DNA of 64,000 nucleotides from Owenia fusiformis. Its lineage: Eukaryota; Annelida; Polychaeta; Sabellida; Oweniidae. Location of the stretch: contig CAIIXF020000102.1 of assembly GCA_903813345.2 (NCBI GenBank), positions 1-64,000 on the forward strand. Reading direction: 5' to 3'. Position 1 is the stretch's first letter, and every line of letters starts with the position of its first letter. A program made the translations under genes and the position numbers. Positions 1-64,000 of this stretch are shown piece by piece. The notes beneath the pieces were generated by a model. It ran no database searches. It had not been told where the DNA came from and was given only the letters and a program-made list of their open reading frames with translations.

Positions 1-11
1 TCCCACTTCTT

Positions 12-230
12 ATCCTTCTTATTACAAGATTGTATCTACTTACTGTCATAGGTTTGCACCTTCTTATTGTCATAGGTTTGTACCTTCTTATTGCCACAAG
101 AGTATACCTACTTACTGCCGTAGGTTTGTACCTTCTAATTGCCACAAGATTGTACCTACTTATTGCCACAGGATTGTACCTACGTATTGCCACAGGTTTG
201 TACCTACTTACAACCACGGGATCGTACCAG
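12..230. repeat. 24-bp minisatellite
   Basis: About nine copies of a 24-bp unit (consensus near TTGTACCTACTTATTGCCAC plus AGGA). Copies differ at a few positions. Because 24 is a multiple of three, one frame stays open and reads an eight-residue repeat (LYLLIATG-like); this is a by-product of the period and not evidence of a gene. The array probably continues left of the window. Confidence 0.9.
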
Positions 231-251
231 CAAACTAAATACATGAATTAA

Positions 252-2235
252 ACTAAATACAAATGAAGCACAATTAAACTGAAAATCAAACAACAATCGA
301 CTTTTTGTAGACGGTTTAATTATATTGTCCAGATTTATAAAATGGTAATACTTACTGTTTAGTAGAGGATGAAGCCAAATTCCATGTATGCATCATTCCT
401 CAAATATTTCATAGCATCGGATTCGAAGCACGAATGGTGTGGTTATAAAGTGGAAATATAAAATATTTGATATTATGTGTATGACCGTTTTCGCCGGAAC
501 TGAAAAACAAGACAAAACGTCTCCCCATCTTAACTGAAACTATTTCAAATCTTCATATGACTGTGTATTATACATTAGCATTGTGACCTACTTAGCCATC
601 CGACGGACATTTGTAATCTGATACTGCTACCTACTGATACGCTTGTACTTTATTAATGGTTATTTACCGAAATATATCATAAATAACCAATGGGGTATTA
701 AAAGGATTTAAGTGAATTCCCTAAATCAGATAAATACCACGAGGTATTGTTGCATGGTTGAAATAAGCAGTAAATAACCTAACTCATCGATGATATTTTT
801 ATAAATCGGGTAAATACGCCAAATCCAGAAATTACCAGACACTTTCTTTATCAGGGGAGCTGTCAACACATCTGATAAGAAGTGTTCTATGCAGCTCTAG
901 TGAAACTTGATGCTATGTTTTGGCAATACAAGATGCAGCCTACTTGTAAATAAAATACAGTTATCCATGTACGTAATATATGGTTCAACAAAAAACAACA
1001 ACTAAAAAACAACAACTAAATATGAGAAACTAATGTGGTATATGCCATGTTTATGTGTCTGATCATATAATCTTGAAATTATCCATCAATTTCTTAAGAA
1101 ATTGGCGAAATTAAGGAAACCAGAAAACACATTTGATGAAAGGGCGGTGTTTATAGCCTGTATGAAATGCCCCTGCATTAACGCTCATATATATGAGTTT
1201 TAAACATTAATTTAGTAGACTAACGTGTTGATGCGAAATCTCAGTAATAGTACCAGTTAGGAGATAAGGTGATGTCCGATTTAACATTACGATTGCTGGA
1301 TATGCATAAATAACCGAATAGATATAAACGTATAAATACAAACGTGTCCATTAATGTTCATTAAAGCGATTTTCGGGTTTAATAACCAACTAACGGTTTG
1401 CGGGATTAAGTGGTATTTACTTTATTTCACACAGTGAAAGCTACAGAGTTTCAAAGTCATTTTTGAAAATCATTTTCGCCTCCTGTATTATTTCAATGGG
1501 AGAGGTTTTGACTTGAAAGACCTATAACTTTGTTGAACCTGAAGAAACGTATCATTTTTTGTTAAATAAAGTTAGCAAATTCAATTGCCTACTTAACTTG
1601 TATTTTTCGCAAGGACTCGGCTGGATGGATATTCTGTCATATGACATGCGGCAAACCTACCATTTCCCATTGGTTAACATGGGAATGTCGATTTTCAAAA
1701 AGTCTTCAAAATCATCAATTTTAGACCTATTGTAATTGATGAAAAAAATTGAGAACATTTGGAGGTAAAATGGAAAATGTATTGGAAATAAAATAAAATT
1801 ACGTTTCCATCAATAGTATAAGTATTTTCATCGCAGGTTAAGTAAATAAAAATTCAAAGGTAAAGAGGCTTTAACACGTAGTTCAATGGGGGAGCTAAGG
1901 TTGCCAAACTTATGGAGGGGAGTACATGATATTCATTAATTAGAATTTACGAAATCTTAACAAATGGGAGAACATCTATTTTGTGACTGGAACAACCTGT
2001 CATCGTTTCAGTTGATCCTCAGAGATAGAAAAGCCGCCCGTTAGTTTGTCTGTTTCCCGTCTATTTATTCGGAAAACAACTCAATAGTCTATGTAGGAAT
2101 ACGCCTAATGGCCATAGGACGTCTGATTAAGAACAATCTTCGAAAATGGAAGCCAATTTAAAAAAAAGTTGTAACAATTTTAACATTTATTCCGTGTTGT
2201 CTAAGTTCATGGATCCCTTCTCGAGGACACATTTT
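252..2235. other. AT-rich non-coding stretch
   Basis: No convincing exon, RNA gene or element boundary was seen on either strand. It is AT-rich single-copy-looking DNA, probably intergenic or intronic. Confidence 0.5.
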
Positions 2236-2680
2236 TATAATTTGAAATAGCTAACCACATATACAGCGCTCAACGCACCATTGGAAAGCTTATCTTGTCT
2301 TTTTAATCTCCTTTCTAACAGAATTGAATCAACCGTTACACATCAAACTTTGATAATAGATGACAAAACATTTTTGCTGACGGTAACACTACATATATGA
2401 TTTAAGATAGCTAGCCACATATAGATCACAACATTGGGAAGCTTATTTAGTGTTCTTTAATCTCGTTCATAACAGAATCGAATCAAATGCTCAGGGACTT
2501 TGAATTTAAGTGTTACGCATAGAATAATAAATCACGAAATATCTTCGCAGGCTAACAACATTTCGTCAATATTTTGTTTATGATATGAAATAGCTACGCA
2601 CCTACACCTTTCGTTAACCATTGGAAATCTTTCATCGTCTTCTTAAATCTATTTTGTTCCAAACTTAACTTTAATAAGAA
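2236..2680. repeat. Three degenerate ~165-180 bp tandem copies
   Basis: Three successive diverged copies start near 2238, 2401 and 2581. Each begins with a GAAATAGCTA-like word, then CACATA, then ATTGGAAAGCTTAT, and then TTTAATCT...AACAGAAT. The spacing (162 and 180 bp) and shared order of words support an old tandem array. There is no coding signal. Confidence 0.65.
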
Positions 2681-3435
2681 ACAAGTGCCATATTTTCGCA
2701 GACTAACAACATGTACGTGATTGTTTAACTTGGGCTGTGATTTTTGGGTGTTTGCAGTTTTGAGTTTACATCTTTAGTTTGATGAAGCCAATACTACACT
2801 GGCGGATCCAGAAGCTAACAAGTGGGAGGGGTAAATATTGTGGTAGGAAAAAGTTTTTCAAAAAATGTTGGGCCCCTAAAAACATTCTTTTTTGTTAGAC
2901 TTAGACTGTACGTTGAAGTAGATCTCTAAGGTTGCCTTATCTGAAACCCTGAAATGTCTCTGTTTAAAATGTTCCAAGCAAACAAGGCTCATTTTGCCTT
3001 TATTTCCTGCTTGATTTTATCACTTTACATGCGCTGTGAAAATTTCAAGTAGAAAGTCATTTTCCTTAGAACTTATTGATTGGCCTAGAACCTGATGATG
3101 TAAATGTTCACTTATCTATGATACAAAATCTTGGAGAAAATGAAGGTGTCATGGAAACCCTACCAAGAAAGCATCTCTGGATACTATAAGGTATAAAGAC
3201 AAAATGTCAGATCATGCAACCAGACAACTTTCAAATCCTCGAATTTGTGAAGTAAGAGTTCCCTAAAATGAACTTTTAACTCATCGTCATTTGTTTTTAA
3301 AACTGTTTTCACTACATTTTCCAGGTGGGTGCCGTATAGCAATAAATTTAGTAGTACATGAATTCTGGTCTTGTGTTATTTCCTTATACATATCCAAACT
3401 CAACAGCAGTTTCAAAATGATAGTTTATGGTATTT
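2681..3435. other. Non-coding stretch
   Basis: Nothing recognisable beyond AT-rich sequence. No exon with matching splice sites or protein similarity was noticed. Confidence 0.45.
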
Positions 3436-3448
3436 CATCTGAAGTTTT

Positions 3449-3560
3449 GTAAAATATTGTATATGGTATAAGGGCTGTGAATAATATTGTATATGGTATA
3501 AAACGGGTGAAAAAAATATTGTATACGGTATATGAGGGCTGAAATATATTGTATATGGAT
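3449..3560. repeat. Tandem TATTGTATATGGTATA repeat
   Basis: Four copies of an approximately 33-bp unit containing ATATTGTATATGGTATA, spaced by AAGGGCTGTGAAT-like linkers. The core is nearly self-complementary, so each unit could form a short hairpin. Confidence 0.75.
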
Positions 3561-4119
3561 TTCCAAGACCTTCTATACACCTCCAAGGTCATTGATCATT
3601 TTTTGCTTTGTAACTTATTTGCCACTGAAGGCGAAATAGGTCAAATGGCCACACCTTTTTTTGCGCGAATACTTCCGCCGTTTTTGTATCTCCAGAACCG
3701 TTGGACATAGAAGGTTGTGTGACCACTGAAGATGTCCGGAATGGCCACGTTATAGGGGGTTTGTAATACATATGTATTTAAAAAAATGGTCAATGGTTCT
3801 CAAGATATTTGCCAAAAACTGATTTCAGCATGTTATAGTTTTGGGAGTGGTGTCTTAGACCAAAAAATGACGTCATATATGCTTTAATAGCACCTCAGAC
3901 CCTTTCATAAGTCATTTGTAACTTTACGAACAGATATGATACTGTGATTTTAATTGTAGCATCTTTATTATCATTGTTTCTTCATACATATATACATAAA
4001 CAATGCAACCACCAAATCATTAATCAAGATGGCAGCAATATTGAGACATCGCATCGTTGTTAGAGAGCAGGAAAGGCAGACCGGAGATGTGCGTGAGCTA
4101 CCCTTCATCAGAAGAAAGA

Positions 4120-4365
4120 CCTGTTACGCGGTATATGGCATACATTCATGGTTGCGCGGTATTTGTGATACGGGTGAATAGGCCATACTCACCTGCGGTA
4201 TATGGCATATTCCGCAGGTGAGTATGCGATATTCCGCAGTGAATATGCGATACATTGATTTCAGTGAATACCCAATACTCACCTGCGGAATATGTCATAC
4301 TCACTTGCGTAATATGCCATATACCGCAGGTGAATATGACATATACCGCAGGTGAACACGTGATA
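4120..4365. repeat. Palindromic CCGCAGGTGAATATG repeat cluster, left block
   Basis: Repeated words CATATACCGCAGGTGAATATG and their reverse complement alternate here. Around 4190-4227 one copy faces another and forms a near-perfect ~37-bp palindrome (ACTCACCTGCGG ... CCGCAGGTGAGT). A matching block lies at 4654-4740, separated by about 290 bp of other sequence. Confidence 0.75.
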
Positions 4366-4653
4366 CAGAAAGCCTTGATTTGATTGGTTGCGAGAATCGA
4401 CTCTAAATGTAAAACTACGCTGTATTACCATTATAGTTAGTGCGTCGAGTACTAATATATGAATCCTGGATTGATTGAGTAAGTTTATTACGCGAGATTG
4501 GTGACTGATACTTCTGCTAAGTTGATATATTCGATACACAGTACTGTTGATTCAGTAATCATTACAATAATTAATAACGTTTTACTATTTCGTTCAATCG
4601 ATGCAATTGACAATTGCGTACTTCCGTATCACGTTCTCATTGGTTAGTTTGTA

Positions 4654-4740
4654 TGCCATATACCGCAGGTGAATCTGTCATACACCGCAAGTGAATATGC
4701 CATATTCGTTGCGGAATATGACATATTTTTGTATCGTGTT
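4654..4740. repeat. Palindromic CCGCAGGTGAATATG repeat cluster, right block
   Basis: Three further degenerate copies of the 4120-4365 unit (ATACCGCAGGTGAATCTGTC, ACACCGCAAGTGAATATGCC, then a GCGGAATATGACATA copy). Open frames on both strands here follow the repeat and look non-coding. Confidence 0.65.
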
Positions 4741-4994
4741 TACCGCGGAACAAGACCTACCAATGGCTACGGCGCACCTCTGAGCATGATTGGATGGCAA
4801 CACATACAGATGTTGGATGAACTGATTTGCAATTGGCCCCTGCTGGAACGTCCAACCGCCCATCATCAGGGATTCCAAAGTGCATAGTTTGCAATCTGTG
4901 TCGCCATTGCGTTTCTTTGCCCAAGGGGATCATTATACCACCATTGGGGACAGTATGGGAGTGACATGATGAATGAACTTTTTAAATGAGGAAG

Positions 4995-5207
4995 CAGGCC
5001 CGTAGCCAGGATTTGCCAAGGGGGGTTCAGTTTTCAAAAATTTCCAGGGGGGGTTCACATTTGACAATTTTGGCACAAATATGGCCAAAATCACTTGAGA
5101 AGTGCTCAAAATGGTGAAAAACTGCATGATTTTGAAAGAATTTTTGGCCGGGGGGGGGGGGGGGGGGTTCGCCCGAACCCTGCGAACCCCCCCTGGCTAC
5201 GGGCCTG
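4995..5207. mobile_element. 213-bp MITE with CAGGCCCGTAGCCAGG ends
   Basis: The ends are inverted copies of CAGGCCCGTAGCCAGG, and the element is flanked on both sides by GGAAG (4990-4994 and 5208-5212), a 5-bp target-site duplication. The interior has G-rich words (GGGGGGTTC) and a G run near 5151-5167. It has no coding capacity. A related degenerate element is at 44593-44872. The superfamily is not assigned: 5-bp duplications are known for Transib, but these ends do not begin with CAC. Confidence 0.85.
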
Positions 5208-5212
5208 GGAAG

Positions 5213-5723
5213 TATATTGATGATTTCGAAGTCTTACGAAGTGATTCGTTCGCAAAAGCTTACATTTTCTGAAGCATAAGACCATGAGTTACGTTTGTGC
5301 TAAAAAGGTAGAAATGATTTTGCCTATATCTCACAGAATTATGGAAAAACAAATTTTATCGAATAGCGGTTGCGCCATTTTGTCACGAAAACGGCTTTAT
5401 GAGTTCCTCCACAGTGTATTAATATGAATCTTTCTTCGTTCGTGGTTGAACGTAGGTATATATCTTGGTGCGTTTTAAACAGATGAAACTTCATTCAGTT
5501 TAACCTTCATAGAGTATCATATGAGTATTTGGCGAACATGCGAAAAACTGGTTGTGTTAACATTAAAACGTTGAATGCTACTGATTATAACGTGATTTTA
5601 TTGGCAAAACACGTTAGAATTCATTCGAATAACAGAAAGACGTAATCACGAAAATGCTGTTTTTAGAGTGTAGCTACGCCACTGTAAAATATTTATATTG
5701 TGTCAGGTCAACTATTACAATAT
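5213..5723. other. Non-coding stretch between two MITEs
   Basis: No exon or RNA gene was recognised. Confidence 0.45.
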
Positions 5724-6192
5724 CACGGTGTATAACCCAAACGCTCCTACATGCACGACGGAGCGTTTCATTACTGAAATTAAACAAAGAAACGCTCCGG
5801 AGTAGGAAAACTGGCTGGCGGGAATGATGAGCCGTCTGACAATTTCCTCAATAATGGGAATAAGAAGTATGAGTTACATATTCGAGTATACCATTCGATG
5901 GGTGTGATATTCATGTTGTACTTGGCTGGCTGTTGACGTTTGAAGCAACAAGGAAGAGCTGTACGAAGCAGTATAGGTATCAAAATCCAAAAACTTATCT
6001 GTCATTCTACCGGTCAAAGCCCCTTTTGTGGATACATGTGATTAGTTGAGCCAAGATTAGAGCACCAACGTATATTTTAGTCAAAGTCCAATGCTTCAAC
6101 GCACCATACATAATCGTAATAGTGATTTGATGTATTTTATGTAAATAAAACGCTCCGTCGTGCATGTAGGAGCGTTTGGGTTATACACCGTG
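5724..6192. mobile_element. 469-bp element with perfect 45-bp TIRs, CACGGTG ends, 5-bp TSD (Transib/RAG-type candidate)
   Basis: Positions 5724-5768 and 6148-6192 are perfect 45-bp inverted repeats. They begin CACGGTGTATAACCC, and the insert is flanked by AATAT at 5719-5723 and 6193-6197, a 5-bp target duplication. Each end contains an internal hairpin, AAACGCTCC ... GGAGCGTTT, around a 12-nt loop, and a third AAACGCTCC lies at about 5788. CAC-initial heptamers and 5-bp duplications are hallmarks of Transib and RAG-like transposons, whose signal heptamer is CACAGTG in RSSs. The interior is too short for a transposase; short frames exist on both strands, none securely recognised. It is most likely a non-autonomous copy. 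Perfect ends suggest recent activity. Confidence 0.8.
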
Positions 6193-6197
6193 AATAT

Positions 6198-6835
6198 ACT
6201 AATTTTTACTAATTTGAAATGCATTACACTTTTGAACTCACAACTTATTTTTATTTAAACGCTTAAGAAGACACAATAAATATTTTTACATTCTTATCTG
6301 TCATTATGTAAAATAAATTCTTACGCTTTATCTAGATTAAAGTAGTACTTTAGATAAATGTTTTTAGGTGTTGTCTAAACTTGTGTTTTATTTATGAAGA
6401 TTTTATAGCTAGTCATTGCTCAAAACGAAACTAATATTTAAGTATGAGTTACGTGTATCTTGTGTAGGCCTCTAGTGAAATAGACAAGCAAGATGAAACC
6501 GTTGCTATCTCCCTTCGTGCCGCTACTTCTTGGATTCCAATTTTTCATCAAGATTAAAGCACAGGATTCATGTAAGTAGTTCACAGCATACAATGAAGCC
6601 GAATATATTTTTAAATATTTCACAATTACATTATAAAGCATGTTGACCGTAATGCTTTTATGATAAATCATGAATCGGATATGGTTTATACCTCTACTAA
6701 AATTTCTTGAATATTGGTCAATTTAATTGGTCAAAGTGTCATATAATTCGAGTGAATGAATGATTAATTCTATTCAAATGTTTTTTCCACAGACATGTCA
6801 GAGACAAAAAGTTCAACAATGTTCTTAACATTTGA
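6198..6835. other. AT-rich non-coding stretch
   Basis: No feature recognised. Confidence 0.4.
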
Positions 6836-6844
6836 GATTAAAGA

Positions 6845-7035
6845 AGAATTTCCCCAAATATTCCAATCCCTATCACTTCTTTAAGAATGTTGAAATAAAT
6901 CAACCAAAATTTTCCGAAAAATTCCAACCCCTTACTACCAATGGGTGTTGAAGATAATGAATAAACGTGAATATCGGGAACATTCCAACACTTCCCCCGA
7001 CTCAAAAGGGCGAAATGAATTAATAGGAATTCAAA
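6845..7035. repeat. Degenerate ~62-bp repeat with ATTCCAACCCC words
   Basis: Three copies of ATTCCAAYCCY occur near 6858, 6921 and 6983, spaced 62-63 bp, within similar surroundings. It is an old, weak tandem repeat. Confidence 0.4.
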
Positions 7036-9690
7036 TCCCGGCTCCTCTCCCTATCGAAGAAAATTTTTCAAGGACACGTTCTCACAGATGACAAAATGCT
7101 AACATCTAGACAATAATCTTAGATAAAAAGGGCTAATAGCTGTAATTAAATAATCTGTTTTAACCTACAGTTATGAAACACTATGTTCTAGCATATAATG
7201 ATATGCGACTGCGTCCTACAGAATAATTATCCAATAATGTTTACATTTTACACGATGGTTGCCAAGATGTGGCTCTGCGGCTACGTCGCCGCTGGAACAT
7301 ACGCACGAAGACTATAAATAAGACAGCCTTTCTGTATAATTAACATATTTCAAGGTATTTTGAACTAATAAAATTTCAAATTACAATATAGTGCAGCGAT
7401 ATTTGACCTGATATTTACATACCTACACCTGTCGAGTATTGTTTTTTTTATCATAGACGTTCAATATTCTTCGGGCTTTTGGGCTGAATTATGCGTGTCA
7501 TTAGCAGGGCTCAAAATATTAGCAAAAACTAAATACCGCTTTTTACAATTTGGAGTACATACTGCTACAGAAAATTATATGAAATAAATTTTGAGTGTAT
7601 GTTGCAGGTTTCTCAACTATAAATTTGATGTTATTTTTCTTCGAAATACAAAAATTGCGTAATCAGCACATCTACATTTTAAATTATTTTTTTAATATTG
7701 GTGATGTAAATGGTATCATTGAATCGTTTTGAGATATGGACTGTCACCGCCAGGGGTCAACTATCAATAAAGGGGGATGCGTATTGTTCTTCATAGAGTT
7801 ACTGTGGATTCGGCTCAATTTATTTTGCTCCCAGTTAGATATTGCTCAGTTGTTTATAAAACAACCACCAAAATCTGATCAGATTCACGAAGCCTTGAGA
7901 AAAAATGGTTTTGATTTTCACCAAAAATCTATGTCTAAGAATATATTACCCTAAAAAAACCTGCTGATGATATGCAGCAGTAACGTCGAAAGAGAAATGT
8001 AAGGCGTTTGATTGCATCTCTTATAAACTATTAGACATGCCCTCGGAATATATAAACGTTCTAATACCTCTATTACATTCAAATAGATATATATCTTACT
8101 TATTTTCTAATTAAACAGCCTTAACCACAAACCACACAACATAATATCACATATATTATAGGATTAAATTCGAGCCAGCAGCCTGCGTTTATTGGAATAG
8201 CGTTAATTCATGTGATACAAAGAATGGGTGAAAAAATGAAAAAATGTAGCCATTTCGCGATGCATCCAGGTCATGACGGCCATGATGCCGATGGCATTAA
8301 TGCCAGAAACCTCTTAGGTTCAAATATACCCAACATCCGTCCTCGGCTCCCAACCTCTCGCTGCTGATTTAACTGCCTTCAAGACATAAATAAGGCACCG
8401 TGTACCTAATTAAAACATCTAAATCCAACAACCCATATCCAATGAGCAACTGTCATTAAAGCCATTGTGGCTACACGTTTGTTAACACGTCAAAGATCTC
8501 AAATAAATTCACAAATTTCGGAATAAACCAAATTCTAAATTGTGACTGTATCTGTCAACTTACACTATAAAAAACTTGTATAAGGACCATACACGTATAT
8601 AGTGCCTTCTAGCACTATGCAAAATATGTGAGTATTATATAGATCACTATCTAATACAGTAAACACACACTGTCATTAATACATTACAATAATCTAAATC
8701 ACTAGACTTGCGCTGTAACCATAACATTGCCTTTTGGCAAAAAAGTAACTTAGAAAGGTAATAAAACTTAATTCCTTAATAGAATGTCGTAATATGCGAC
8801 ATTGTTGGTCACAATAGACAAAAATTCCGTGATTATCACAAGAATCACAAGAATACACGAACGGACTACAAAAATCCTACGATCTTTTCAACTATTGTCA
8901 TAAACAATATAATATCTGGAAAGCACCATGGTTTGAAAACCCTTATACTAACTGATCTTGTATTGCAACAAAAGCAAAAGTACAATTTTTGAAACGTTGT
9001 AAATCTAAATACTATAAGAACTGTTTAATATAAAATGCAATTAGCTGACAAGCACTTCTCTAAATGTGTTCGTCACACTAATATAACACAACTACTGTAT
9101 ATATTGTTAAGGAACACAACTATGATCTTACAATAGCAAAACGTGATGCCCTTCTGGAAATAGAATGATATTACATATGTAAAATTATGCCGGACTTTCG
9201 GATATAATCAAGATATTAAAAAGCAAAACGTTTTGCCTTCCTCGAAACAATATGACAGAAACGCACTTAAATACATGTTTATTCATTTAGATACAATCAC
9301 CCCGCGGTATCTAAACTGCGTGCATACTATGCACGTAGTTTGTAACACTGACAAACTGCGCGCATATCATCATTGTATCATACAAGTGTTTTCGTCATTT
9401 TAAGACATTTATTTTCCATTGTTTTATAGTTTCATACGTCCATTCGGTGGCGATTATATGGTTCTACCAGGTGATAGCGAAAGTTATGTCTACATAAACG
9501 TAGTTTTTAAAATATAAGCAGATTAATAAAAAATTGTCATCGGTTTTTCGATTACCGACACAAAAGGTAAGATGTCGCACTTTTCACAGAAATAGAAAAT
9601 AATTATTACTTAAACTATGTGCAGCAATCCTGTATCTTTCAGTATATGCAAACACAAGGGCTAAATAAACTTCAAATTACGACAAACAGA
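7036..9690. other. Long non-coding stretch
   Basis: No exon, tRNA or element end could be supported. One near-perfect 29-bp palindrome lies at 9313-9341 (AAACTGCGTGCATA facing TATGCACGTAGTTT). The rest is AT-rich. Confidence 0.45.
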
Positions 9691-10204
9691 CATTTGATGC
9701 TGTCCCCAGCTCCGATTTCGGTGATCGGCTAGTAAAAAAGGTTTGAGGGTATCATTTTGTTCCAGACACTCTCCAGAGTAAATTATCCTAACTTGAGTAA
9801 AAATGTGTGGTAAGTAAATTCGCTATGGGCAGTTAAAGAGGCGCCATCTATTCATTTTCAAACAGGGGGTAGGTGTATAAAATAATTTTTAACACATCTT
9901 AATAGTAAAATGACATTGAAATACTAATAAAATCTTATCAAAAACATTATTTACAATCAGTATGAATTTTTTTGTGTGAATTAGGGTGAAAATAAGGGCA
10001 TATTTTGAAATTCACTACAGGGGCGCCACCTATTTTCATACTTCTACCACGTGTAATAACTTATTTTAGATTCGTTAAGGTACGAAATGTACTGAAAAAA
10101 TTCATTCTGAAGGACCTCTATATGTTCATACCACATACTTAAAATTGGATCAATAGCTTTTGTACTGGCGGAGAAAAAAATTATTGAAATTTAAAATTGT
10201 GGCA

Positions 10205-11290
10205 TCATGCAGGATAGGGGTGACCATATCTCACATGATTAACTTCCAAAATATGGAGCATATGTATCTTAAATGGATTCAAAATGGTGTATGTACTCTT
10301 GCTTTGTCATAATATTACTAATAAGAAGTAGAAAAATGATTGTACATTTTAAAAAATATTAATTCTCATTTTGGCTTCTGACGTCCCAGGGGTGACCATA
10401 TCTCACCTTAATTAAACTTCCAAAATATGGAGCATATGTATCTCAAATGTACTCAAAATGGTGTATGTCCTCTTGCTTTGTCATAATATTACTAATAAGA
10501 AGTAGAAAAATGATTGTGCATTTTAAAAAATATTGATTCTCATTTTGGCTTCTGACGTCCCAGGGGTGACCATATCTCACCTTAATAACTTCCAAAATAT
10601 GGAGCATATGTATCTCAAATGTACTCAAAATGGTGTATGTACTCTTGATTTGTCATAATATTACTAATAAGAAGTAGAGAAATAATTGTACATTTTAAAA
10701 AATATTGATTCTCATTTTGGCTTCTGACGTCCCAGGGTTGACCATATCTCACCTTAAAAACTTCCAAAATATGGAGCATATGTATCTCAAATGTACTCAA
10801 AATGGTGAATGTACTCTTGCTTTGTCATAATATTACTAATAAGAAGTAAAAAAATAATTGTACATTTAAAATAATTTTGATTCTCATTTTGGCTTCTGAC
10901 GTCCCAGGGGTGACCATATCTCACCTTAATAACTTCCAAAAAATGTAGCATATGTATCTCAAATGTACTCAAAAAGGTGTATGTACTCTTGCTTTTAAGA
11001 AGTTTTAATAAGAAGTAGAAAAATGATTATACATTTCAAAAATCTTAATTTTAGCTTCTTACGTTCCTTGGTAATCATATCGCACCATATAATAATAATA
11101 ATAACTTCTAAGATATGTAACATATAATCCTCAAATATTCTCAGAAAAGTCCTGTCTTTTTTCATATTACTAATGAAATGTAGAAAAATGATTGCATTTT
11201 TTTTATAAATTTTAATTTTAGCCTCTGGTGTCCCAGGGGCTATCTCACCTTGATAACTCTCACGATATGCAACATATGCATCTCAAATGT
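10205..11290. repeat. ~172-bp tandem array, left arm of foldback element
   Basis: About seven copies carry the word GACGTCCCAGGGGTGACC followed by ATATCTCACCTTA, with starts near 10214, 10387, 10561, 10733, 10905 and weaker ones near 11050 and 11230. The central copies are exactly 172 bp apart. Similar 61-codon minus-strand frames recur every 172 bp (ending 10443, 10615 and 10787); they follow the repeat and are judged incidental. Confidence 0.85.
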
Positions 11291-12399
11291 GTGCTCAAAA
11301 TGGTATAAATATAGTCTTTTTTGTCATATTTATTGAGAATCATAAAATCAACAGTTCAGAATCAATGGATTTTGACTGTCTCCTCTACAGCTACATATAA
11401 TTCAGGGCAAATAATATCTGCTTTCAAATATTTGCATCTGCTCCCCAAACACCCTTTACAAGTACAATGGATGAGATTATTCCCTTGCATACCTTGGACC
11501 CAACATCTTTTGTAATCCATACAGGAATCCTTTTAGCCTGTCAATAGTGGGAGTACTTTACTCCATTTATGAAGTAATGGCAACTGCTAATGTAAGGTGT
11601 TAATATGTTATCCTGTGGCCTGCAATATATGCACCTCGGATTATACACTGAATTAAGGGATTTTGAGTATGTAAAATACGGGAAAAGGAGCTCTTTGTAA
11701 TGATAAATTTTTCTAGCCACATTAACATTCTCTAGTTTGCATGTTTGTCATACAACATACATTGATTGTAATGAAATATTAATCTATGATTGTGATGTCC
11801 CACACTTCTAGGGTCCCAAAGAAGAGCTTAGCTTTTGGAACAATTGCATTATTCTTGGCACGGTAGGCCATACAGTGAATACAACTGTTGAGATTGGGCA
11901 ATAACAATATAGCACAACATGACAAACCATGCAAACTAGAGAATGTCAATCAGGATTAGAAGCGACTTATCGCCCTTGTAATTTAGCAGTGGGACAGTTT
12001 GGTGTATGTTTGGGCATAAATGCGCCTTTTAGGCCTAATTTTTCAGGATATTTTCAAAATTTCGGGACAGATTTGGGGTTAAGGGGCCAATTTTGGTAAA
12101 TGAGGCTAGGCTACTCACACTACTGATAGGCTACCAGTATACAAAAGATGTTGCATCCAAGGCATGCAAAAGACTTATCGTCCATTGTTCCTGTAATATA
12201 AGGAGTGTTTGGGGAGAAGATGCAAATATTTGAAAGTAGATCTTAATGTCTCTGGACTATGTAGCTGAAGCCTGCAGGGGAGACAGTCCAATCCATAAAT
12301 TCTGAACTTCTGATTTCATGAATCTCAATAAATATGACAAAACAAGACTATATTTATACCATTTTGGGCACGCATTTGAAATGTTGCATATCGTGAGAG

Positions 12400-13435
12400 T
12401 TATATCAAGGTGAGATATAGTTGCCCCTGGGATGTCAGATTCGGAAGCTAAAATGAAAATTTCAATTCAAAAAGGTGTAATAATTTTTTCTACATCTCAT
12501 GAATAATATATGACAAAGCAAGACCATATGCCACATTTTTGGTATATTTGAGTTGTATATGTTACATAATTTTAGAAGTTATTGAGGGACGTCAGAAGCT
12601 AAAATTAAAATTTTTTAAATGTATAATCTTCTTATTAGTATAATATTATGACAAAGCAAGAGTACATACACCATTTTGAGTACATTTGAGATACATATGC
12701 TCCATATTTTGGAAGTTATTAAGGTGAGATATGGTCACCCCTGGGACGTCAGAAGCCAAAATGAGAATTAATATTTTTAAAAATGTGCAATCATTTTCCT
12801 ACATCTTATTAGTAATGTTATGACAAGACAAGACTATATACACCATTTTGAGTACATTTGAGATACATATGTTACATATTTTGGAAGTTATTAAGGTGAG
12901 ATATGGTCAGTGGTCATCCCTGGAACGTCGGAAGCTAAAATGAAAATTAATATTTTTAAAATATACAATCATTTCTCTACACCTTATTAGTAATATTATG
13001 ACAAGGCAAGACTATATACACCATTTTGAGCATATTTGAGATACAAATGCTCCATATTTTGGAAGTTATTAAGGTGAGATATGGTCAACCCTGGAAAAAT
13101 GAGAATTAATATTTTTTAAATGTACAATCATTTTTCTACTTCTTATTAGTAATATTATGACAAAGCAAGAGTACATACACCATTTTGAGCACATTTGAGA
13201 TACATATTCTCCATATTTTGGAAGTTATTAAGGTGAGATATGGTCACCCCTGGGACGTCAGAAGCCAAACTGAGAATTATTATTTTTTTAAATTGTACAA
13301 TCATTTTTCTACTTCTTATTAGTAATATTATGACAAAGCAAGAGTACATGCACCATTTTGAGTACATTTGAGATACATATGCTCCATATTTTGGAAGTTA
13401 ATCATGTGAGATATGGTCACCCCTATCCTGCATGA
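12400..13435. repeat. ~172-bp tandem array, right arm, inverted
   Basis: The inverted counterpart of the left array: AAGGTGAGATATGGTCACCC followed by CTGGGACGTCAGAAG recurs near 12400, 12722, 12893, 13072, 13230 and 13404. Copies are more diverged and less regular than in the left arm, with small indels, so the arms are not freshly converted to identity. Confidence 0.8.
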
Positions 13436-13947
13436 TGCCACAATTTTAAATTTCAAGATTTTTTTTCTCCCCAGGTACAAAAGCTATTGATCCAATTTTA
13501 AGTGTGTGCTATGAACATATATAGGTCCTTTAAAATGAATTTTTGCAGTACATTTCGTACCTTAACGAATCTAAAATAACTTATTACATGTGGTAGAGTA
13601 CGAAAATAGGTGGTGCCCTTGTAGTGAATTTCAAAATATGCCCTTATTTTCACCCTAATCCACACAAGAAAATTCATACTGATTGTAAATAATGTTTTTG
13701 ATAAGATTTAATTTGTATTTCAATGTCATTTTACTATTAAAATGTGATAAAAATTATTTTATACCCCTACCCCCTGTTTGAAAATGAATAGACGGCGCCT
13801 CTCTAACTGCCCATAGCGAATTCACTTACCACACATTTTTACTCAAGTTAGGATAATTTACTCTAACGAGTGTCTAGAACAAAATGATACCCTCAAACCT
13901 TTTTTACTAGCCGATCACCGAAATCGGAGCTGGGGACAGCATCAATT

Positions 13948-14384
13948 ATAGATTTAGATTTATGAACTTTATTACACATGCATACCCATAAAGGGTTAAG
14001 TGTAAACAAAGTAAACACTAATTTTACAATATATCAATACAACAGAAAACAATATATATAACAACACACACAATTAATTCGTCATAATAAATAAATAAGT
14101 AAATAAATTAACAAATAAATATGCAGTATGGATGAGCACATGAATGGTGATTGTGATACGCGTCCATTGTTTATGTCATATATCACACCCTTCTATGTTA
14201 TATTACATTTATGAATAAATTCTGCTACTATTTCAATTTCTTTATTTTCACAAGACATACAATATTGGGAAAAAAGGGAATCGTCCTCCATGTTGAAAAG
14301 GTGTTTAATTGGTTTGCCGTGTGATTCAAGTTTATCGAGCATTTGCTTTTTATATATACAGTCTAAATAAAAATTACTTGACAA
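13948..14384 (-). mobile_element. 3' end of a truncated LINE, minus strand
   Basis: Read on the minus strand, a 63-codon frame (14384 to 14193) ends a polypeptide with CENKEIEIVAEFIHKCNIT, like the extreme C-terminus of CR1-like LINE proteins. It is followed by a 3' tail carrying AATAAAGTTCATAAATC-type sequence that runs to the edge of the foldback element. Everything upstream of this C-terminus is missing, as expected from 5' truncation at integration. Family assignment is by general resemblance only. Confidence 0.5.
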
Positions 14385-14845
14385 CTAGTTTAAGTAATTT
14401 AATTTATTACTTAGTATTTTACAAAATTATTTAACATGTAATTATATTACTAGTAATTACTAGGTAATTGTTTTTTGATGTGAATCAATAAATTAAGTAA
14501 TTATTATACTATCAATGTTAATAAATTACTAATATCTGTATTTTCATTTTATTTGTATGAAATGATATTACTAAGTATTTTCTTCTAGATATAAATTACT
14601 ACCACTCTTAATATGATTACTTAGTACTTCTGTAAGAAATTCACGTTATTACTTGTTTAAGTGAATTCAAATCTAATTGTATTGCCAACTAGTTTTTGCT
14701 TTTGTAAATTGCTCCATTTCAGTAATCATAGTTCCACCAAAGTAAATTAATTATTCATACATGTTATTCAGTTATAAAATGTCTTTTTCTCGGTATATTT
14801 TACAGATCAAAAATCTCCAAAGTATTTCAAATTACTTATACAGTA
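14365..14845. repeat. AT-rich arm with TAATTACTAGGTAATTG words, left
   Basis: Sequence rich in AAGTAATT/AATTACTT words. It begins near ACAGTCTAAATAAAA and matches, in inverted orientation and with gaps, the block ending near 21786 (for example TACTAGGTAATTGTTT against CCAGGTAATTGTTTG). These are probably degenerate long terminal inverted repeats of an outer DNA element into which the plus-strand LINE inserted. Confidence 0.4.
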
Positions 14846-14870
14846 CAAGCATATAAGCTACAGTAACATT

Positions 14871-15834
14871 TTGCACCTGTCAACGCTCTTTTCGAGAGAC
14901 GATGTTTTTTCTTTAGGCTCAGTTCTGATTCTTGATATAATCATATTATTATCGCACGATGTGCATCAAAATCCTGGTCCGGATTTGAAAATCCTATCAA
15001 CGAATGTCAACGGATCTCTAAAACCTTTAGCTAATGGGGAAAATAGCAGTCGTTTTGATGATTTATCTTTAAGGGCGCGTGAATTAAAATGTGATGTTAT
15101 GTCACTTTGTGAAGCCGGTTCAAATCTTGACCCAGATAATCTTATTATTAATGGTTTTCATAAACCTATTTATCCAATGATTCCAAACCATGGCAGGGGT
15201 ATTCTGATATATATACGAGAAAATATACCTTATAAAATTTGAAGTGATCTAAACACCGAAAATGAAATCTGCTGGGTAGAATAACAAATTTCACAGCATA
15301 AAAAAATATTGATAGGTTCAGGATACAGATCTCCTAAAACTCAACTGGCAGTAGTTGCCGAGATATCTAAATTTAATAGACTTTTATCTGAATCCATAAA
15401 TAAGGCGCTAACCTCCGATGCATTCGACCTCATTGTTCTTCAAGGTGACTTTAATGCGAAGTCAGTTTATTTTTACGAAAACGAACGTGAAAATACTTTA
15501 GGTCCTAAGCTATACGATACTATGTCAAATTTAGGATTTGAAGAATTGATAAATACTCCCACCAGAATCACCGAGACTTCTGAATCTTTTCTTGATTTAG
15601 TATTTACTAACTTCCCTGGATCAATAAATTCGACCGAAGTCCATGCTCCTATAGGGAACAGTGATCACAGTACAGTCCTGACTAATATAAATATATCCCC
15701 ACATTTTAATAGTGAGCCAAGTAAGAAAAAGACCTGGCAATATAAAAACTGCAACTTAGATAATCTTAATAATCTCATTTTAAATCAAAACTGGCATGAT
15801 ATTATTGCCACGGGAACAATTAATGCCTCAACTC
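14871..15834 (+). pseudogene. LINE endonuclease (EEP/APE-type) with 2A-like NPGP motif
   Basis: One reading frame runs from about 14871 to the insertion point at 15834. It is broken by TGA at 15240 and TAA at 15282; the first fits a CGA-to-TGA change. An N-terminal hydrophobic stretch is followed by HDVHQNPGP (14958-14981), resembling 2A-like sequences known before APE domains of some invertebrate LINEs. The endonuclease shows TNVNG near its start, GDFNA for the catalytic GDFN motif, and NSDHS near the end for the SDH motif. Its role in an intact element is to nick target DNA and prime reverse transcription. The reading starts at a TTG with open sequence upstream, so the true start is unknown. 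After the insertion the same frame resumes at 16211 (AVTNKLTSIF). Confidence 0.85.
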
Positions 15835-16199
15835 AGAGGGGGAGAAACACCAGGGTTCAAAGATGACATACGCTTATAATGTAAATCTGTATTGAGATGA
15901 CATCGTCGCTGATTGGTCAAAAGTCGACAAACAAATGACGTCATCACTGGCGGTTTCAAAATTTTCGAAATACGCTTCGAATAATATTATGTTCATTTCT
16001 GGCGTGTTAACCAATATCATAGCTTCTCATTTCACATCAAGATGAAGAAAGGTGTACGGAATGTGCCTATATCAATTAAAACATCCCATCGAAGTGTAGT
16101 ATTTGAAAACTAGCCGATGAAAATTCGAACGAACGAAGGTGGTAAGCAAGAGAGGTAATTATGTATGTCATCTTTAAACCCTGGGGCGTTCCCTCCTCT
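15835..16199. mobile_element. 365-bp Mutator-like MITE inserted in LINE
   Basis: The ends are ~35-bp imperfect inverted repeats (AGAGGGGGAGAAACACCAGG on the left, complement of CCTGGGGCGTTCCCTCCTCT on the right) continuing through AAAGATGACATAC. The flanking sequence TGCCTCAACTC is duplicated exactly at 15824-15834 and 16200-16210. An 11-bp target duplication with longish TIRs fits Mutator-like elements, which make 8-11 bp duplications. Removing the element with one copy of the duplication restores the LINE reading frame, which confirms the boundaries. No coding capacity. Confidence 0.85.
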
Positions 16200-16244
16200 T
16201 GCCTCAACTCAAGCTGTCACTAACAAACTGACATCTATTTTTAA

Positions 16245-16866
16245 CCTTTAGCGTGCTGCCGGCGAACGCGTCCGCCGAGACTAAAATGTCTCTCACAACT
16301 GCCGGCGGACCCGTACGCCCAATTTCAAACTTTTAAAAACTTTACTTTTTCGCGCCATTCGTATTGTCCAATTAGATTGCCCGATTTATTCAGTGCCTAA
16401 CATGACTTCCTGTTGACCTAAAAATGGCGATATTTCGAAAAATAATTCTCAATTCAACAATTTAAACAGCGTTTTAGTCTTTTTAAGTGAACAAATCGTA
16501 CATAATGGCGGACAAATACGATCACAACGAAAATGTGGAGGAAATGAACTACGATTTCGAGCTCTTTAGGCTCTTGGAAGCCGATAATGGTCATCGAAAA
16601 TAGAAACTAGAATATTTTCTGAATTGAAAAATTGAACATTCGATCGCTGCAAATTCAGATTTGAATTCTGACCAGACGAAGGGGCGGAGCGGCGGATTTC
16701 GGAGGAGTATTCATGGTATATTTATGCCCAGTCATGTTATTGTACGAAAAATATTCATAAGAACATTTTTTCATGAGCCAGGCCACTGTATCTTCCCTTT
16801 GTGAAAATTTTATCCAGATTCATTCAGTAGTTATTGAGATATTAATTATTTAGTCCAGGCATATCA
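16245..16866 (+). mobile_element. piggyBac-like 5' fragment inserted in LINE
   Basis: The LINE frame is cut at TTAA (16241-16244). The insert starts CCTTTAGCGTGCTGCCGGCG, matching the usual TTAA target and CCYTTTR-type end of piggyBac elements. GC-rich words TGCCGGCG...CGTCCGCC and TGCCGGCGGACCCGTACGCC repeat just inside. A 32-codon frame at 16505-16603 starts MADKYDHNENVEEMNYDFE, acidic like a piggyBac transposase N-terminus, then stops. No matching right TIR or second TTAA is visible before the LINE frame resumes at about 16869, so the right end looks deleted. Confidence 0.65.
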
Positions 16867-16868
16867 TT

Positions 16869-18952
16869 TTTTGCACTCTTTGAAAAAGAAGCCAGATGCG
16901 TGGGATATATTTGCTGAAATTAATGATAATATACCATTTAAAACTAAAATTTCAAAATCAAATGATATGCCATGGTTCGATAACGAAATTAAGATGGAGT
17001 TAAACAAAAGAGATAAATTATATAAAAAGTTCAAACGAAATAATACAGAAATAAATAAAACAAACTACAAGGACCAAGTAAAAATTGTAGAACAAAAGGT
17101 AAAATTACTTAAAGACAATTATGAAAATAAGATTTGTGATGACCTTCAATCCTTTTCTTCTGGCAGTAAATTTTATTGGCAAGCTATCAAAAAACTCCTT
17201 GGTACTAGATTCACTCCAAGCATTCCAACTTTGTTTAGCTCTGATCTGACACGAGTATTTTCAACCGACAAAGATAAGGCGACTGAATTGTTAAACCATT
17301 TTACCAGTAAATTCCACCACGATTTTGATTTTGACCAAAGGGACCTGCCTACTCTCCAAATGCGAACGAACAAAATTTTGACCAATATTTCAACAAACAG
17401 AGAGGAAGTTAGAACTCTCTTACTAGATCTTAACCCCTCCAAAAAGGAAGGACCCGATGGTATCACAAATAGGATGCTTCTTATGACAGCGTCGACGATT
17501 GATTTACCGCTATCATTGCTTTTTAATAGAATTTTAAACGAACAATGCTTTCCAGACATATGGAAACTCGCCACTATATGTCCTATTTTCAAAAATAAAG
17601 GAGTACGTTCAGATAAAGCAAATTACCGTCCAGTTTCATTATTAAATACAATATCCAAAGTATTTGAGAAAGTCATCCAAAATCGAATTTTGACCCATCT
17701 CCTTGAAAACAATTTACTTTATAATAACCAATCTGGTTTTTTACCCGGTCACAGCACCGACTTCCAACTTATAGCAATAACAAATTTTATTAATGAATCT
17801 TTTGACCGCAACTGTGACGTCAGAGGAATTTTCCTTGACGTAGAATCTGCCTTCGACAAAGTCCCGCATGCTCTTTTGACTCATAAACTAAAATCATATG
17901 GTTTTGGTGCTGACACTTTGAATCTCATAAGCTCATATCTTAAAAATCGAAAAGTTCAAACTAGAGTAAACGGAATCTTATCAAATTTATCAGAAGACAA
18001 TTACATAAACAGCGGGGTGCCTCAAGGGAGCCAAATTGGGCCGATCCTTTTCTTATTATACATAAATGATTTACCGGAAGTAATTGACTCAACATCTTAC
18101 ATCTATGCAGACGACACCTCCATTTACTTACCTGTACCTAGAGATCATCCAATTCAGAACACTCACGAAATCCTCCAAAAAGATCTTGACAATATTTTTA
18201 AATGGTCACAAACTTGGAAAATGAACTTCAAGCCTTCAAAATCAAAAGAAATAATATTTTGTAAAGAAACCGTCTTTGAAAGGCCATATCCAATTTTGAC
18301 ACTTAATAACAATTCAATTGACCGAGTCGATTCACATAAACATTTAGGCGTAACTCTTGATAAAAACTTAAACTTTAAAACTCATATAAACGAAGTCCGA
18401 GCAAAAATTGACAAACTACTAAATCCCCTATCAGCATTGAAAATGAGAGTAAACTCAAAACATCTTGAAACAATGTACACTTCTTTCATCCTCTCTAAAA
18501 TCGAATACGGCTCTTTAATCTATGGTTCTGCGTCGCAAGGTGCTCTGGAACAACTAGACAAACTCCATTACAGAGCAGCCCTGATAGTTTCCGGGGCGAT
18601 TTATGGTACGTGCAAGCAAAAATTATATAAATGTTTAAACTGGAAAACCCTAGCGGAGAGAAGAGAAGAAAAACAAAGTATTCACATGTTCAAAGTCCGA
18701 TCAAATTTGACCCCCTCTTATGTAGTCTCTATATATGAAAAACTGTCCAATCCTGGTGCCGAAAGGGAGCTCCGCTCCAGAAGAGATTATGTTTTACCAG
18801 TGAGAGCATCTGTGAAATACCTAAATTCACCAGCCATAAAGCCTATCTCCATTTGGAAAAATCTTTCAACTGAAATAAAAACATCGCCAACCCTAGCAAT
18901 CTTCAAGAAAAACTATAATAAGAAATATACATTTCATAAAAGAATATTTTAA
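16869..18952 (+). pseudogene. LINE reverse transcriptase
   Basis: An uninterrupted 693-residue frame covers the region after the endonuclease through the RT and thumb. Visible RT motifs: KKEGPDGI (191-198), NYRPVSLL (251-258), motif A FLDVESAFDKVPH with catalytic Asp323, motif B SGVPQGSQIGPILF (381-394), motif C YADD with Asp414/415, and HKHLGVTLD in the thumb region. These fit the CR1/Jockey side of non-LTR elements. The frame stops at 18950-18952; shifting by one base continues into the C-terminal domain, so a small indel ended an originally longer ORF. The first methionine shown is only the first after the piggyBac insertion and not the native start. Confidence 0.92.
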
Positions 18953-19116
18953 CAAAAAATCTTAATTTGAAAAGGTCTTCTGAAACTAAACTTAATAAAA
19001 TAAGAAGCGACCTTGCCCTTAAAAGTGACTTTTTTAGACATAATTTCAACAACATCATAGATCCTTCTTGCCCCTGCGGCCACCGAAATCAAGATAAGAT
19101 TCATCTTTTACTCGAC
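18863..19116. repeat. Segment A, first copy (LINE sequence)
   Basis: This 254-bp piece of the LINE C-terminal region is repeated at 19621-19874 with no difference seen by eye. Its end (CTCGAC) is joined directly to segment B. Junction bases AC are shared between the continuing LINE and the start of B, a 2-bp microhomology. Confidence 0.9.
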
Positions 19117-19620
19117 AATTGTTAAAATAGTAGCGCAATTCATTCTATAGCGACGCAGTGTGCCTTAAACCTTTCCCAGACCTATATATTTTGAAATTAT
19201 CCTTTTAATACTGAGTCCGCAGCATTCATAAAAAATGGTGTTCAAGGTACACTATCTATACAAATTATTTTTGCATCTTGGAAGCCAGGCAGTATCTGTG
19301 TGATTTTATAAAAATTCGGAAATGTTTTTCAGATATGAGCCCCCTCTAAATATTGGGTGCGGAGGAGCTCCATAAACTCATCTTTTTAAATATGCCCTTA
19401 TAAGTATACTTATCTATGCTATAAAGGAGCACACGCAATCTAAACAAATGGTACAAGTGATACACTATATCATATCAAGCTTTAGTAAAATCCATCCAGC
19501 CAAATATTTGACCTCTCTTGCCACACCTATTTACTCATATAAAATATTTTTTATTTCACTCAAATGTAGAATTATATCTTAAGCATGCATAATGTCTAAT
19601 ATGGAGTGATTCCAATAAAT
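19117..19620. repeat. Segment B, inserted copy
   Basis: 504 bp that appears identical by eye to 21974-22477, which lies beyond the LINE and its flanking arm. It therefore did not come from the LINE; it was copied from ~2.9 kb downstream. Its right junction to segment A shares AAAT. No gene is seen in it. Confidence 0.9.
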
Positions 19621-19874
19621 CTTTCAACTGAAATAAAAACATCGCCAACCCTAGCAATCTTCAAGAAAAACTATAATAAGAAATATACATTTCATAAAAG
19701 AATATTTTAACAAAAAATCTTAATTTGAAAAGGTCTTCTGAAACTAAACTTAATAAAATAAGAAGCGACCTTGCCCTTAAAAGTGACTTTTTTAGACATA
19801 ATTTCAACAACATCATAGATCCTTCTTGCCCCTGCGGCCACCGAAATCAAGATAAGATTCATCTTTTACTCGAC
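19621..19874. repeat. Segment A, second copy
   Basis: An exact-looking copy of 18863-19116. From here the LINE continues normally into its C-terminal zinc motif and 3' UTR. Confidence 0.9.
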
Positions 19875-20075
19875 TGCCCTCTAACCGCCATACATAGAAA
19901 TGATTACATACAGAACATCCTAAAGTTAGACAATCTTGATATTATGTGCTATTTTGGAAAAACCAGAAAGCAAAAAATAGAATTTATACTTTATGGAGAT
20001 GAAAATTTAAATAGTGAACTGAATACAAAATGCCTTCAACTATCTTCAAATTATATCGATAACATCTTAGAATGA
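19707..20075 (+). pseudogene. LINE C-terminal domain with zinc motif
   Basis: This frame (open from the frameshift near 19707, first usable codon 19725) encodes NLKRSSETKLNKIRSDL, then CPCGHRNQDKIHLLLDC, a C-x-C-x8-H-x4-C-type zinc motif found at the C-terminus of many CR1-like RT proteins, and ends at 20073-20075. It is the true C-terminus of the element's polyprotein, displaced by one base from the RT frame. The first segment A copy carries the same start of this domain but runs into segment B before the last Cys. Confidence 0.8.
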
Positions 20076-20319
20076 CCATCCTCCTCATTTCACATCACCT
20101 GTCATTAACACTCAAATACATCATCATGGGCAAGTCCTGGTGGACGACCGTCTGTCCGTTGCAATCCTACACACTCCAGTGATTTATTATATGTTTTTAA
20201 CTTTCTAGAGGGGGGCCAATAATGCTATGTAGCCTCGGCCCCTCACAATCTATGTAAATAATTATGTTGAATATTATAGAAATAAATAACAATAACCTAA
20301 AAAAAAAAATTACTTATAG

Positions 20320-21786
20320 CAGTTATTGAATTACTAAATGAAGTTTGAAATTATGTTTTTTTTTAATTTACCTCTTTTTAAATCAAAAATCGATTCTTCA
20401 TTCAAAAAAACTGTAACAAAATCATAAACTGATACATTTGCAGAGAACCATGTCTATTTTATATGAAGCTGATTAACATACAATAAATTAATGCTATCTC
20501 TATTTGAAATCAGTCAAATAAGAAAAACTCAATTTTGTGATTTTCAATTATCTATTAAGTGTGCTCCCTACACAAGTAAAGTTATAATCTGCTCTCAGTG
20601 TCGTGTCGCAAAAAGGTCGCGCACGCATTGTTACACATTTTCGCTTTTTAACACCACAGAATGTGACGTTTTTTGACAAAAATGTACACATAAGGAAATC
20701 CTTTCGTCCTCCACATTTGCCTCTATATCTCAAAATATTTAAGGCAAATAACTCTGATATCGTATATTTATTAACAATGGGATAGGAGCATCATAAAACA
20801 TGAATCAATTGATATTTTAGGTGAAATAAATATACGTGTTGCTGTGCTTGAAAATAGGCGAATGGCGTAAATTAGCCCTATTTTAATGAATTTTGGAAAC
20901 CTTTCGTCCTCCACTTTTCCACATACAACAGAAAACTCATACTTTTGCGAACAAAATCAACTATTTATTAATAAACTAGAGTTTAAGAGCAAAATAATCA
21001 TGTATGATTTATTAAAAATTGATCTCGTATTTTTTGTTTAATGTACACCTGAAAAGTTGAAGGTAACAAAAAATGAGCAAAAAAGGTCGCTGTCAACATA
21101 TTCTATTTTTCAAACTCTATGACGTCACAATATGGGAAAATTCATCCTTTGAAATAAAACTTCCATCTACCTTTATCAAGACGAAAAATAAGTATAATAG
21201 TCATATATTGTTTGAGTAATGAGCGTTTAAAGACGAAAAATAATTCAAAATGTAACGTGTCAACAGGGGATATTTGCCCGATGTTTAGGTAAAAAACTCT
21301 TTTTTAAAAAAGAACGCGCAAGAATCGTGAACGGAGTGTAGTTGATCTAAAAACTTCATCGAAACAGCTTTAAAATGATATATAACTTTAATTAGAATAT
21401 TATCTTATAATCCGGGTAATCAAAATTACATTCACGCGATACCCTTAAAAAACGAATGCGCCATCTTTTTGCGACACGTCAGTGCTGTAAACATGTACAT
21501 GTATTCGTGGACATATGTGGATACTTGAGAACAATAGGCCAAGCCAAGTAAGATAAAACAAGTATTTAAAAAAAAATATTAAGGAATTGTAATTGCAATA
21601 CAAGTAATTTATTTTTTACTTTAGTAAAATGTAAATTATTCGAATTACTAGGTTGAATATTTAATACTGACCAAGTAATATAATTACAAAAAGTTCATCC
21701 CTAAAGGTACAAACAATTACCTGGCATAGTAATTAAATTACATGAAAATGTAAAAATAATACAATCACAAGTATATATTTTTTAGA
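20320..21786. other. AT-rich flank and right inverted arm of outer element
   Basis: 20320-20560 and 21570-21786 are rich in AATTACTT/AAGTAATT words. The terminal part near 21600-21786 pairs with 14365-14500 in inverted orientation, ending near TTTTTTAGAGTGT. Between them, CGTGTCGCAAAAAGGTCGCG (20602) and the inverted GCGCCATCTTTTTGCGACACG (21455) form a second inverted pair about 870 bp apart, possibly another degenerate DNA element. CCTTTCGTCCTCCAC occurs twice (20701, 20897). No gene seen. Confidence 0.4.
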
Positions 21787-21973
21787 GTGTATTGTATTTT
21801 TTACATGAACGCATTATCACCCTATGCAGACAGAGCCTGTGGGAAATATTGGGTGCGGAGCAAATGAGCGGAGGGTGCGGAGCGGAATTTAAATTTGGGA
21901 TATTTCTGAAACTAAGCCGTTTTGGGACTTCAAATATACCAAGATATGTGTATTTGACACCAAATATCAATAC

Positions 21974-22477
21974 AATTGTTAAAATAGTAGCGCAATTCAT
22001 TCTATAGCGACGCAGTGTGCCTTAAACCTTTCCCAGACCTATATATTTTGAAATTATCCTTTTAATACTGAGTCCGCAGCATTCATAAAAAATGGTGTTC
22101 AAGGTACACTATCTATACAAATTATTTTTGCATCTTGGAAGCCAGGCAGTATCTGTGTGATTTTATAAAAATTCGGAAATGTTTTTCAGATATGAGCCCC
22201 CTCTAAATATTGGGTGCGGAGGAGCTCCATAAACTCATCTTTTTAAATATGCCCTTATAAGTATACTTATCTATGCTATAAAGGAGCACACGCAATCTAA
22301 ACAAATGGTACAAGTGATACACTATATCATATCAAGCTTTAGTAAAATCCATCCAGCCAAATATTTGACCTCTCTTGCCACACCTATTTACTCATATAAA
22401 ATATTTTTTATTTCACTCAAATGTAGAATTATATCTTAAGCATGCATAATGTCTAATATGGAGTGATTCCAATAAAT
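21974..22477. repeat. Segment B, resident copy
   Basis: Likely source of the 19117-19620 copy, since its flanks continue smoothly on both sides (ATCAATAC before, AGTTTCTTAG after). Contains TATTGGGTGCGGAG, also seen near 21848. No coding signal. Confidence 0.85.
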
Positions 22478-22519
22478 AGTTTCTTAGACATAACAATCCA
22501 TTTAGGCATTCATAGCCTT

Positions 22520-22684
22520 GCCAAAGTCGGTCTCTTTTACTTATCTTGATTTCTATCCCATGGTGATTGATATGACCGTCTGAAATCACTTGCCATACTG
22601 CACATGGACCTTTAATTTACAGCTTACAGCTGTATATTTTGGTAATAATTCACGATCAGATAAGTAAAAATACCGACTTGGTGG
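22520..22684. repeat. 165-bp hairpin/MITE-like inverted repeat
   Basis: Arms of about 33 bp: CCAAAGTCGGTCTCTTTTAC and its near complement GTAAAAATACCGACTTGGTGG, followed inward by TTATCTTGAT/ATCAGATAA. No clear target duplication, so the status as a mobile element is uncertain. Confidence 0.6.
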
Positions 22685-22949
22685 AAGCAAAGTAACATAT
22701 TTGATCATAGAAAGTGACACAAATATATAATTTATGCAATAAAAGTACATCTCCCCTGTTTTGTATGAAAAATCAACAAAAATATATTATGTACAAAGAT
22801 ATATTAGCATTGTTTTTATTGGATTCATTGAACAACAGGAGACCAACTCATCAGAGAATCAGAGAACGACGCAAACCTACGCCCATCATACCAGTTGAAT
22901 ATCTCACACAAGAGGTATATGAATACATGTAGGTACCAAACCTATAACA

Positions 22950-24020
22950 TACTAATAATGTGTACAAACATATTAATATACCCTTTCATTCTTCCCAGAA
23001 TCAACTGATATACCAATAACATAACACCCTAAACCGGCCATTTGAATCTTAACCCAATAATACACCACAACCCGATCGGGCACAGCCCGCAACTCAACAT
23101 ATATAACCTATTACAACCAAACACACCTAGATCACCAATCATACAACAGTACAATAGAACATAACTTAGTGACAAAATACACAGAGCGAAATAGAGCATA
23201 AACCGTCACCAAAGCCAGCATAACGCAACCTGACTTACAAACACCAGAACACAACCAACTGTCAAATTAACACATTATGTCAAAACCCAATGATAAAACA
23301 ACAAAGGCAATCACAACCAATTGTTGAATTAACTCAACACAATTGTGCACAACCCAACACTAAACAATTAAAACACAATCAGGCACAACCAATAAAACAC
23401 AACTAAACTAACAACCACGAAAACACAACGAACTGTGAAATTATCACCACACAATTTGGCACAACCAAATGACAAATCAACAAAAGCAAACACAACCCAT
23501 TGTTCAAGTTAAACAACATAATTTTTCAAAACCCAAAGCCAAACAATCAAACAAAATCAGGCACTAGCAATAAAACACAATCAAATTGTAATACCAATAT
23601 ACACAACTAACTTACTCCAATTGGAGACAACGCCAATCACACAACACAATCAGACACAACCAGATATCTCACCCGACTAGCCACAACCAGCTACCCAACC
23701 AACATAATATATTCACAAGAGAACACAAACCATTATAAAATTAACATAACACAATGGCATGGGCACAACCCAATACTAAATCACCAGACTTACAACCATC
23801 AAAAGACAACCGACCCTCAAACTGACACAACCTAGCTAATTCAGCAAAACCTATACCTTCCTGACAGTGACCCACCATTACACAACCAGGCTAAACTAAA
23901 TACTAATAGATTTAATGAACCCATCAAAACACAATCAGGCACAACCAATAAACCACAACAAAACTTTGATACCAATATACTCAACTAACTTATTCCAACT
24001 GGAGACAACCGCACAACATA
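22950..24020. repeat. A+C-skewed degenerate tandem repeat
   Basis: The plus strand is dominated by A and C (words ACACAACC, CAACCAATA, ACACAATC), with G and T scarce. Weak units of ~175 bp are visible: AACACAACCAACTGTCAAATTA near 23250 recurs as AACACAACGAACTGTGAAATTA near 23425. The part from about 23440 onward continues into a larger block found again at 28008-29432. Confidence 0.75.
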
Positions 24021-24836
24021 ATCGGGGAACAGGATCGGGATGTCAGGCCTTTCTTTACAAAAATGAAAATAGGAAATGACACACCAATATCATCATCCTA
24101 TAGGATCAACTGAATGTATTCTACCTGTCACATAATCACTGACTGTGGTTTGGGGAAGCTTGGGCACTAAACCTTAGGGCACTTGTCCCCCTGGTCCCCC
24201 AAACGAGGCCGCTTACTATTTGACACAGATCGCATGACTTGATGCGTGTTCAAGTCATACCAGGGGAAGAAGCTTCCTTGGCTAGATTTTTTTCAAAATC
24301 ATTCATTTTTTCATCATCCCATGGGCTTTCAATTTTTCTCTTGAAAGCACATGATCATCCTAAGCACTTTTCAGGAGTTTTTTTAGCCAAAATTGTCAAA
24401 AAGCTTCCCCTTGGCATAAGCTGGATACGGACGCCACCTTTAGACCCAATATCACATTCAAAGTCGGGGTCATGACCAAGCTGCTGTAGTCAAACTAAGT
24501 CCAAGACCATGCTTTATATGAATTCAGAGCGTGACTTAGGGCACAAAATATAAATTCAGGTGGCCTAGCTGCTAACCATTGGTTTGATGTCCCTAAGAAA
24601 TTGACTACGGTATTACAATATTTGACCCTAGAAATGATAGACCCTACGGCTGCCTATCAGCAAATATGACTTACGCTTTATTTGTAAAAATTGCAGGCCA
24701 CCCATCAAATTTATCGACAGATAAACCTATTGCTTCATCAAAGGTAGCACGATATACATGATAACATATGTTGGGTACTAAAATAATACATTTAGGGAAA
24801 CATTTATAAAGATTTGAAGGACAAAATAGATCCTTT
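23440..24836. repeat. 1.4-kb duplicated segment, copy 1
   Basis: Collinear with 28008-29432: shared landmarks are CAACCCATTGTTCAAG, GGATCGGGATGTCAGGCC, CACAGATCGCATGACTTGA and GATTTGAAGGACAAAATAGA at the right end. The two copies differ by substitutions and indels and are direct repeats. A 78-codon frame at 24239-24475 is not kept open in the second copy, so it is not called a gene. Confidence 0.85.
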
Positions 24837-25359
24837 GGTCCGTTGGTAGGTGCTCTAACACCTCAATGAGGGTAAATTTGGTATACAACATGTGGGATAT
24901 CATGTCTTTATGTTAAAGATAAGGGGAGAACATATCTATTTGACACACTATACTTTTGAACGATTCAGACATTCAAAAAAATGATTCTTTTATTAAGATA
25001 TATTTATTGCTTCATAAAAAGATCATAATATAAATCCCTTCAGTCGCCCGAAGGCATTATAGAAGGGTACATTGATAGCACAAAATACAAAATTATGATT
25101 AGGTCAAGGGGTTCACTCTGCACTTGAGGTTGGCCATGGGGTGGAAATATTAGATGTGGATAATATAAAATAAAGTATGTAGGGAGGGGAAAACGTTATA
25201 GGTTTATTTCAATGAATTCAGCGATTGAGGTTTATAGATGTGAATTTAGATCAAGGGAAATATTATCAGAGCCATGTTTCATTCAGTAAAGGAGATCATT
25301 CTGAGTTAAATGTTCATCTGATAGTCCAGTTATATTAATAATACCAGCTTTTAATTTTG

Positions 25360-26157
25360 TTATCCTTTCTTTAATAAGGCGACACTGAAAGAAAAGTGTT
25401 TTTCCGTCTGGGGGGCTCCACATTTACAGTTTGGATTCTCAACATAAGTAAAGTTGTGAGCATATCGTCGGGCTTTAAAGAGTAGATCAGCTCTAAATTG
25501 GTTAATTAAAATTTCATGAGATCTTTTTAGATTGAGTTTGGAGGTGCTAATTAAACTTTCTTGGTTTTTAAACAAAATCTTTTGGTGTTTTTTGGAGGAT
25601 TGGAGAGTATTCAAATTACGTAATCGTTTTGGTAGTCGTGACCAGTTTGATATTGCTGATGGAACTGATGAATTCAAGAACCTCTTTGAGCACCTGGTTG
25701 GTAAATTAAAGTCAGATCTATCACGCAGATTGCGTCTTCCCTTATTTTTGAACTTATCAAAAATTTCATCTAAAAGAGTGGATTTGGACCATTTACAACT
25801 TTGAACATAAAGTTGTTCATTTGCATTTTTCTTCTTGTGTCTAGAGAAGGCCATTGAAGGAGATTCAAAACTTTATCAGTACAACTACCATGAAGGCAAT
25901 CAGAGCACAAAAGAGCAGCCTGGTAATAAATTCTATCAAGTCTATTAAGAAGATATTTTGATGCAGTGTTAAAAATAGCAGTACCATAATCAAAATGAGG
26001 TCTTATAAATGAGTTGAAAAGCATTTCCAGATCTTTTGAGTTTAATTTTGTTTTAAGATTCTTCAGGGGATTTATCATTTTCCTAACTTTATTATATATT
26101 TCTTCAATGTGGTTTTGATTGGTTAGGTTATGATCAAGTATATCCAAGGTGTTTATG
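25360..26157 (-). pseudogene. LINE RT C-terminal fragment
   Basis: Two overlapping minus-strand frames (26180-25770 and 25854-25360) together give the post-RT part of a LINE protein. It begins with the thumb (NHIEEIYNKVRKMINPLK), goes on to the conserved FIRPHFDYGTAIFN region and ends at the zinc motif CKCGAPQTEKHF. The frame change around 25854-25770 marks an indel. The start shown at 26180 lies inside the inserted mariner-like element, so it is not native. Confidence 0.75.
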
Positions 26158-26159
26158 TA

Positions 26160-27062
26160 CAGGGTGTTCAAAAAACGCAACCCAAAGAAATCGCGATATC
26201 TTAGAAAATACTAATCCAATTATGTTCATATTTCAGGAAAGAAAGAAGAGACTGTGTATGTATAGCCCCTGTTGTTAGTTAGTTGTAAAACACTTGCTCA
26301 AAAGACAATTGTACTAGCAATATACGAAAAACGTGAATGGAAAATAACTATATCTTGGAAAATACTAATTCAATTATGTTTATTTCTTCAGAGAAAGAAA
26401 GAAGCGACTATGTATGTATAGCTCCTGTTGTCAGTAAGTTGTAAAACATGATGCCTTGGACACCTGCTCAAATGACAGTTGTACTAGGAAAATATGAAAA
26501 CGGAGTCAGAGCTGACTGCCACAGCAATAAAACCAAATAACTTTCTAACCATGGTGTTTTGGCACTTCAGATTTGGCACAAATTATTCTCATTTAATGTG
26601 TGGTGAATTTGTGGAGTTTCATCAAAATCACTCTAGGGACTTTATAGTCATGGTCAAAATGCCTTCTTAAGTCTCCCTGAACCAGGGCGTTTGACTGCGA
26701 TTTGAAAGCAATTCAACCATGACAGTGAAGTCCCTGAAGCGATTTTAATTTCACTCTACAGACTTATCATTCAGTGAATGAAGATGGTTTGTGCCAAATT
26801 TGTAGAGCCAAAACACTATGGTTAGGAAGTTATTTAATTTTTTGCGGTTCCAGTCACCCCTGACTGCGTTTTTCGCATTTTGCTAGTACAACTGTCTTTT
26901 GAGCAGGTGTCCATGGCCAAGGCATCATGTTTTACAACTAACCATTGATAGGAACTATACATACACAGTCTCTTCTTTATTTCCTGAAAATATGAACATA
27001 ATTGAACCAGTATTTTTCAAGATATAGCAATTTCTTTGGGTTGCGTTTTTTTGAACACCCTG
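26160..27062. mobile_element. 903-bp palindromic mariner-like MITE
   Basis: The ends CAGGGTGTTCAAAAAACGCA and complement are flanked by TA on both sides (26158-26159, 27063-27064), as for Tc1/mariner. The inverted similarity extends more than 200 bp into each arm (CAAGGCATCATGTTTTACAA on the right matching 26440-26462 on the left). The left arm holds a further ~155-bp direct duplication (26195-26332 against 26354-26500). There is no transposase frame. It cleanly splits the LINE frame, so it inserted after the LINE. Confidence 0.85.
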
Positions 27063-27344
27063 TACATTTGTTCTTTCAATTTCAGAGTCACTTAGAAAGG
27101 ATTTGCTTACATTTTGAGGATTTGCTCTAATTCCATGGAAAATAACTTCACAGCTCTTTTCTGGCTTGAATTGCAATTTCCATAATTTGGACCAATTGTT
27201 TAATCAATGTTTAATCAATATTAATTATGCAGGAATACAAGGTACAAAATAAATGAAGTCTCACGCCGTTGACTGCATTTTACTCCCGTTTATGTTTTCT
27301 CAAAATAAAAGTTGATGGTTAGAAAGACGAGATCAGTTTTCGGA

Positions 27345-27376
27345 CGGACGGACAGACAGACGGACAAGTGAGTGAT
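27345..27376. repeat. GACGGACAGACA simple repeat
   Basis: A short (CGGACAGA)-type run followed by CAAGTGAGTGA; the same arrangement recurs at about 31415-31475. It appears to be part of a dispersed repeat and not an isolated microsatellite. Confidence 0.7.
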
Positions 27377-27524
27377 TGCAAAAGCTCACCATGTGAGCTA
27401 GAAATGAGCTAAAAAGCAGATATAAATTTTTTCCAATTATTTTACAATGCAGAACACCTGAAATCAGTTACTGCATTGACAAAAAGTGAATTTTCCGCAA
27501 CTAAAATGGCAGTCACTTGGAAAA

Positions 27525-27965
27525 TAGGCAAGCTTTTGAACCTGGACTCACAGGAGGAGGGACTTCTGTATAAAGAGGAACCAAAATGATTTAAAAACAG
27601 GAATCTTATTGACCCAGGTTTTAAATTGTGCTTCTATTGTCGACTGACTGAGAGACAAATGGACAAATCATTGTAAACTAAAATGGCTGAAAATGAAAAG
27701 AACGGATATAATTTTTCGCAGATTTTTTTGTAACATAATTATTTCATGAAACTACTCTTTACAGTGACATGGCATTTTACAATGCAGGACACCTGGAAGT
27801 ATTTATAAAGCTGCCAAATGGTCCAAACGTGAATTTGGCAACACAAAAATGGCGACCATTTTGAAATTAGGCTAGCTTATGAAGCAGGAGTTAGAGAAGG
27901 TTTTCTACATTGATGTTGAACAAAAATAACTTAAAACGGGAATCTTATCGACAGAGGTTTTAAAA
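27525..27965. repeat. Dispersed ~160-330 bp repeat family (GAGCTTTTGAACCAGGAG)
   Basis: Copies near 27530 and 27870 carry AGCTTWTGAA..., AGGAGT, TTTTCTAYATTGATGTTGAA, AAAACGGGAATC and GACAGAGGTTTTAAAA. Further copies lie at 31145-31255 and 31300-31400, the last two 160 bp apart in tandem. No coding capacity. Confidence 0.65.
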
Positions 27966-28007
27966 CAATTGGATATGTCATATATTGTAACATCTGTAGC
28001 ATTGAAA

Positions 28008-29432
28008 TTATCAACACACAATATGGCACAACCCAATGATAAACCAACAAAAGCAAACACAACCCATTGTTCAAGTAACAAAACACAATTTTCCAAATCC
28101 TAAAACTAAACAATCAAAACAAAATTAGGCAAATCAATAAAACACAATTAAACTGTAATACCAATATGCACAACTAATTTACTCCAATTGGAGACAACGC
28201 CAATCATACAACACAATAAGACAAAACCAGATACCTCACCAGACTAGTCACAACCAGCTACCCAACCAACATAACATAACATATTCACAAAAGAACATAA
28301 CCCATTATAAAATTAACATGACACAATGGGCACAACCCGATACTAAATCACCAGACTGATAACCATAAGACAACCGACTCTCAAACTGACACAATACAAT
28401 TCGGCAAAACCTATACCTACCTGACAGTAACCCACCATTACACAACCACGCTCAACTAAATAATAATCGATTTAATCAACCCATCAAAACACAATTAGGA
28501 ACAACCAATAAACCATAACGAAACGTCGATACCAATATACTCAACTGACTTATTCCAACTGGAGACAACCTCAAAAGACAATCAGGGTCAACCCGATAAC
28601 TACTTGAATTACAACCACCCCCCCCCCCCATTTCCATAGCATCACAAGGCTGCTGATGAAGAACATATCATGGACCACCACCCAAGAGTTAGAAACATCT
28701 GGGGCCCCTACCGTGACTCATATGTAAGGGAGAAGGTTCGTTACAGGATCGGGATGTCAGGCCTTTCTTTACAAAAATGAAAATCGGAAATGACACGCCA
28801 ATATCGTCATCCCCGGATCAACTAAAAATACTCTACCTTTTACATAATCACTGACGGTGGTTCGGGGAAGCTTGGGCACTAGTCTCACTTGTCCCCCAAA
28901 CGAGGCCGCTTACTATTTGACACAGATCGCATGACTTGATGCGTGTTCAAGTCATACAAGTGGAAGAAGCTCCCCTGGCTAGAAATTTTATGATCATCCT
29001 GAGCACTTTTCGGGAGTTTTTTAGCAAGGATTGTCAAAAAGCTCCCCCTTGGCAAAAGCTGGATACGGGACGCCATCTTTAGACCCAATATCACATTCAT
29101 AGTCGAGGTCAGGACCAAGATGCTTAACTCAAACTAAGTCCAAGACCCTGCTCTATATGAAGTCAGATGGCCTAGCTGCTAACCATTGGTTTGATGTCCC
29201 TAAGTAAATGATGGTATTACTATTGCCCCTAGAAATGATAGACCGTACTGCTGCCTATCAGCAAGCTTTATTCGTAACAATTGCAGGCCACCCACTTAAA
29301 ATCAAATTTATCGACAGATAAGCCTATTACTTCAACAAAATTAGCACGATATACATGATAACATATGTGGGACAGGGTTACTAAAATTATACATTTAGGG
29401 GAAAATTTATCAAGATTTGAAGGACAAAATAG
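28008..29432. repeat. 1.4-kb duplicated segment, copy 2
   Basis: Direct, diverged copy of 23440-24836, again with an A+C-skewed left half and a more balanced right half. Beyond 29432 (ATAGATACGG) similarity stops abruptly. A C run lies at 28619-28629. Confidence 0.85.
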
Positions 29433-31140
29433 ATACGGAAACAACAACGCATAGAAAGCGTTAGTTAACGTACTTTCTGTATTGCTGTCGGTAAAGACAA
29501 ACGTTTTGAGTACACTTTTACTCAATCGAAGCGTTACGGAATTTGATACGGGTAGTTAAAACGTTGTGCGAAACATGTACACTATAATTATTGCGAAACC
29601 ATTCGACATAGTTGAAAAATGAATTTGATTTTGAAAAACTCGATTTATGTCAAACAATAATTGAATTCATTTCCCAAATTTAAGTCAAATTATACACAAC
29701 ACACTGTGCTTGTTCATATAGTGATACCTTTAGAACTTAAAACAATATAACCGAGGGATAAAATGGGATACGTAAATGACCAACGTAGAAAAGCCTCATT
29801 TTTCGTATTTTCCGTATCGCTTCACGCATAAATCTGGTAAAAACGTTACGGCTACGGATCCGTTGAGCTAAAAAACGTTTTGCGAAACTCTCTAATGAGT
29901 CCGTTGTCCCGTACTCATTTTGATCGGTTAAATTAAAGACTTTATTTCGATGTTAGAACATTATTAACTGTACAATGAGTATCTAGACACTTTGATTGAT
30001 TGTTGTTCCAAAGGAATTTAGTCTATGTGCTCTATTAAACATACAGTTCATGAAAATCTAATTGAAGCGACGGTTATTACCGCCATTTGTGACAACTGTA
30101 TATGACTTTACCATTGTCAGGCTATTCCATGGTGATATTTGGCTCTGGATGTGGGTGTGTAAAATACCAGGGTAAATTGTTTGTTAAAAATGTCTAGTTA
30201 CACTACATTTACTGACAAATTACTCTGTTGTGTATGCAGTCAAGGATGTTTCTCCCGGTTGTGTAACCGATCGGCAGTTAAAACAAAACGGTACCAAACA
30301 AGAAACCGGGAATAATGAAAAAGCTTTCACACCCAGTTAAAAAATGAATGAACTAGTCTAATCCCCAAGTGGAAACTTTAACGAAGCGTCTTTAGAAATT
30401 TTTGGTTGACACTATATGAAGTAACCGGCGTGTAAAATGAGACTTTGTAACTGTCTGTAGCCATAGAGAATGCCCACAAATGTCATAAGAATGAGAAATA
30501 AAGGAAGTAGTGCGCTCTCCATTATGATCTCCCCATGAAAAAATTAATTCATCTGAATTTTCAAAATGAGTGCACTGCCCTTATTATTACATTTATATGT
30601 ACACTAGTATCTTGTTGACCTATATTGAGCACTGTATTGATGTATGGCCCACTTTTTAGGGTCATAATGCAATCATGAAGTGTATAGAGGCATATATTCC
30701 AAACCAGGAAGTATTTTTGTGTCTATCGAAATCCATTTGCATGCATCCTACGCATCCTCACATCCTATACAAATATGTTATAATAAATAATGAAATATAA
30801 TAGTATAATCTTTGGTTTTACAAACTTGTATGATATTTGATAAGTGTAAAAGTTGTTTTTGAAGCATTTTTCTAGAGCCATTTTGTAGGGAAAAAATTAT
30901 GAAAAATGTACAATCTTTTAATTTAAAGTATGACCTAAATCGATTGCAAACTTCATATTTTCACATTTGATGAGATAAACCATTTGTGTCATACTGCAAA
31001 ATTATTAAGTTTGCAATCGATTCAGGTCATAGTGTATTTTTGGTATTTTTGTGATAATCAATGGAAACTCATGGCCTCTATTGGGATCTGCTGATATCCT
31101 CATGTTAAGTCAATGATGCACAGCTCCATGTAAGTCATTT
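29433..31140. other. Non-coding stretch with one hairpin
   Basis: No gene recognised. The words AAAACGTTGTGCGAAAC (29558) and AAAACGTTTTGCGAAAC (29871) are direct repeats. A hairpin at 30929-31031 has ~25-bp arms (TATGACCTAAATCGATTGCA facing TGCAATCGATTCAGGTCATA) and a ~55-nt loop. Confidence 0.5.
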
Positions 31141-31475
31141 TGAAAATTGGCGAGCTTTTGAACCAGGAGTCATATAGGAGTTTTCTGTATTGATGTTGAA
31201 TAAAAATAACTCAAAACGGGAAACCTATCGACACAGATTTTAAAGCAAATGGTCCAAAAGATAATTTTGCGAGACAAAAAAGGCGGCCATTTTGAAAATA
31301 GTCGAGCTTTTGAACCAGGAGTCGGAGGTAGGTTTTCTATATTGCTGTTGAATAAACATAACTCAAAATTGGAATCCTATTGACAGAGGTTTTAAAACGG
31401 GAAAATTGTTGACAGACAGACGGACGTCTGGACAGGCGGACAGACGGACAGACAGACGGACAAGTGAGTGAGCTA
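31141..31475. repeat. Tandem copies of dispersed repeat with GACAGACGGAC tail
   Basis: Two neighbouring copies of the family described at 27525-27965, followed by an imperfect GACAGACGGACAGAC run and AAGTGAGTGAGC. The shared order with 27345-27965 suggests one composite repeat seen twice. Confidence 0.6.
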
Positions 31476-33210
31476 AAATCACCCTTAAAGCTGCTTTTAA
31501 GAAAAAACAAGCAATGTTTTCGTATATCGCATTGTTATGGTAAACGAATTTTGAATCGATTCAAAAATCTAAATTACATTCCCCGTCCGGGAAAGTCCAT
31601 GAAGTTCGTAAACAGACCGTAGAACATTGTTTGTAGCTACATTCATTCAGTTCGCACACAGTTTAAAACCGATTTGGCAACGTTTTGAAGAACGCAGTGA
31701 CAACTGGTCCCGGTGTGATAGCTATTTTTGTTAATTCATAAGCAGTTTTTAATACGTTCATCTCGTCTTTATACCGTCTGCAGTACGTTGGTATCAAGTT
31801 TAGATCAGGTTAAATTGTGCGTTCGTCTCGTCTACACAACGTAACCAAGCAGTTCAATTACGTCCTTAATCAGTTGAAACCAGTTGACAATTAGTTGTAC
31901 CTCGTTTTCAATACGTCCTAATATGTTACTGAATTATCCACCAAAGGACAGGTGGCGGTAAATCTCTCTTTTAGCCCCCCTACAAAACAAGTATATATTG
32001 ACATGGAATTGAAGAGGAAGTATGACTCATTACTTAAAATGTGATTTCTGAGAGTTTTGACATTTGACCTTGACACTAGGGTGGTTTAAAGGTCAACTTT
32101 GAGAGTTGCTATTTTTGTCAAAATTTTACTGTTTCTAATCCAAGGAATGGGTGCAATTGGCTTTATTTTGATTGTGACTGATAAAAGACATGTGAATAGA
32201 AAAAGAATTTTTTTAAAATAAATTATCACGGGCAATTACCTGAAATTATTTAGAATAAATACAGATATGGGCATTTTTAGGGGGACTAAATTTTCTTGTT
32301 TCAAAAATGAATGTTCTTGTTGCCTTTTGAGACTCTGACAGTATCCTAAGCATGTTTTAAGAGTTGGGATGTGATTATTATTTTAAATGCCCATGGGCAA
32401 TTAGGATAAAATGACTGGAATTAAATGCACACTAGGGCACTTCAAAAAGAATGGATTTTCTTATTTCATTTGCTTCTCGCCAGATTTCTAAACATGTTTG
32501 CTATATTCTAAATAGTTACAGGGTCACTTTTACTAAATGCCCATTGGCATTTGGCATTTTATTTGGCATTTGAAATTTAAATGTTTGAATGTACACTTAC
32601 TTTTAAAGTTATTTGCCAATTTGCAGTTCCCATATTTGAAACACAAATCATTCAGAGAAATCCTCTTTCAATATATATCATAAAATATAAGGCAGCATTA
32701 TGTATGAATGGCATGACACTCAAAGGGTTGCCTAAAATAATTTCTACTTATTCCCTATTTAGAAAAACACTTAGGCCATTCAAATATTTTCTTGTAATAA
32801 TGTCACTAAATTCCATGTTTTCAGAAAAAACAAAATGTTCCCATGTACTCTCTACTTGTAATATATATAAATGACAAAGGGAATTGTGATCTTGGATTAT
32901 ATTGTAGCGAAATGAGTTCCAAGATTGATTAAAAATTACATGTATATAAACTTCATTAACAAGGTCATCTGAACTCAAGAGGTGTGTTACTTGCTTTGGC
33001 ACAATGTGTTATTGCATTTTCACTCTTAAATAATATATAAAACCCTTTAAATAAATGAAGGTTTTGTTTTTAATATAAGGCTCTTCATCAGAATGCCAAC
33101 ATATAATTAATTTTGGATGGCCTAATCTGTACATGCAGTTATGTAGTGTACATGTATGCCCAGGTTAGCAGCCATATTGAAAACATAAACCAGTCAGGCT
33201 TATTTTCATC
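31476..33210. other. Non-coding stretch
   Basis: Contains CACAGTTTAAAACCG...CGTTTTGAAGAACGCAGTGA (31655-31705), similar to 34365-34410, so some of it is repetitive. Open frames at 32581-32874 (+) and 32748-33002 (-) overlap each other and match nothing I recognise. Confidence 0.45.
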
Positions 33211-33213
33211 ACA

Positions 33214-33342
33214 AAAGTTAAGTTTTAGTGGTGAGCCCAAACTCCCACAAAAATGATATTTGCAGAGAAGCTACTTTACAGTCTCTGCATTATACAGTTT
33301 CAATATATTTTTTGTGGGAGTGTGGGCTGACGGTTAACTTTT
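33214..33342. repeat. 129-bp hairpin/MITE-like repeat
   Basis: Imperfect arms: AAAAGTTAAGTTTTAGTGGT with AGCCCAAACTCCCACAAAAA, facing TTTTTTGTGGGAGTGTGGGC with TTAACTTTT. No obvious target duplication was seen. Confidence 0.6.
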
Positions 33343-33443
33343 CAATGAAAGGGAATGAGCACCATGCTAAAACTTGATAACAAAATGAACGAAAAATGAC
33401 AATGTTTTCTAGATTTGCATAGGTAAACTACAACATCGCTAGA

Positions 33444-34247
33444 TTATGTCAATTTTCTTCTCCGAATACTTGTATGCCATATGTTCCATATATTAAATTC
33501 TATATAATGATAAGTTTTGATCTTAATAGGGGTTCTCTTTTGAGCATGCTTTTCAACCATATTATATTCATCAAATATCCTGTCACTTAAAACTGCCAAC
33601 AAGTCACTCCTACTTTCATGAAGTTCAAGGCAATCTAAGAGAAAATGCCTTGTCGTTTCATTTGTCATCCCACACAGAGGACAAATAGTGTCATAGTTGA
33701 GTGGGAAAGCACCAGTTAGCAGTTTTACCATATCCCTACACATCCCTATATATTTACAATTCGATTGACAGATTCTCCACCATACGCATGGTTTTATCGT
33801 AACTTGTATCGTTCTATAAACGCTAAGTCTGTTAGATATGTTACATAACAAGTGCCATCTGTCTTCTTCATATTGCATTATGCGTGATTTAATGATCCGC
33901 TTCCACGCACATTTGGGCATCAGGTCGTAATTCAAAAAATATTCATCAATATATCGCCATAAATTGTATCTTGTCAAAAGGTTCAAAACTGCATTTATTA
34001 CTGAATAGTTGCTATACAATTTTGAATGTTCAGAAATTGACTTCCATCTAAAGAACTCAATTATAAAAATCATTTTATACACACATGTGGTTGGTAGATT
34101 TAAGTTGCACCACAGAAACATTAACTTTTTTGTATCTATGACCGCACGAATCCTCGACCAGCCCAGTTGTACCAAAGAAGCTTCGTTATGCACACTACAT
34201 GGCCATTGTTGAATACGTTTTGCTATGTGTCTATGTGTCATAATCAC
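33444..34247 (-). pseudogene. LINE RT C-terminal region, minus strand
   Basis: A 267-residue frame without catalytic motifs. Near its end it has CPLCGMTNETTRHFLLDC, a C-x2-C-x8-H-x4-C zinc motif typical of the C-terminus of non-LTR retrotransposon proteins. The preceding Trp-rich helical region fits the linker between the RT thumb and this motif. No RT domain is found upstream (higher coordinates), so it is a 5'-truncated copy whose frame happens to be intact. A domesticated protein cannot be excluded, but nothing here supports it. Confidence 0.6.
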
Positions 34248-34614
34248 ATTGTTTCAATGGGAGGATATCCATACCGTATGTCATGGATGGTACCGATATG
34301 GACCAATATAAAATAGAGGCCGTCAGTGGATTGTGGGTTCTTAGTACGTCAAATCCATTCGTGCACAGTTTAAGCCCGTTTTCGAGAACGTAGTGAGAAC
34401 TAGTTTGGTGTGATAGTAGGGTAACTCAGCCAAATTACCACTGATAGACACTCAATATATTAGATGGAATGAACGTAGTTTTTCAATTTAACATTTGTAT
34501 TTGAGTTTGAAATATCGGCAAGATATGTTTCAATGCTCGTTTCCATGGTAACTGGATACCTTGCTGCTAATAAGAAGATTGTACTTTTTTAAAACCTAAA
34601 CTAAAAAGTGGACT

Positions 34615-34860
34615 CCAGATGAATTTTTTTTGTTGACACAGAGACAGAAAGACGAACAGACGGACAGACCAGATAGTCTGGACAGACAGGGCGGACAGAC
34701 AGACAGGCTGGGCCGACAGACCGGACAGACCAATCAAAATTTGGTTTGCTGATTCGGATTCCTGAGAAAATTCTACCCTTATTTAATAACTCACACATTA
34801 AATTTGGAGAACTTTTGTTTTGATCTACTTTCCAGACACAATATCTCAAAATCGGTCCAA
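34615..34860. repeat. GACAGAC-rich tract plus dispersed repeat
   Basis: A GGACAGACAGAC-rich run (34637-34730) leads into GATTCGGATTCCTGAGAAAA, AACTCACAC, TTTGGAGAAC and TTTGTTTTGATCTA, words found again in the same order at 49675-49760. This is a dispersed repeat family. Confidence 0.7.
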
Positions 34861-35071
34861 AATACTCTCTGACAGCAAATGGCTAACGCTATGAACATAC
34901 TCTTTGTTATATGTATACCAAATTGTACTCCCACTAATATTTGACGCTATTATATTTCACGTTTTTGGCATTTTGAAATTTCGCGGCTATTATATTAGCT
35001 AATTTTCAGTTTTTGAAATTTCGCGGCTATTAATTGTTGAGAAAAGTTGCTTGGTATAAGAATAAGAATTA

Positions 35072-35462
35072 GAGTCCATTTCACTGTTTCATTTCGTCAG
35101 TAAAAGCTAAAAAATAAGAAATCAAAATATCATTTTGCAATAATATGTGGAAAAATATATTCCTATTGTACATGAATGACTTTTGTATATCTTAGATTGC
35201 TTCTAGTTTGGCTTAAAAAGTGTGTGGCCTCTTATATTTGGATGCTTCTCTGCCATGTTATTTTCAATAAGATTAACATGGCTGAAATTCCTCAAATTAC
35301 AAGACGGCACAGGCTTATTGCACAAAAAACTAAAAAATCTGAAATATACAAATGCCATTCATGTACATTATGAATATACCTTTCCATATATTATTGCACA
35401 ATGGTCTCCCAATTTCTTATTTTTGCCGTTCTACTGACGAAATGAAACAGTGAAATGGACTC
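35072..35462. mobile_element. 391-bp foldback MITE with TA flanks
   Basis: The ends GAGTCCATTTCACTGTTTCA and complement are flanked by TA (35070-35071, 35463-35464). Inverted similarity continues inward about 125 bp on the left (TTGTACATGAATG) before a short loop. It fits a Tc1/mariner-type non-autonomous element. Small open frames within are incidental. Confidence 0.8.
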
Positions 35463-35644
35463 TAAGTAAACTAAACTCCACGTTTACCAAAAACATAGAA
35501 CACAACTACCAAATTAACTTTCAAATAGTAATGGCCTTGTGGGCGAGTATGACATTTATTCATCAGTCCATTTACATCAAGCAACTATACATCCCGTTCC
35601 ATATAACAAATCTCAACATCTGAATGTTACTCTGAGCAACATTT

Positions 35645-35915
35645 TTTGCTGACCGACAGCATCGTACATGAACAATGTCAATATCAAATTCTGTAATATT
35701 CGCTTTACTCGGCAGTCAGGCTGGCCGACAGCGTTAAACTCTTAATCTGTAAATCATAATATTTTGTTCTGAGCAATACGTAAAGGTGTAGATGCCTAGC
35801 TGACCGACAGCGTTACACTCTATGAATGTGAATCTCAATATTTGCTCTCAGCAGTAAAGGCGTAGTAGCCAAGCTGACCGACAGCGTTATACTAAGCTGA
35901 CCGACAGCGTTAGTG
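35645..35915. repeat. ~75-bp tandem repeat with GCTGACCGACAGCGTTA
   Basis: The word GCTGACCGACAGCGTTA (or close variants) recurs at about 35650, 35723, 35798, 35873 and 35895. The first four are spaced 73-75 bp, the last only 22 bp. Spacers contain CTCTGAGCA and ATCTGTAAATC-like text. Confidence 0.75.
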
Positions 35916-36691
35916 TACTTTTTCAAATCAGTTCTAACATAATATCTAAATGTTTTTTACTGTGTAAATACCCTTAATAACAGGCGAGACAGCCTTACAT
36001 TTACTCTAAAATGATTGGTAAGCTATTATCATTCCTGAACTTACGGTAAGCTCGTAACAATTAATATTAATAAAACAAATGTTATTCTTACATGAAATAA
36101 ACGAGGTGAAATCGAAAATCTCTCAACTTCCGGTGAGTCAACCTTAACCCCCTTTAAGGAGGGAGGAGGTACTCGACTTGAAGTCGGCCCCGTGATCCGA
36201 AATGAAGCAGAGTTACATACGAGGACTTCGATAAACGATACACCTGTTCTTAACAATGCAATGTTTGGCATTTCGAAAATTTTAACAAATATGAAATATC
36301 TTAAAAACATTTGCCTGTCGTAACTTTGTCATACCTTGCTTGCGTGTAAACCGAGAATGACCTTACATTACATACATAATTCACATGTTCAAATGAAACG
36401 TTAGAAAATCTATTAATCATAAGAATGAGAAAAATGGCAAAAATAATTGACTCCAAATTTCATCTTCTTATGTTTAGACTCTTAGATTAGACTATTGTCT
36501 TTATTACTCACTTTTTACCGATCTTGTGCATGTATATCCCCGGAATATAAGTTAAGCAAGCCGGCAACTTAAATCATAATTATACAGTAATAGTTTTAGT
36601 ATCACAGTATTAAAAAAATAAATACAACAATAAATGTTTTACTATGTGTATGTAGTTTCCGATAGAATGCAGCTCGTGGTGTCTTTTGTAG

Positions 36692-38414
36692 GTGACTACC
36701 TATTGGTGAGACAAGATAATTCGATGTTACGCAATAAAGAGTTTAAGACGACATTCGGGAGACCATATTGTCCTCCGCAATTAGGTTCCATCGTTAACAT
36801 CTCTACTCAGACTTTACAGCAATGCTTCACACTTGCCTGTCAATCCAAAGCAAATGTTGTATACTTTGAGGAAAAGAGTGTCTGCTATGCCTATAAGTGT
36901 GGCCAAAGTTCCAATGACTGGCAATTTAAATGGCAGAGCAGCAAAAACCAAAATACACGTCATAGAGGACAAACCTATGCAATGCCGCATCCAAGTTATG
37001 TGAGGTGCCACAATTCCTACTTTGTGCAAAGATTATGGGACGGTGAGGGAAAATTCAAGGCAAATTGTTCCCTGATTACAACACAGAGAGTTCACGACCT
37101 CGATCAATGTAAAAAGAAAGCTTGCAACGATAAAGCGAATGCCTTTAATTTCTACAACCATCCAGATTCGAATTATGGATGTGACACAATGCACTGTGGA
37201 TGGATTGTTGCCAATAATGACTATGATTTTAACATTGTCGTAAGTGACAGAACACACGTAAAAATATACACCCTTTCCCATACCACACAACCTTGCGAGT
37301 CGGTTCTGTGGAATGAATCAGTAAGCATTCCGGCAGTTATTCCAAATTGTCAAGAATATAGCATATTTCCGACTGAACTTATAGTTGGTGATAAGAACCC
37401 TCAGCTAATGTGCAGATTGGGGTTCAATTCCTTTCAAAAACAAGTAACTTCCGAGAGTATAGCATTGAAATGCACCAGTGATGATGAGGGAACAGGGTGG
37501 AAGTTTTATGATGGAGGTGATTGTTTTCACCATGAGACTGTTACTCAATGGCTAAATTTACCATTTCCCGGTACACCAAACTGTAAAGCATCAATGTATC
37601 AATTGAGAAGAATGAAAGAATTGTGTTATATGTCAACCTGTGATACTAATACAGTCATTCCCGAAGCAAAAGATTTGAGGCAATGCATGCTTCATGCTTG
37701 TGAGAAGAACTATAATGTCATTAATTACTTTCGCAGTGCGAACTCAGTCGAGTGTGACTTAAGAAATTGTACTATTTTTTCAGAGGGTGACTATGACTTG
37801 AAGTTAATCAGATCGCAAAAGCACCGCGCTGATGTTTACGCGCTGAAGTATCAAAAATGTCCCGCCTTTTCAGAAAAAACAAAAAAAATTGAAACCTCTG
37901 GTACAGTCGATAAGGAAACGGTTCAACGGATGATTAATGCATTAGTAGATAAGTTAGATAATATTTTGAAAAAAATGCCAAATGGCACGACAGGTGATGT
38001 ATTGCAAGACATATCAGTTAAAATAGATCATAGAATGAGTGAAATAGGAGCAAGTATCCTGCACGCGTGTAATGTTATTCTTACTGTAGCGATCGCAATG
38101 GGTGTTATATGTGTTCCATATGTTCTGTATAGAGTATTCAGGGATTATATGGACTCTAAAAAATAAGTTCGATTACACTATTGCTAAATTGTTTTGTGTA
38201 TTATTAAAAGGAAGACAAATTATAAATTGTCTCAAATGCGGGATAACTATGTTATATAAGGAATGGATTTATACCGACTTGCCAGATATCCAATATGTAC
38301 TTGCTTTCACTTTCAGTTATACACGTGTGTTACACCTTGGGTCTATCTACTGCTTCCTAGCTAGACAACATATTTCATTCAGTTTCATGTTTCGAAACAG
38401 ACAACATAAATAAA
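36692..38414 (+). CDS. 3' exon of a membrane protein with three PAN-like repeats and a CCP domain
   Basis: The open frame covers 36634-38166 (510 residues), but TGTCTTTTGTAG at 36680-36691 is a good splice acceptor, so the exon probably starts at 36692 in phase 1, with the signal peptide on an exon not identified. Numbering by the full frame: three similar Cys-rich modules lie at ~46-125, ~145-215 and ~331-409, each with L-x-x-C-x3-A-C, then C-x4-C. I read them as PAN/apple-like. Between the second and third, residues 239-297 have four Cys, GDKNPQLMCRLGF and GTGWKF, as in a CCP/sushi domain. A helical stalk (425-475), one membrane segment (~478-498) and a short tail RDYMDSKK follow. AATAAA at 38409 could end the transcript. 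It is probably a type I surface protein; the function is unknown. Confidence 0.75.
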
Positions 38415-38429
38415 CATTGATTTGTTAAC

Positions 38430-40630
38430 AAATTATTGTTTCAACTTTACAAGCTATTCAGCATTTTATATTAACAAAATATTATATAAGAAAGAACATT
38501 ATTTATAACCCTCATAAATAAAACATATATCTAGCCACGAATTAGTTTTAGCAAGGGTAAACGTGACCGAGGATTTCGGGATCCTTCGGGAATTTAAAAC
38601 GCCTCGGAGTTTGAGCTGACGGCCAATCTCTAAAGTTAAAAACATTTGCATATTAGAAGAATAGTTAGTTTTCTCGTAACTCGCACAAAACAAATTCATT
38701 GTTTTTTAAAACTCATACAGCTAACTTTTCACAGGTGGCGCATGCCTTAAAAAATTAATGTTCATGTGTTTTTCATGGTCTTTGGCCACACAAACATGAT
38801 AACTCATGTTATTTGTGCCCAGTGGCTTTTTAGCGTCCATTTCAAACATTATGTAAGGTTATGTAATACTTTATACAATTATGTAAGACAATGTAAAACG
38901 AATTTATACTATTGTTAATTTGTGATACTCCATAGAACTACTTGTTGTGAATTGAACAAAACGTATTCGTGTTCGATGTCAATCAAAGTAATATATTCAT
39001 ATCAGTTGCACAAGGGGTCGGCCCACAAAACTTCTTATCTGGTATAAGAGATAATTTGTGTAATATTTTGTAATGTTAGAAAATATCATGTAATGTTTTT
39101 ATGTAAAAATAATAAATCAAAATAGATGACCACAAGCTCTTGACACACATATTATACTAATTGTCAGTTAATTATTTCCCTGATTGAGCGGGCGGGAAGT
39201 ATCTTTATTGCGACCAATTCTGATCATATGCATATAGTTTCATATAAGGTTATATGTTATATACATAAAACATAGAAAAATATTTACAATTACATTTAAG
39301 TCACTGCTTCTAAGTAAGGTCGTATAGGATTCTGATTCCAGCACATATTATGTTTGAATAACTCAAAGTTTGTAAAAAAGAAATCAAAGATTCAAAGCAT
39401 AAGCTATGCAAAGAATATATTAAGATTGTTTATGTATGATTTATAATAAAGGCTATTAATGGCATGTTCTCTTCGTGTTTACCTTAATTTTTGCTGTGGA
39501 CGTATTTCATCTAGCTTTCTGATGTACCTGATATCTGAATCAATATGGGAATCAAACCCTCGACTCTAGAAATGGAATTAAAATCCGAAAAGTTTCTAAA
39601 ATCGATGCAGAAAAATGGACAAAATACTTTTTCGCGATTATCGCACTTCAACATTCTTCAACTTCAACTTCTATCGCAGTTCAACATTATACGAAATTTC
39701 CTGCGAGCAATAAGTTTCCAACAAATCCGTTACTCTAAGTCACGATGAATATTTCACCAAGTTTTCGAAATTTGACTCCCAAAAATGTGAATTTTATAGT
39801 GTTCCAAATCTGTCAAGATCGGATGAAACCCGATGAAAATAATCTGTCAACGGAGGCTATGGACACTACATTAGATTTAATTATATGCACTGTGTGGGAA
39901 AGACAATCATTAACCAGAACTGTGATTGTTGTATAACATGATACAACATTAAACCAGTGCAACACTTGCAATGCTCTTATTTGTCAAAGGTACAGCCTTA
40001 TCACAGTGCTTATTGGGATCCCTTTAAGGACTTAGAAAATTACACGAAAACGCAATTATAGATTTTTGAAAAAAAATTTCAGAATATTCTTGACTGATAT
40101 GTGTATTTTCATTTTCTTGAAAAATATAGTGAATATTTTGTAAAAAATATGATTTCTGGCCCATTTCTGTAACCACTCCCATCATGGCAGATTATTTGTG
40201 AAATTTAGAGTTCGAAAATGTAGTAAATAAAGCCTTAAAACAATTTTCAAGTATTATTTAAGTGAATTATGCATAATGTAATCCCTACTGAAATGTATCC
40301 AGCAGATTTATCTGTGATGATGCATGATATGTGGCATAAAAAGGGATTATAATCTAGACCCCTATTATTTGCCCTTCTCAATTAAATAGAACCATGGTTC
40401 ATTGAATGGACAAATTCACTGTAAGCTATGTATTCCACCTCTTTTATTTTTAGCTTGCAGATCTAAAATTGAATTAGGCAACATTTTCAGTTGCAAAAAA
40501 GTGGTGGAAAACATAGCTAATATTTTTTTGTACTTCTTTATTATTTTTCTAAAACATTTCTGCCACCATTTTGGATACAATGCCACCTATTTGGGAGTTG
40601 CCAGACATGAAGGCTATCAATTTTCAAAAT
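38430..40630. other. Non-coding stretch with one dispersed repeat
   Basis: 38926-39000 (GATACTCCATAGAACTACTT ... ATTCGTGTTCGATGT) is closely similar to 48630-48690, so it is a dispersed repeat. No exon was securely seen. Confidence 0.5.
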
Positions 40631-40639
40631 ATTTCCTAG

Positions 40640-40704
40640 GTGACTCTCTCCATGATGCCAAAGACTTGCCTTTATCCGAGGATAGTGATACTGACATGGA
40701 ATAG
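40640..40704 (+). CDS. Possible terminal coding exon with acidic C-terminus
   Basis: TATTTCCTAG at 40630-40639 is a plausible acceptor, followed in phase 1 by DSLHDAKDLPLSEDSDTDME and a TAG stop at 40702. AATAAA occurs downstream near 41093. The acidic, codon-like tail and phase-1 junction (like the other host exons here) are suggestive, but upstream exons were not found and the piece is short. It may be chance. Confidence 0.25.
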
Positions 40705-40730
40705 TTTTAAAATAACTAAAATATCTGTTA

Positions 40731-40957
40731 GGGGTTGGGTCAAAATATCGATGTCAATCGAAAAACGTAATTAATTTCATTAGGGGGAGGGGGTCAAACA
40801 CTGATTTCATTAGGTGACGGACATCGATTTTCGTTTTCCTAGGAATTTCAATTTTCAAGATTTTTGGTTTTGTTACAAGGGGGAGGGGGGGGGGGGGGTT
40901 AGACCTAATAAATTAATTACGTTTTTTTGATGGACATCGATATTTTGACCCGACCCC
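40731..40957. mobile_element. 227-bp PIF/Harbinger-like MITE
   Basis: The ends GGGGTTGGGTCAAAATATCG and complement (CGATATTTTGACCCGACCCC) are flanked by TTA on both sides (40728-40730, 40958-40960). A 3-bp TTA/TAA-type duplication and G-rich ends fit PIF/Harbinger MITEs. The inverted similarity runs ~53 bp, through ACGTAATTAATTT. It contains a G run near 40877-40898. If the exon at 40640 is real, it lies in the 3' UTR. Confidence 0.8.
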
Positions 40958-40960
40958 TTA

Positions 40961-41833
40961 GAAACTGTATATTCAACTTTTAGCAACTGTACCTATACAT
41001 GTATTTTGACTAAAAAAATTTCAAACATTTTCCTTGTCTTAACTATGGTGTAAATACTACTCAAAGGCTATTAAGATACCTATTCCCCATGGAAATAAAT
41101 GTAAAGTCAGGTTTAACTCATGATTTTATTTTATTTAGGTATGTTTAAGGAAATTACCTGATCATTAGATTGATTTTACCAACTTGACCTTTTTGCTCAT
41201 CATTTGGCCTAATTTTGAAATAGTATTGTGAAGTACATTTGTGAGGATATTCTAGATGCAAAATAAGTTTGATTCTGATCGGGGCAGAAAAGGGGGTCTG
41301 TTGGAACGGTACCTTTGATAACATTTGTCAGCCTAACAGAGGTTTTAAACTACTCAGAAACCTTGAAAAATATGTTTGCGAAAAATTATTTAAAGTTGCA
41401 TATTGATTTAATAATCAAATCTTTATATGCTATTGTGAAGAATACACTATAACAAGACCAAGGCACATAAAACTTTGCTTGCGGCCACAGATAATGTTTT
41501 TTGAAATTGTTTGAGGGAACTATGTATCAAAATCCATGCTTCTATCACAAAAGGAAACGGTAGTTTCCCTAAATCTGCCTTACTATCAAGGGTGTCTGAA
41601 AACATGTAAAACCAAACAATGAATAAAAAGCTGTAAACATTTAATACACTCAAAATAGGATCGCAGGTGTATCACATGGCTAACCTTGGGGTTTCAGGCT
41701 AATGTATTTATAAAAACTAACTCTTCTGATATTGTATTCAAAATATCTTAAAAGCAGAGTCAGAAACCTATGACAACTACTAACTTTTTTCACATTCAAC
41801 TAAACCTAGCATATAGTCCTACGGCCAAGGCCA
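40961..41833. other. Non-coding stretch
   Basis: No gene or element end recognised. Confidence 0.4.
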
Positions 41834-43079
41834 TTTGTGTCCAAAAAACCTAGATTCAATTTGACTTTAGATTCATGTAGGGGACCCCAAGGCATGTAAA
41901 AAAAAGTTTGTGAACCCTTGCAAAGCAGGCTAAAAAGTGCTGAGTCAGCAAATTTTATCATTTTTTGAGTCGGAGTTTGACCATATGCCTGAAACTATTT
42001 AATATCTCATCTGAGGTTGCTGCAATTATAATGAAACATTGTTAATATATCAATAAGGCATGTATGAAGAATTCCTGAAAGTTTGTATCTTATCCAACAT
42101 AATTTGGTAGAGATATGGGAAAATTTGTCCTTAAAAGTACATTATTTTTCTTCAAAATGTCTTAATCAGTCGATAGTTAATCAGTCATTTAAAAAATAGT
42201 AAGGGCCTATGGCGTATAATACCTGATTAAAAACTTTACTGATGATGTTAGCAAATATTTCTTGCATAAGTTTCAATAAAAAGTACAAGCATCTATTTTT
42301 TCTGATTTTTCTCTTTACCTTCCCCTAAAAATTCAAGAAAGGGGGCGTGGCACATTACACTTCAGTTGTTGAACTTGTTGCTAGGGTCAAATAGAAAATT
42401 TGTATCATTATAGCAAAATGTGTTATTCTAAATAAATCTTAACACTATATGTGACATCGTAATATGCTAAATATATTAATTATCTACCATTTTATATTTT
42501 TACAGCTTATCATTGCCATACCCCATAAAACCGTTTAGGGTATGTGTGGTCAGTAATAAGAAATACATGTTTGTGTACTAATAACATTTAAGTTCAAAAT
42601 TGTATTTCAGATGCCATTCTATCCTAATGTTGTCCATGTAGTTATGGTATGTTATGAATGAATTATGATGATAATATGTTATATTACACTCCCCATCATA
42701 AGTTTTGTAACTGGAAGTCCCCCTTTGAATCACTTATCAAAGCTTGTCATGCTGTTTGGCAATTTTAAACAAGACATCAAGCTTTTGAAATAAAGCAATA
42801 AGGAACAAAATCGAGATTCAAACATTGACAGACATTGATATGTTATCATATGAAAACTTGCAGTTGCCAACCGTATAGAGGGGGTGTTTATGCTTTGTAT
42901 TATATGTATCATAAATTGTTTAGTTGTAGAAACCTGAAGCCAAAGGAAATAATAGTGCTTTACATTCTCTCCAAGTGATCAATTCCATGGCACTGGGTTT
43001 GTTGACATTACTTATATGATATGTGACATTACGCAAGTTTGGTCCTATAAGGCCAACATATTCCAATGGCGCAGAATCC

Positions 43080-43460
43080 AACTCACATATTCAAGTCCCA
43101 CCATGCCATATCGAGACCCACAATGTCCCATGAGACCTTGTTAACTTTGCCCCATGGAGTCTCATTGAGTCCCTTCATATCCCATCGAGTCCAACAAAAA
43201 TTATGTAATTTAGTTTAGAAGGTTTTGTCTAGGTCATTTTGATCCCAAGTTAGCTGACACATCCCATGATCAAAAGTCCCACGATGCCCAATGGGGCTTC
43301 GTGGGACTTTGCCAAATGATACCCCATCGAATCTCATTGGACTCAATGGGGCTTCATGGGACAAAGTCCCAAGGAATCCCAAGGAGTTCCATCGGGCAAA
43401 GCTCAATGAAGTCCAACGAATTTCCATGAGGTCCCAATGTTAAATCAATGGAGGTCCCAA
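43080..43460. repeat. Degenerate TCCCAATGGGA-type low-complexity tract
   Basis: Dense repetition of TCCCA, CCCAT, ATGGGGCTTC and GGGACTTTG on both strands, many forming short palindromes (CCCAATGGGG). No constant period. An open minus-strand frame here reflects the repetition. Confidence 0.6.
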
Positions 43461-44592
43461 CATGTCGTATTGGTGTATGTTAGGCTTTAGCCAAGTAACT
43501 TGCTTTGTTTACATTCATCAAAACGTTAAAAAGAAAAAGTTGTCAAAACTTTATAAGAGCGTGATTATTTGGACTGATTTCACTTGTCTGCAACGGATAT
43601 TTTAGTTTTACACGAACTGAGCTGGCCAGTGCCGTTCATAATATCTTCAAATAAACTTTTTCTCCTGCATTCAATTCATGACCACATGTTACTACAGAAT
43701 CCATAGGATCCTCGGGGATGAGCAATTCCATGGGAACACTTGGCCATGGATTGAATGTCTTTAACTGGTGAATAGGTTTATTATGAAGGGGGTTCCATGA
43801 TAACATATGGTCTTGGAAAACAGATTCCAAAACTCAATCAGAGTGACAAAACATAAGTAATGCTTAATAACTGAGTGTGGATTGGTTGATCACAAGATAT
43901 TATCGGTCAGTAGCTTAGTACTTTAACAGATAGCAGGGAACAAAAACTGGAACTTACTGTCAATGATGCTGCTCCAGGAATAATGATTCATCTGTATAAA
44001 GCATAATCAAGGTGGTAGAAGCAAATGTGAACCCATTGAAAATTCTGATAATTAGCCATCTTGATTCTCAAGATTTCAATTGCTCCAACTGTATTACTAC
44101 TTGGAAGCTCCATTAAATACTTACCCTATTATACTATTATACTTACATGGAGGTGATGACTATTGACACCAGAAAGAGCTTATCATAAATAAATGAAACT
44201 GGACAGAAACTGAATGAATAGTTCAAGAATACTTGACTGGTTGAAAGAGATGCTATACCGGTATAAATGATGATGTCAAGATGCCACATGTTGCACAAAA
44301 AATTGTGAAAAGAGAAGAGAGAAACAAATTCTACAGTTTGTGTGTAATAATAATACATCTACAACTAAAATAACCTTAATCGACAAGTGAAATTGATTCC
44401 AATGATCGAGATTTTAAAAATCTATTTCTAATTTTGGTGCACATATACAAAGGAGGTTACCTCACTGGCGCTTCTTAACTCTTGAATCCAAAGGGATACA
44501 ATTGTTTCCTGTACAGAGTACAATCAATTCCCTTGATACAATGTGAAGTATCGAGTGGTAGACTAGCCTTGAAACATTATCTCCGGGGACAA

Positions 44593-44872
44593 CAGGAGCA
44601 TAGCCAGTTTTCCTACAGGGGGGGGGGTCGATCCAGGGTTCGATCGTCAAAATATTTCGGTTTTCAGTCAGGGGTGTGCGATTGTGGCATAAAAAAGCCA
44701 AAAATTAAGATCTATCTTGAATTTTACAAATGTTGATTCAACTTCCTTCAAAATAGGGCTAGAAGCTTAAAATAAAGAGCATTTTAAAACTCCTTTCTTC
44801 TTCTATCTCATGGTTATCCCGTATTTTATTGGTTATGGGGGGAATGCGATCCCATCCCTGGCTATGCCTATG
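44593..44872. mobile_element. 280-bp MITE related to 4995-5207
   Basis: Ends CAGGAGCATAGCCAG and complement of CTGGCTATGCCTATG; flanks GACAA and GGCAA match at four of five positions, consistent with an aged 5-bp target duplication. The shared CAGG...TAGCCAG end, G run and GATCC/GATCGTC interior link it to the 4995 element. Confidence 0.65.
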
Positions 44873-46128
44873 GGCAAGATCTATTATTTGGACATAAACA
44901 AAACACACACATCTTGTTATGTTCTACAGACTACAACTAAACAATTTATGACATGTAAACAATACGAAGTGTGCAAACTGTAACCACTCTCACTCTTAAT
45001 CATTTGTTGTTACAATTTGTTATTATATAGCTAATTATTTGCAGCAACAATAGGAGTCTCGTTGCAGTTTACATGGACCCTATACTATAAAGCATGTACA
45101 CCCCCTCCATAAGTTTGGCAACTGGAAGTAATTGTATGATAGCATATGAAAGTCTGTCAATTTTTAAACCTTGATTATGTTCCTTATTACCATATTTGAG
45201 ATACTTCGATTTCATTTGCCAAAAATAAACAGGCTTTAATAAGTGATTCAAAGTGGTTCGAGTTGCTAAACTTATGATGGGGAGTGTTATCATTCATAAA
45301 CATAAACCATGAACCATAAACTATATGAACAACATTAGGAAAGAATGGCACTTGAAATACAATTTTGAAAAATGTTATTAGTACACATACATGTATTTCC
45401 AATTGCTGACCACACATACCCTAAACGGTTTTATGGGATATGGCAATGATAAGCTGTAAAAAATATAAAATGGTTGATAATGAATATGTTTAGCATATTA
45501 TGATGTCACATATAGTGTTAATATCTATTTAGAATAACAAATTTTGCTATAATGATACACATTTTCTATTTGACCCTAACAACACGTTCAACAACTGAAG
45601 TGTAAGGTGCCACGCCCCTTTCTTGAATTTTTAGGGGAAGGTAATGAGAAAAATCAGAAAAATAGATGCATGCACTTTTTATTGAAACTTATGCAAGAAA
45701 TATTTGCTAACATCATCAGTGAAGTTTTTAATCAGGTTTTATACACCATAGACCCTTACTATTTTTTAAATGACTGATTTACTATCGACTGATTAAGAAA
45801 TTTTGAAGAAAAATTATGTATCTTTAGGAATAAATTATCCCATATCTATACCAAATTTTGTTGGATAAGACCCAAACTTTCAGGAATTCTTCATACATGC
45901 CTCTTATTGATATATTAAAAATGTTTGATTATAATTGCAACATCCTCAAATGAGACATTAAATAGTTATAAACGTATGGTCAAACTCCGATTCGAAAATG
46001 ATAAAATATGCTGACTCAGCACTTTTGAGCCTGCTTTGCAAGGGTTCACATACTTTTTTTACATGCCTTAGGGTCCCCTACACGAATCTAAAGTCAAATT
46101 GAATCTAGGTGTTTTAGACACAAATATG

Positions 46129-47419
46129 GGGTTTATGTATCCCAGCTTATTAGATATAGCAGGGCGTGTTCAAAATATCTAGTTTCAAATCAAGACACCA
46201 TATTTCAGTGATCAAGCTGTTAGGTCAAGGTAATACTTGTAAAAAACTTAAGAAATCCTTTCTGGGCTTTGCTGAAAAGTACAAGTCATTAATTTCGAAA
46301 TTTCAAGTTTTACCACTTGAGATGCTGAAGGATGTAGGAATGGTATAATAAATTGGCAATGAACTCACAATTTATTCACTTGGCACCTTTTGAGGTGGAT
46401 CCCGGCTATGGCATTAATGGTTGAGAAATAGGGATCGAAACCAGCCATAATTTTCTCCTGATGACCATTGTGAATTGTTGTGTTTTATGGATTATGATGA
46501 CGGCTTTGCGAACGGATGTTGACCCTCTGAATTGCCTATGGATTTCGAGACTGGATTTGATCTATCCACATCATTTGAGACCGAATACTCTATCTTTTAT
46601 GAGTACTAGTATCTACAACTATTTTTGATGTTATGAGTATTGGTCATCAATTTTTTCAATTTTTCTTCAACATGTATTGTAATGCCTTCAGTATGAATGA
46701 AATGTCCCTTGGTGTTCTTGTCCTGGATTGTGATATTGGTTCTCGATTGGAGGGGGGGGGGGGATGTTAGACATTGTTTCTTTTCACGTTAGGTCATGGT
46801 TTTGGGATATATAGGGTCTACTTTTCTTATGACAGTTTTACACTTACAGTTTGCTTTTCTTGTTGGGTTTCTTTAAAAGTTTTAGTCACCCTTCCCTTTG
46901 GCTTTTGAGCTTATATTTCAATTTTAGAATATTTTGGGCTCATATCATTCCTTGTCATCTCTATTTTCTAAAAATACTCCAAGTATATACTTTATTTGAG
47001 GAAAACTAACGATTTTTACAATAATGCAATCATTTGTCTATAAGAATGGTTACCATTCTTATTATTTGGGAGAATTTCAATATTTTTCAGCCATTTTTTG
47101 CACTTTGACTCCATTATAACTTCACTAATTTATACGTGAATCTTTTGGGAGATATTATATTTGAGATTGTAAGGAATATATTGGTAGGTCAAATGTTCGT
47201 GTTACTTGCAATTTTGTCACTCTAATTCTGCCTTTAGATTTACAAAAATTATTTGAATAGCTATTTAACATAATGAAAATTAGAAGCAAATATACCCTTA
47301 ATCAATTACTAGGGTAAAATCATAATTTTAAATGAAATGATAAAAATAAAAACAATAACGAGGAGGCAATGGCAGTGACAATAATATTATACAAATACTG
47401 GATGATCAGGAGATGGATA
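46129..47419. other. Non-coding stretch with an inverted-repeat partner
   Basis: 46815-46930 (TAGGGTCTACTTTTC, CTTACAGTTTGCTTTTCTTG, CCCTTCCCTTTGGC) is an inverted copy of about 50545-50670. A G run lies at 46752-46763. No gene recognised. Confidence 0.5.
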
Positions 47420-47421
47420 TA

Positions 47422-48481
47422 CAGGGTGGGCCAAAAAAAAGTTCACCCTTTTTCATTTTGATCAAATTTTCTTATTTTTGATGCAATGCCTCTAAAAATT
47501 GATATGTATATAGCTCAGACATTTCTGTACATGTTGTTAGGATTTGAGTGAAATTTATGCAACAGTGTTGTCATGACACCTAAAATATATTTATGGTGTG
47601 TCATGAAAAAAAAACAGAAATTCACTTCATTTACAAAATGGCGGATTTCAAAAAAGGAGGGAAATTTGAAAAGAAATTATCATGGTAAATATAATTTTTA
47701 TGTCAGTTAATGCAAAATATTACAAAGTAGAGTGTTAATTAATAGTCAGAGTTGATGATAAACACCTCTTTAAACAATTAAGTACTCTTATAAACACCCG
47801 ATACTACCATAGATGAGTTGGTCAACAAGTTACTGAAAATCCATGGTTTTATCCAATTTTCCTCATTTTTACGTTCACAATATTGATAATAATTTGATGG
47901 TTTTATGTAATAATATAATTACAAATGAATAAGTTATTAAATTCTACATACTATATAGACAGAGTGCTAAAAAAAGTCCTTATTAAAGGATATGAATCGC
48001 ATCAATCAAAACTACATATTCCAACAAGATGGGGCTCCCTCGCACACATCTAAAGCGACAATGGAGTTCTTGCATGCCAATGCACCTGATTTTATCCCCC
48101 CTGACTTATGGCCCTCAAATAGCCCTGATCTCAATGTTATGGATTATTTTGTGTGGGGTGAACTAGAAAAACATGTTCATAGTGTTCCCATCCATTCAGT
48201 TCAAGAACTCCAACAAAGAATAACTTTATGTTGGGAACAATTATCACAACAATAAATTAACGCGGCAATAAATAAATGGCGTCATAGACTTAAACTGGTT
48301 GTGCAGGAACAAGGAGGACATATTGAACATTTACTTTAAAAACAAAACAGCCAAAGACACACCTAATGTTATATATCGACCTTGTTCAGTTATCTACATA
48401 TCAATTTTTTAAGGGATTGCATCAAAAATAAAAAAATGAGATTAAAATGAAAAAGGGTGAACTTTTTTTTGGCCCACCCTG
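47422..48481 (+). mobile_element. Internally deleted mariner transposon (DD37D)
   Basis: Long inverted ends (CAGGGTGGGCCAAAAAAAAG ... and complement) of about 70 bp with TA on both sides (47420-47421, 48482-48483). The inner end part pairs GATGCAATGCC with GGGATTGCATC. Only the C-terminal part of the transposase remains, so it is non-autonomous. The ends share CAGGGTG with elements at 26160, 51633 and 61049. Confidence 0.9.
47992..48340 (+). pseudogene. Mariner transposase C-terminal remnant
   Basis: The frame 47992-48255 encodes FQQDGAPSHTS, containing the second catalytic Asp, then WPSNSPDLNVMDYFVWG with the third Asp. Thirty-seven residues separate them, i.e. a DD37D signature of Tc1/mariner transposases. 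After a TAA stop at 48253-48255 the same frame continues NAAINKWRHRLKLVVQEQGG, the usual end of these proteins. The first catalytic Asp and the DNA-binding domain are absent, so it cannot be active. Confidence 0.9.
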
Positions 48482-48734
48482 TATATAATTTTCAATCCCG
48501 ACCAGAAATAACCTATTTATTCCATGATACATCCCTCTTAAATGTTACATTTGGATAATACAAACATTATATTAATAAATGCACATTGTTTGAACTTAAA
48601 TTTCAAAGTTGATTAACATAATTGTTTTTGTGATACTCCCTAGAACTGCTTGTTGTGAATTGAACAAAATGTATTCGTGTTGGATGTAAATAATATTATA
48701 ATCTATATTTCTATTTACAAGTTGAGTCTATAAA

Positions 48735-48812
48735 ATGACCCGACTGATGACCTGACTGATGACCTAACTGATGACCTAACTGATAACCTTACTGATTGAC
48801 TGACCTGGCTGA
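48735..48812. repeat. 12-bp tandem repeat GACCTAACTGAT
   Basis: Six to seven imperfect copies of GAYSTRACTGAT. Confidence 0.85.
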
Positions 48813-48839
48813 CAATGGGATTTTTCCAATATTGTCTTC

Positions 48840-49846
48840 AAATACTCTTGACTTTGTATCAGGATGTCATCTATATTTTTTCAAAATTTCAAAATGTCGT
48901 TGAATCTGAACCGGGAGTCCGACTTAAATTCCAAGTTCAGATTCGAAATCAAACATTGAATTTGAAGAACATTTTTGATGACCTACTTTCTGGACACCAT
49001 GCATGTCTCAAAACATTTAAGATACCTTATGACGGCAAAAAACTAAGACTATGAGCCTACTCTTTTCTATCAGTACACAAAATTTCAAAGAAAAATATGA
49101 AAGTATAGTGCGGTTATTGTGAAAACAAAATGAACTAGATTTTGACCTTGACCCAAGATCTTCAAAATTTTGACTTGACTTGTGATTTTTGGTCCTTTTA
49201 ATCATTTTAACCTATTTTACACTAAAAGAAAACAATTTTTAAAATTTCAAGATTGTGTCCATAAAAAGTAATAGACCCCGAACCAGAAGTCATACGTTGA
49301 TTTTGGAGATCTTTTTGTTGACCTACTTTCTGGACGCTATATCTCAAAACTGGATCAAAATACTTCCATGCGGCAACAGATTAACACCATTAGTATACTT
49401 TAGGCTATTTGTATACTAAATTTCTAAGAAATATATGTAAGTGTAGTGCTAGGATCGTAGAAATAAGAAAAGTCATACATTTGACTTGGCATTAAAGTGT
49501 TCAAATTTTGAACTTAGTTAGCTTTATTGATCATTCCACTATTGTAGACTCCTATTTAATTTGATTCCATAGCTGATAAGTTCACGCCATTGATAGGAAT
49601 ATTACCTTATCGACGTTTCGAGATTTCAAAACGCCATAACTTCCGAACCGGAAGTCGGATTGAAATTTGATTGGCAGATCCGGATTCCTGAGAAAATTGT
49701 ACCCGTACGTCATAACTCACACGTTGAATTTGGAGAACTTTTTGTTTTGATCTAATTTTCGAACATCATATCTCAAAAATCAGTCAATATACTTTCTGCC
49801 GGCAAAAGGCTAATACTATTAGCATATATTTTGCTATCTGTATACC
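48840..49846. repeat. Degenerate ~350-430 bp repeats (TTGACCTACTTTCTGGAC)
   Basis: Blocks near 48970, 49305 and 49735 each contain TTGATGACCTA/TTGTTTTGATCTA-like words, then CTCAAAA, then a GCGGCAAAAGGCTAA-like word, then TACTATTAGTATA. The last block matches 34740-34900. A diverged repeat family, no gene. Confidence 0.6.
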
Positions 49847-50546
49847 AAAGGAGCACGTAGGTTATCGCAAACAATTTCAGAAGGTTATATCTTGGATTAT
49901 GAATATTTTCTGACAATGAAGACAGGTTTATCTTTTAGATCAATTCATTATCTCAAAGAAAATTATATACAGTAATAATAAAGTCAAACAAACTCGGAGA
50001 TATTTAACTAGCAATCAACCTATCGACACACTTTTTCAAAGATGTTGACCCCATTTTCACCAAAAAATGCAATCATTTTTACGTTGTTTAATGCATGACT
50101 ATTCTTTATTTTGATGTATCAAATAGTTCTTGAAAGAAAAACTTAATTGCTTTGAGATTAGTGTTCCCCATTGAAAAATCTCATGCTATCCATTAGTTTC
50201 AATTCATTTTGGTTATCCAAATTCAATATCTTTAAAGTCCCTGGAGCAATCAACTTTTCCTTTTAGGAAATCGAACATGTCACAAAGCACATTCTAATTT
50301 TGCATTCAACAATATAATAAAAGGTTGCATTTTTGATGAAAATTAGGTCAGCATTTTTGAAAAAGCATGTTGATTGGTCCATTGCCCCTTCAATATCAAT
50401 TAGGTCTGATTAACTAAATTATCATTATATATACTTTTCTTGAAGATAATGAATGGATCTAAAAGACCCATGTTCATGATCAGAAAATATTCATAATTCA
50501 AGTTAGAATCATTTGAAATTGTTTGCGATAACCTACGTGCTCCTTT
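49847..50546. mobile_element. 700-bp MITE with AAAGGAGCACGTAGG ends
   Basis: Inverted ends AAAGGAGCACGTAGGTTATC and complement, with similarity continuing through GCAAACAATTTC and TATGAATATTTTCTGA (~70 bp). No clear target duplication, so the class is open. No transposase frame. Confidence 0.75.
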
Positions 50547-50761
50547 AGAAGAATATTATCAATATATAAGCACAAATGCCAAAGGGAAGGGTGACTAAAA
50601 ACTTTAAAGAAACCCAACAAGAAAAGCAAACTGTAAGTGTAAATCTGTCATAAAAAAAGTAGACCCTATACACATAGTGAAGTATCAGATTCGCAAAAAT
50701 AAGGAAAACCATTAAATTGACCTAAATTTTGACCTTAGCTTTTCAGTGTCCAAATTAGAGT

Positions 50762-51887
50762 TAATAGAGAGATTTAGCACATAAGTGAAAGTACAACTTA
50801 TACGTATACGTATACTTTAAAGGGTCATGTCGAACTATTATTTTTACTAAAATCAATTTTAAATTGTACTAAATGGAACATAACTATTCCCGATACAGAA
50901 AAGCTCCATCAACTAGAGACTGTGAATGCACTGTAATCTGCACGTGTAGACTATGCACATTATAATTAAATACTTGCTTCCGTGTCCTAGTAGTTGAAGT
51001 GTATTATAAACACGATCCTTTAAAGTGAGCCATGATCCTTCAAAGTGAGTCATTAGAGAGATTTCGCACATAGTGAAAGTACAACTTATACGTATACGTA
51101 TACTTCAAAGGGTCATGTCGAACTATTATATTTACTAAAATCAATTTTAAATTGTACTTAATGGAACATATTAACTATTCCCGATATAGAAAAGCTCCAT
51201 CAACTAGAGACTGTTAATGCACTGTCATCTGCACGTGTAGATTATGCACATTATAATTAAAGTTTGCTTCCGTGTCCTAGTAGTTGTCGTGTATTATAAA
51301 CACGATCCTTAAAAGTGAGTCATGATCCTTTAAAGTGAGTCATTACATAAACAAGTTGATTATTTCAAAGCTTTCATGATCAGTATAAGTTCAATGAACT
51401 TACAAAACGTATATATACGTTGATGATTAAAACGTATACAGTTGGATCTCCATACAAAGCTTTACCTACATGTGTGTGGAACAATTGACCGCAAGCATTC
51501 TTTAAAATTAATTGGCTGAGTAGGAACAGTATCCAATCAAATACTTTAACCTTCAATTTGAAACACCAATCAAACCAGTAGGTTCTACCAATTCCTTGAA
51601 ACGACCCATTTAGTAGCTCAACAAATGACATACAGGGTGTTTCATAACGAGCATCTCCAAAAAGTCAATTTGAGAAGAGATGGGTCTATAACATATGTAC
51701 TATATATGAGCCTATTTTATTCCAGACAAACACATTTGGATCAATTAACATGTTACAGTTCAAGAAAGTACAAATGGCATCCCTTTGACTTATTTATAAC
51801 AGTCCGAGAAGATCTTTCCTGACGAAAAGCCCACACTATGAAACACCTTAGTTGTACTTTATGTATGTGCGAAATCTCTCTAATTAT
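50762..51887. mobile_element. Element with AGAGAGATTTCGCACATA ends and internal 290-bp tandem duplication
   Basis: 50766-51050 and 51051-51345 are tandem copies (ACTTATACGTATACGTATAC, CTGCACGTGTAGA, TTCCGTGTCCTAGTAGTTG). The start TAGAGAGATTTCGCACATA is inverted at 51862-51885 (GTATGTGCGAAATCTCTCTA), suggesting terminal repeats. A TA-flanked MITE lies just inside the right end. A third, inverted copy of the end is at 52424-52445. Confidence 0.6.
51633..51848. mobile_element. Short mariner-like MITE
   Basis: The left end CAGGGTGTTTCATAACG is preceded by TA (51631-51632). The right end, complement of TATGAAACACCT, has lost two terminal bases and is followed by TA (51849-51850). About 216 bp, no transposase. 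Confidence 0.6.
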
Positions 51888-51919
51888 GGCCATACTCTAC
51901 GTACAACATGCATGTTTAC

Positions 51920-52087
51920 CTGATCTTTGCCACAATAATGTGTCGAACTCAACGGATTTGACACCGATAGTTCCAATATGCGACCCGTACATATGATAAC
52001 TGAACTGCAGATACGTGCTCTCATTGAACACAGGGAGGGAGAGGTTAAAGAAAATACCACTCATCGTGTCTGTATACACATAGCGCC
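51920..52087 (-). CDS. MAM-domain exon, second part
   Basis: Minus strand, 168 nt. Acceptor ATTCTAG precedes 52087 and donor CAG|GTAAAC follows 51920; both junctions are phase 1. It encodes RYVYTDTMSGIFFNL, then STYLQFSYHMYGSHIGTIGV and ends LLWQRS, matching the middle of MAM domains (adhesive extracellular modules of receptors, proteases and matrix proteins). The next exon, expected to carry the DIALDD-like end of the domain, was not found at lower coordinates. A MITE sits ~35 bp into the downstream intron. Confidence 0.8.
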
Positions 52088-52218
52088 CTAGAATGACAGA
52101 ACTGTATCAATTATTGATAACAGTCAAAAATCGTGTAGAGGGAAATCGTCAATTAATGCTACTGGTTTTCTAGATAACGGTAGATTTATCATAGGTAAAT
52201 CACACGCCGTCTATTTAC

Positions 52219-52392
52219 CTAAACACGTTTCTAACGTGCTGTCTCGAGTTGGCCCAGTTAGTTTGAATCCCATATCACCCGAACCAATTCGCCAATAGGT
52301 GGAGCCTCTTACTTGGTCCATCGAGACATCAAGTTGCTCACAATCAGTATTCTCATCTTCAAATCCACAATTAAAGAGGGTGTTCTGGTCAG
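52219..52392 (-). CDS. MAM-domain exon, first part
   Basis: Minus strand, 174 nt. Acceptor GTGTAG before 52392 and donor TTTAG|GTAAAT after 52219, both phase 1, so this exon and the one at 51920-52087 are symmetric and join in frame to give GPTRDSTLETCLG then RYVYTD. It encodes NCGFEDENTDCEQ at the start of a MAM domain, including two conserved Cys. The acceptor is inferred, since an open frame also continues upstream to about 52460. It is likely part of a multi-domain surface or secreted protein; other exons lie elsewhere. Confidence 0.8.
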
Positions 52393-52499
52393 CTACACGT
52401 GGTTCCATACGCGATTCCACATCACGTATGTGCGAAAATTCTCTAATGAAGTTAATCCCTAAATTATCAGTCTATGTGAGGCTGGAACTCCATCAAAAT

Positions 52500-55107
52500 A
52501 TTGTTTTATATTTATTCATTAAACATACAATTTTTAGCATACAGTTCATTTCACATACAATTTTCTTACATATAGTTCATTTTCACATAACATTTCTAGG
52601 TTTGCATAGTTGCCGTATTTACATTTGCTAATACAATTTTTGGCTATCAAAACCAAATGTTTATATCATCATTTTCTGATCCAACCATTATATCCCTTGT
52701 CGACAAACGTAATATTTTGTTCTGATTTACATTGTACTTGTCTTGTACAACTTTCCATAATCCTTTAACCATTTTACAATCAACAGAGAAGTGTTCATAT
52801 GTGTCTTTTATAGTTATACAATATTTACAGCTTTCATATTCCGAAATTTTCATTTTGTATAATAACATGTTTGTAAGGTAAATTTTGTGTAAGATTTTAA
52901 ATTGCAATGTTTTGATGTTTGAAAATTCATACCAAATAGTTTTCCAACTCAAATTTTGATAAATTTGGTTCCATTTTTCTTCCACTTTGGGAATCACTTA
53001 TTCTTTTGCCAAAATAATATTTCTAAAATGTTTCGTTGTGTTTTTTTTATTATTATGGTTATGGTTATTATGGTTACCGCCATATTTGGCGAGCAATACC
53101 TCATTGGTATATTCCGTATTTTACGTATTTTACACTTGAAGAGGGAGCCAGAAACCCCTCCTTGGAGGAGCCCTGTGTTCTTTTGTGTGCACAGGTACAC
53201 AGACATACAGGTACACACCACAGCCTTTTATACGAGTCGTGAACCACTCAGTCAAACACCCAGAATTACATAACGCACAAACAAGCTTGTCTGAACCGGG
53301 AATCGAACCCGGGGCCAAGCGATATTGGTAACCTTGACTCTCTGCCACTGAATCATAGCGGGTGGACTTTGACAAACATTTTATTATATTTGAATTATAT
53401 TTCTTTGTCTTGAATATCAACAATGGTATTCAAAGTGCATTCTTGACTACATTGTACTGTAGTAAGATTGCAGTAGTTTGTCCAATCTGTACAATTTCAT
53501 CATACTTTTTCATATTACCATCTTGATTAAATAAATCTCCTACCCGTACAATACCTTGCTCAATCCATTTTTTAAAATAAACATTTGATCTTTTGAATTG
53601 TATGTTCATATTATTCCAAAAGACATCTTGCTTTGAAACTCTATTTTTTACCTTGATGTCTATTATTGAGCCATTGTTTGATTAACTATCTATAGAACTC
53701 TGGAAGTTTCTCTATTTCCTATTTACTTTTGAGATTCTGATAATTTGTTTGGTATTCAAATATAAGTGACCCATGTCCAGATACTTTCAAAAAATGCTTA
53801 AACAAATTGTGCCAAGCCGCTTGTTGTAAGAGAAAATCTCTTTACCTAGGTCATGATCATTGTGCTTTGGATAACATTCATATCAATCATATTTATACCC
53901 CCATTTACACATTTTTGCCGAAGAATTTTTCTTTTTATACGTTCTCTCCTGTCCCCTTACTATTTTTCCACAAAAATTCGTATAACATGGGATTAATGCT
54001 ATCTAATATTTTTTGAGGTGCTTTAAATACCATCAGCATATTTGTTATTTGGGATGCTATTAAAGATTTGATCAAAGTGACTTTTCCAATGAGGCTTATA
54101 TTTCCTTTTGACCACAACTTAATCAATTCTTTCATTCTATTTATTTTATGGTTCCAGTTCATTTCAATTTTGCTACCTTCGCATGAATTAGAGAATGTGA
54201 TTCCTAAAATTTTTAATTTGGCATTTTCTCCGTGTTTCCAAGTTATATTACTTTGTGAATCCCTGGAGTTTTTATTTTGCCCTAGCCACATTGCTTGGGA
54301 TTTATCTTTATTTTAATTTGAACCTGTGGTCAAATAGAACTTGTCAGACTCTTTCATGAATTCTTTAAGTGATGTGCTTTAAGGAATACTGTAGCATCAT
54401 CTGCATATGTGGTAGTTTTGACAACAGTTTCATTATCTATGTTTATCCCTTTAATATTATCATTTTGCCTAATTTTGCTTGAAAATATCTCTGTAGCTAA
54501 TATAAAAACCAGTGCACTTAAAGGACAGCCTTGACGAAGACCTTGTTTCAGTTCAAATCACTGAGTAAAATACCCACTATTCGTTACTGCTGATGTTGTA
54601 TTTTTATTAAAAACCTGAATCCATTTAATAAAGCTTTCCCCAAAATTATACTTTTTCAGCATGTCAAAAATGAACGTTTTAGATATCGAGTCAAATGCCC
54701 GGGAATAATCTAATGCAACACTCATTGCTGGTAAGTTATCTGTTTCAATATAATTCAATACGTCATCAATAAGTCTAAGATTAAGATGAATTCTTCTTCT
54801 CGCTCTTTCATGTAAGCATTTTAATCAGATTCAACCAATTTTTTAATTACTGTTTTGTAACCTTTGAGCTAGTACTGATGCTCCTATTTTATAGTCGACA
54901 CGTGTCAATGAAATTGGGCGAAAACTTTTCAATTTATTCCTTCGGTAGTTCTTTCCCCTTTGAAAGCAATGTAATGATACCCTTTCTCTGGCTGCATGAC
55001 AGTTGTCCTTTTTGATATGCAAAGTTTAAAGAGTTTATTAGAAGCATTTTGACTCTCGACCAGAATACCTTATAAAAGGCTGGTGTAAGTCCATCTATAC
55101 CAGAGGC
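52500..55107 (-). mobile_element. L1/Tx1-like LINE, minus strand, 5' truncated
   Basis: Reading down the minus strand: SGIDGLTPAFYK (RT finger region, ~55100), ALDYSRAFDSIS (motif A, 54758-54558), a low-complexity frame-broken part, ILGITFSN...LWSKGNISLIGKV (54291-53935) and finally CKYCITIKDTYEHFSVDC, a C-x2-C-x8-H-x4-C motif (52997-52647). The motifs and LWSKGNLS-type block are those of L1/Tx1-like elements. Multiple stops and frameshifts; a SINE at 53040-53372 splits it. The 3' tail ends near 52508 (AATAAATATAAAACAATA). Confidence 0.8.
53040..53372 (-). mobile_element. tRNA-derived SINE
   Basis: On the minus strand the 5' part resembles a tRNA: an A box TGATTCAGTGG (~53358-53348) and a B box GGTTCGATTCC (53309-53299) in a GCCCCGGGTTCGATTCCCGG context, i.e. 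an internal RNA polymerase III promoter. A ~200-bp non-tRNA body follows, ending in an AATAATAAAAAAAA-like simple tail near 53040. The molecule cannot fold into a full tRNA end, so it is a SINE and not a tRNA gene. It interrupts the minus-strand LINE. Target duplications were not clearly identified. Confidence 0.8.
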
Positions 55108-55860
55108 CTCATCATCCGCTCGTCGCAGCGCAGATTCGCTAGCGCACCGCAACGCAACGCAAGTTTTGGCGAATCGCAAGCAGGATTTGTATCATCCGCT
55201 CGGCGCAACGCAACGCAATCGCAAATTGGAAGATGTTTCGATCGCAACTGACCAAAATGTTGCGATAGCTCTTACCCTGCTGCAAATCAATATTACCCAT
55301 CTTTAAAACAATTGTTATCTATTTCAAATGTGTCAATCCAGGAGTTTCTTTATTGATTGCGTAAGTATGTTCTTTTCTCAAGGCGACTGTGTAATAAAAA
55401 GTTAGTTTATGTTTTTCGAAAGTGCTTAAATCAAAGGAATCATTAATGGTATGAGGGGTGTTCGAATTTTATAATTAAATCCAAATTCTGATCGCAAATC
55501 CAAGAAAACGAAACACGCAACATTCATTCAAGCATCGCTAAAAATGGGCATAACTTTGAGGTTTTTTCTAAGCATCTGTCTCGAGGTGTTGGGAGAGGTG
55601 TCAACTATTATGTCAATGTACAGTATATTGTAATTTTCGATATGCACTGACTTCAGTGAATCAAGGTATTTCTATGTCAAGGCATTAAAAGGTGCTAGTA
55701 TAAAGTAGAGTAAATACTAGTATGTAGATAACATCCAGGAGTTTCACTGAATGACACCCTTGGCCAAGGTCAACTTGAATGTATAATTTCCCTCGCAATA
55801 AACGTCCATGTGGGTATTTTGAAATGAAATGAGAAATTACATTGACCCACCGTCGAACGA
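55108..55860. other. Junction region with CGCAA-rich repeats
   Basis: CATCATCCGCTCGTCGCAGC (55109) and ATCATCCGCTCGGCGCAACG (55191) are direct repeats ~82 bp apart with (CGCAA) runs. The rest has no recognised feature. It separates two oppositely oriented LINE fragments. Confidence 0.5.
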
Positions 55861-55863
55861 AAA

Positions 55864-56683
55864 TGTGTGGTAAACAGTTTTAACCTCTCACTTAGAGTTG
55901 GACTCTTATCTCTAAGTCAAAGGCAGGACGTGATATCTTTGATTGAAAAATTGGGTAAGGATTTAACTCTGCTTAAAAACTGGCGTCCAATTTCATTGTT
56001 AAACATAGATTATAAAATTGTATCTAAAGCGGTAAGTAAGAGACTTGAAGCGGTTCTCTGCAAATTATTGAACCCGATCAGACTGCCTTTGTCAAAGGAA
56101 GACTGATTGGCGAATAAATTCGATTTATGGAGGATTTATACTAGTATATACTAGAGAAAGAAAAATACCAGGCATTATTTCTTTAATTGACTTTGAAAAA
56201 GCATACGACAGTATCGAATGGAGTTTTATTGATTTTGCGCTGCGGTACTTTAATTTTGGCGATGAGTTAATCCGATCGGTTAAACTGTTCTACACTGATA
56301 TCAATAGCTGCGTATTGAACAACGGGCATTCTACTGGGTGGTTTAAAGTACATAGGGGTGTCCGTCAAGGAGATCCGTTAAGTTGCTCTCTTTTTGTTAT
56401 ATGTATTGAGGTACTTGCCCTTAAGATCAGGCAAGATGAAAATGTGAAAGGAATCGATCTAAATGGCCATACTCAGAAATTGATTATGTATGCAGACGAT
56501 ACGTCTCTAATACTCAAAGATGCAAATTCCCTTGAAACTGCCTTAAGCATTTTCGACAAGTTTTATAAATTATCGGGCCTAAAAGTTAATAAGGAAAAAA
56601 CCGAATGTTTTAGTGTTGGTGCCAACCATGATGGTGTAAACCCGAACATCGGGGGTTGTATTCATAACATCTTCTTTAACTAA
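55864..56683 (+). mobile_element. L1/Tx1-like LINE RT fragment, plus strand
   Basis: Frame pieces in order: QRQDVISLIEKLGKD and NWRPISLLNIDYKIVSKAV (55867-56106), DQTAFVKGRLIGE and IRFMEDLY in another frame with stops, IISLIDFEKAYDSIEWSF (motif A, ~56170-56230), RGVRQGDPLSCSLF (motif B) and YADDTSLIL (motif C, ~56488-56515) in 56315-56683. At least two frameshifts and stops. It is truncated at both ends and differs in sequence from the minus-strand LINE next to it. Confidence 0.85.
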
Positions 56684-56689
56684 ATAAGT

Positions 56690-57000
56690 CATATGTTAAC
56701 ATTGAAATACATTTATATTTCTTCTAACAATATAACAATAAATACAATAAATATCAAACACCAAATTGTGTAGTCAATAAATATCAACTCCCAAATTGTA
56801 GTATTTTAATTTAAGGTTTCATGTTAACATTATAATCAATTGTAACATTGCAATGGCTCAATGAAAATGGAACCATTGTATTCATACTCATAGTATTGGC
56901 CATGTGGGAAACAGGGTTGGGAATGTTTTTCGTTATTATGGGATACAGGGATATATAAAATGAAATTACAATGGACTAAGTCAACCCCGGTGATGTATAA
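56690..57000. other. AT-rich non-coding stretch
   Basis: Only simple AT-rich repeats (ATATCAAACACCAAATTG / ATATCAACTCCCAAATTG, 56751 and 56780). No gene. Confidence 0.45.
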
Positions 57001-57032
57001 GTCATGACCGTTGAATATCATTTGATATTCAC

Positions 57033-57475
57033 CGGAAGTCACGTGACTTCCGTTGAATATCGCTAGTTATTTTTTAGTCACGTGTAGGACATGGACCAAT
57101 GAGAGAGTGAGGAATATGACAGTGATATAATAATATTCATTACCTATACAAGGAATTGATTGAAATGCGTAATTATATTTTGGCCTTACAGCATTACATT
57201 CGGGTTAAAACGTTTTAATCCCCAAACACTGGCAATGTTTGCTGTTATATAAATTACACGCTTTCAATAGTATAGCATTTCAGCTGATTGATTCCGCACT
57301 CAATTGCAAGTGATATTATAAGCTTTGCAAAATTGATGCCAATACCCTCAATCATGCAAAAATAGGCACAACATAAGAGCGAATAACACGTTTTTGAAAG
57401 CCAGGGTCTCATTTTTATCGACAAAATCATATTTCGCTGCAATTATTTCAACCACACACGTCATGTCACGTGACG
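57033..57475. promoter_or_regulatory. Promoter-like cluster of E-box, ETS-like and CCAAT motifs
   Basis: 57033-57052 is a perfect 20-bp palindrome, CGGAAGTCACGTGACTTCCG, combining a central CACGTG E-box with ETS-like CGGAAGT in both orientations (preceded by ACC on the plus strand). GTCACGTGT follows at 57077, CCAAT at 57096 and a further GTCACGTGAC at 57465-57474. GTCACGTGAC is the MITF/TFEB-type (CLEAR) site in animals. It is a likely core promoter; the exon at 58551 is the nearest downstream gene on the plus strand. Confidence 0.5.
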
Positions 57476-58550
57476 TAAAATTTCTGCTCTGAAAATGAAA
57501 TCAGTTTTGCCGCGAAAACAGACGCGTTCTAACTTTATATCCCCGATATCATGATTAAATCAACTTTTGGAATTGTTGGTGGTTCACCATCGTAAAGTGT
57601 TGCCTTCATACGCTTAGATAGCATTAATATCTCTTAATCGAGTAAAATGGTTGAGTTACAACTTTAACAAAGCAAACTACCCCGTTTACGACTTGGAATT
57701 TTCAATTTTCAATCTGATCGAGTAATTCTACAGAGTAAGTTACAATATATTCTGTAATTAAATGTACATTGGAATGTAAGCAGCCATTAATATAAATTAA
57801 ATCATGCGATTTAATGTTGATTTGAAAATGAATTCTCGATGAAAATGCACAAAGACATAGTCCATGTAGTCGTCGATCTGATTCAGTGGTTGGCCTGATT
57901 CTAATATTTGATCATTTCAGCGATCTTTTCAACGTTTCTTGTTGAAATCTTCTCGCCTCCGGGTATCTGATCAATGTTACCGCATCCACCAAACTCTGAT
58001 TAATATTTATCTGATAGAATATTTGTATTTTCATGATCAATTTGGACAAGATTTGTTCGTGAAAAGTGTACCGTTGTTTTGACTGCATCGTATTGAGCTA
58101 GCGCTAGTCGTTGATTGGTCAAATTTACCGACATAAACATTGGGTCGGTAAAGCGTGTGGCGTGCTCATTGGTACAAGGCGGTCATAATTAGAAATCAAA
58201 ATAAGGTGTGAGTACCGTTATCCAACATGAAACTCGAAAATTGTGAACAATACTTTGTACATATGGCGTTCATGACCAACTATAAAACGCTTACCTCCCG
58301 TGGTGTTATGTATTAAAATGTACCTGTTCATATAAGGGTTTGATTGATCCACATCAAATTACAGGGAATCAGGTTACTTTTCAAGATATAAGATCCATTC
58401 ATTGTAACTCGCATTTGCTTCCATTTGCTCAGTTCTGAGATCACGGGTACACGCGTAGTTAACATACCCACGCTGGAACTATTTTTGACCTACAATGTTA
58501 TTTTTGTTATCTAAATGAAATTTGAACTCTTCTCTTTATTTTGATACTAG
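57476..58550. other. Putative first intron or upstream region
   Basis: No coding sequence. Includes GATTGGTC and CATTGGT (inverted CCAAT words) and a hairpin TTTACCGAC ... GTCGGTAAA at about 58125-58153. Confidence 0.4.
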
Positions 58551-59070
58551 ATAATGGCATACTTTGTACCACAGACGCCAACTGTGGCATTAATTGAACA
58601 AGGTCGCATGTTTTCAAATGGACTATATAGGCGGATGGATATGGAACCTCACACCATAAGTTCGATGAGACCTACTTGGGCAAGGCTAGATATTACACTG
58701 CGTAATAAAATCGATGCAACAATGCCTGTACTCAAGGAACAAGACAATTACAATAACAATAATGGTGAACGAAGCAATTTGATGATTGACTCTTTATATA
58801 AGAACGCTCGTGAAATTATTCCTCCTGAAATAGACGAGACACTAGATGAAAATGGTTATTTAATACCTGAACATAAGCGATACCAAACAATAATAGAAGT
58901 TCAAAATAACAGGGAGGAGGATTCTTGTCCATTACCAGTAAACAACAATATGTCCCAGAACAGACTTAGGAAATGGAAAACCAGGACGATAATCTGCGGC
59001 ATTGGCATTTTGTTATTACTAGGAGCTTTCGCTGCAACTGTAGTTTACATATTACTGAATGAAAAAATGG
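58551..59070 (+). CDS. First coding exon of a putative type II membrane protein
   Basis: TTATTTTGATACTAG before 58551 is a strong acceptor, and ATG follows at 58554, so a 5' non-coding exon is expected upstream. The frame encodes about 144 polar residues, then a basic RKWKTRT and a ~23-residue membrane segment (~145-168), and ends at a phase-1 donor (ATGG|GTAATA at 59071). Without the splice it stops at 59094. There is no signal peptide, so the N-terminus is probably cytoplasmic. The tail has GYLIP (Tyr102) and YQTI (Tyr110), possible SH2-docking or ITIM-like sites. Such topology suits TNF-type ligands, C-type lectins or other type II proteins. The extracellular exons were not identified in the remaining window. 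Confidence 0.6.
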
Positions 59071-59099
59071 GTAATATTTATTTTACATATCCTTGAAAA

Positions 59100-61046
59100 T
59101 GTGGCAATGAGATTTATCTTAGCTCCATACTGTACTTTATCATCAGGGTGGCCACTTCGATGCAAATTTAAAATAAATCTTACAGTTTTTCATTAATATT
59201 TTTTGTATCCGATGCATATATTACACAGACATCTTGAGGTATATATCATATTTGCTATAAATTATATCTTTGTTACAGTAGGCTCACGGTGTAGTAGGGA
59301 ACACCTATTTTCCTTTTGATTATAACTAAAATCAAATTTTTAAAAATGCAGTTCTATGATAAATAGATAAATGATATTGGTGTCAAATTAAACCTAAATA
59401 AATTTCCCATATAATTACAATATTCAATTATGAAAATTAGCTCATTTGCATAAATTATGACAACATAAATCTATTTTTGGTTCAGAATTCAAGTATAGCA
59501 ATGTATCTATAAGAACTGAGGCTGTACGGTAAAATTTCTTCTATGTTATGACTTTTATTTTATGAGCAGAAGGTATAAGTAACATAAAATATGAAAGCAG
59601 ATTTGAAATTGGATGAGTACTAACAAAGTTATTAAGCTTTCTAAGCGGCTACCATGAATTATTTAACAATAAGTTTAAACGGCAGATTTGAACTTCTGAT
59701 AATTTGTAGATGATTTTGAAAAAATTGGTCAATTTGAAGCAAGTTGAAAAAGACCTTTTTGACCTTGAGAAGGTCATTGAAGGTCAAATCTTAAATATAA
59801 AGTCAGATTTAAACTTCTGAAAACATATACACCCTTGGTATACGCAGCTAACGAAAATTGACCGGCACGGGTCAAAAGCTGGACCGGCACGGGTTAACGG
59901 TTTTATTTGAATTTTAAACAGCCATAACTTGCTCAATATTGACTTCCTCGTGTCTAATTTGAAATATATGATTCCTCCCGATGCTTTTAAGTACCCCAAT
60001 TTTTTACAGATTTTTAAACGGACCAAAACTCTCTAAATGCGCATTTATGCTCTTTTCTCTCGAGAACGACTGTCTCATTTTCACGATAACTTTTATTTAG
60101 TACTTCTAACATATAAGATCTATTTTTCCCCATCAAGGTATGATGTAAATGACATGCTATTTACATATTGTGAGTTTCAATGACGCGCGTTTGATTTTAT
60201 AAAAAATGCCAAACTTTGTGACAAAGAATTTCATCCTGCTTGCAGCGAGAAGACGGACCGGTTCGGGGCAATAGCATGAACATCATTCAGGAATCTTTAT
60301 ACATGTGTGTTACATCTATTATTACAAGAATCTAAAGTTTTAAATCTTCTCTTAAAACGTCTCCGATAGACCGTTACATGTCAGTTGTAAATTCCAATGG
60401 TTAGAATATTGCCCATCTATGCTATCAGGTCATTGCTCTATTTTTGTTCAGAATTGCATTCATTTCTGAACAAAATACTCAATCGGCAGGGCGCTGGCAG
60501 AGGAATCGGGGCTTATTTGAGCTAGACATAGCTCGGTGTCTTCTTTCCCTTTTTAGTTTTACCGTAATTATTGAAGATCTAGGAAGTAATACAAGGTAAG
60601 ACAAAAAACGCCACTTTTTCAAAATATGCTATAACTTTTTTAATTCTTGATATCAAATCATAATTTCCATACCAAATGATACCTAGTATCTAGCCATGGA
60701 TTATGAATTTTACAATTGCATTGATACTGCTATACCAGCAATGCGACCAAGACTAAAAAATATATCATCAGAGTGAATGTCGGACCAATTGAACTTCTCT
60801 TTCAGAACAAATAAAATCCAAGTTGACAGACTTATTACATTAAATTGTTACTGAAGAGAAAATAACGAACAAACCAAGCTAATTACAATGGGAAAACATA
60901 TGAAATCTAGTTTTTTTTAAATGTTTTATTTCACAATACAATTGATGCTGAATGTTCAGCTCTCAATAAAAGTTTTCAGCGTATCATTCGATCAAAACTC
61001 ATTGAAGACCTAAGTTCTTGATGGATATTATTTTGAATTAGATACA
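59100..61046. other. Non-coding stretch, probably intron
   Basis: AGGTCA half-sites occur at 59758-59786 (TGACCT, then AGGTCATTGAAGGTCA) and GACCGGCACGGGT is repeated at 59860 and 59882. No exon with a clear domain was recognised. Confidence 0.45.
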
Positions 61047-61048
61047 TA

Positions 61049-61670
61049 CAGGGTGTCAAATGGCGTTGTGCCCCCCTTCCACAGCATAAACTAGGAGAAG
61101 TACACATACATTATATATATCATTAGAAAGAGCATTCAATTCTGGATAAAATGAACCCTAGATGACCAGGGTCAGATATTGCTACAAAGTTTCATAAGCA
61201 TTTGAAATGCACCAGTATAGTGCTATTTTTTATTGATTTTTAAAAATTCCTGCATAGACCTTTTTGGTATTGGTGAATACCCGAGCAATAACTGCTTCAA
61301 TTCAAATTGAGCCCATATTAATGGATAAAACAGAGCTACTTATGGAAGCTGAAGCTGTAGAGAACAGATATTCCATAGATACCCTCCAGGAGAACCTCAA
61401 AAAGTATTGAGATCTCTGCTCAAGACACTGCTCTTTTTTATGCCCTTTTAACTTGATATCCAGCCTGACTGGCAGCTGTTTAAAGCTGCCGGGGATGGTC
61501 AAACTCTCTTTTAAAAGTTAGTTCAAATTATGTATTATTTTCTATCATCCATCTTCATCTTTTAACACTTTAAGAACAATTAAATGCTCTTTCCAATGGT
61601 ATATTGTATGTATGTGTACCTCTTCTAGTTTATGCTGGGGATAGGGGGCACAACGCCATTTGACACCCTG
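61049..61670. mobile_element. 622-bp mariner-like MITE
   Basis: The ends CAGGGTGTCAAATGGCGTTG and complement are flanked by TA (61047-61048, 61671-61672). Inverted similarity continues through TGTGCCCCC, TATGCTG/CAGCATA and AGAAGTACACATACAT. A 66-codon minus-strand frame inside shows no transposase motif. Confidence 0.85.
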
Positions 61671-61672
61671 TA

Positions 61673-62335
61673 GAGGTATGAAATATAACTTGGCGTTAAA
61701 AGTATTATAGCAGCAAAGTCAACATGACTAATATCGATATCATCTGATATTATCCTCTTTCATTTACTATGTGCCTTGATTTTTTCGAACAAATGCACCA
61801 GACAAAATATGCGATAACAATAATACCATTGTTTTCCAAATTGAAACTGGAAGATATGAACGCCTTGCTGTTCAAGATAGACTTTGTGTGATTTGCAATG
61901 AAGAGGTCGCACTTGCGATGCTAATTTGATGTGTGCTATGCATTCGTACTTTCAAACCTTCTGGCAAACTGTTTTTAATAATACAATACATCTTATTATC
62001 CCACGATTAATCTGTACAATAACAGCTATTGATATTTCTGATATCATTGAAATTCGTGTGATATTTTCCAGAAAATCGTTTATCAAACTCATATGCGTGT
62101 GATATCGTTTATCTCACGCATATCCGTGTGATATCACATTTGCATTTCGCGCCACAATATTGTTGGGAATTAGGTCAGATAATTTATTCTCTTTTGAGAA
62201 AAAAGGTCCATTAATTTATTCTCTTTAAGTTTCATTGGTGTATTAAAGTACGATTGTGTATATAATTTGATTAGAAGGCTGCTAAATAACGATTAAAAAT
62301 TGTATTTATGACGAACTATATCACAAGGTGATCGT
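61673..62335. other. Non-coding stretch
   Basis: Repeated CGTGTGATATC-type words (62056, 62095, 62127) precede the hairpin element at 62369. No gene recognised. Confidence 0.45.
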
Positions 62336-62368
62336 AATCATGGGATAAACCCAATATCACATAATTTC

Positions 62369-62476
62369 TCGTGATATCATTTTATCGCCTCGTAGATATC
62401 AAATATCAACACTCATTCGCTTCGCTCACTCGTGTTGATATTTGATATCAACTCGGCGATAAAAATGATATCACTC
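62369..62476. repeat. Hairpin with GATATC arms
   Basis: A perfect 18-bp stem, GATATCAAATATCAACAC (62395-62412), faces its complement at 62432-62449 around the loop TCATTCGCTTCGCTCACTC. Imperfect pairing extends outward (TGATATCATTTTATCGCC facing GGCGATAAAAATGATATCA). Likely a small foldback element. Confidence 0.75.
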
Positions 62477-62929
62477 AAAATGATGTGATATTCTGTATAT
62501 ATTTTCGACAATGTCTGTGGTACAGACTGTGTGCCAGGTATATAATCTTCTAGAGACTTTAAAATATCGGCGATAATACGGATAGCTCTGATCAATAAAA
62601 TAGAGTGTTCGCAACTCACTTATAGCATAACTTATGTTTTTGCGTATAGATACTACCCTATACTTTAATACACACGATCATAAGTAATACGTTATTAGGG
62701 AGTGCTATATGGGAGTTGCGAAAACTCACTAATATGAGTGTTACAAAACGTATGTTTTCTAAATTACTTGCTGGAGTTAATCCCAAGAAATAAAAGTCTA
62801 CTGGGTTACCAAGTTTACAATTTAAAGCAGTAAAATGCCCACTAATATCAATGGCTATGGGTCTTGTGGTAGGACAATATTTGCACATTTTTCTGCCAGT
62901 ATTTTGCTCTCATCAGACATAATAACGAT

Positions 62930-63316
62930 ATGCACACAAAAAATAATACAATTCTTTGTTCAGAATGTGGACGAAATTTTCAAAGAAGGGATAATTTTTT
63001 AGCTCACCTTGCAAAACACGATAACAATAAAACTAAAACAAAATGCGGTAGCTGCGAAAAGGTTTTTGCAAATAACAGTAACAGAAAACGACACGAAGAA
63101 AACTGCATCCAAAAGATGCCTGAGAAATGCAAGATTTGTTAAAAAGTATGCACGAGCAGGAGAATGAGAAAACAACATGAGTTAGATGTGCACAGCAAAA
63201 GAAGGGATTACATTTGTACATGCCATGTAAAATTCAAACAAAGAAGAAATCTTCTTGCGCATTGTAAAAAAAGAGGACAAGCATGTAGGCCTATAGACCA
63301 GGAAAACGACAAGTGA
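62930..63316 (+). pseudogene. Intronless four-finger C2H2 zinc-finger ORF with internal stop
   Basis: From ATG at 62930 the frame encodes CSECGRNFQRRDNFLAHLAK with the final His (finger 1), CGSCEKVFANNSNRKRH ending H-x3-C (finger 2), CKIC then a TAA at 63140, and, still in frame, KVCTSRRMRKQHELDVH (finger 3) and ICTCHVKFKQRRNLLAH (finger 4), ending at TGA 63314. The stop falls inside finger 3, so the present frame yields only two fingers. It is a recently broken gene, a retrocopy, or a transposon-encoded DNA-binding domain; stop readthrough is possible but unsupported. Confidence 0.75.
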
Positions 63317-63319
63317 CTT

Positions 63320-63680
63320 CAACATGTAGACTATCACTAAAGGGCATGTTATTGTATATGTTTCTCATTTTAGTGTTCCTGTTTTATTTTTTCTCATGAC
63401 ATTTCAATGTTACATCGTATTTGCAATATTTTTGAATAAAATATTTTCTGTCTTGAGTTATTGTTTCTCTGCTAATAGAAATCATATAGTATACGATATA
63501 TATACCGATACTGTAAACCTTGAAAGTACTGTTGACTGAGAATAATCGAATACTAGTAATACGTGAAGAAATATTTGATAAGTTGATCAAGATATCGTAT
63601 TTCACGAAAAAAAAACATATAATACGATTCAGATTTTTTCAATTTCTTTTTTCAATTCTGATTTAAAAATAATAATTTTG
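63320..63680. other. AT-rich non-coding stretch
   Basis: A possible polyadenylation word (GAATAAAATATT, 63434) follows the zinc-finger frame. No other feature. Confidence 0.4.
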
Positions 63681-63683
63681 AAA

Positions 63684-63769
63684 CAGTACCTAGCAGCGGT
63701 CAACAGTACTTAGTAGCGGTCAACAGTACCCAGTAACGGTCAACAGTACCCAGTATCGGTCAACAGTAC
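63684..63769. repeat. 20-bp tandem repeat CAGTACCCAGTAGCGGTCAA
   Basis: Four full copies of a 20-bp unit plus a partial one. It is followed directly by GTTGACCGTTAATTGACC, whose GTTGACC is the inverse of the repeat's GGTCAAC, so the end can fold back on the last unit. Confidence 0.9.
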
Positions 63770-64000
63770 ATTTTGTTGACCGTTAATTGACCAATCAAAA
63801 TTGAGTATTTCAACTGAGGTACTAACAATGTCTAGCAATCTACGTACCTGTTCGCGGAAGTCAGTAAGTTTTTAAAGAGAAATACTTTTGTATTCCGTTG
63901 GATTGATGAACCGAGTGAGATACACGTAATTCCAAGAGATAAACCTTGTATTTCAACCGATCACACATAACCTATTTTCACATACCTTCAGAGGCATATT

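Follow-up and report, generated by a model that had tools for sequence, protein, structure and literature searches.

A 469-bp element occupies positions 5724-6192 of the window, by which we mean the whole 64-kb stretch of DNA analysed here (G+C ~34%). Its terminal inverted repeats (TIRs), at 5724-5768 on the plus strand and 6148-6192 on the minus strand, are identical over 45 bp, the left one beginning with CACGGTG and the right one ending in CACCGTG; 48 of the 49 outermost positions pair, and identity over 50 nt is 98%. Directly outside both ends lies AATAT (plus strand, 5719-5723 on the left and 6193-6197 on the right). When the element is taken to start at the C, five is the only duplication length among 1 to 12 bp that fits: the 3-bp flanks differ (TAT versus AAT), and those of 2 and 4 bp mismatch too. 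In 20 dinucleotide-shuffled windows the longest inverted repeat within 1 kb measured 12-15 bp, as compared with 45 bp in the element, and an exact 5-bp match was found at 0.185% of random boundary pairs placed 469 bp apart (P=0.00185, n=200,000). These results bear out the preliminary description of the locus, which had reported perfect 45-bp inverted ends starting with CACGGTG and a clean 5-bp AATAT duplication. The heptamer CACGGTG per se is unremarkable, occurring 4 times in the 64-kb window against 2.47 expected (at least 4 times in 24 of 100 shuffles). A window-wide scan for CAC...GTG pairs lying 40-6000 bp apart and flanked by a 5-bp duplication singled out the element, which alone had 10 or more of the 16 end matches. 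The scan revealed no second copy in the rest of the 64-kb window and, because the copy is single, the 5-bp length of the duplication stands on one insertion.

In the interior of the element (5769-6147), the frames that were compared with Pfam and PDB show no recognisable coding sequence. Twenty-one stop-to-stop frames of at least 20 aa overlap the element, the longest being 73 aa; three of the 21 (50, 58 and 73 aa) were compared with Pfam, and no family was found up to E 0.1. A frame at ~5794-5928 had been noted, with little weight, as faintly like the end of a Transib/RAG1 protein, a likeness for which we found no support in Pfam (E 0.1) or PDB (E 10). The 50-aa stop-to-stop frame (5784-5936) matched no RAG1 or Transib chain among PDB sequences up to E 10; its three PDB matches (E 0.00025 to 0.014) were all to one three-repeat fucose-binding lectin and arose from summed weak scores, each single repeat having an i-Evalue of 130 in the two alignments shown. 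We therefore rejected the RAG1-like frame, which has no Pfam family and whose PDB matches are to the lectin alone. In the window as a whole, 69 stop-to-stop frames of at least 75 aa gave 12 Pfam families at E 0.01, with DDE_3 as the sole transposase match; RAG1, Transib and hAT were absent among these 12 families, a result that shorter or decayed fragments would escape. Rfam returned no family at the gathering score for 5400-6600, and ARAGORN, run in the bacterial setting, returned no tRNA for the window.

The ends of the element also carry a short internal repeat. Exact copies of the 9-mer AAACGCTCC, or of its complement, lie at 5739 (+), 5760 (-), 5790 (+), 6148 (+) and 6169 (-), and the 64-kb window is otherwise without them; these five copies compare with a mean of 0.002 per shuffled element (2000 shuffles). 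Each TIR contains two of the copies, whose starts are separated by 21 bp, or roughly two turns of the helix, and which can form a hairpin as single-stranded DNA. The hairpin previously noted in each end, formed by AAACGCTCC and GGAGCGTTT, is thus seen in both TIRs, with a 9-mer count far above that of the shuffles. On the left (5739-5768, plus strand) it consists of AAACGCTCC, 12 nt and GGAGCGTTT, and on the right (6148-6177, minus strand) it mirrors the left. DNA folding of 5724-5772 gave -9.2 kcal/mol (z -2.92), a stability reached in 4 of 200 shuffles, and that of 6144-6192 gave -10.1 kcal/mol (z -3.27), reached in 1 of 200. The fifth copy of AAACGCTCC (5790-5798, plus strand) is present only on the left, making the two sides unlike; here, 5786-5799 pairs with 5759-5772 to form a second inverted repeat. 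When the folded segment is lengthened to 5724-5810 (-14.6 kcal/mol, z -3.41, with 0 of 200 shuffles as stable), the fifth copy captures the inner arm of the hairpin, and the left TIR hairpin is therefore not the preferred structure in this fold. The 9-mers would more plausibly act as paired protein-binding sites than as structures needing extrusion.

The element is a real and clearly bounded feature of an ordinary kind. Its TIRs, its target-site duplication, its small size and the lack of a recognisable gene together leave little doubt that we are dealing with a copy of a MITE-like, non-autonomous DNA transposon of the cut-and-paste type. The alternative, that there is no transposon here and that we are looking at an inverted repeat due to chance or at a palindrome with a regulatory role, draws on the position of the element upstream of a candidate first exon (6493-6571, recognised by eye), whose beginning resembles a signal peptide (MKPLLSPFVPLLLGF...) and which is followed by GTAAGT. 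This alternative is very improbable given perfect arms of 45 bp, against at most 15 bp in the 20 shuffles, plus the duplication. Since the candidate exon lies ~300 bp downstream, the insertion may sit in a promoter region. As for age, the perfect ends had been read as a sign of recent movement, a conclusion that is weak, since 0 mismatches among 45 TIR positions still permits up to 6.4% divergence (95% upper limit; 5.8% with the duplication included). A recent insertion from an active source element is possible, as is an old copy, given possible gene conversion.

The combination of CAC...GTG ends with a duplication of 5 bp puts a transposase of the Transib/RAG1 type foremost among the candidate sources of mobility. 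The Hztransib heptamer is also CACGGTG. According to published accounts, the TIRs of Transib, ProtoRAG and protostome RAG-like (RAGL) transposons begin with CAC, and their duplications are mostly of 5 bp (PMC7204232, PMC8355894, PMC4411706, PMC8289069); the element is like Transib in both its CAC-initial TIRs (PMC8355894, PMC4411706) and its 5-bp duplication (also PMC1852546). Hztransib of Helicoverpa zea, however, is described as 3518 bp long, with a 489-aa protein and a 5-bp duplication GCTCG (PMC1852546), whereas the element has 469 bp, no recognisable gene and the A/T-only AATAT. A further difference is seen in the hairpins within the TIRs of the element, which go unmentioned for Transib in the descriptions compared. 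Moreover, a bias towards G/C in the target is reported for Transib and ProtoRAG (PMC8289069) and for RAG (PMC11844651), as a tendency rather than a strict rule, and the all-A/T target of the element runs contrary to it, although this is a weak point in DNA of ~66% A+T. A ProtoRAG assay is reported to have tolerated A/T-rich duplications, with lower efficiency (PMC8289069).

Protostome RAGL transposons, as described, resemble the element in the 5'-CAC, in the 5-bp duplications and in having non-autonomous copies, which are reported, often with duplications, in the oyster Pinctada imbricata (PMC7204232). Comparison with the TIRs of these transposons, which the preliminary description had proposed, showed agreement in CAC and little else: the TIR of the element matches the protostome RAGL consensus CACTWMCAAACKTYKBB at 5 of 17 positions and at 2 of the 14 positions beyond CAC, where random 14-mers from the window average 6.0, and at TIR positions 8-10 it has TAT versus the AAA of protostome RAGL. 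The proposed Transib/RAG signature therefore stands in part. Both the CAC start and the duplication of 5 bp are present in the sequence and belong to the published features; the RAGL consensus is not followed past CAC, the target is all A/T, and the frame likened to RAG1 has no support. When heptamers were assayed with vertebrate RAG, CACGGTG came second to fourth among heptamers in the four best-quartile spacer classes (0.344 to 1.036) and was poor, as were other heptamers, with the four worst spacer classes (0.022-0.090) (PMC9723617); TA after the heptamer, as in the element, was in none of the assay rows compared. Counting against a Transib/RAG source is a mollusc survey in which one Transib was counted, although the survey is ORF-based and may miss intron-bearing or decayed Transibs (PMC10294476).

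The same MITE-like element could instead have been moved, through the same cut and staggered paste with a different recognition of the ends, by a transposase outside Transib whose duplications are of 5 bp, such as that of hAT5, or by one of an unclassified superfamily, a reading that we consider a tentative but genuine possibility. Near its ends the element carries several short inner repeats, some in one orientation and some in the other, which resemble the binding sites of hAT and CACTA; the CAC start, however, is unusual for hAT, being, to our knowledge, not the usual hAT end. Families of hAT with 5-bp duplications like that of the element are on record (PMC12730594), hAT is reported to rank second among DDE superfamilies in the mollusc survey (PMC10294476), and the A/T-only target is at odds with the Transib bias; nevertheless, the 12 Pfam families from the 69 longer frames of the window include no hAT. 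Another candidate source lies within the CMCT group (CACTA-Mirage-Chapaev-Transib), where a non-autonomous element of the EnSpm/CACTA or Chapaev type would have CAC..GTG ends and several subterminal repeats, and the 5-bp duplication would be coincidental. EnSpm termini are given as 5'-CAC..GTG-3', the same as in the element (PMC12730594), and the element does have alternating inner repeats, but EnSpm duplications are given as 3 bp (PMC12730594), while the element with its C start fits 5 and not 2, 3 or 4, which makes this origin unlikely.

No more probable, in our estimation, is a Harbinger-like TIR element whose true end lies one base outward. The inverted repeat does include the T at this position (TCACGGTG, 46 bp), and from there a duplication of 1 or 3 bp can be read, with ATA on both sides as the maximum; canonical Harbinger duplications are stated to be 3 bp (PMC12730594). 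However, a match of any length from 3 to 10 bp was found at 3.2% of the 200,000 random boundary pairs, compared with 0.185% for the exact 5-bp match, so that chance would yield the 3-bp reading far more readily, and base composition suggests that an extra base would pair by chance in about 1/4 of cases. Ginger elements were rejected, their ends being reported as TGTNR (PMC2836005).

Transib/RAG is thus our best single guess, and no more than that. The reading that we prefer is of a single MITE-like copy moved by a transposase from another locus of the genome, the likeliest being one from the Transib/RAG1-like branch within the CMCT group; we give it a probability of about 0.42, which applies to the whole statement, transposase family included, with the family, the binding to the 9-mers and the mobility all inferred. 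Such a transposase would recognise CACGGTG at each tip, and probably also the pair of AAACGCTCC sites whose starts lie 15 and 36 bp in from the tip. It would cut just outside the CAC ends and insert these into the target with a 5-bp stagger, and the filling of the stagger by repair would leave AATAT on both sides. A more specific proposal, which we regard as doubtful, is that the element represents a MITE family of Transib or RAG-like lineage whose signal in each TIR combines the heptamer CACGGTG with two copies of AAACGCTCC, 21 bp apart and arranged as a palindrome, a layout unlike both the heptamer-nonamer RSS and the A-rich ends of protostome RAGL. If the element was moved by a RAG1-like transposase, it would be a small, naturally occurring substrate whose inner signal differs from the nonamer, of use in studying the origin of RSS signals, and its heptamer would also be one that is well used by vertebrate RAG in favourable spacer contexts. 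For now, it is a single small transposon copy of ordinary appearance.

Searches for relatives covered prokaryotic and viral rather than invertebrate collections, and the failure to find any there therefore says little. Two scans of genome contigs from these collections revealed no relative, and neither did a distant BLAST comparison with phages and plasmids. Exact patterns of 24, 20 and 20 letters, scanned against viral contigs, hit 0, 0 and 1 contigs, respectively. The single end-like match (contig L001, 20 bp aligned at 95%) was rejected as a chance match in a contig that, read untranslated, resembles phage tail genes. The hairpin pattern was found in five viral contigs, none of which (0 of 5) has CACGGTG within 300 bp on either strand, and two of which (L003 and L005) have the same sequence there; these were likewise rejected as relatives, since they look like bacterial terminators. 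In the literature, we found no printed description of the element, in a search blind to most subscription papers and supplements, and no paper on CACGGTG together with Transib; among the matches listed for CACGGTG with 'transposable element', none was on molluscs by title.

The window is eukaryotic by content, as seen from its LINE reverse transcriptases and a Tc1/mariner relic. The latter, at 47417-48486, has 43-bp perfect inverted ends starting with ATATACAGGGTGGGCC, and a frame within it (47971-48252) matches Pfam DDE_3 at E 1.9e-6, with 28.2 bits falling just below the curated cut-off of 28.6; it is a Tc1/mariner-like relic separate from the 469-bp element. Around it lies an inverted repeat (46810-50670) with 107-bp arms of 94% identity, which is possibly a nested mobile element. 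A stretch of 397 bp at 35069-35465, possibly another small TIR element, has 34-bp perfect inverted ends, and its sole flanking match is of 2 bp, three bases inside the ends. An open 510-aa frame at 36634-38163 is cysteine-rich, with a hydrophobic stretch towards its end; it has no Pfam family above the cut-off, and its best Pfam match (STAT_alpha, E 0.053) and its one PDB match (E 0.067) were taken as chance. Two large inverted repeats are also present: a very large one at 9694-13945, with arms of ~1.86 kb at 87% identity, each carrying a tandem array with units of ~159-172 bp, and a second at 41833-46125, with arms of ~1.08 kb, also at 87% identity. Two regions are LINE-like, namely 14778-20075, with matches to endonuclease and reverse transcriptase (15285-15863 and 16838-18949), and 52650-56680, with RVT_1 at 56072-56680 and zf-RVT at 52650-52997 on the opposite strand.
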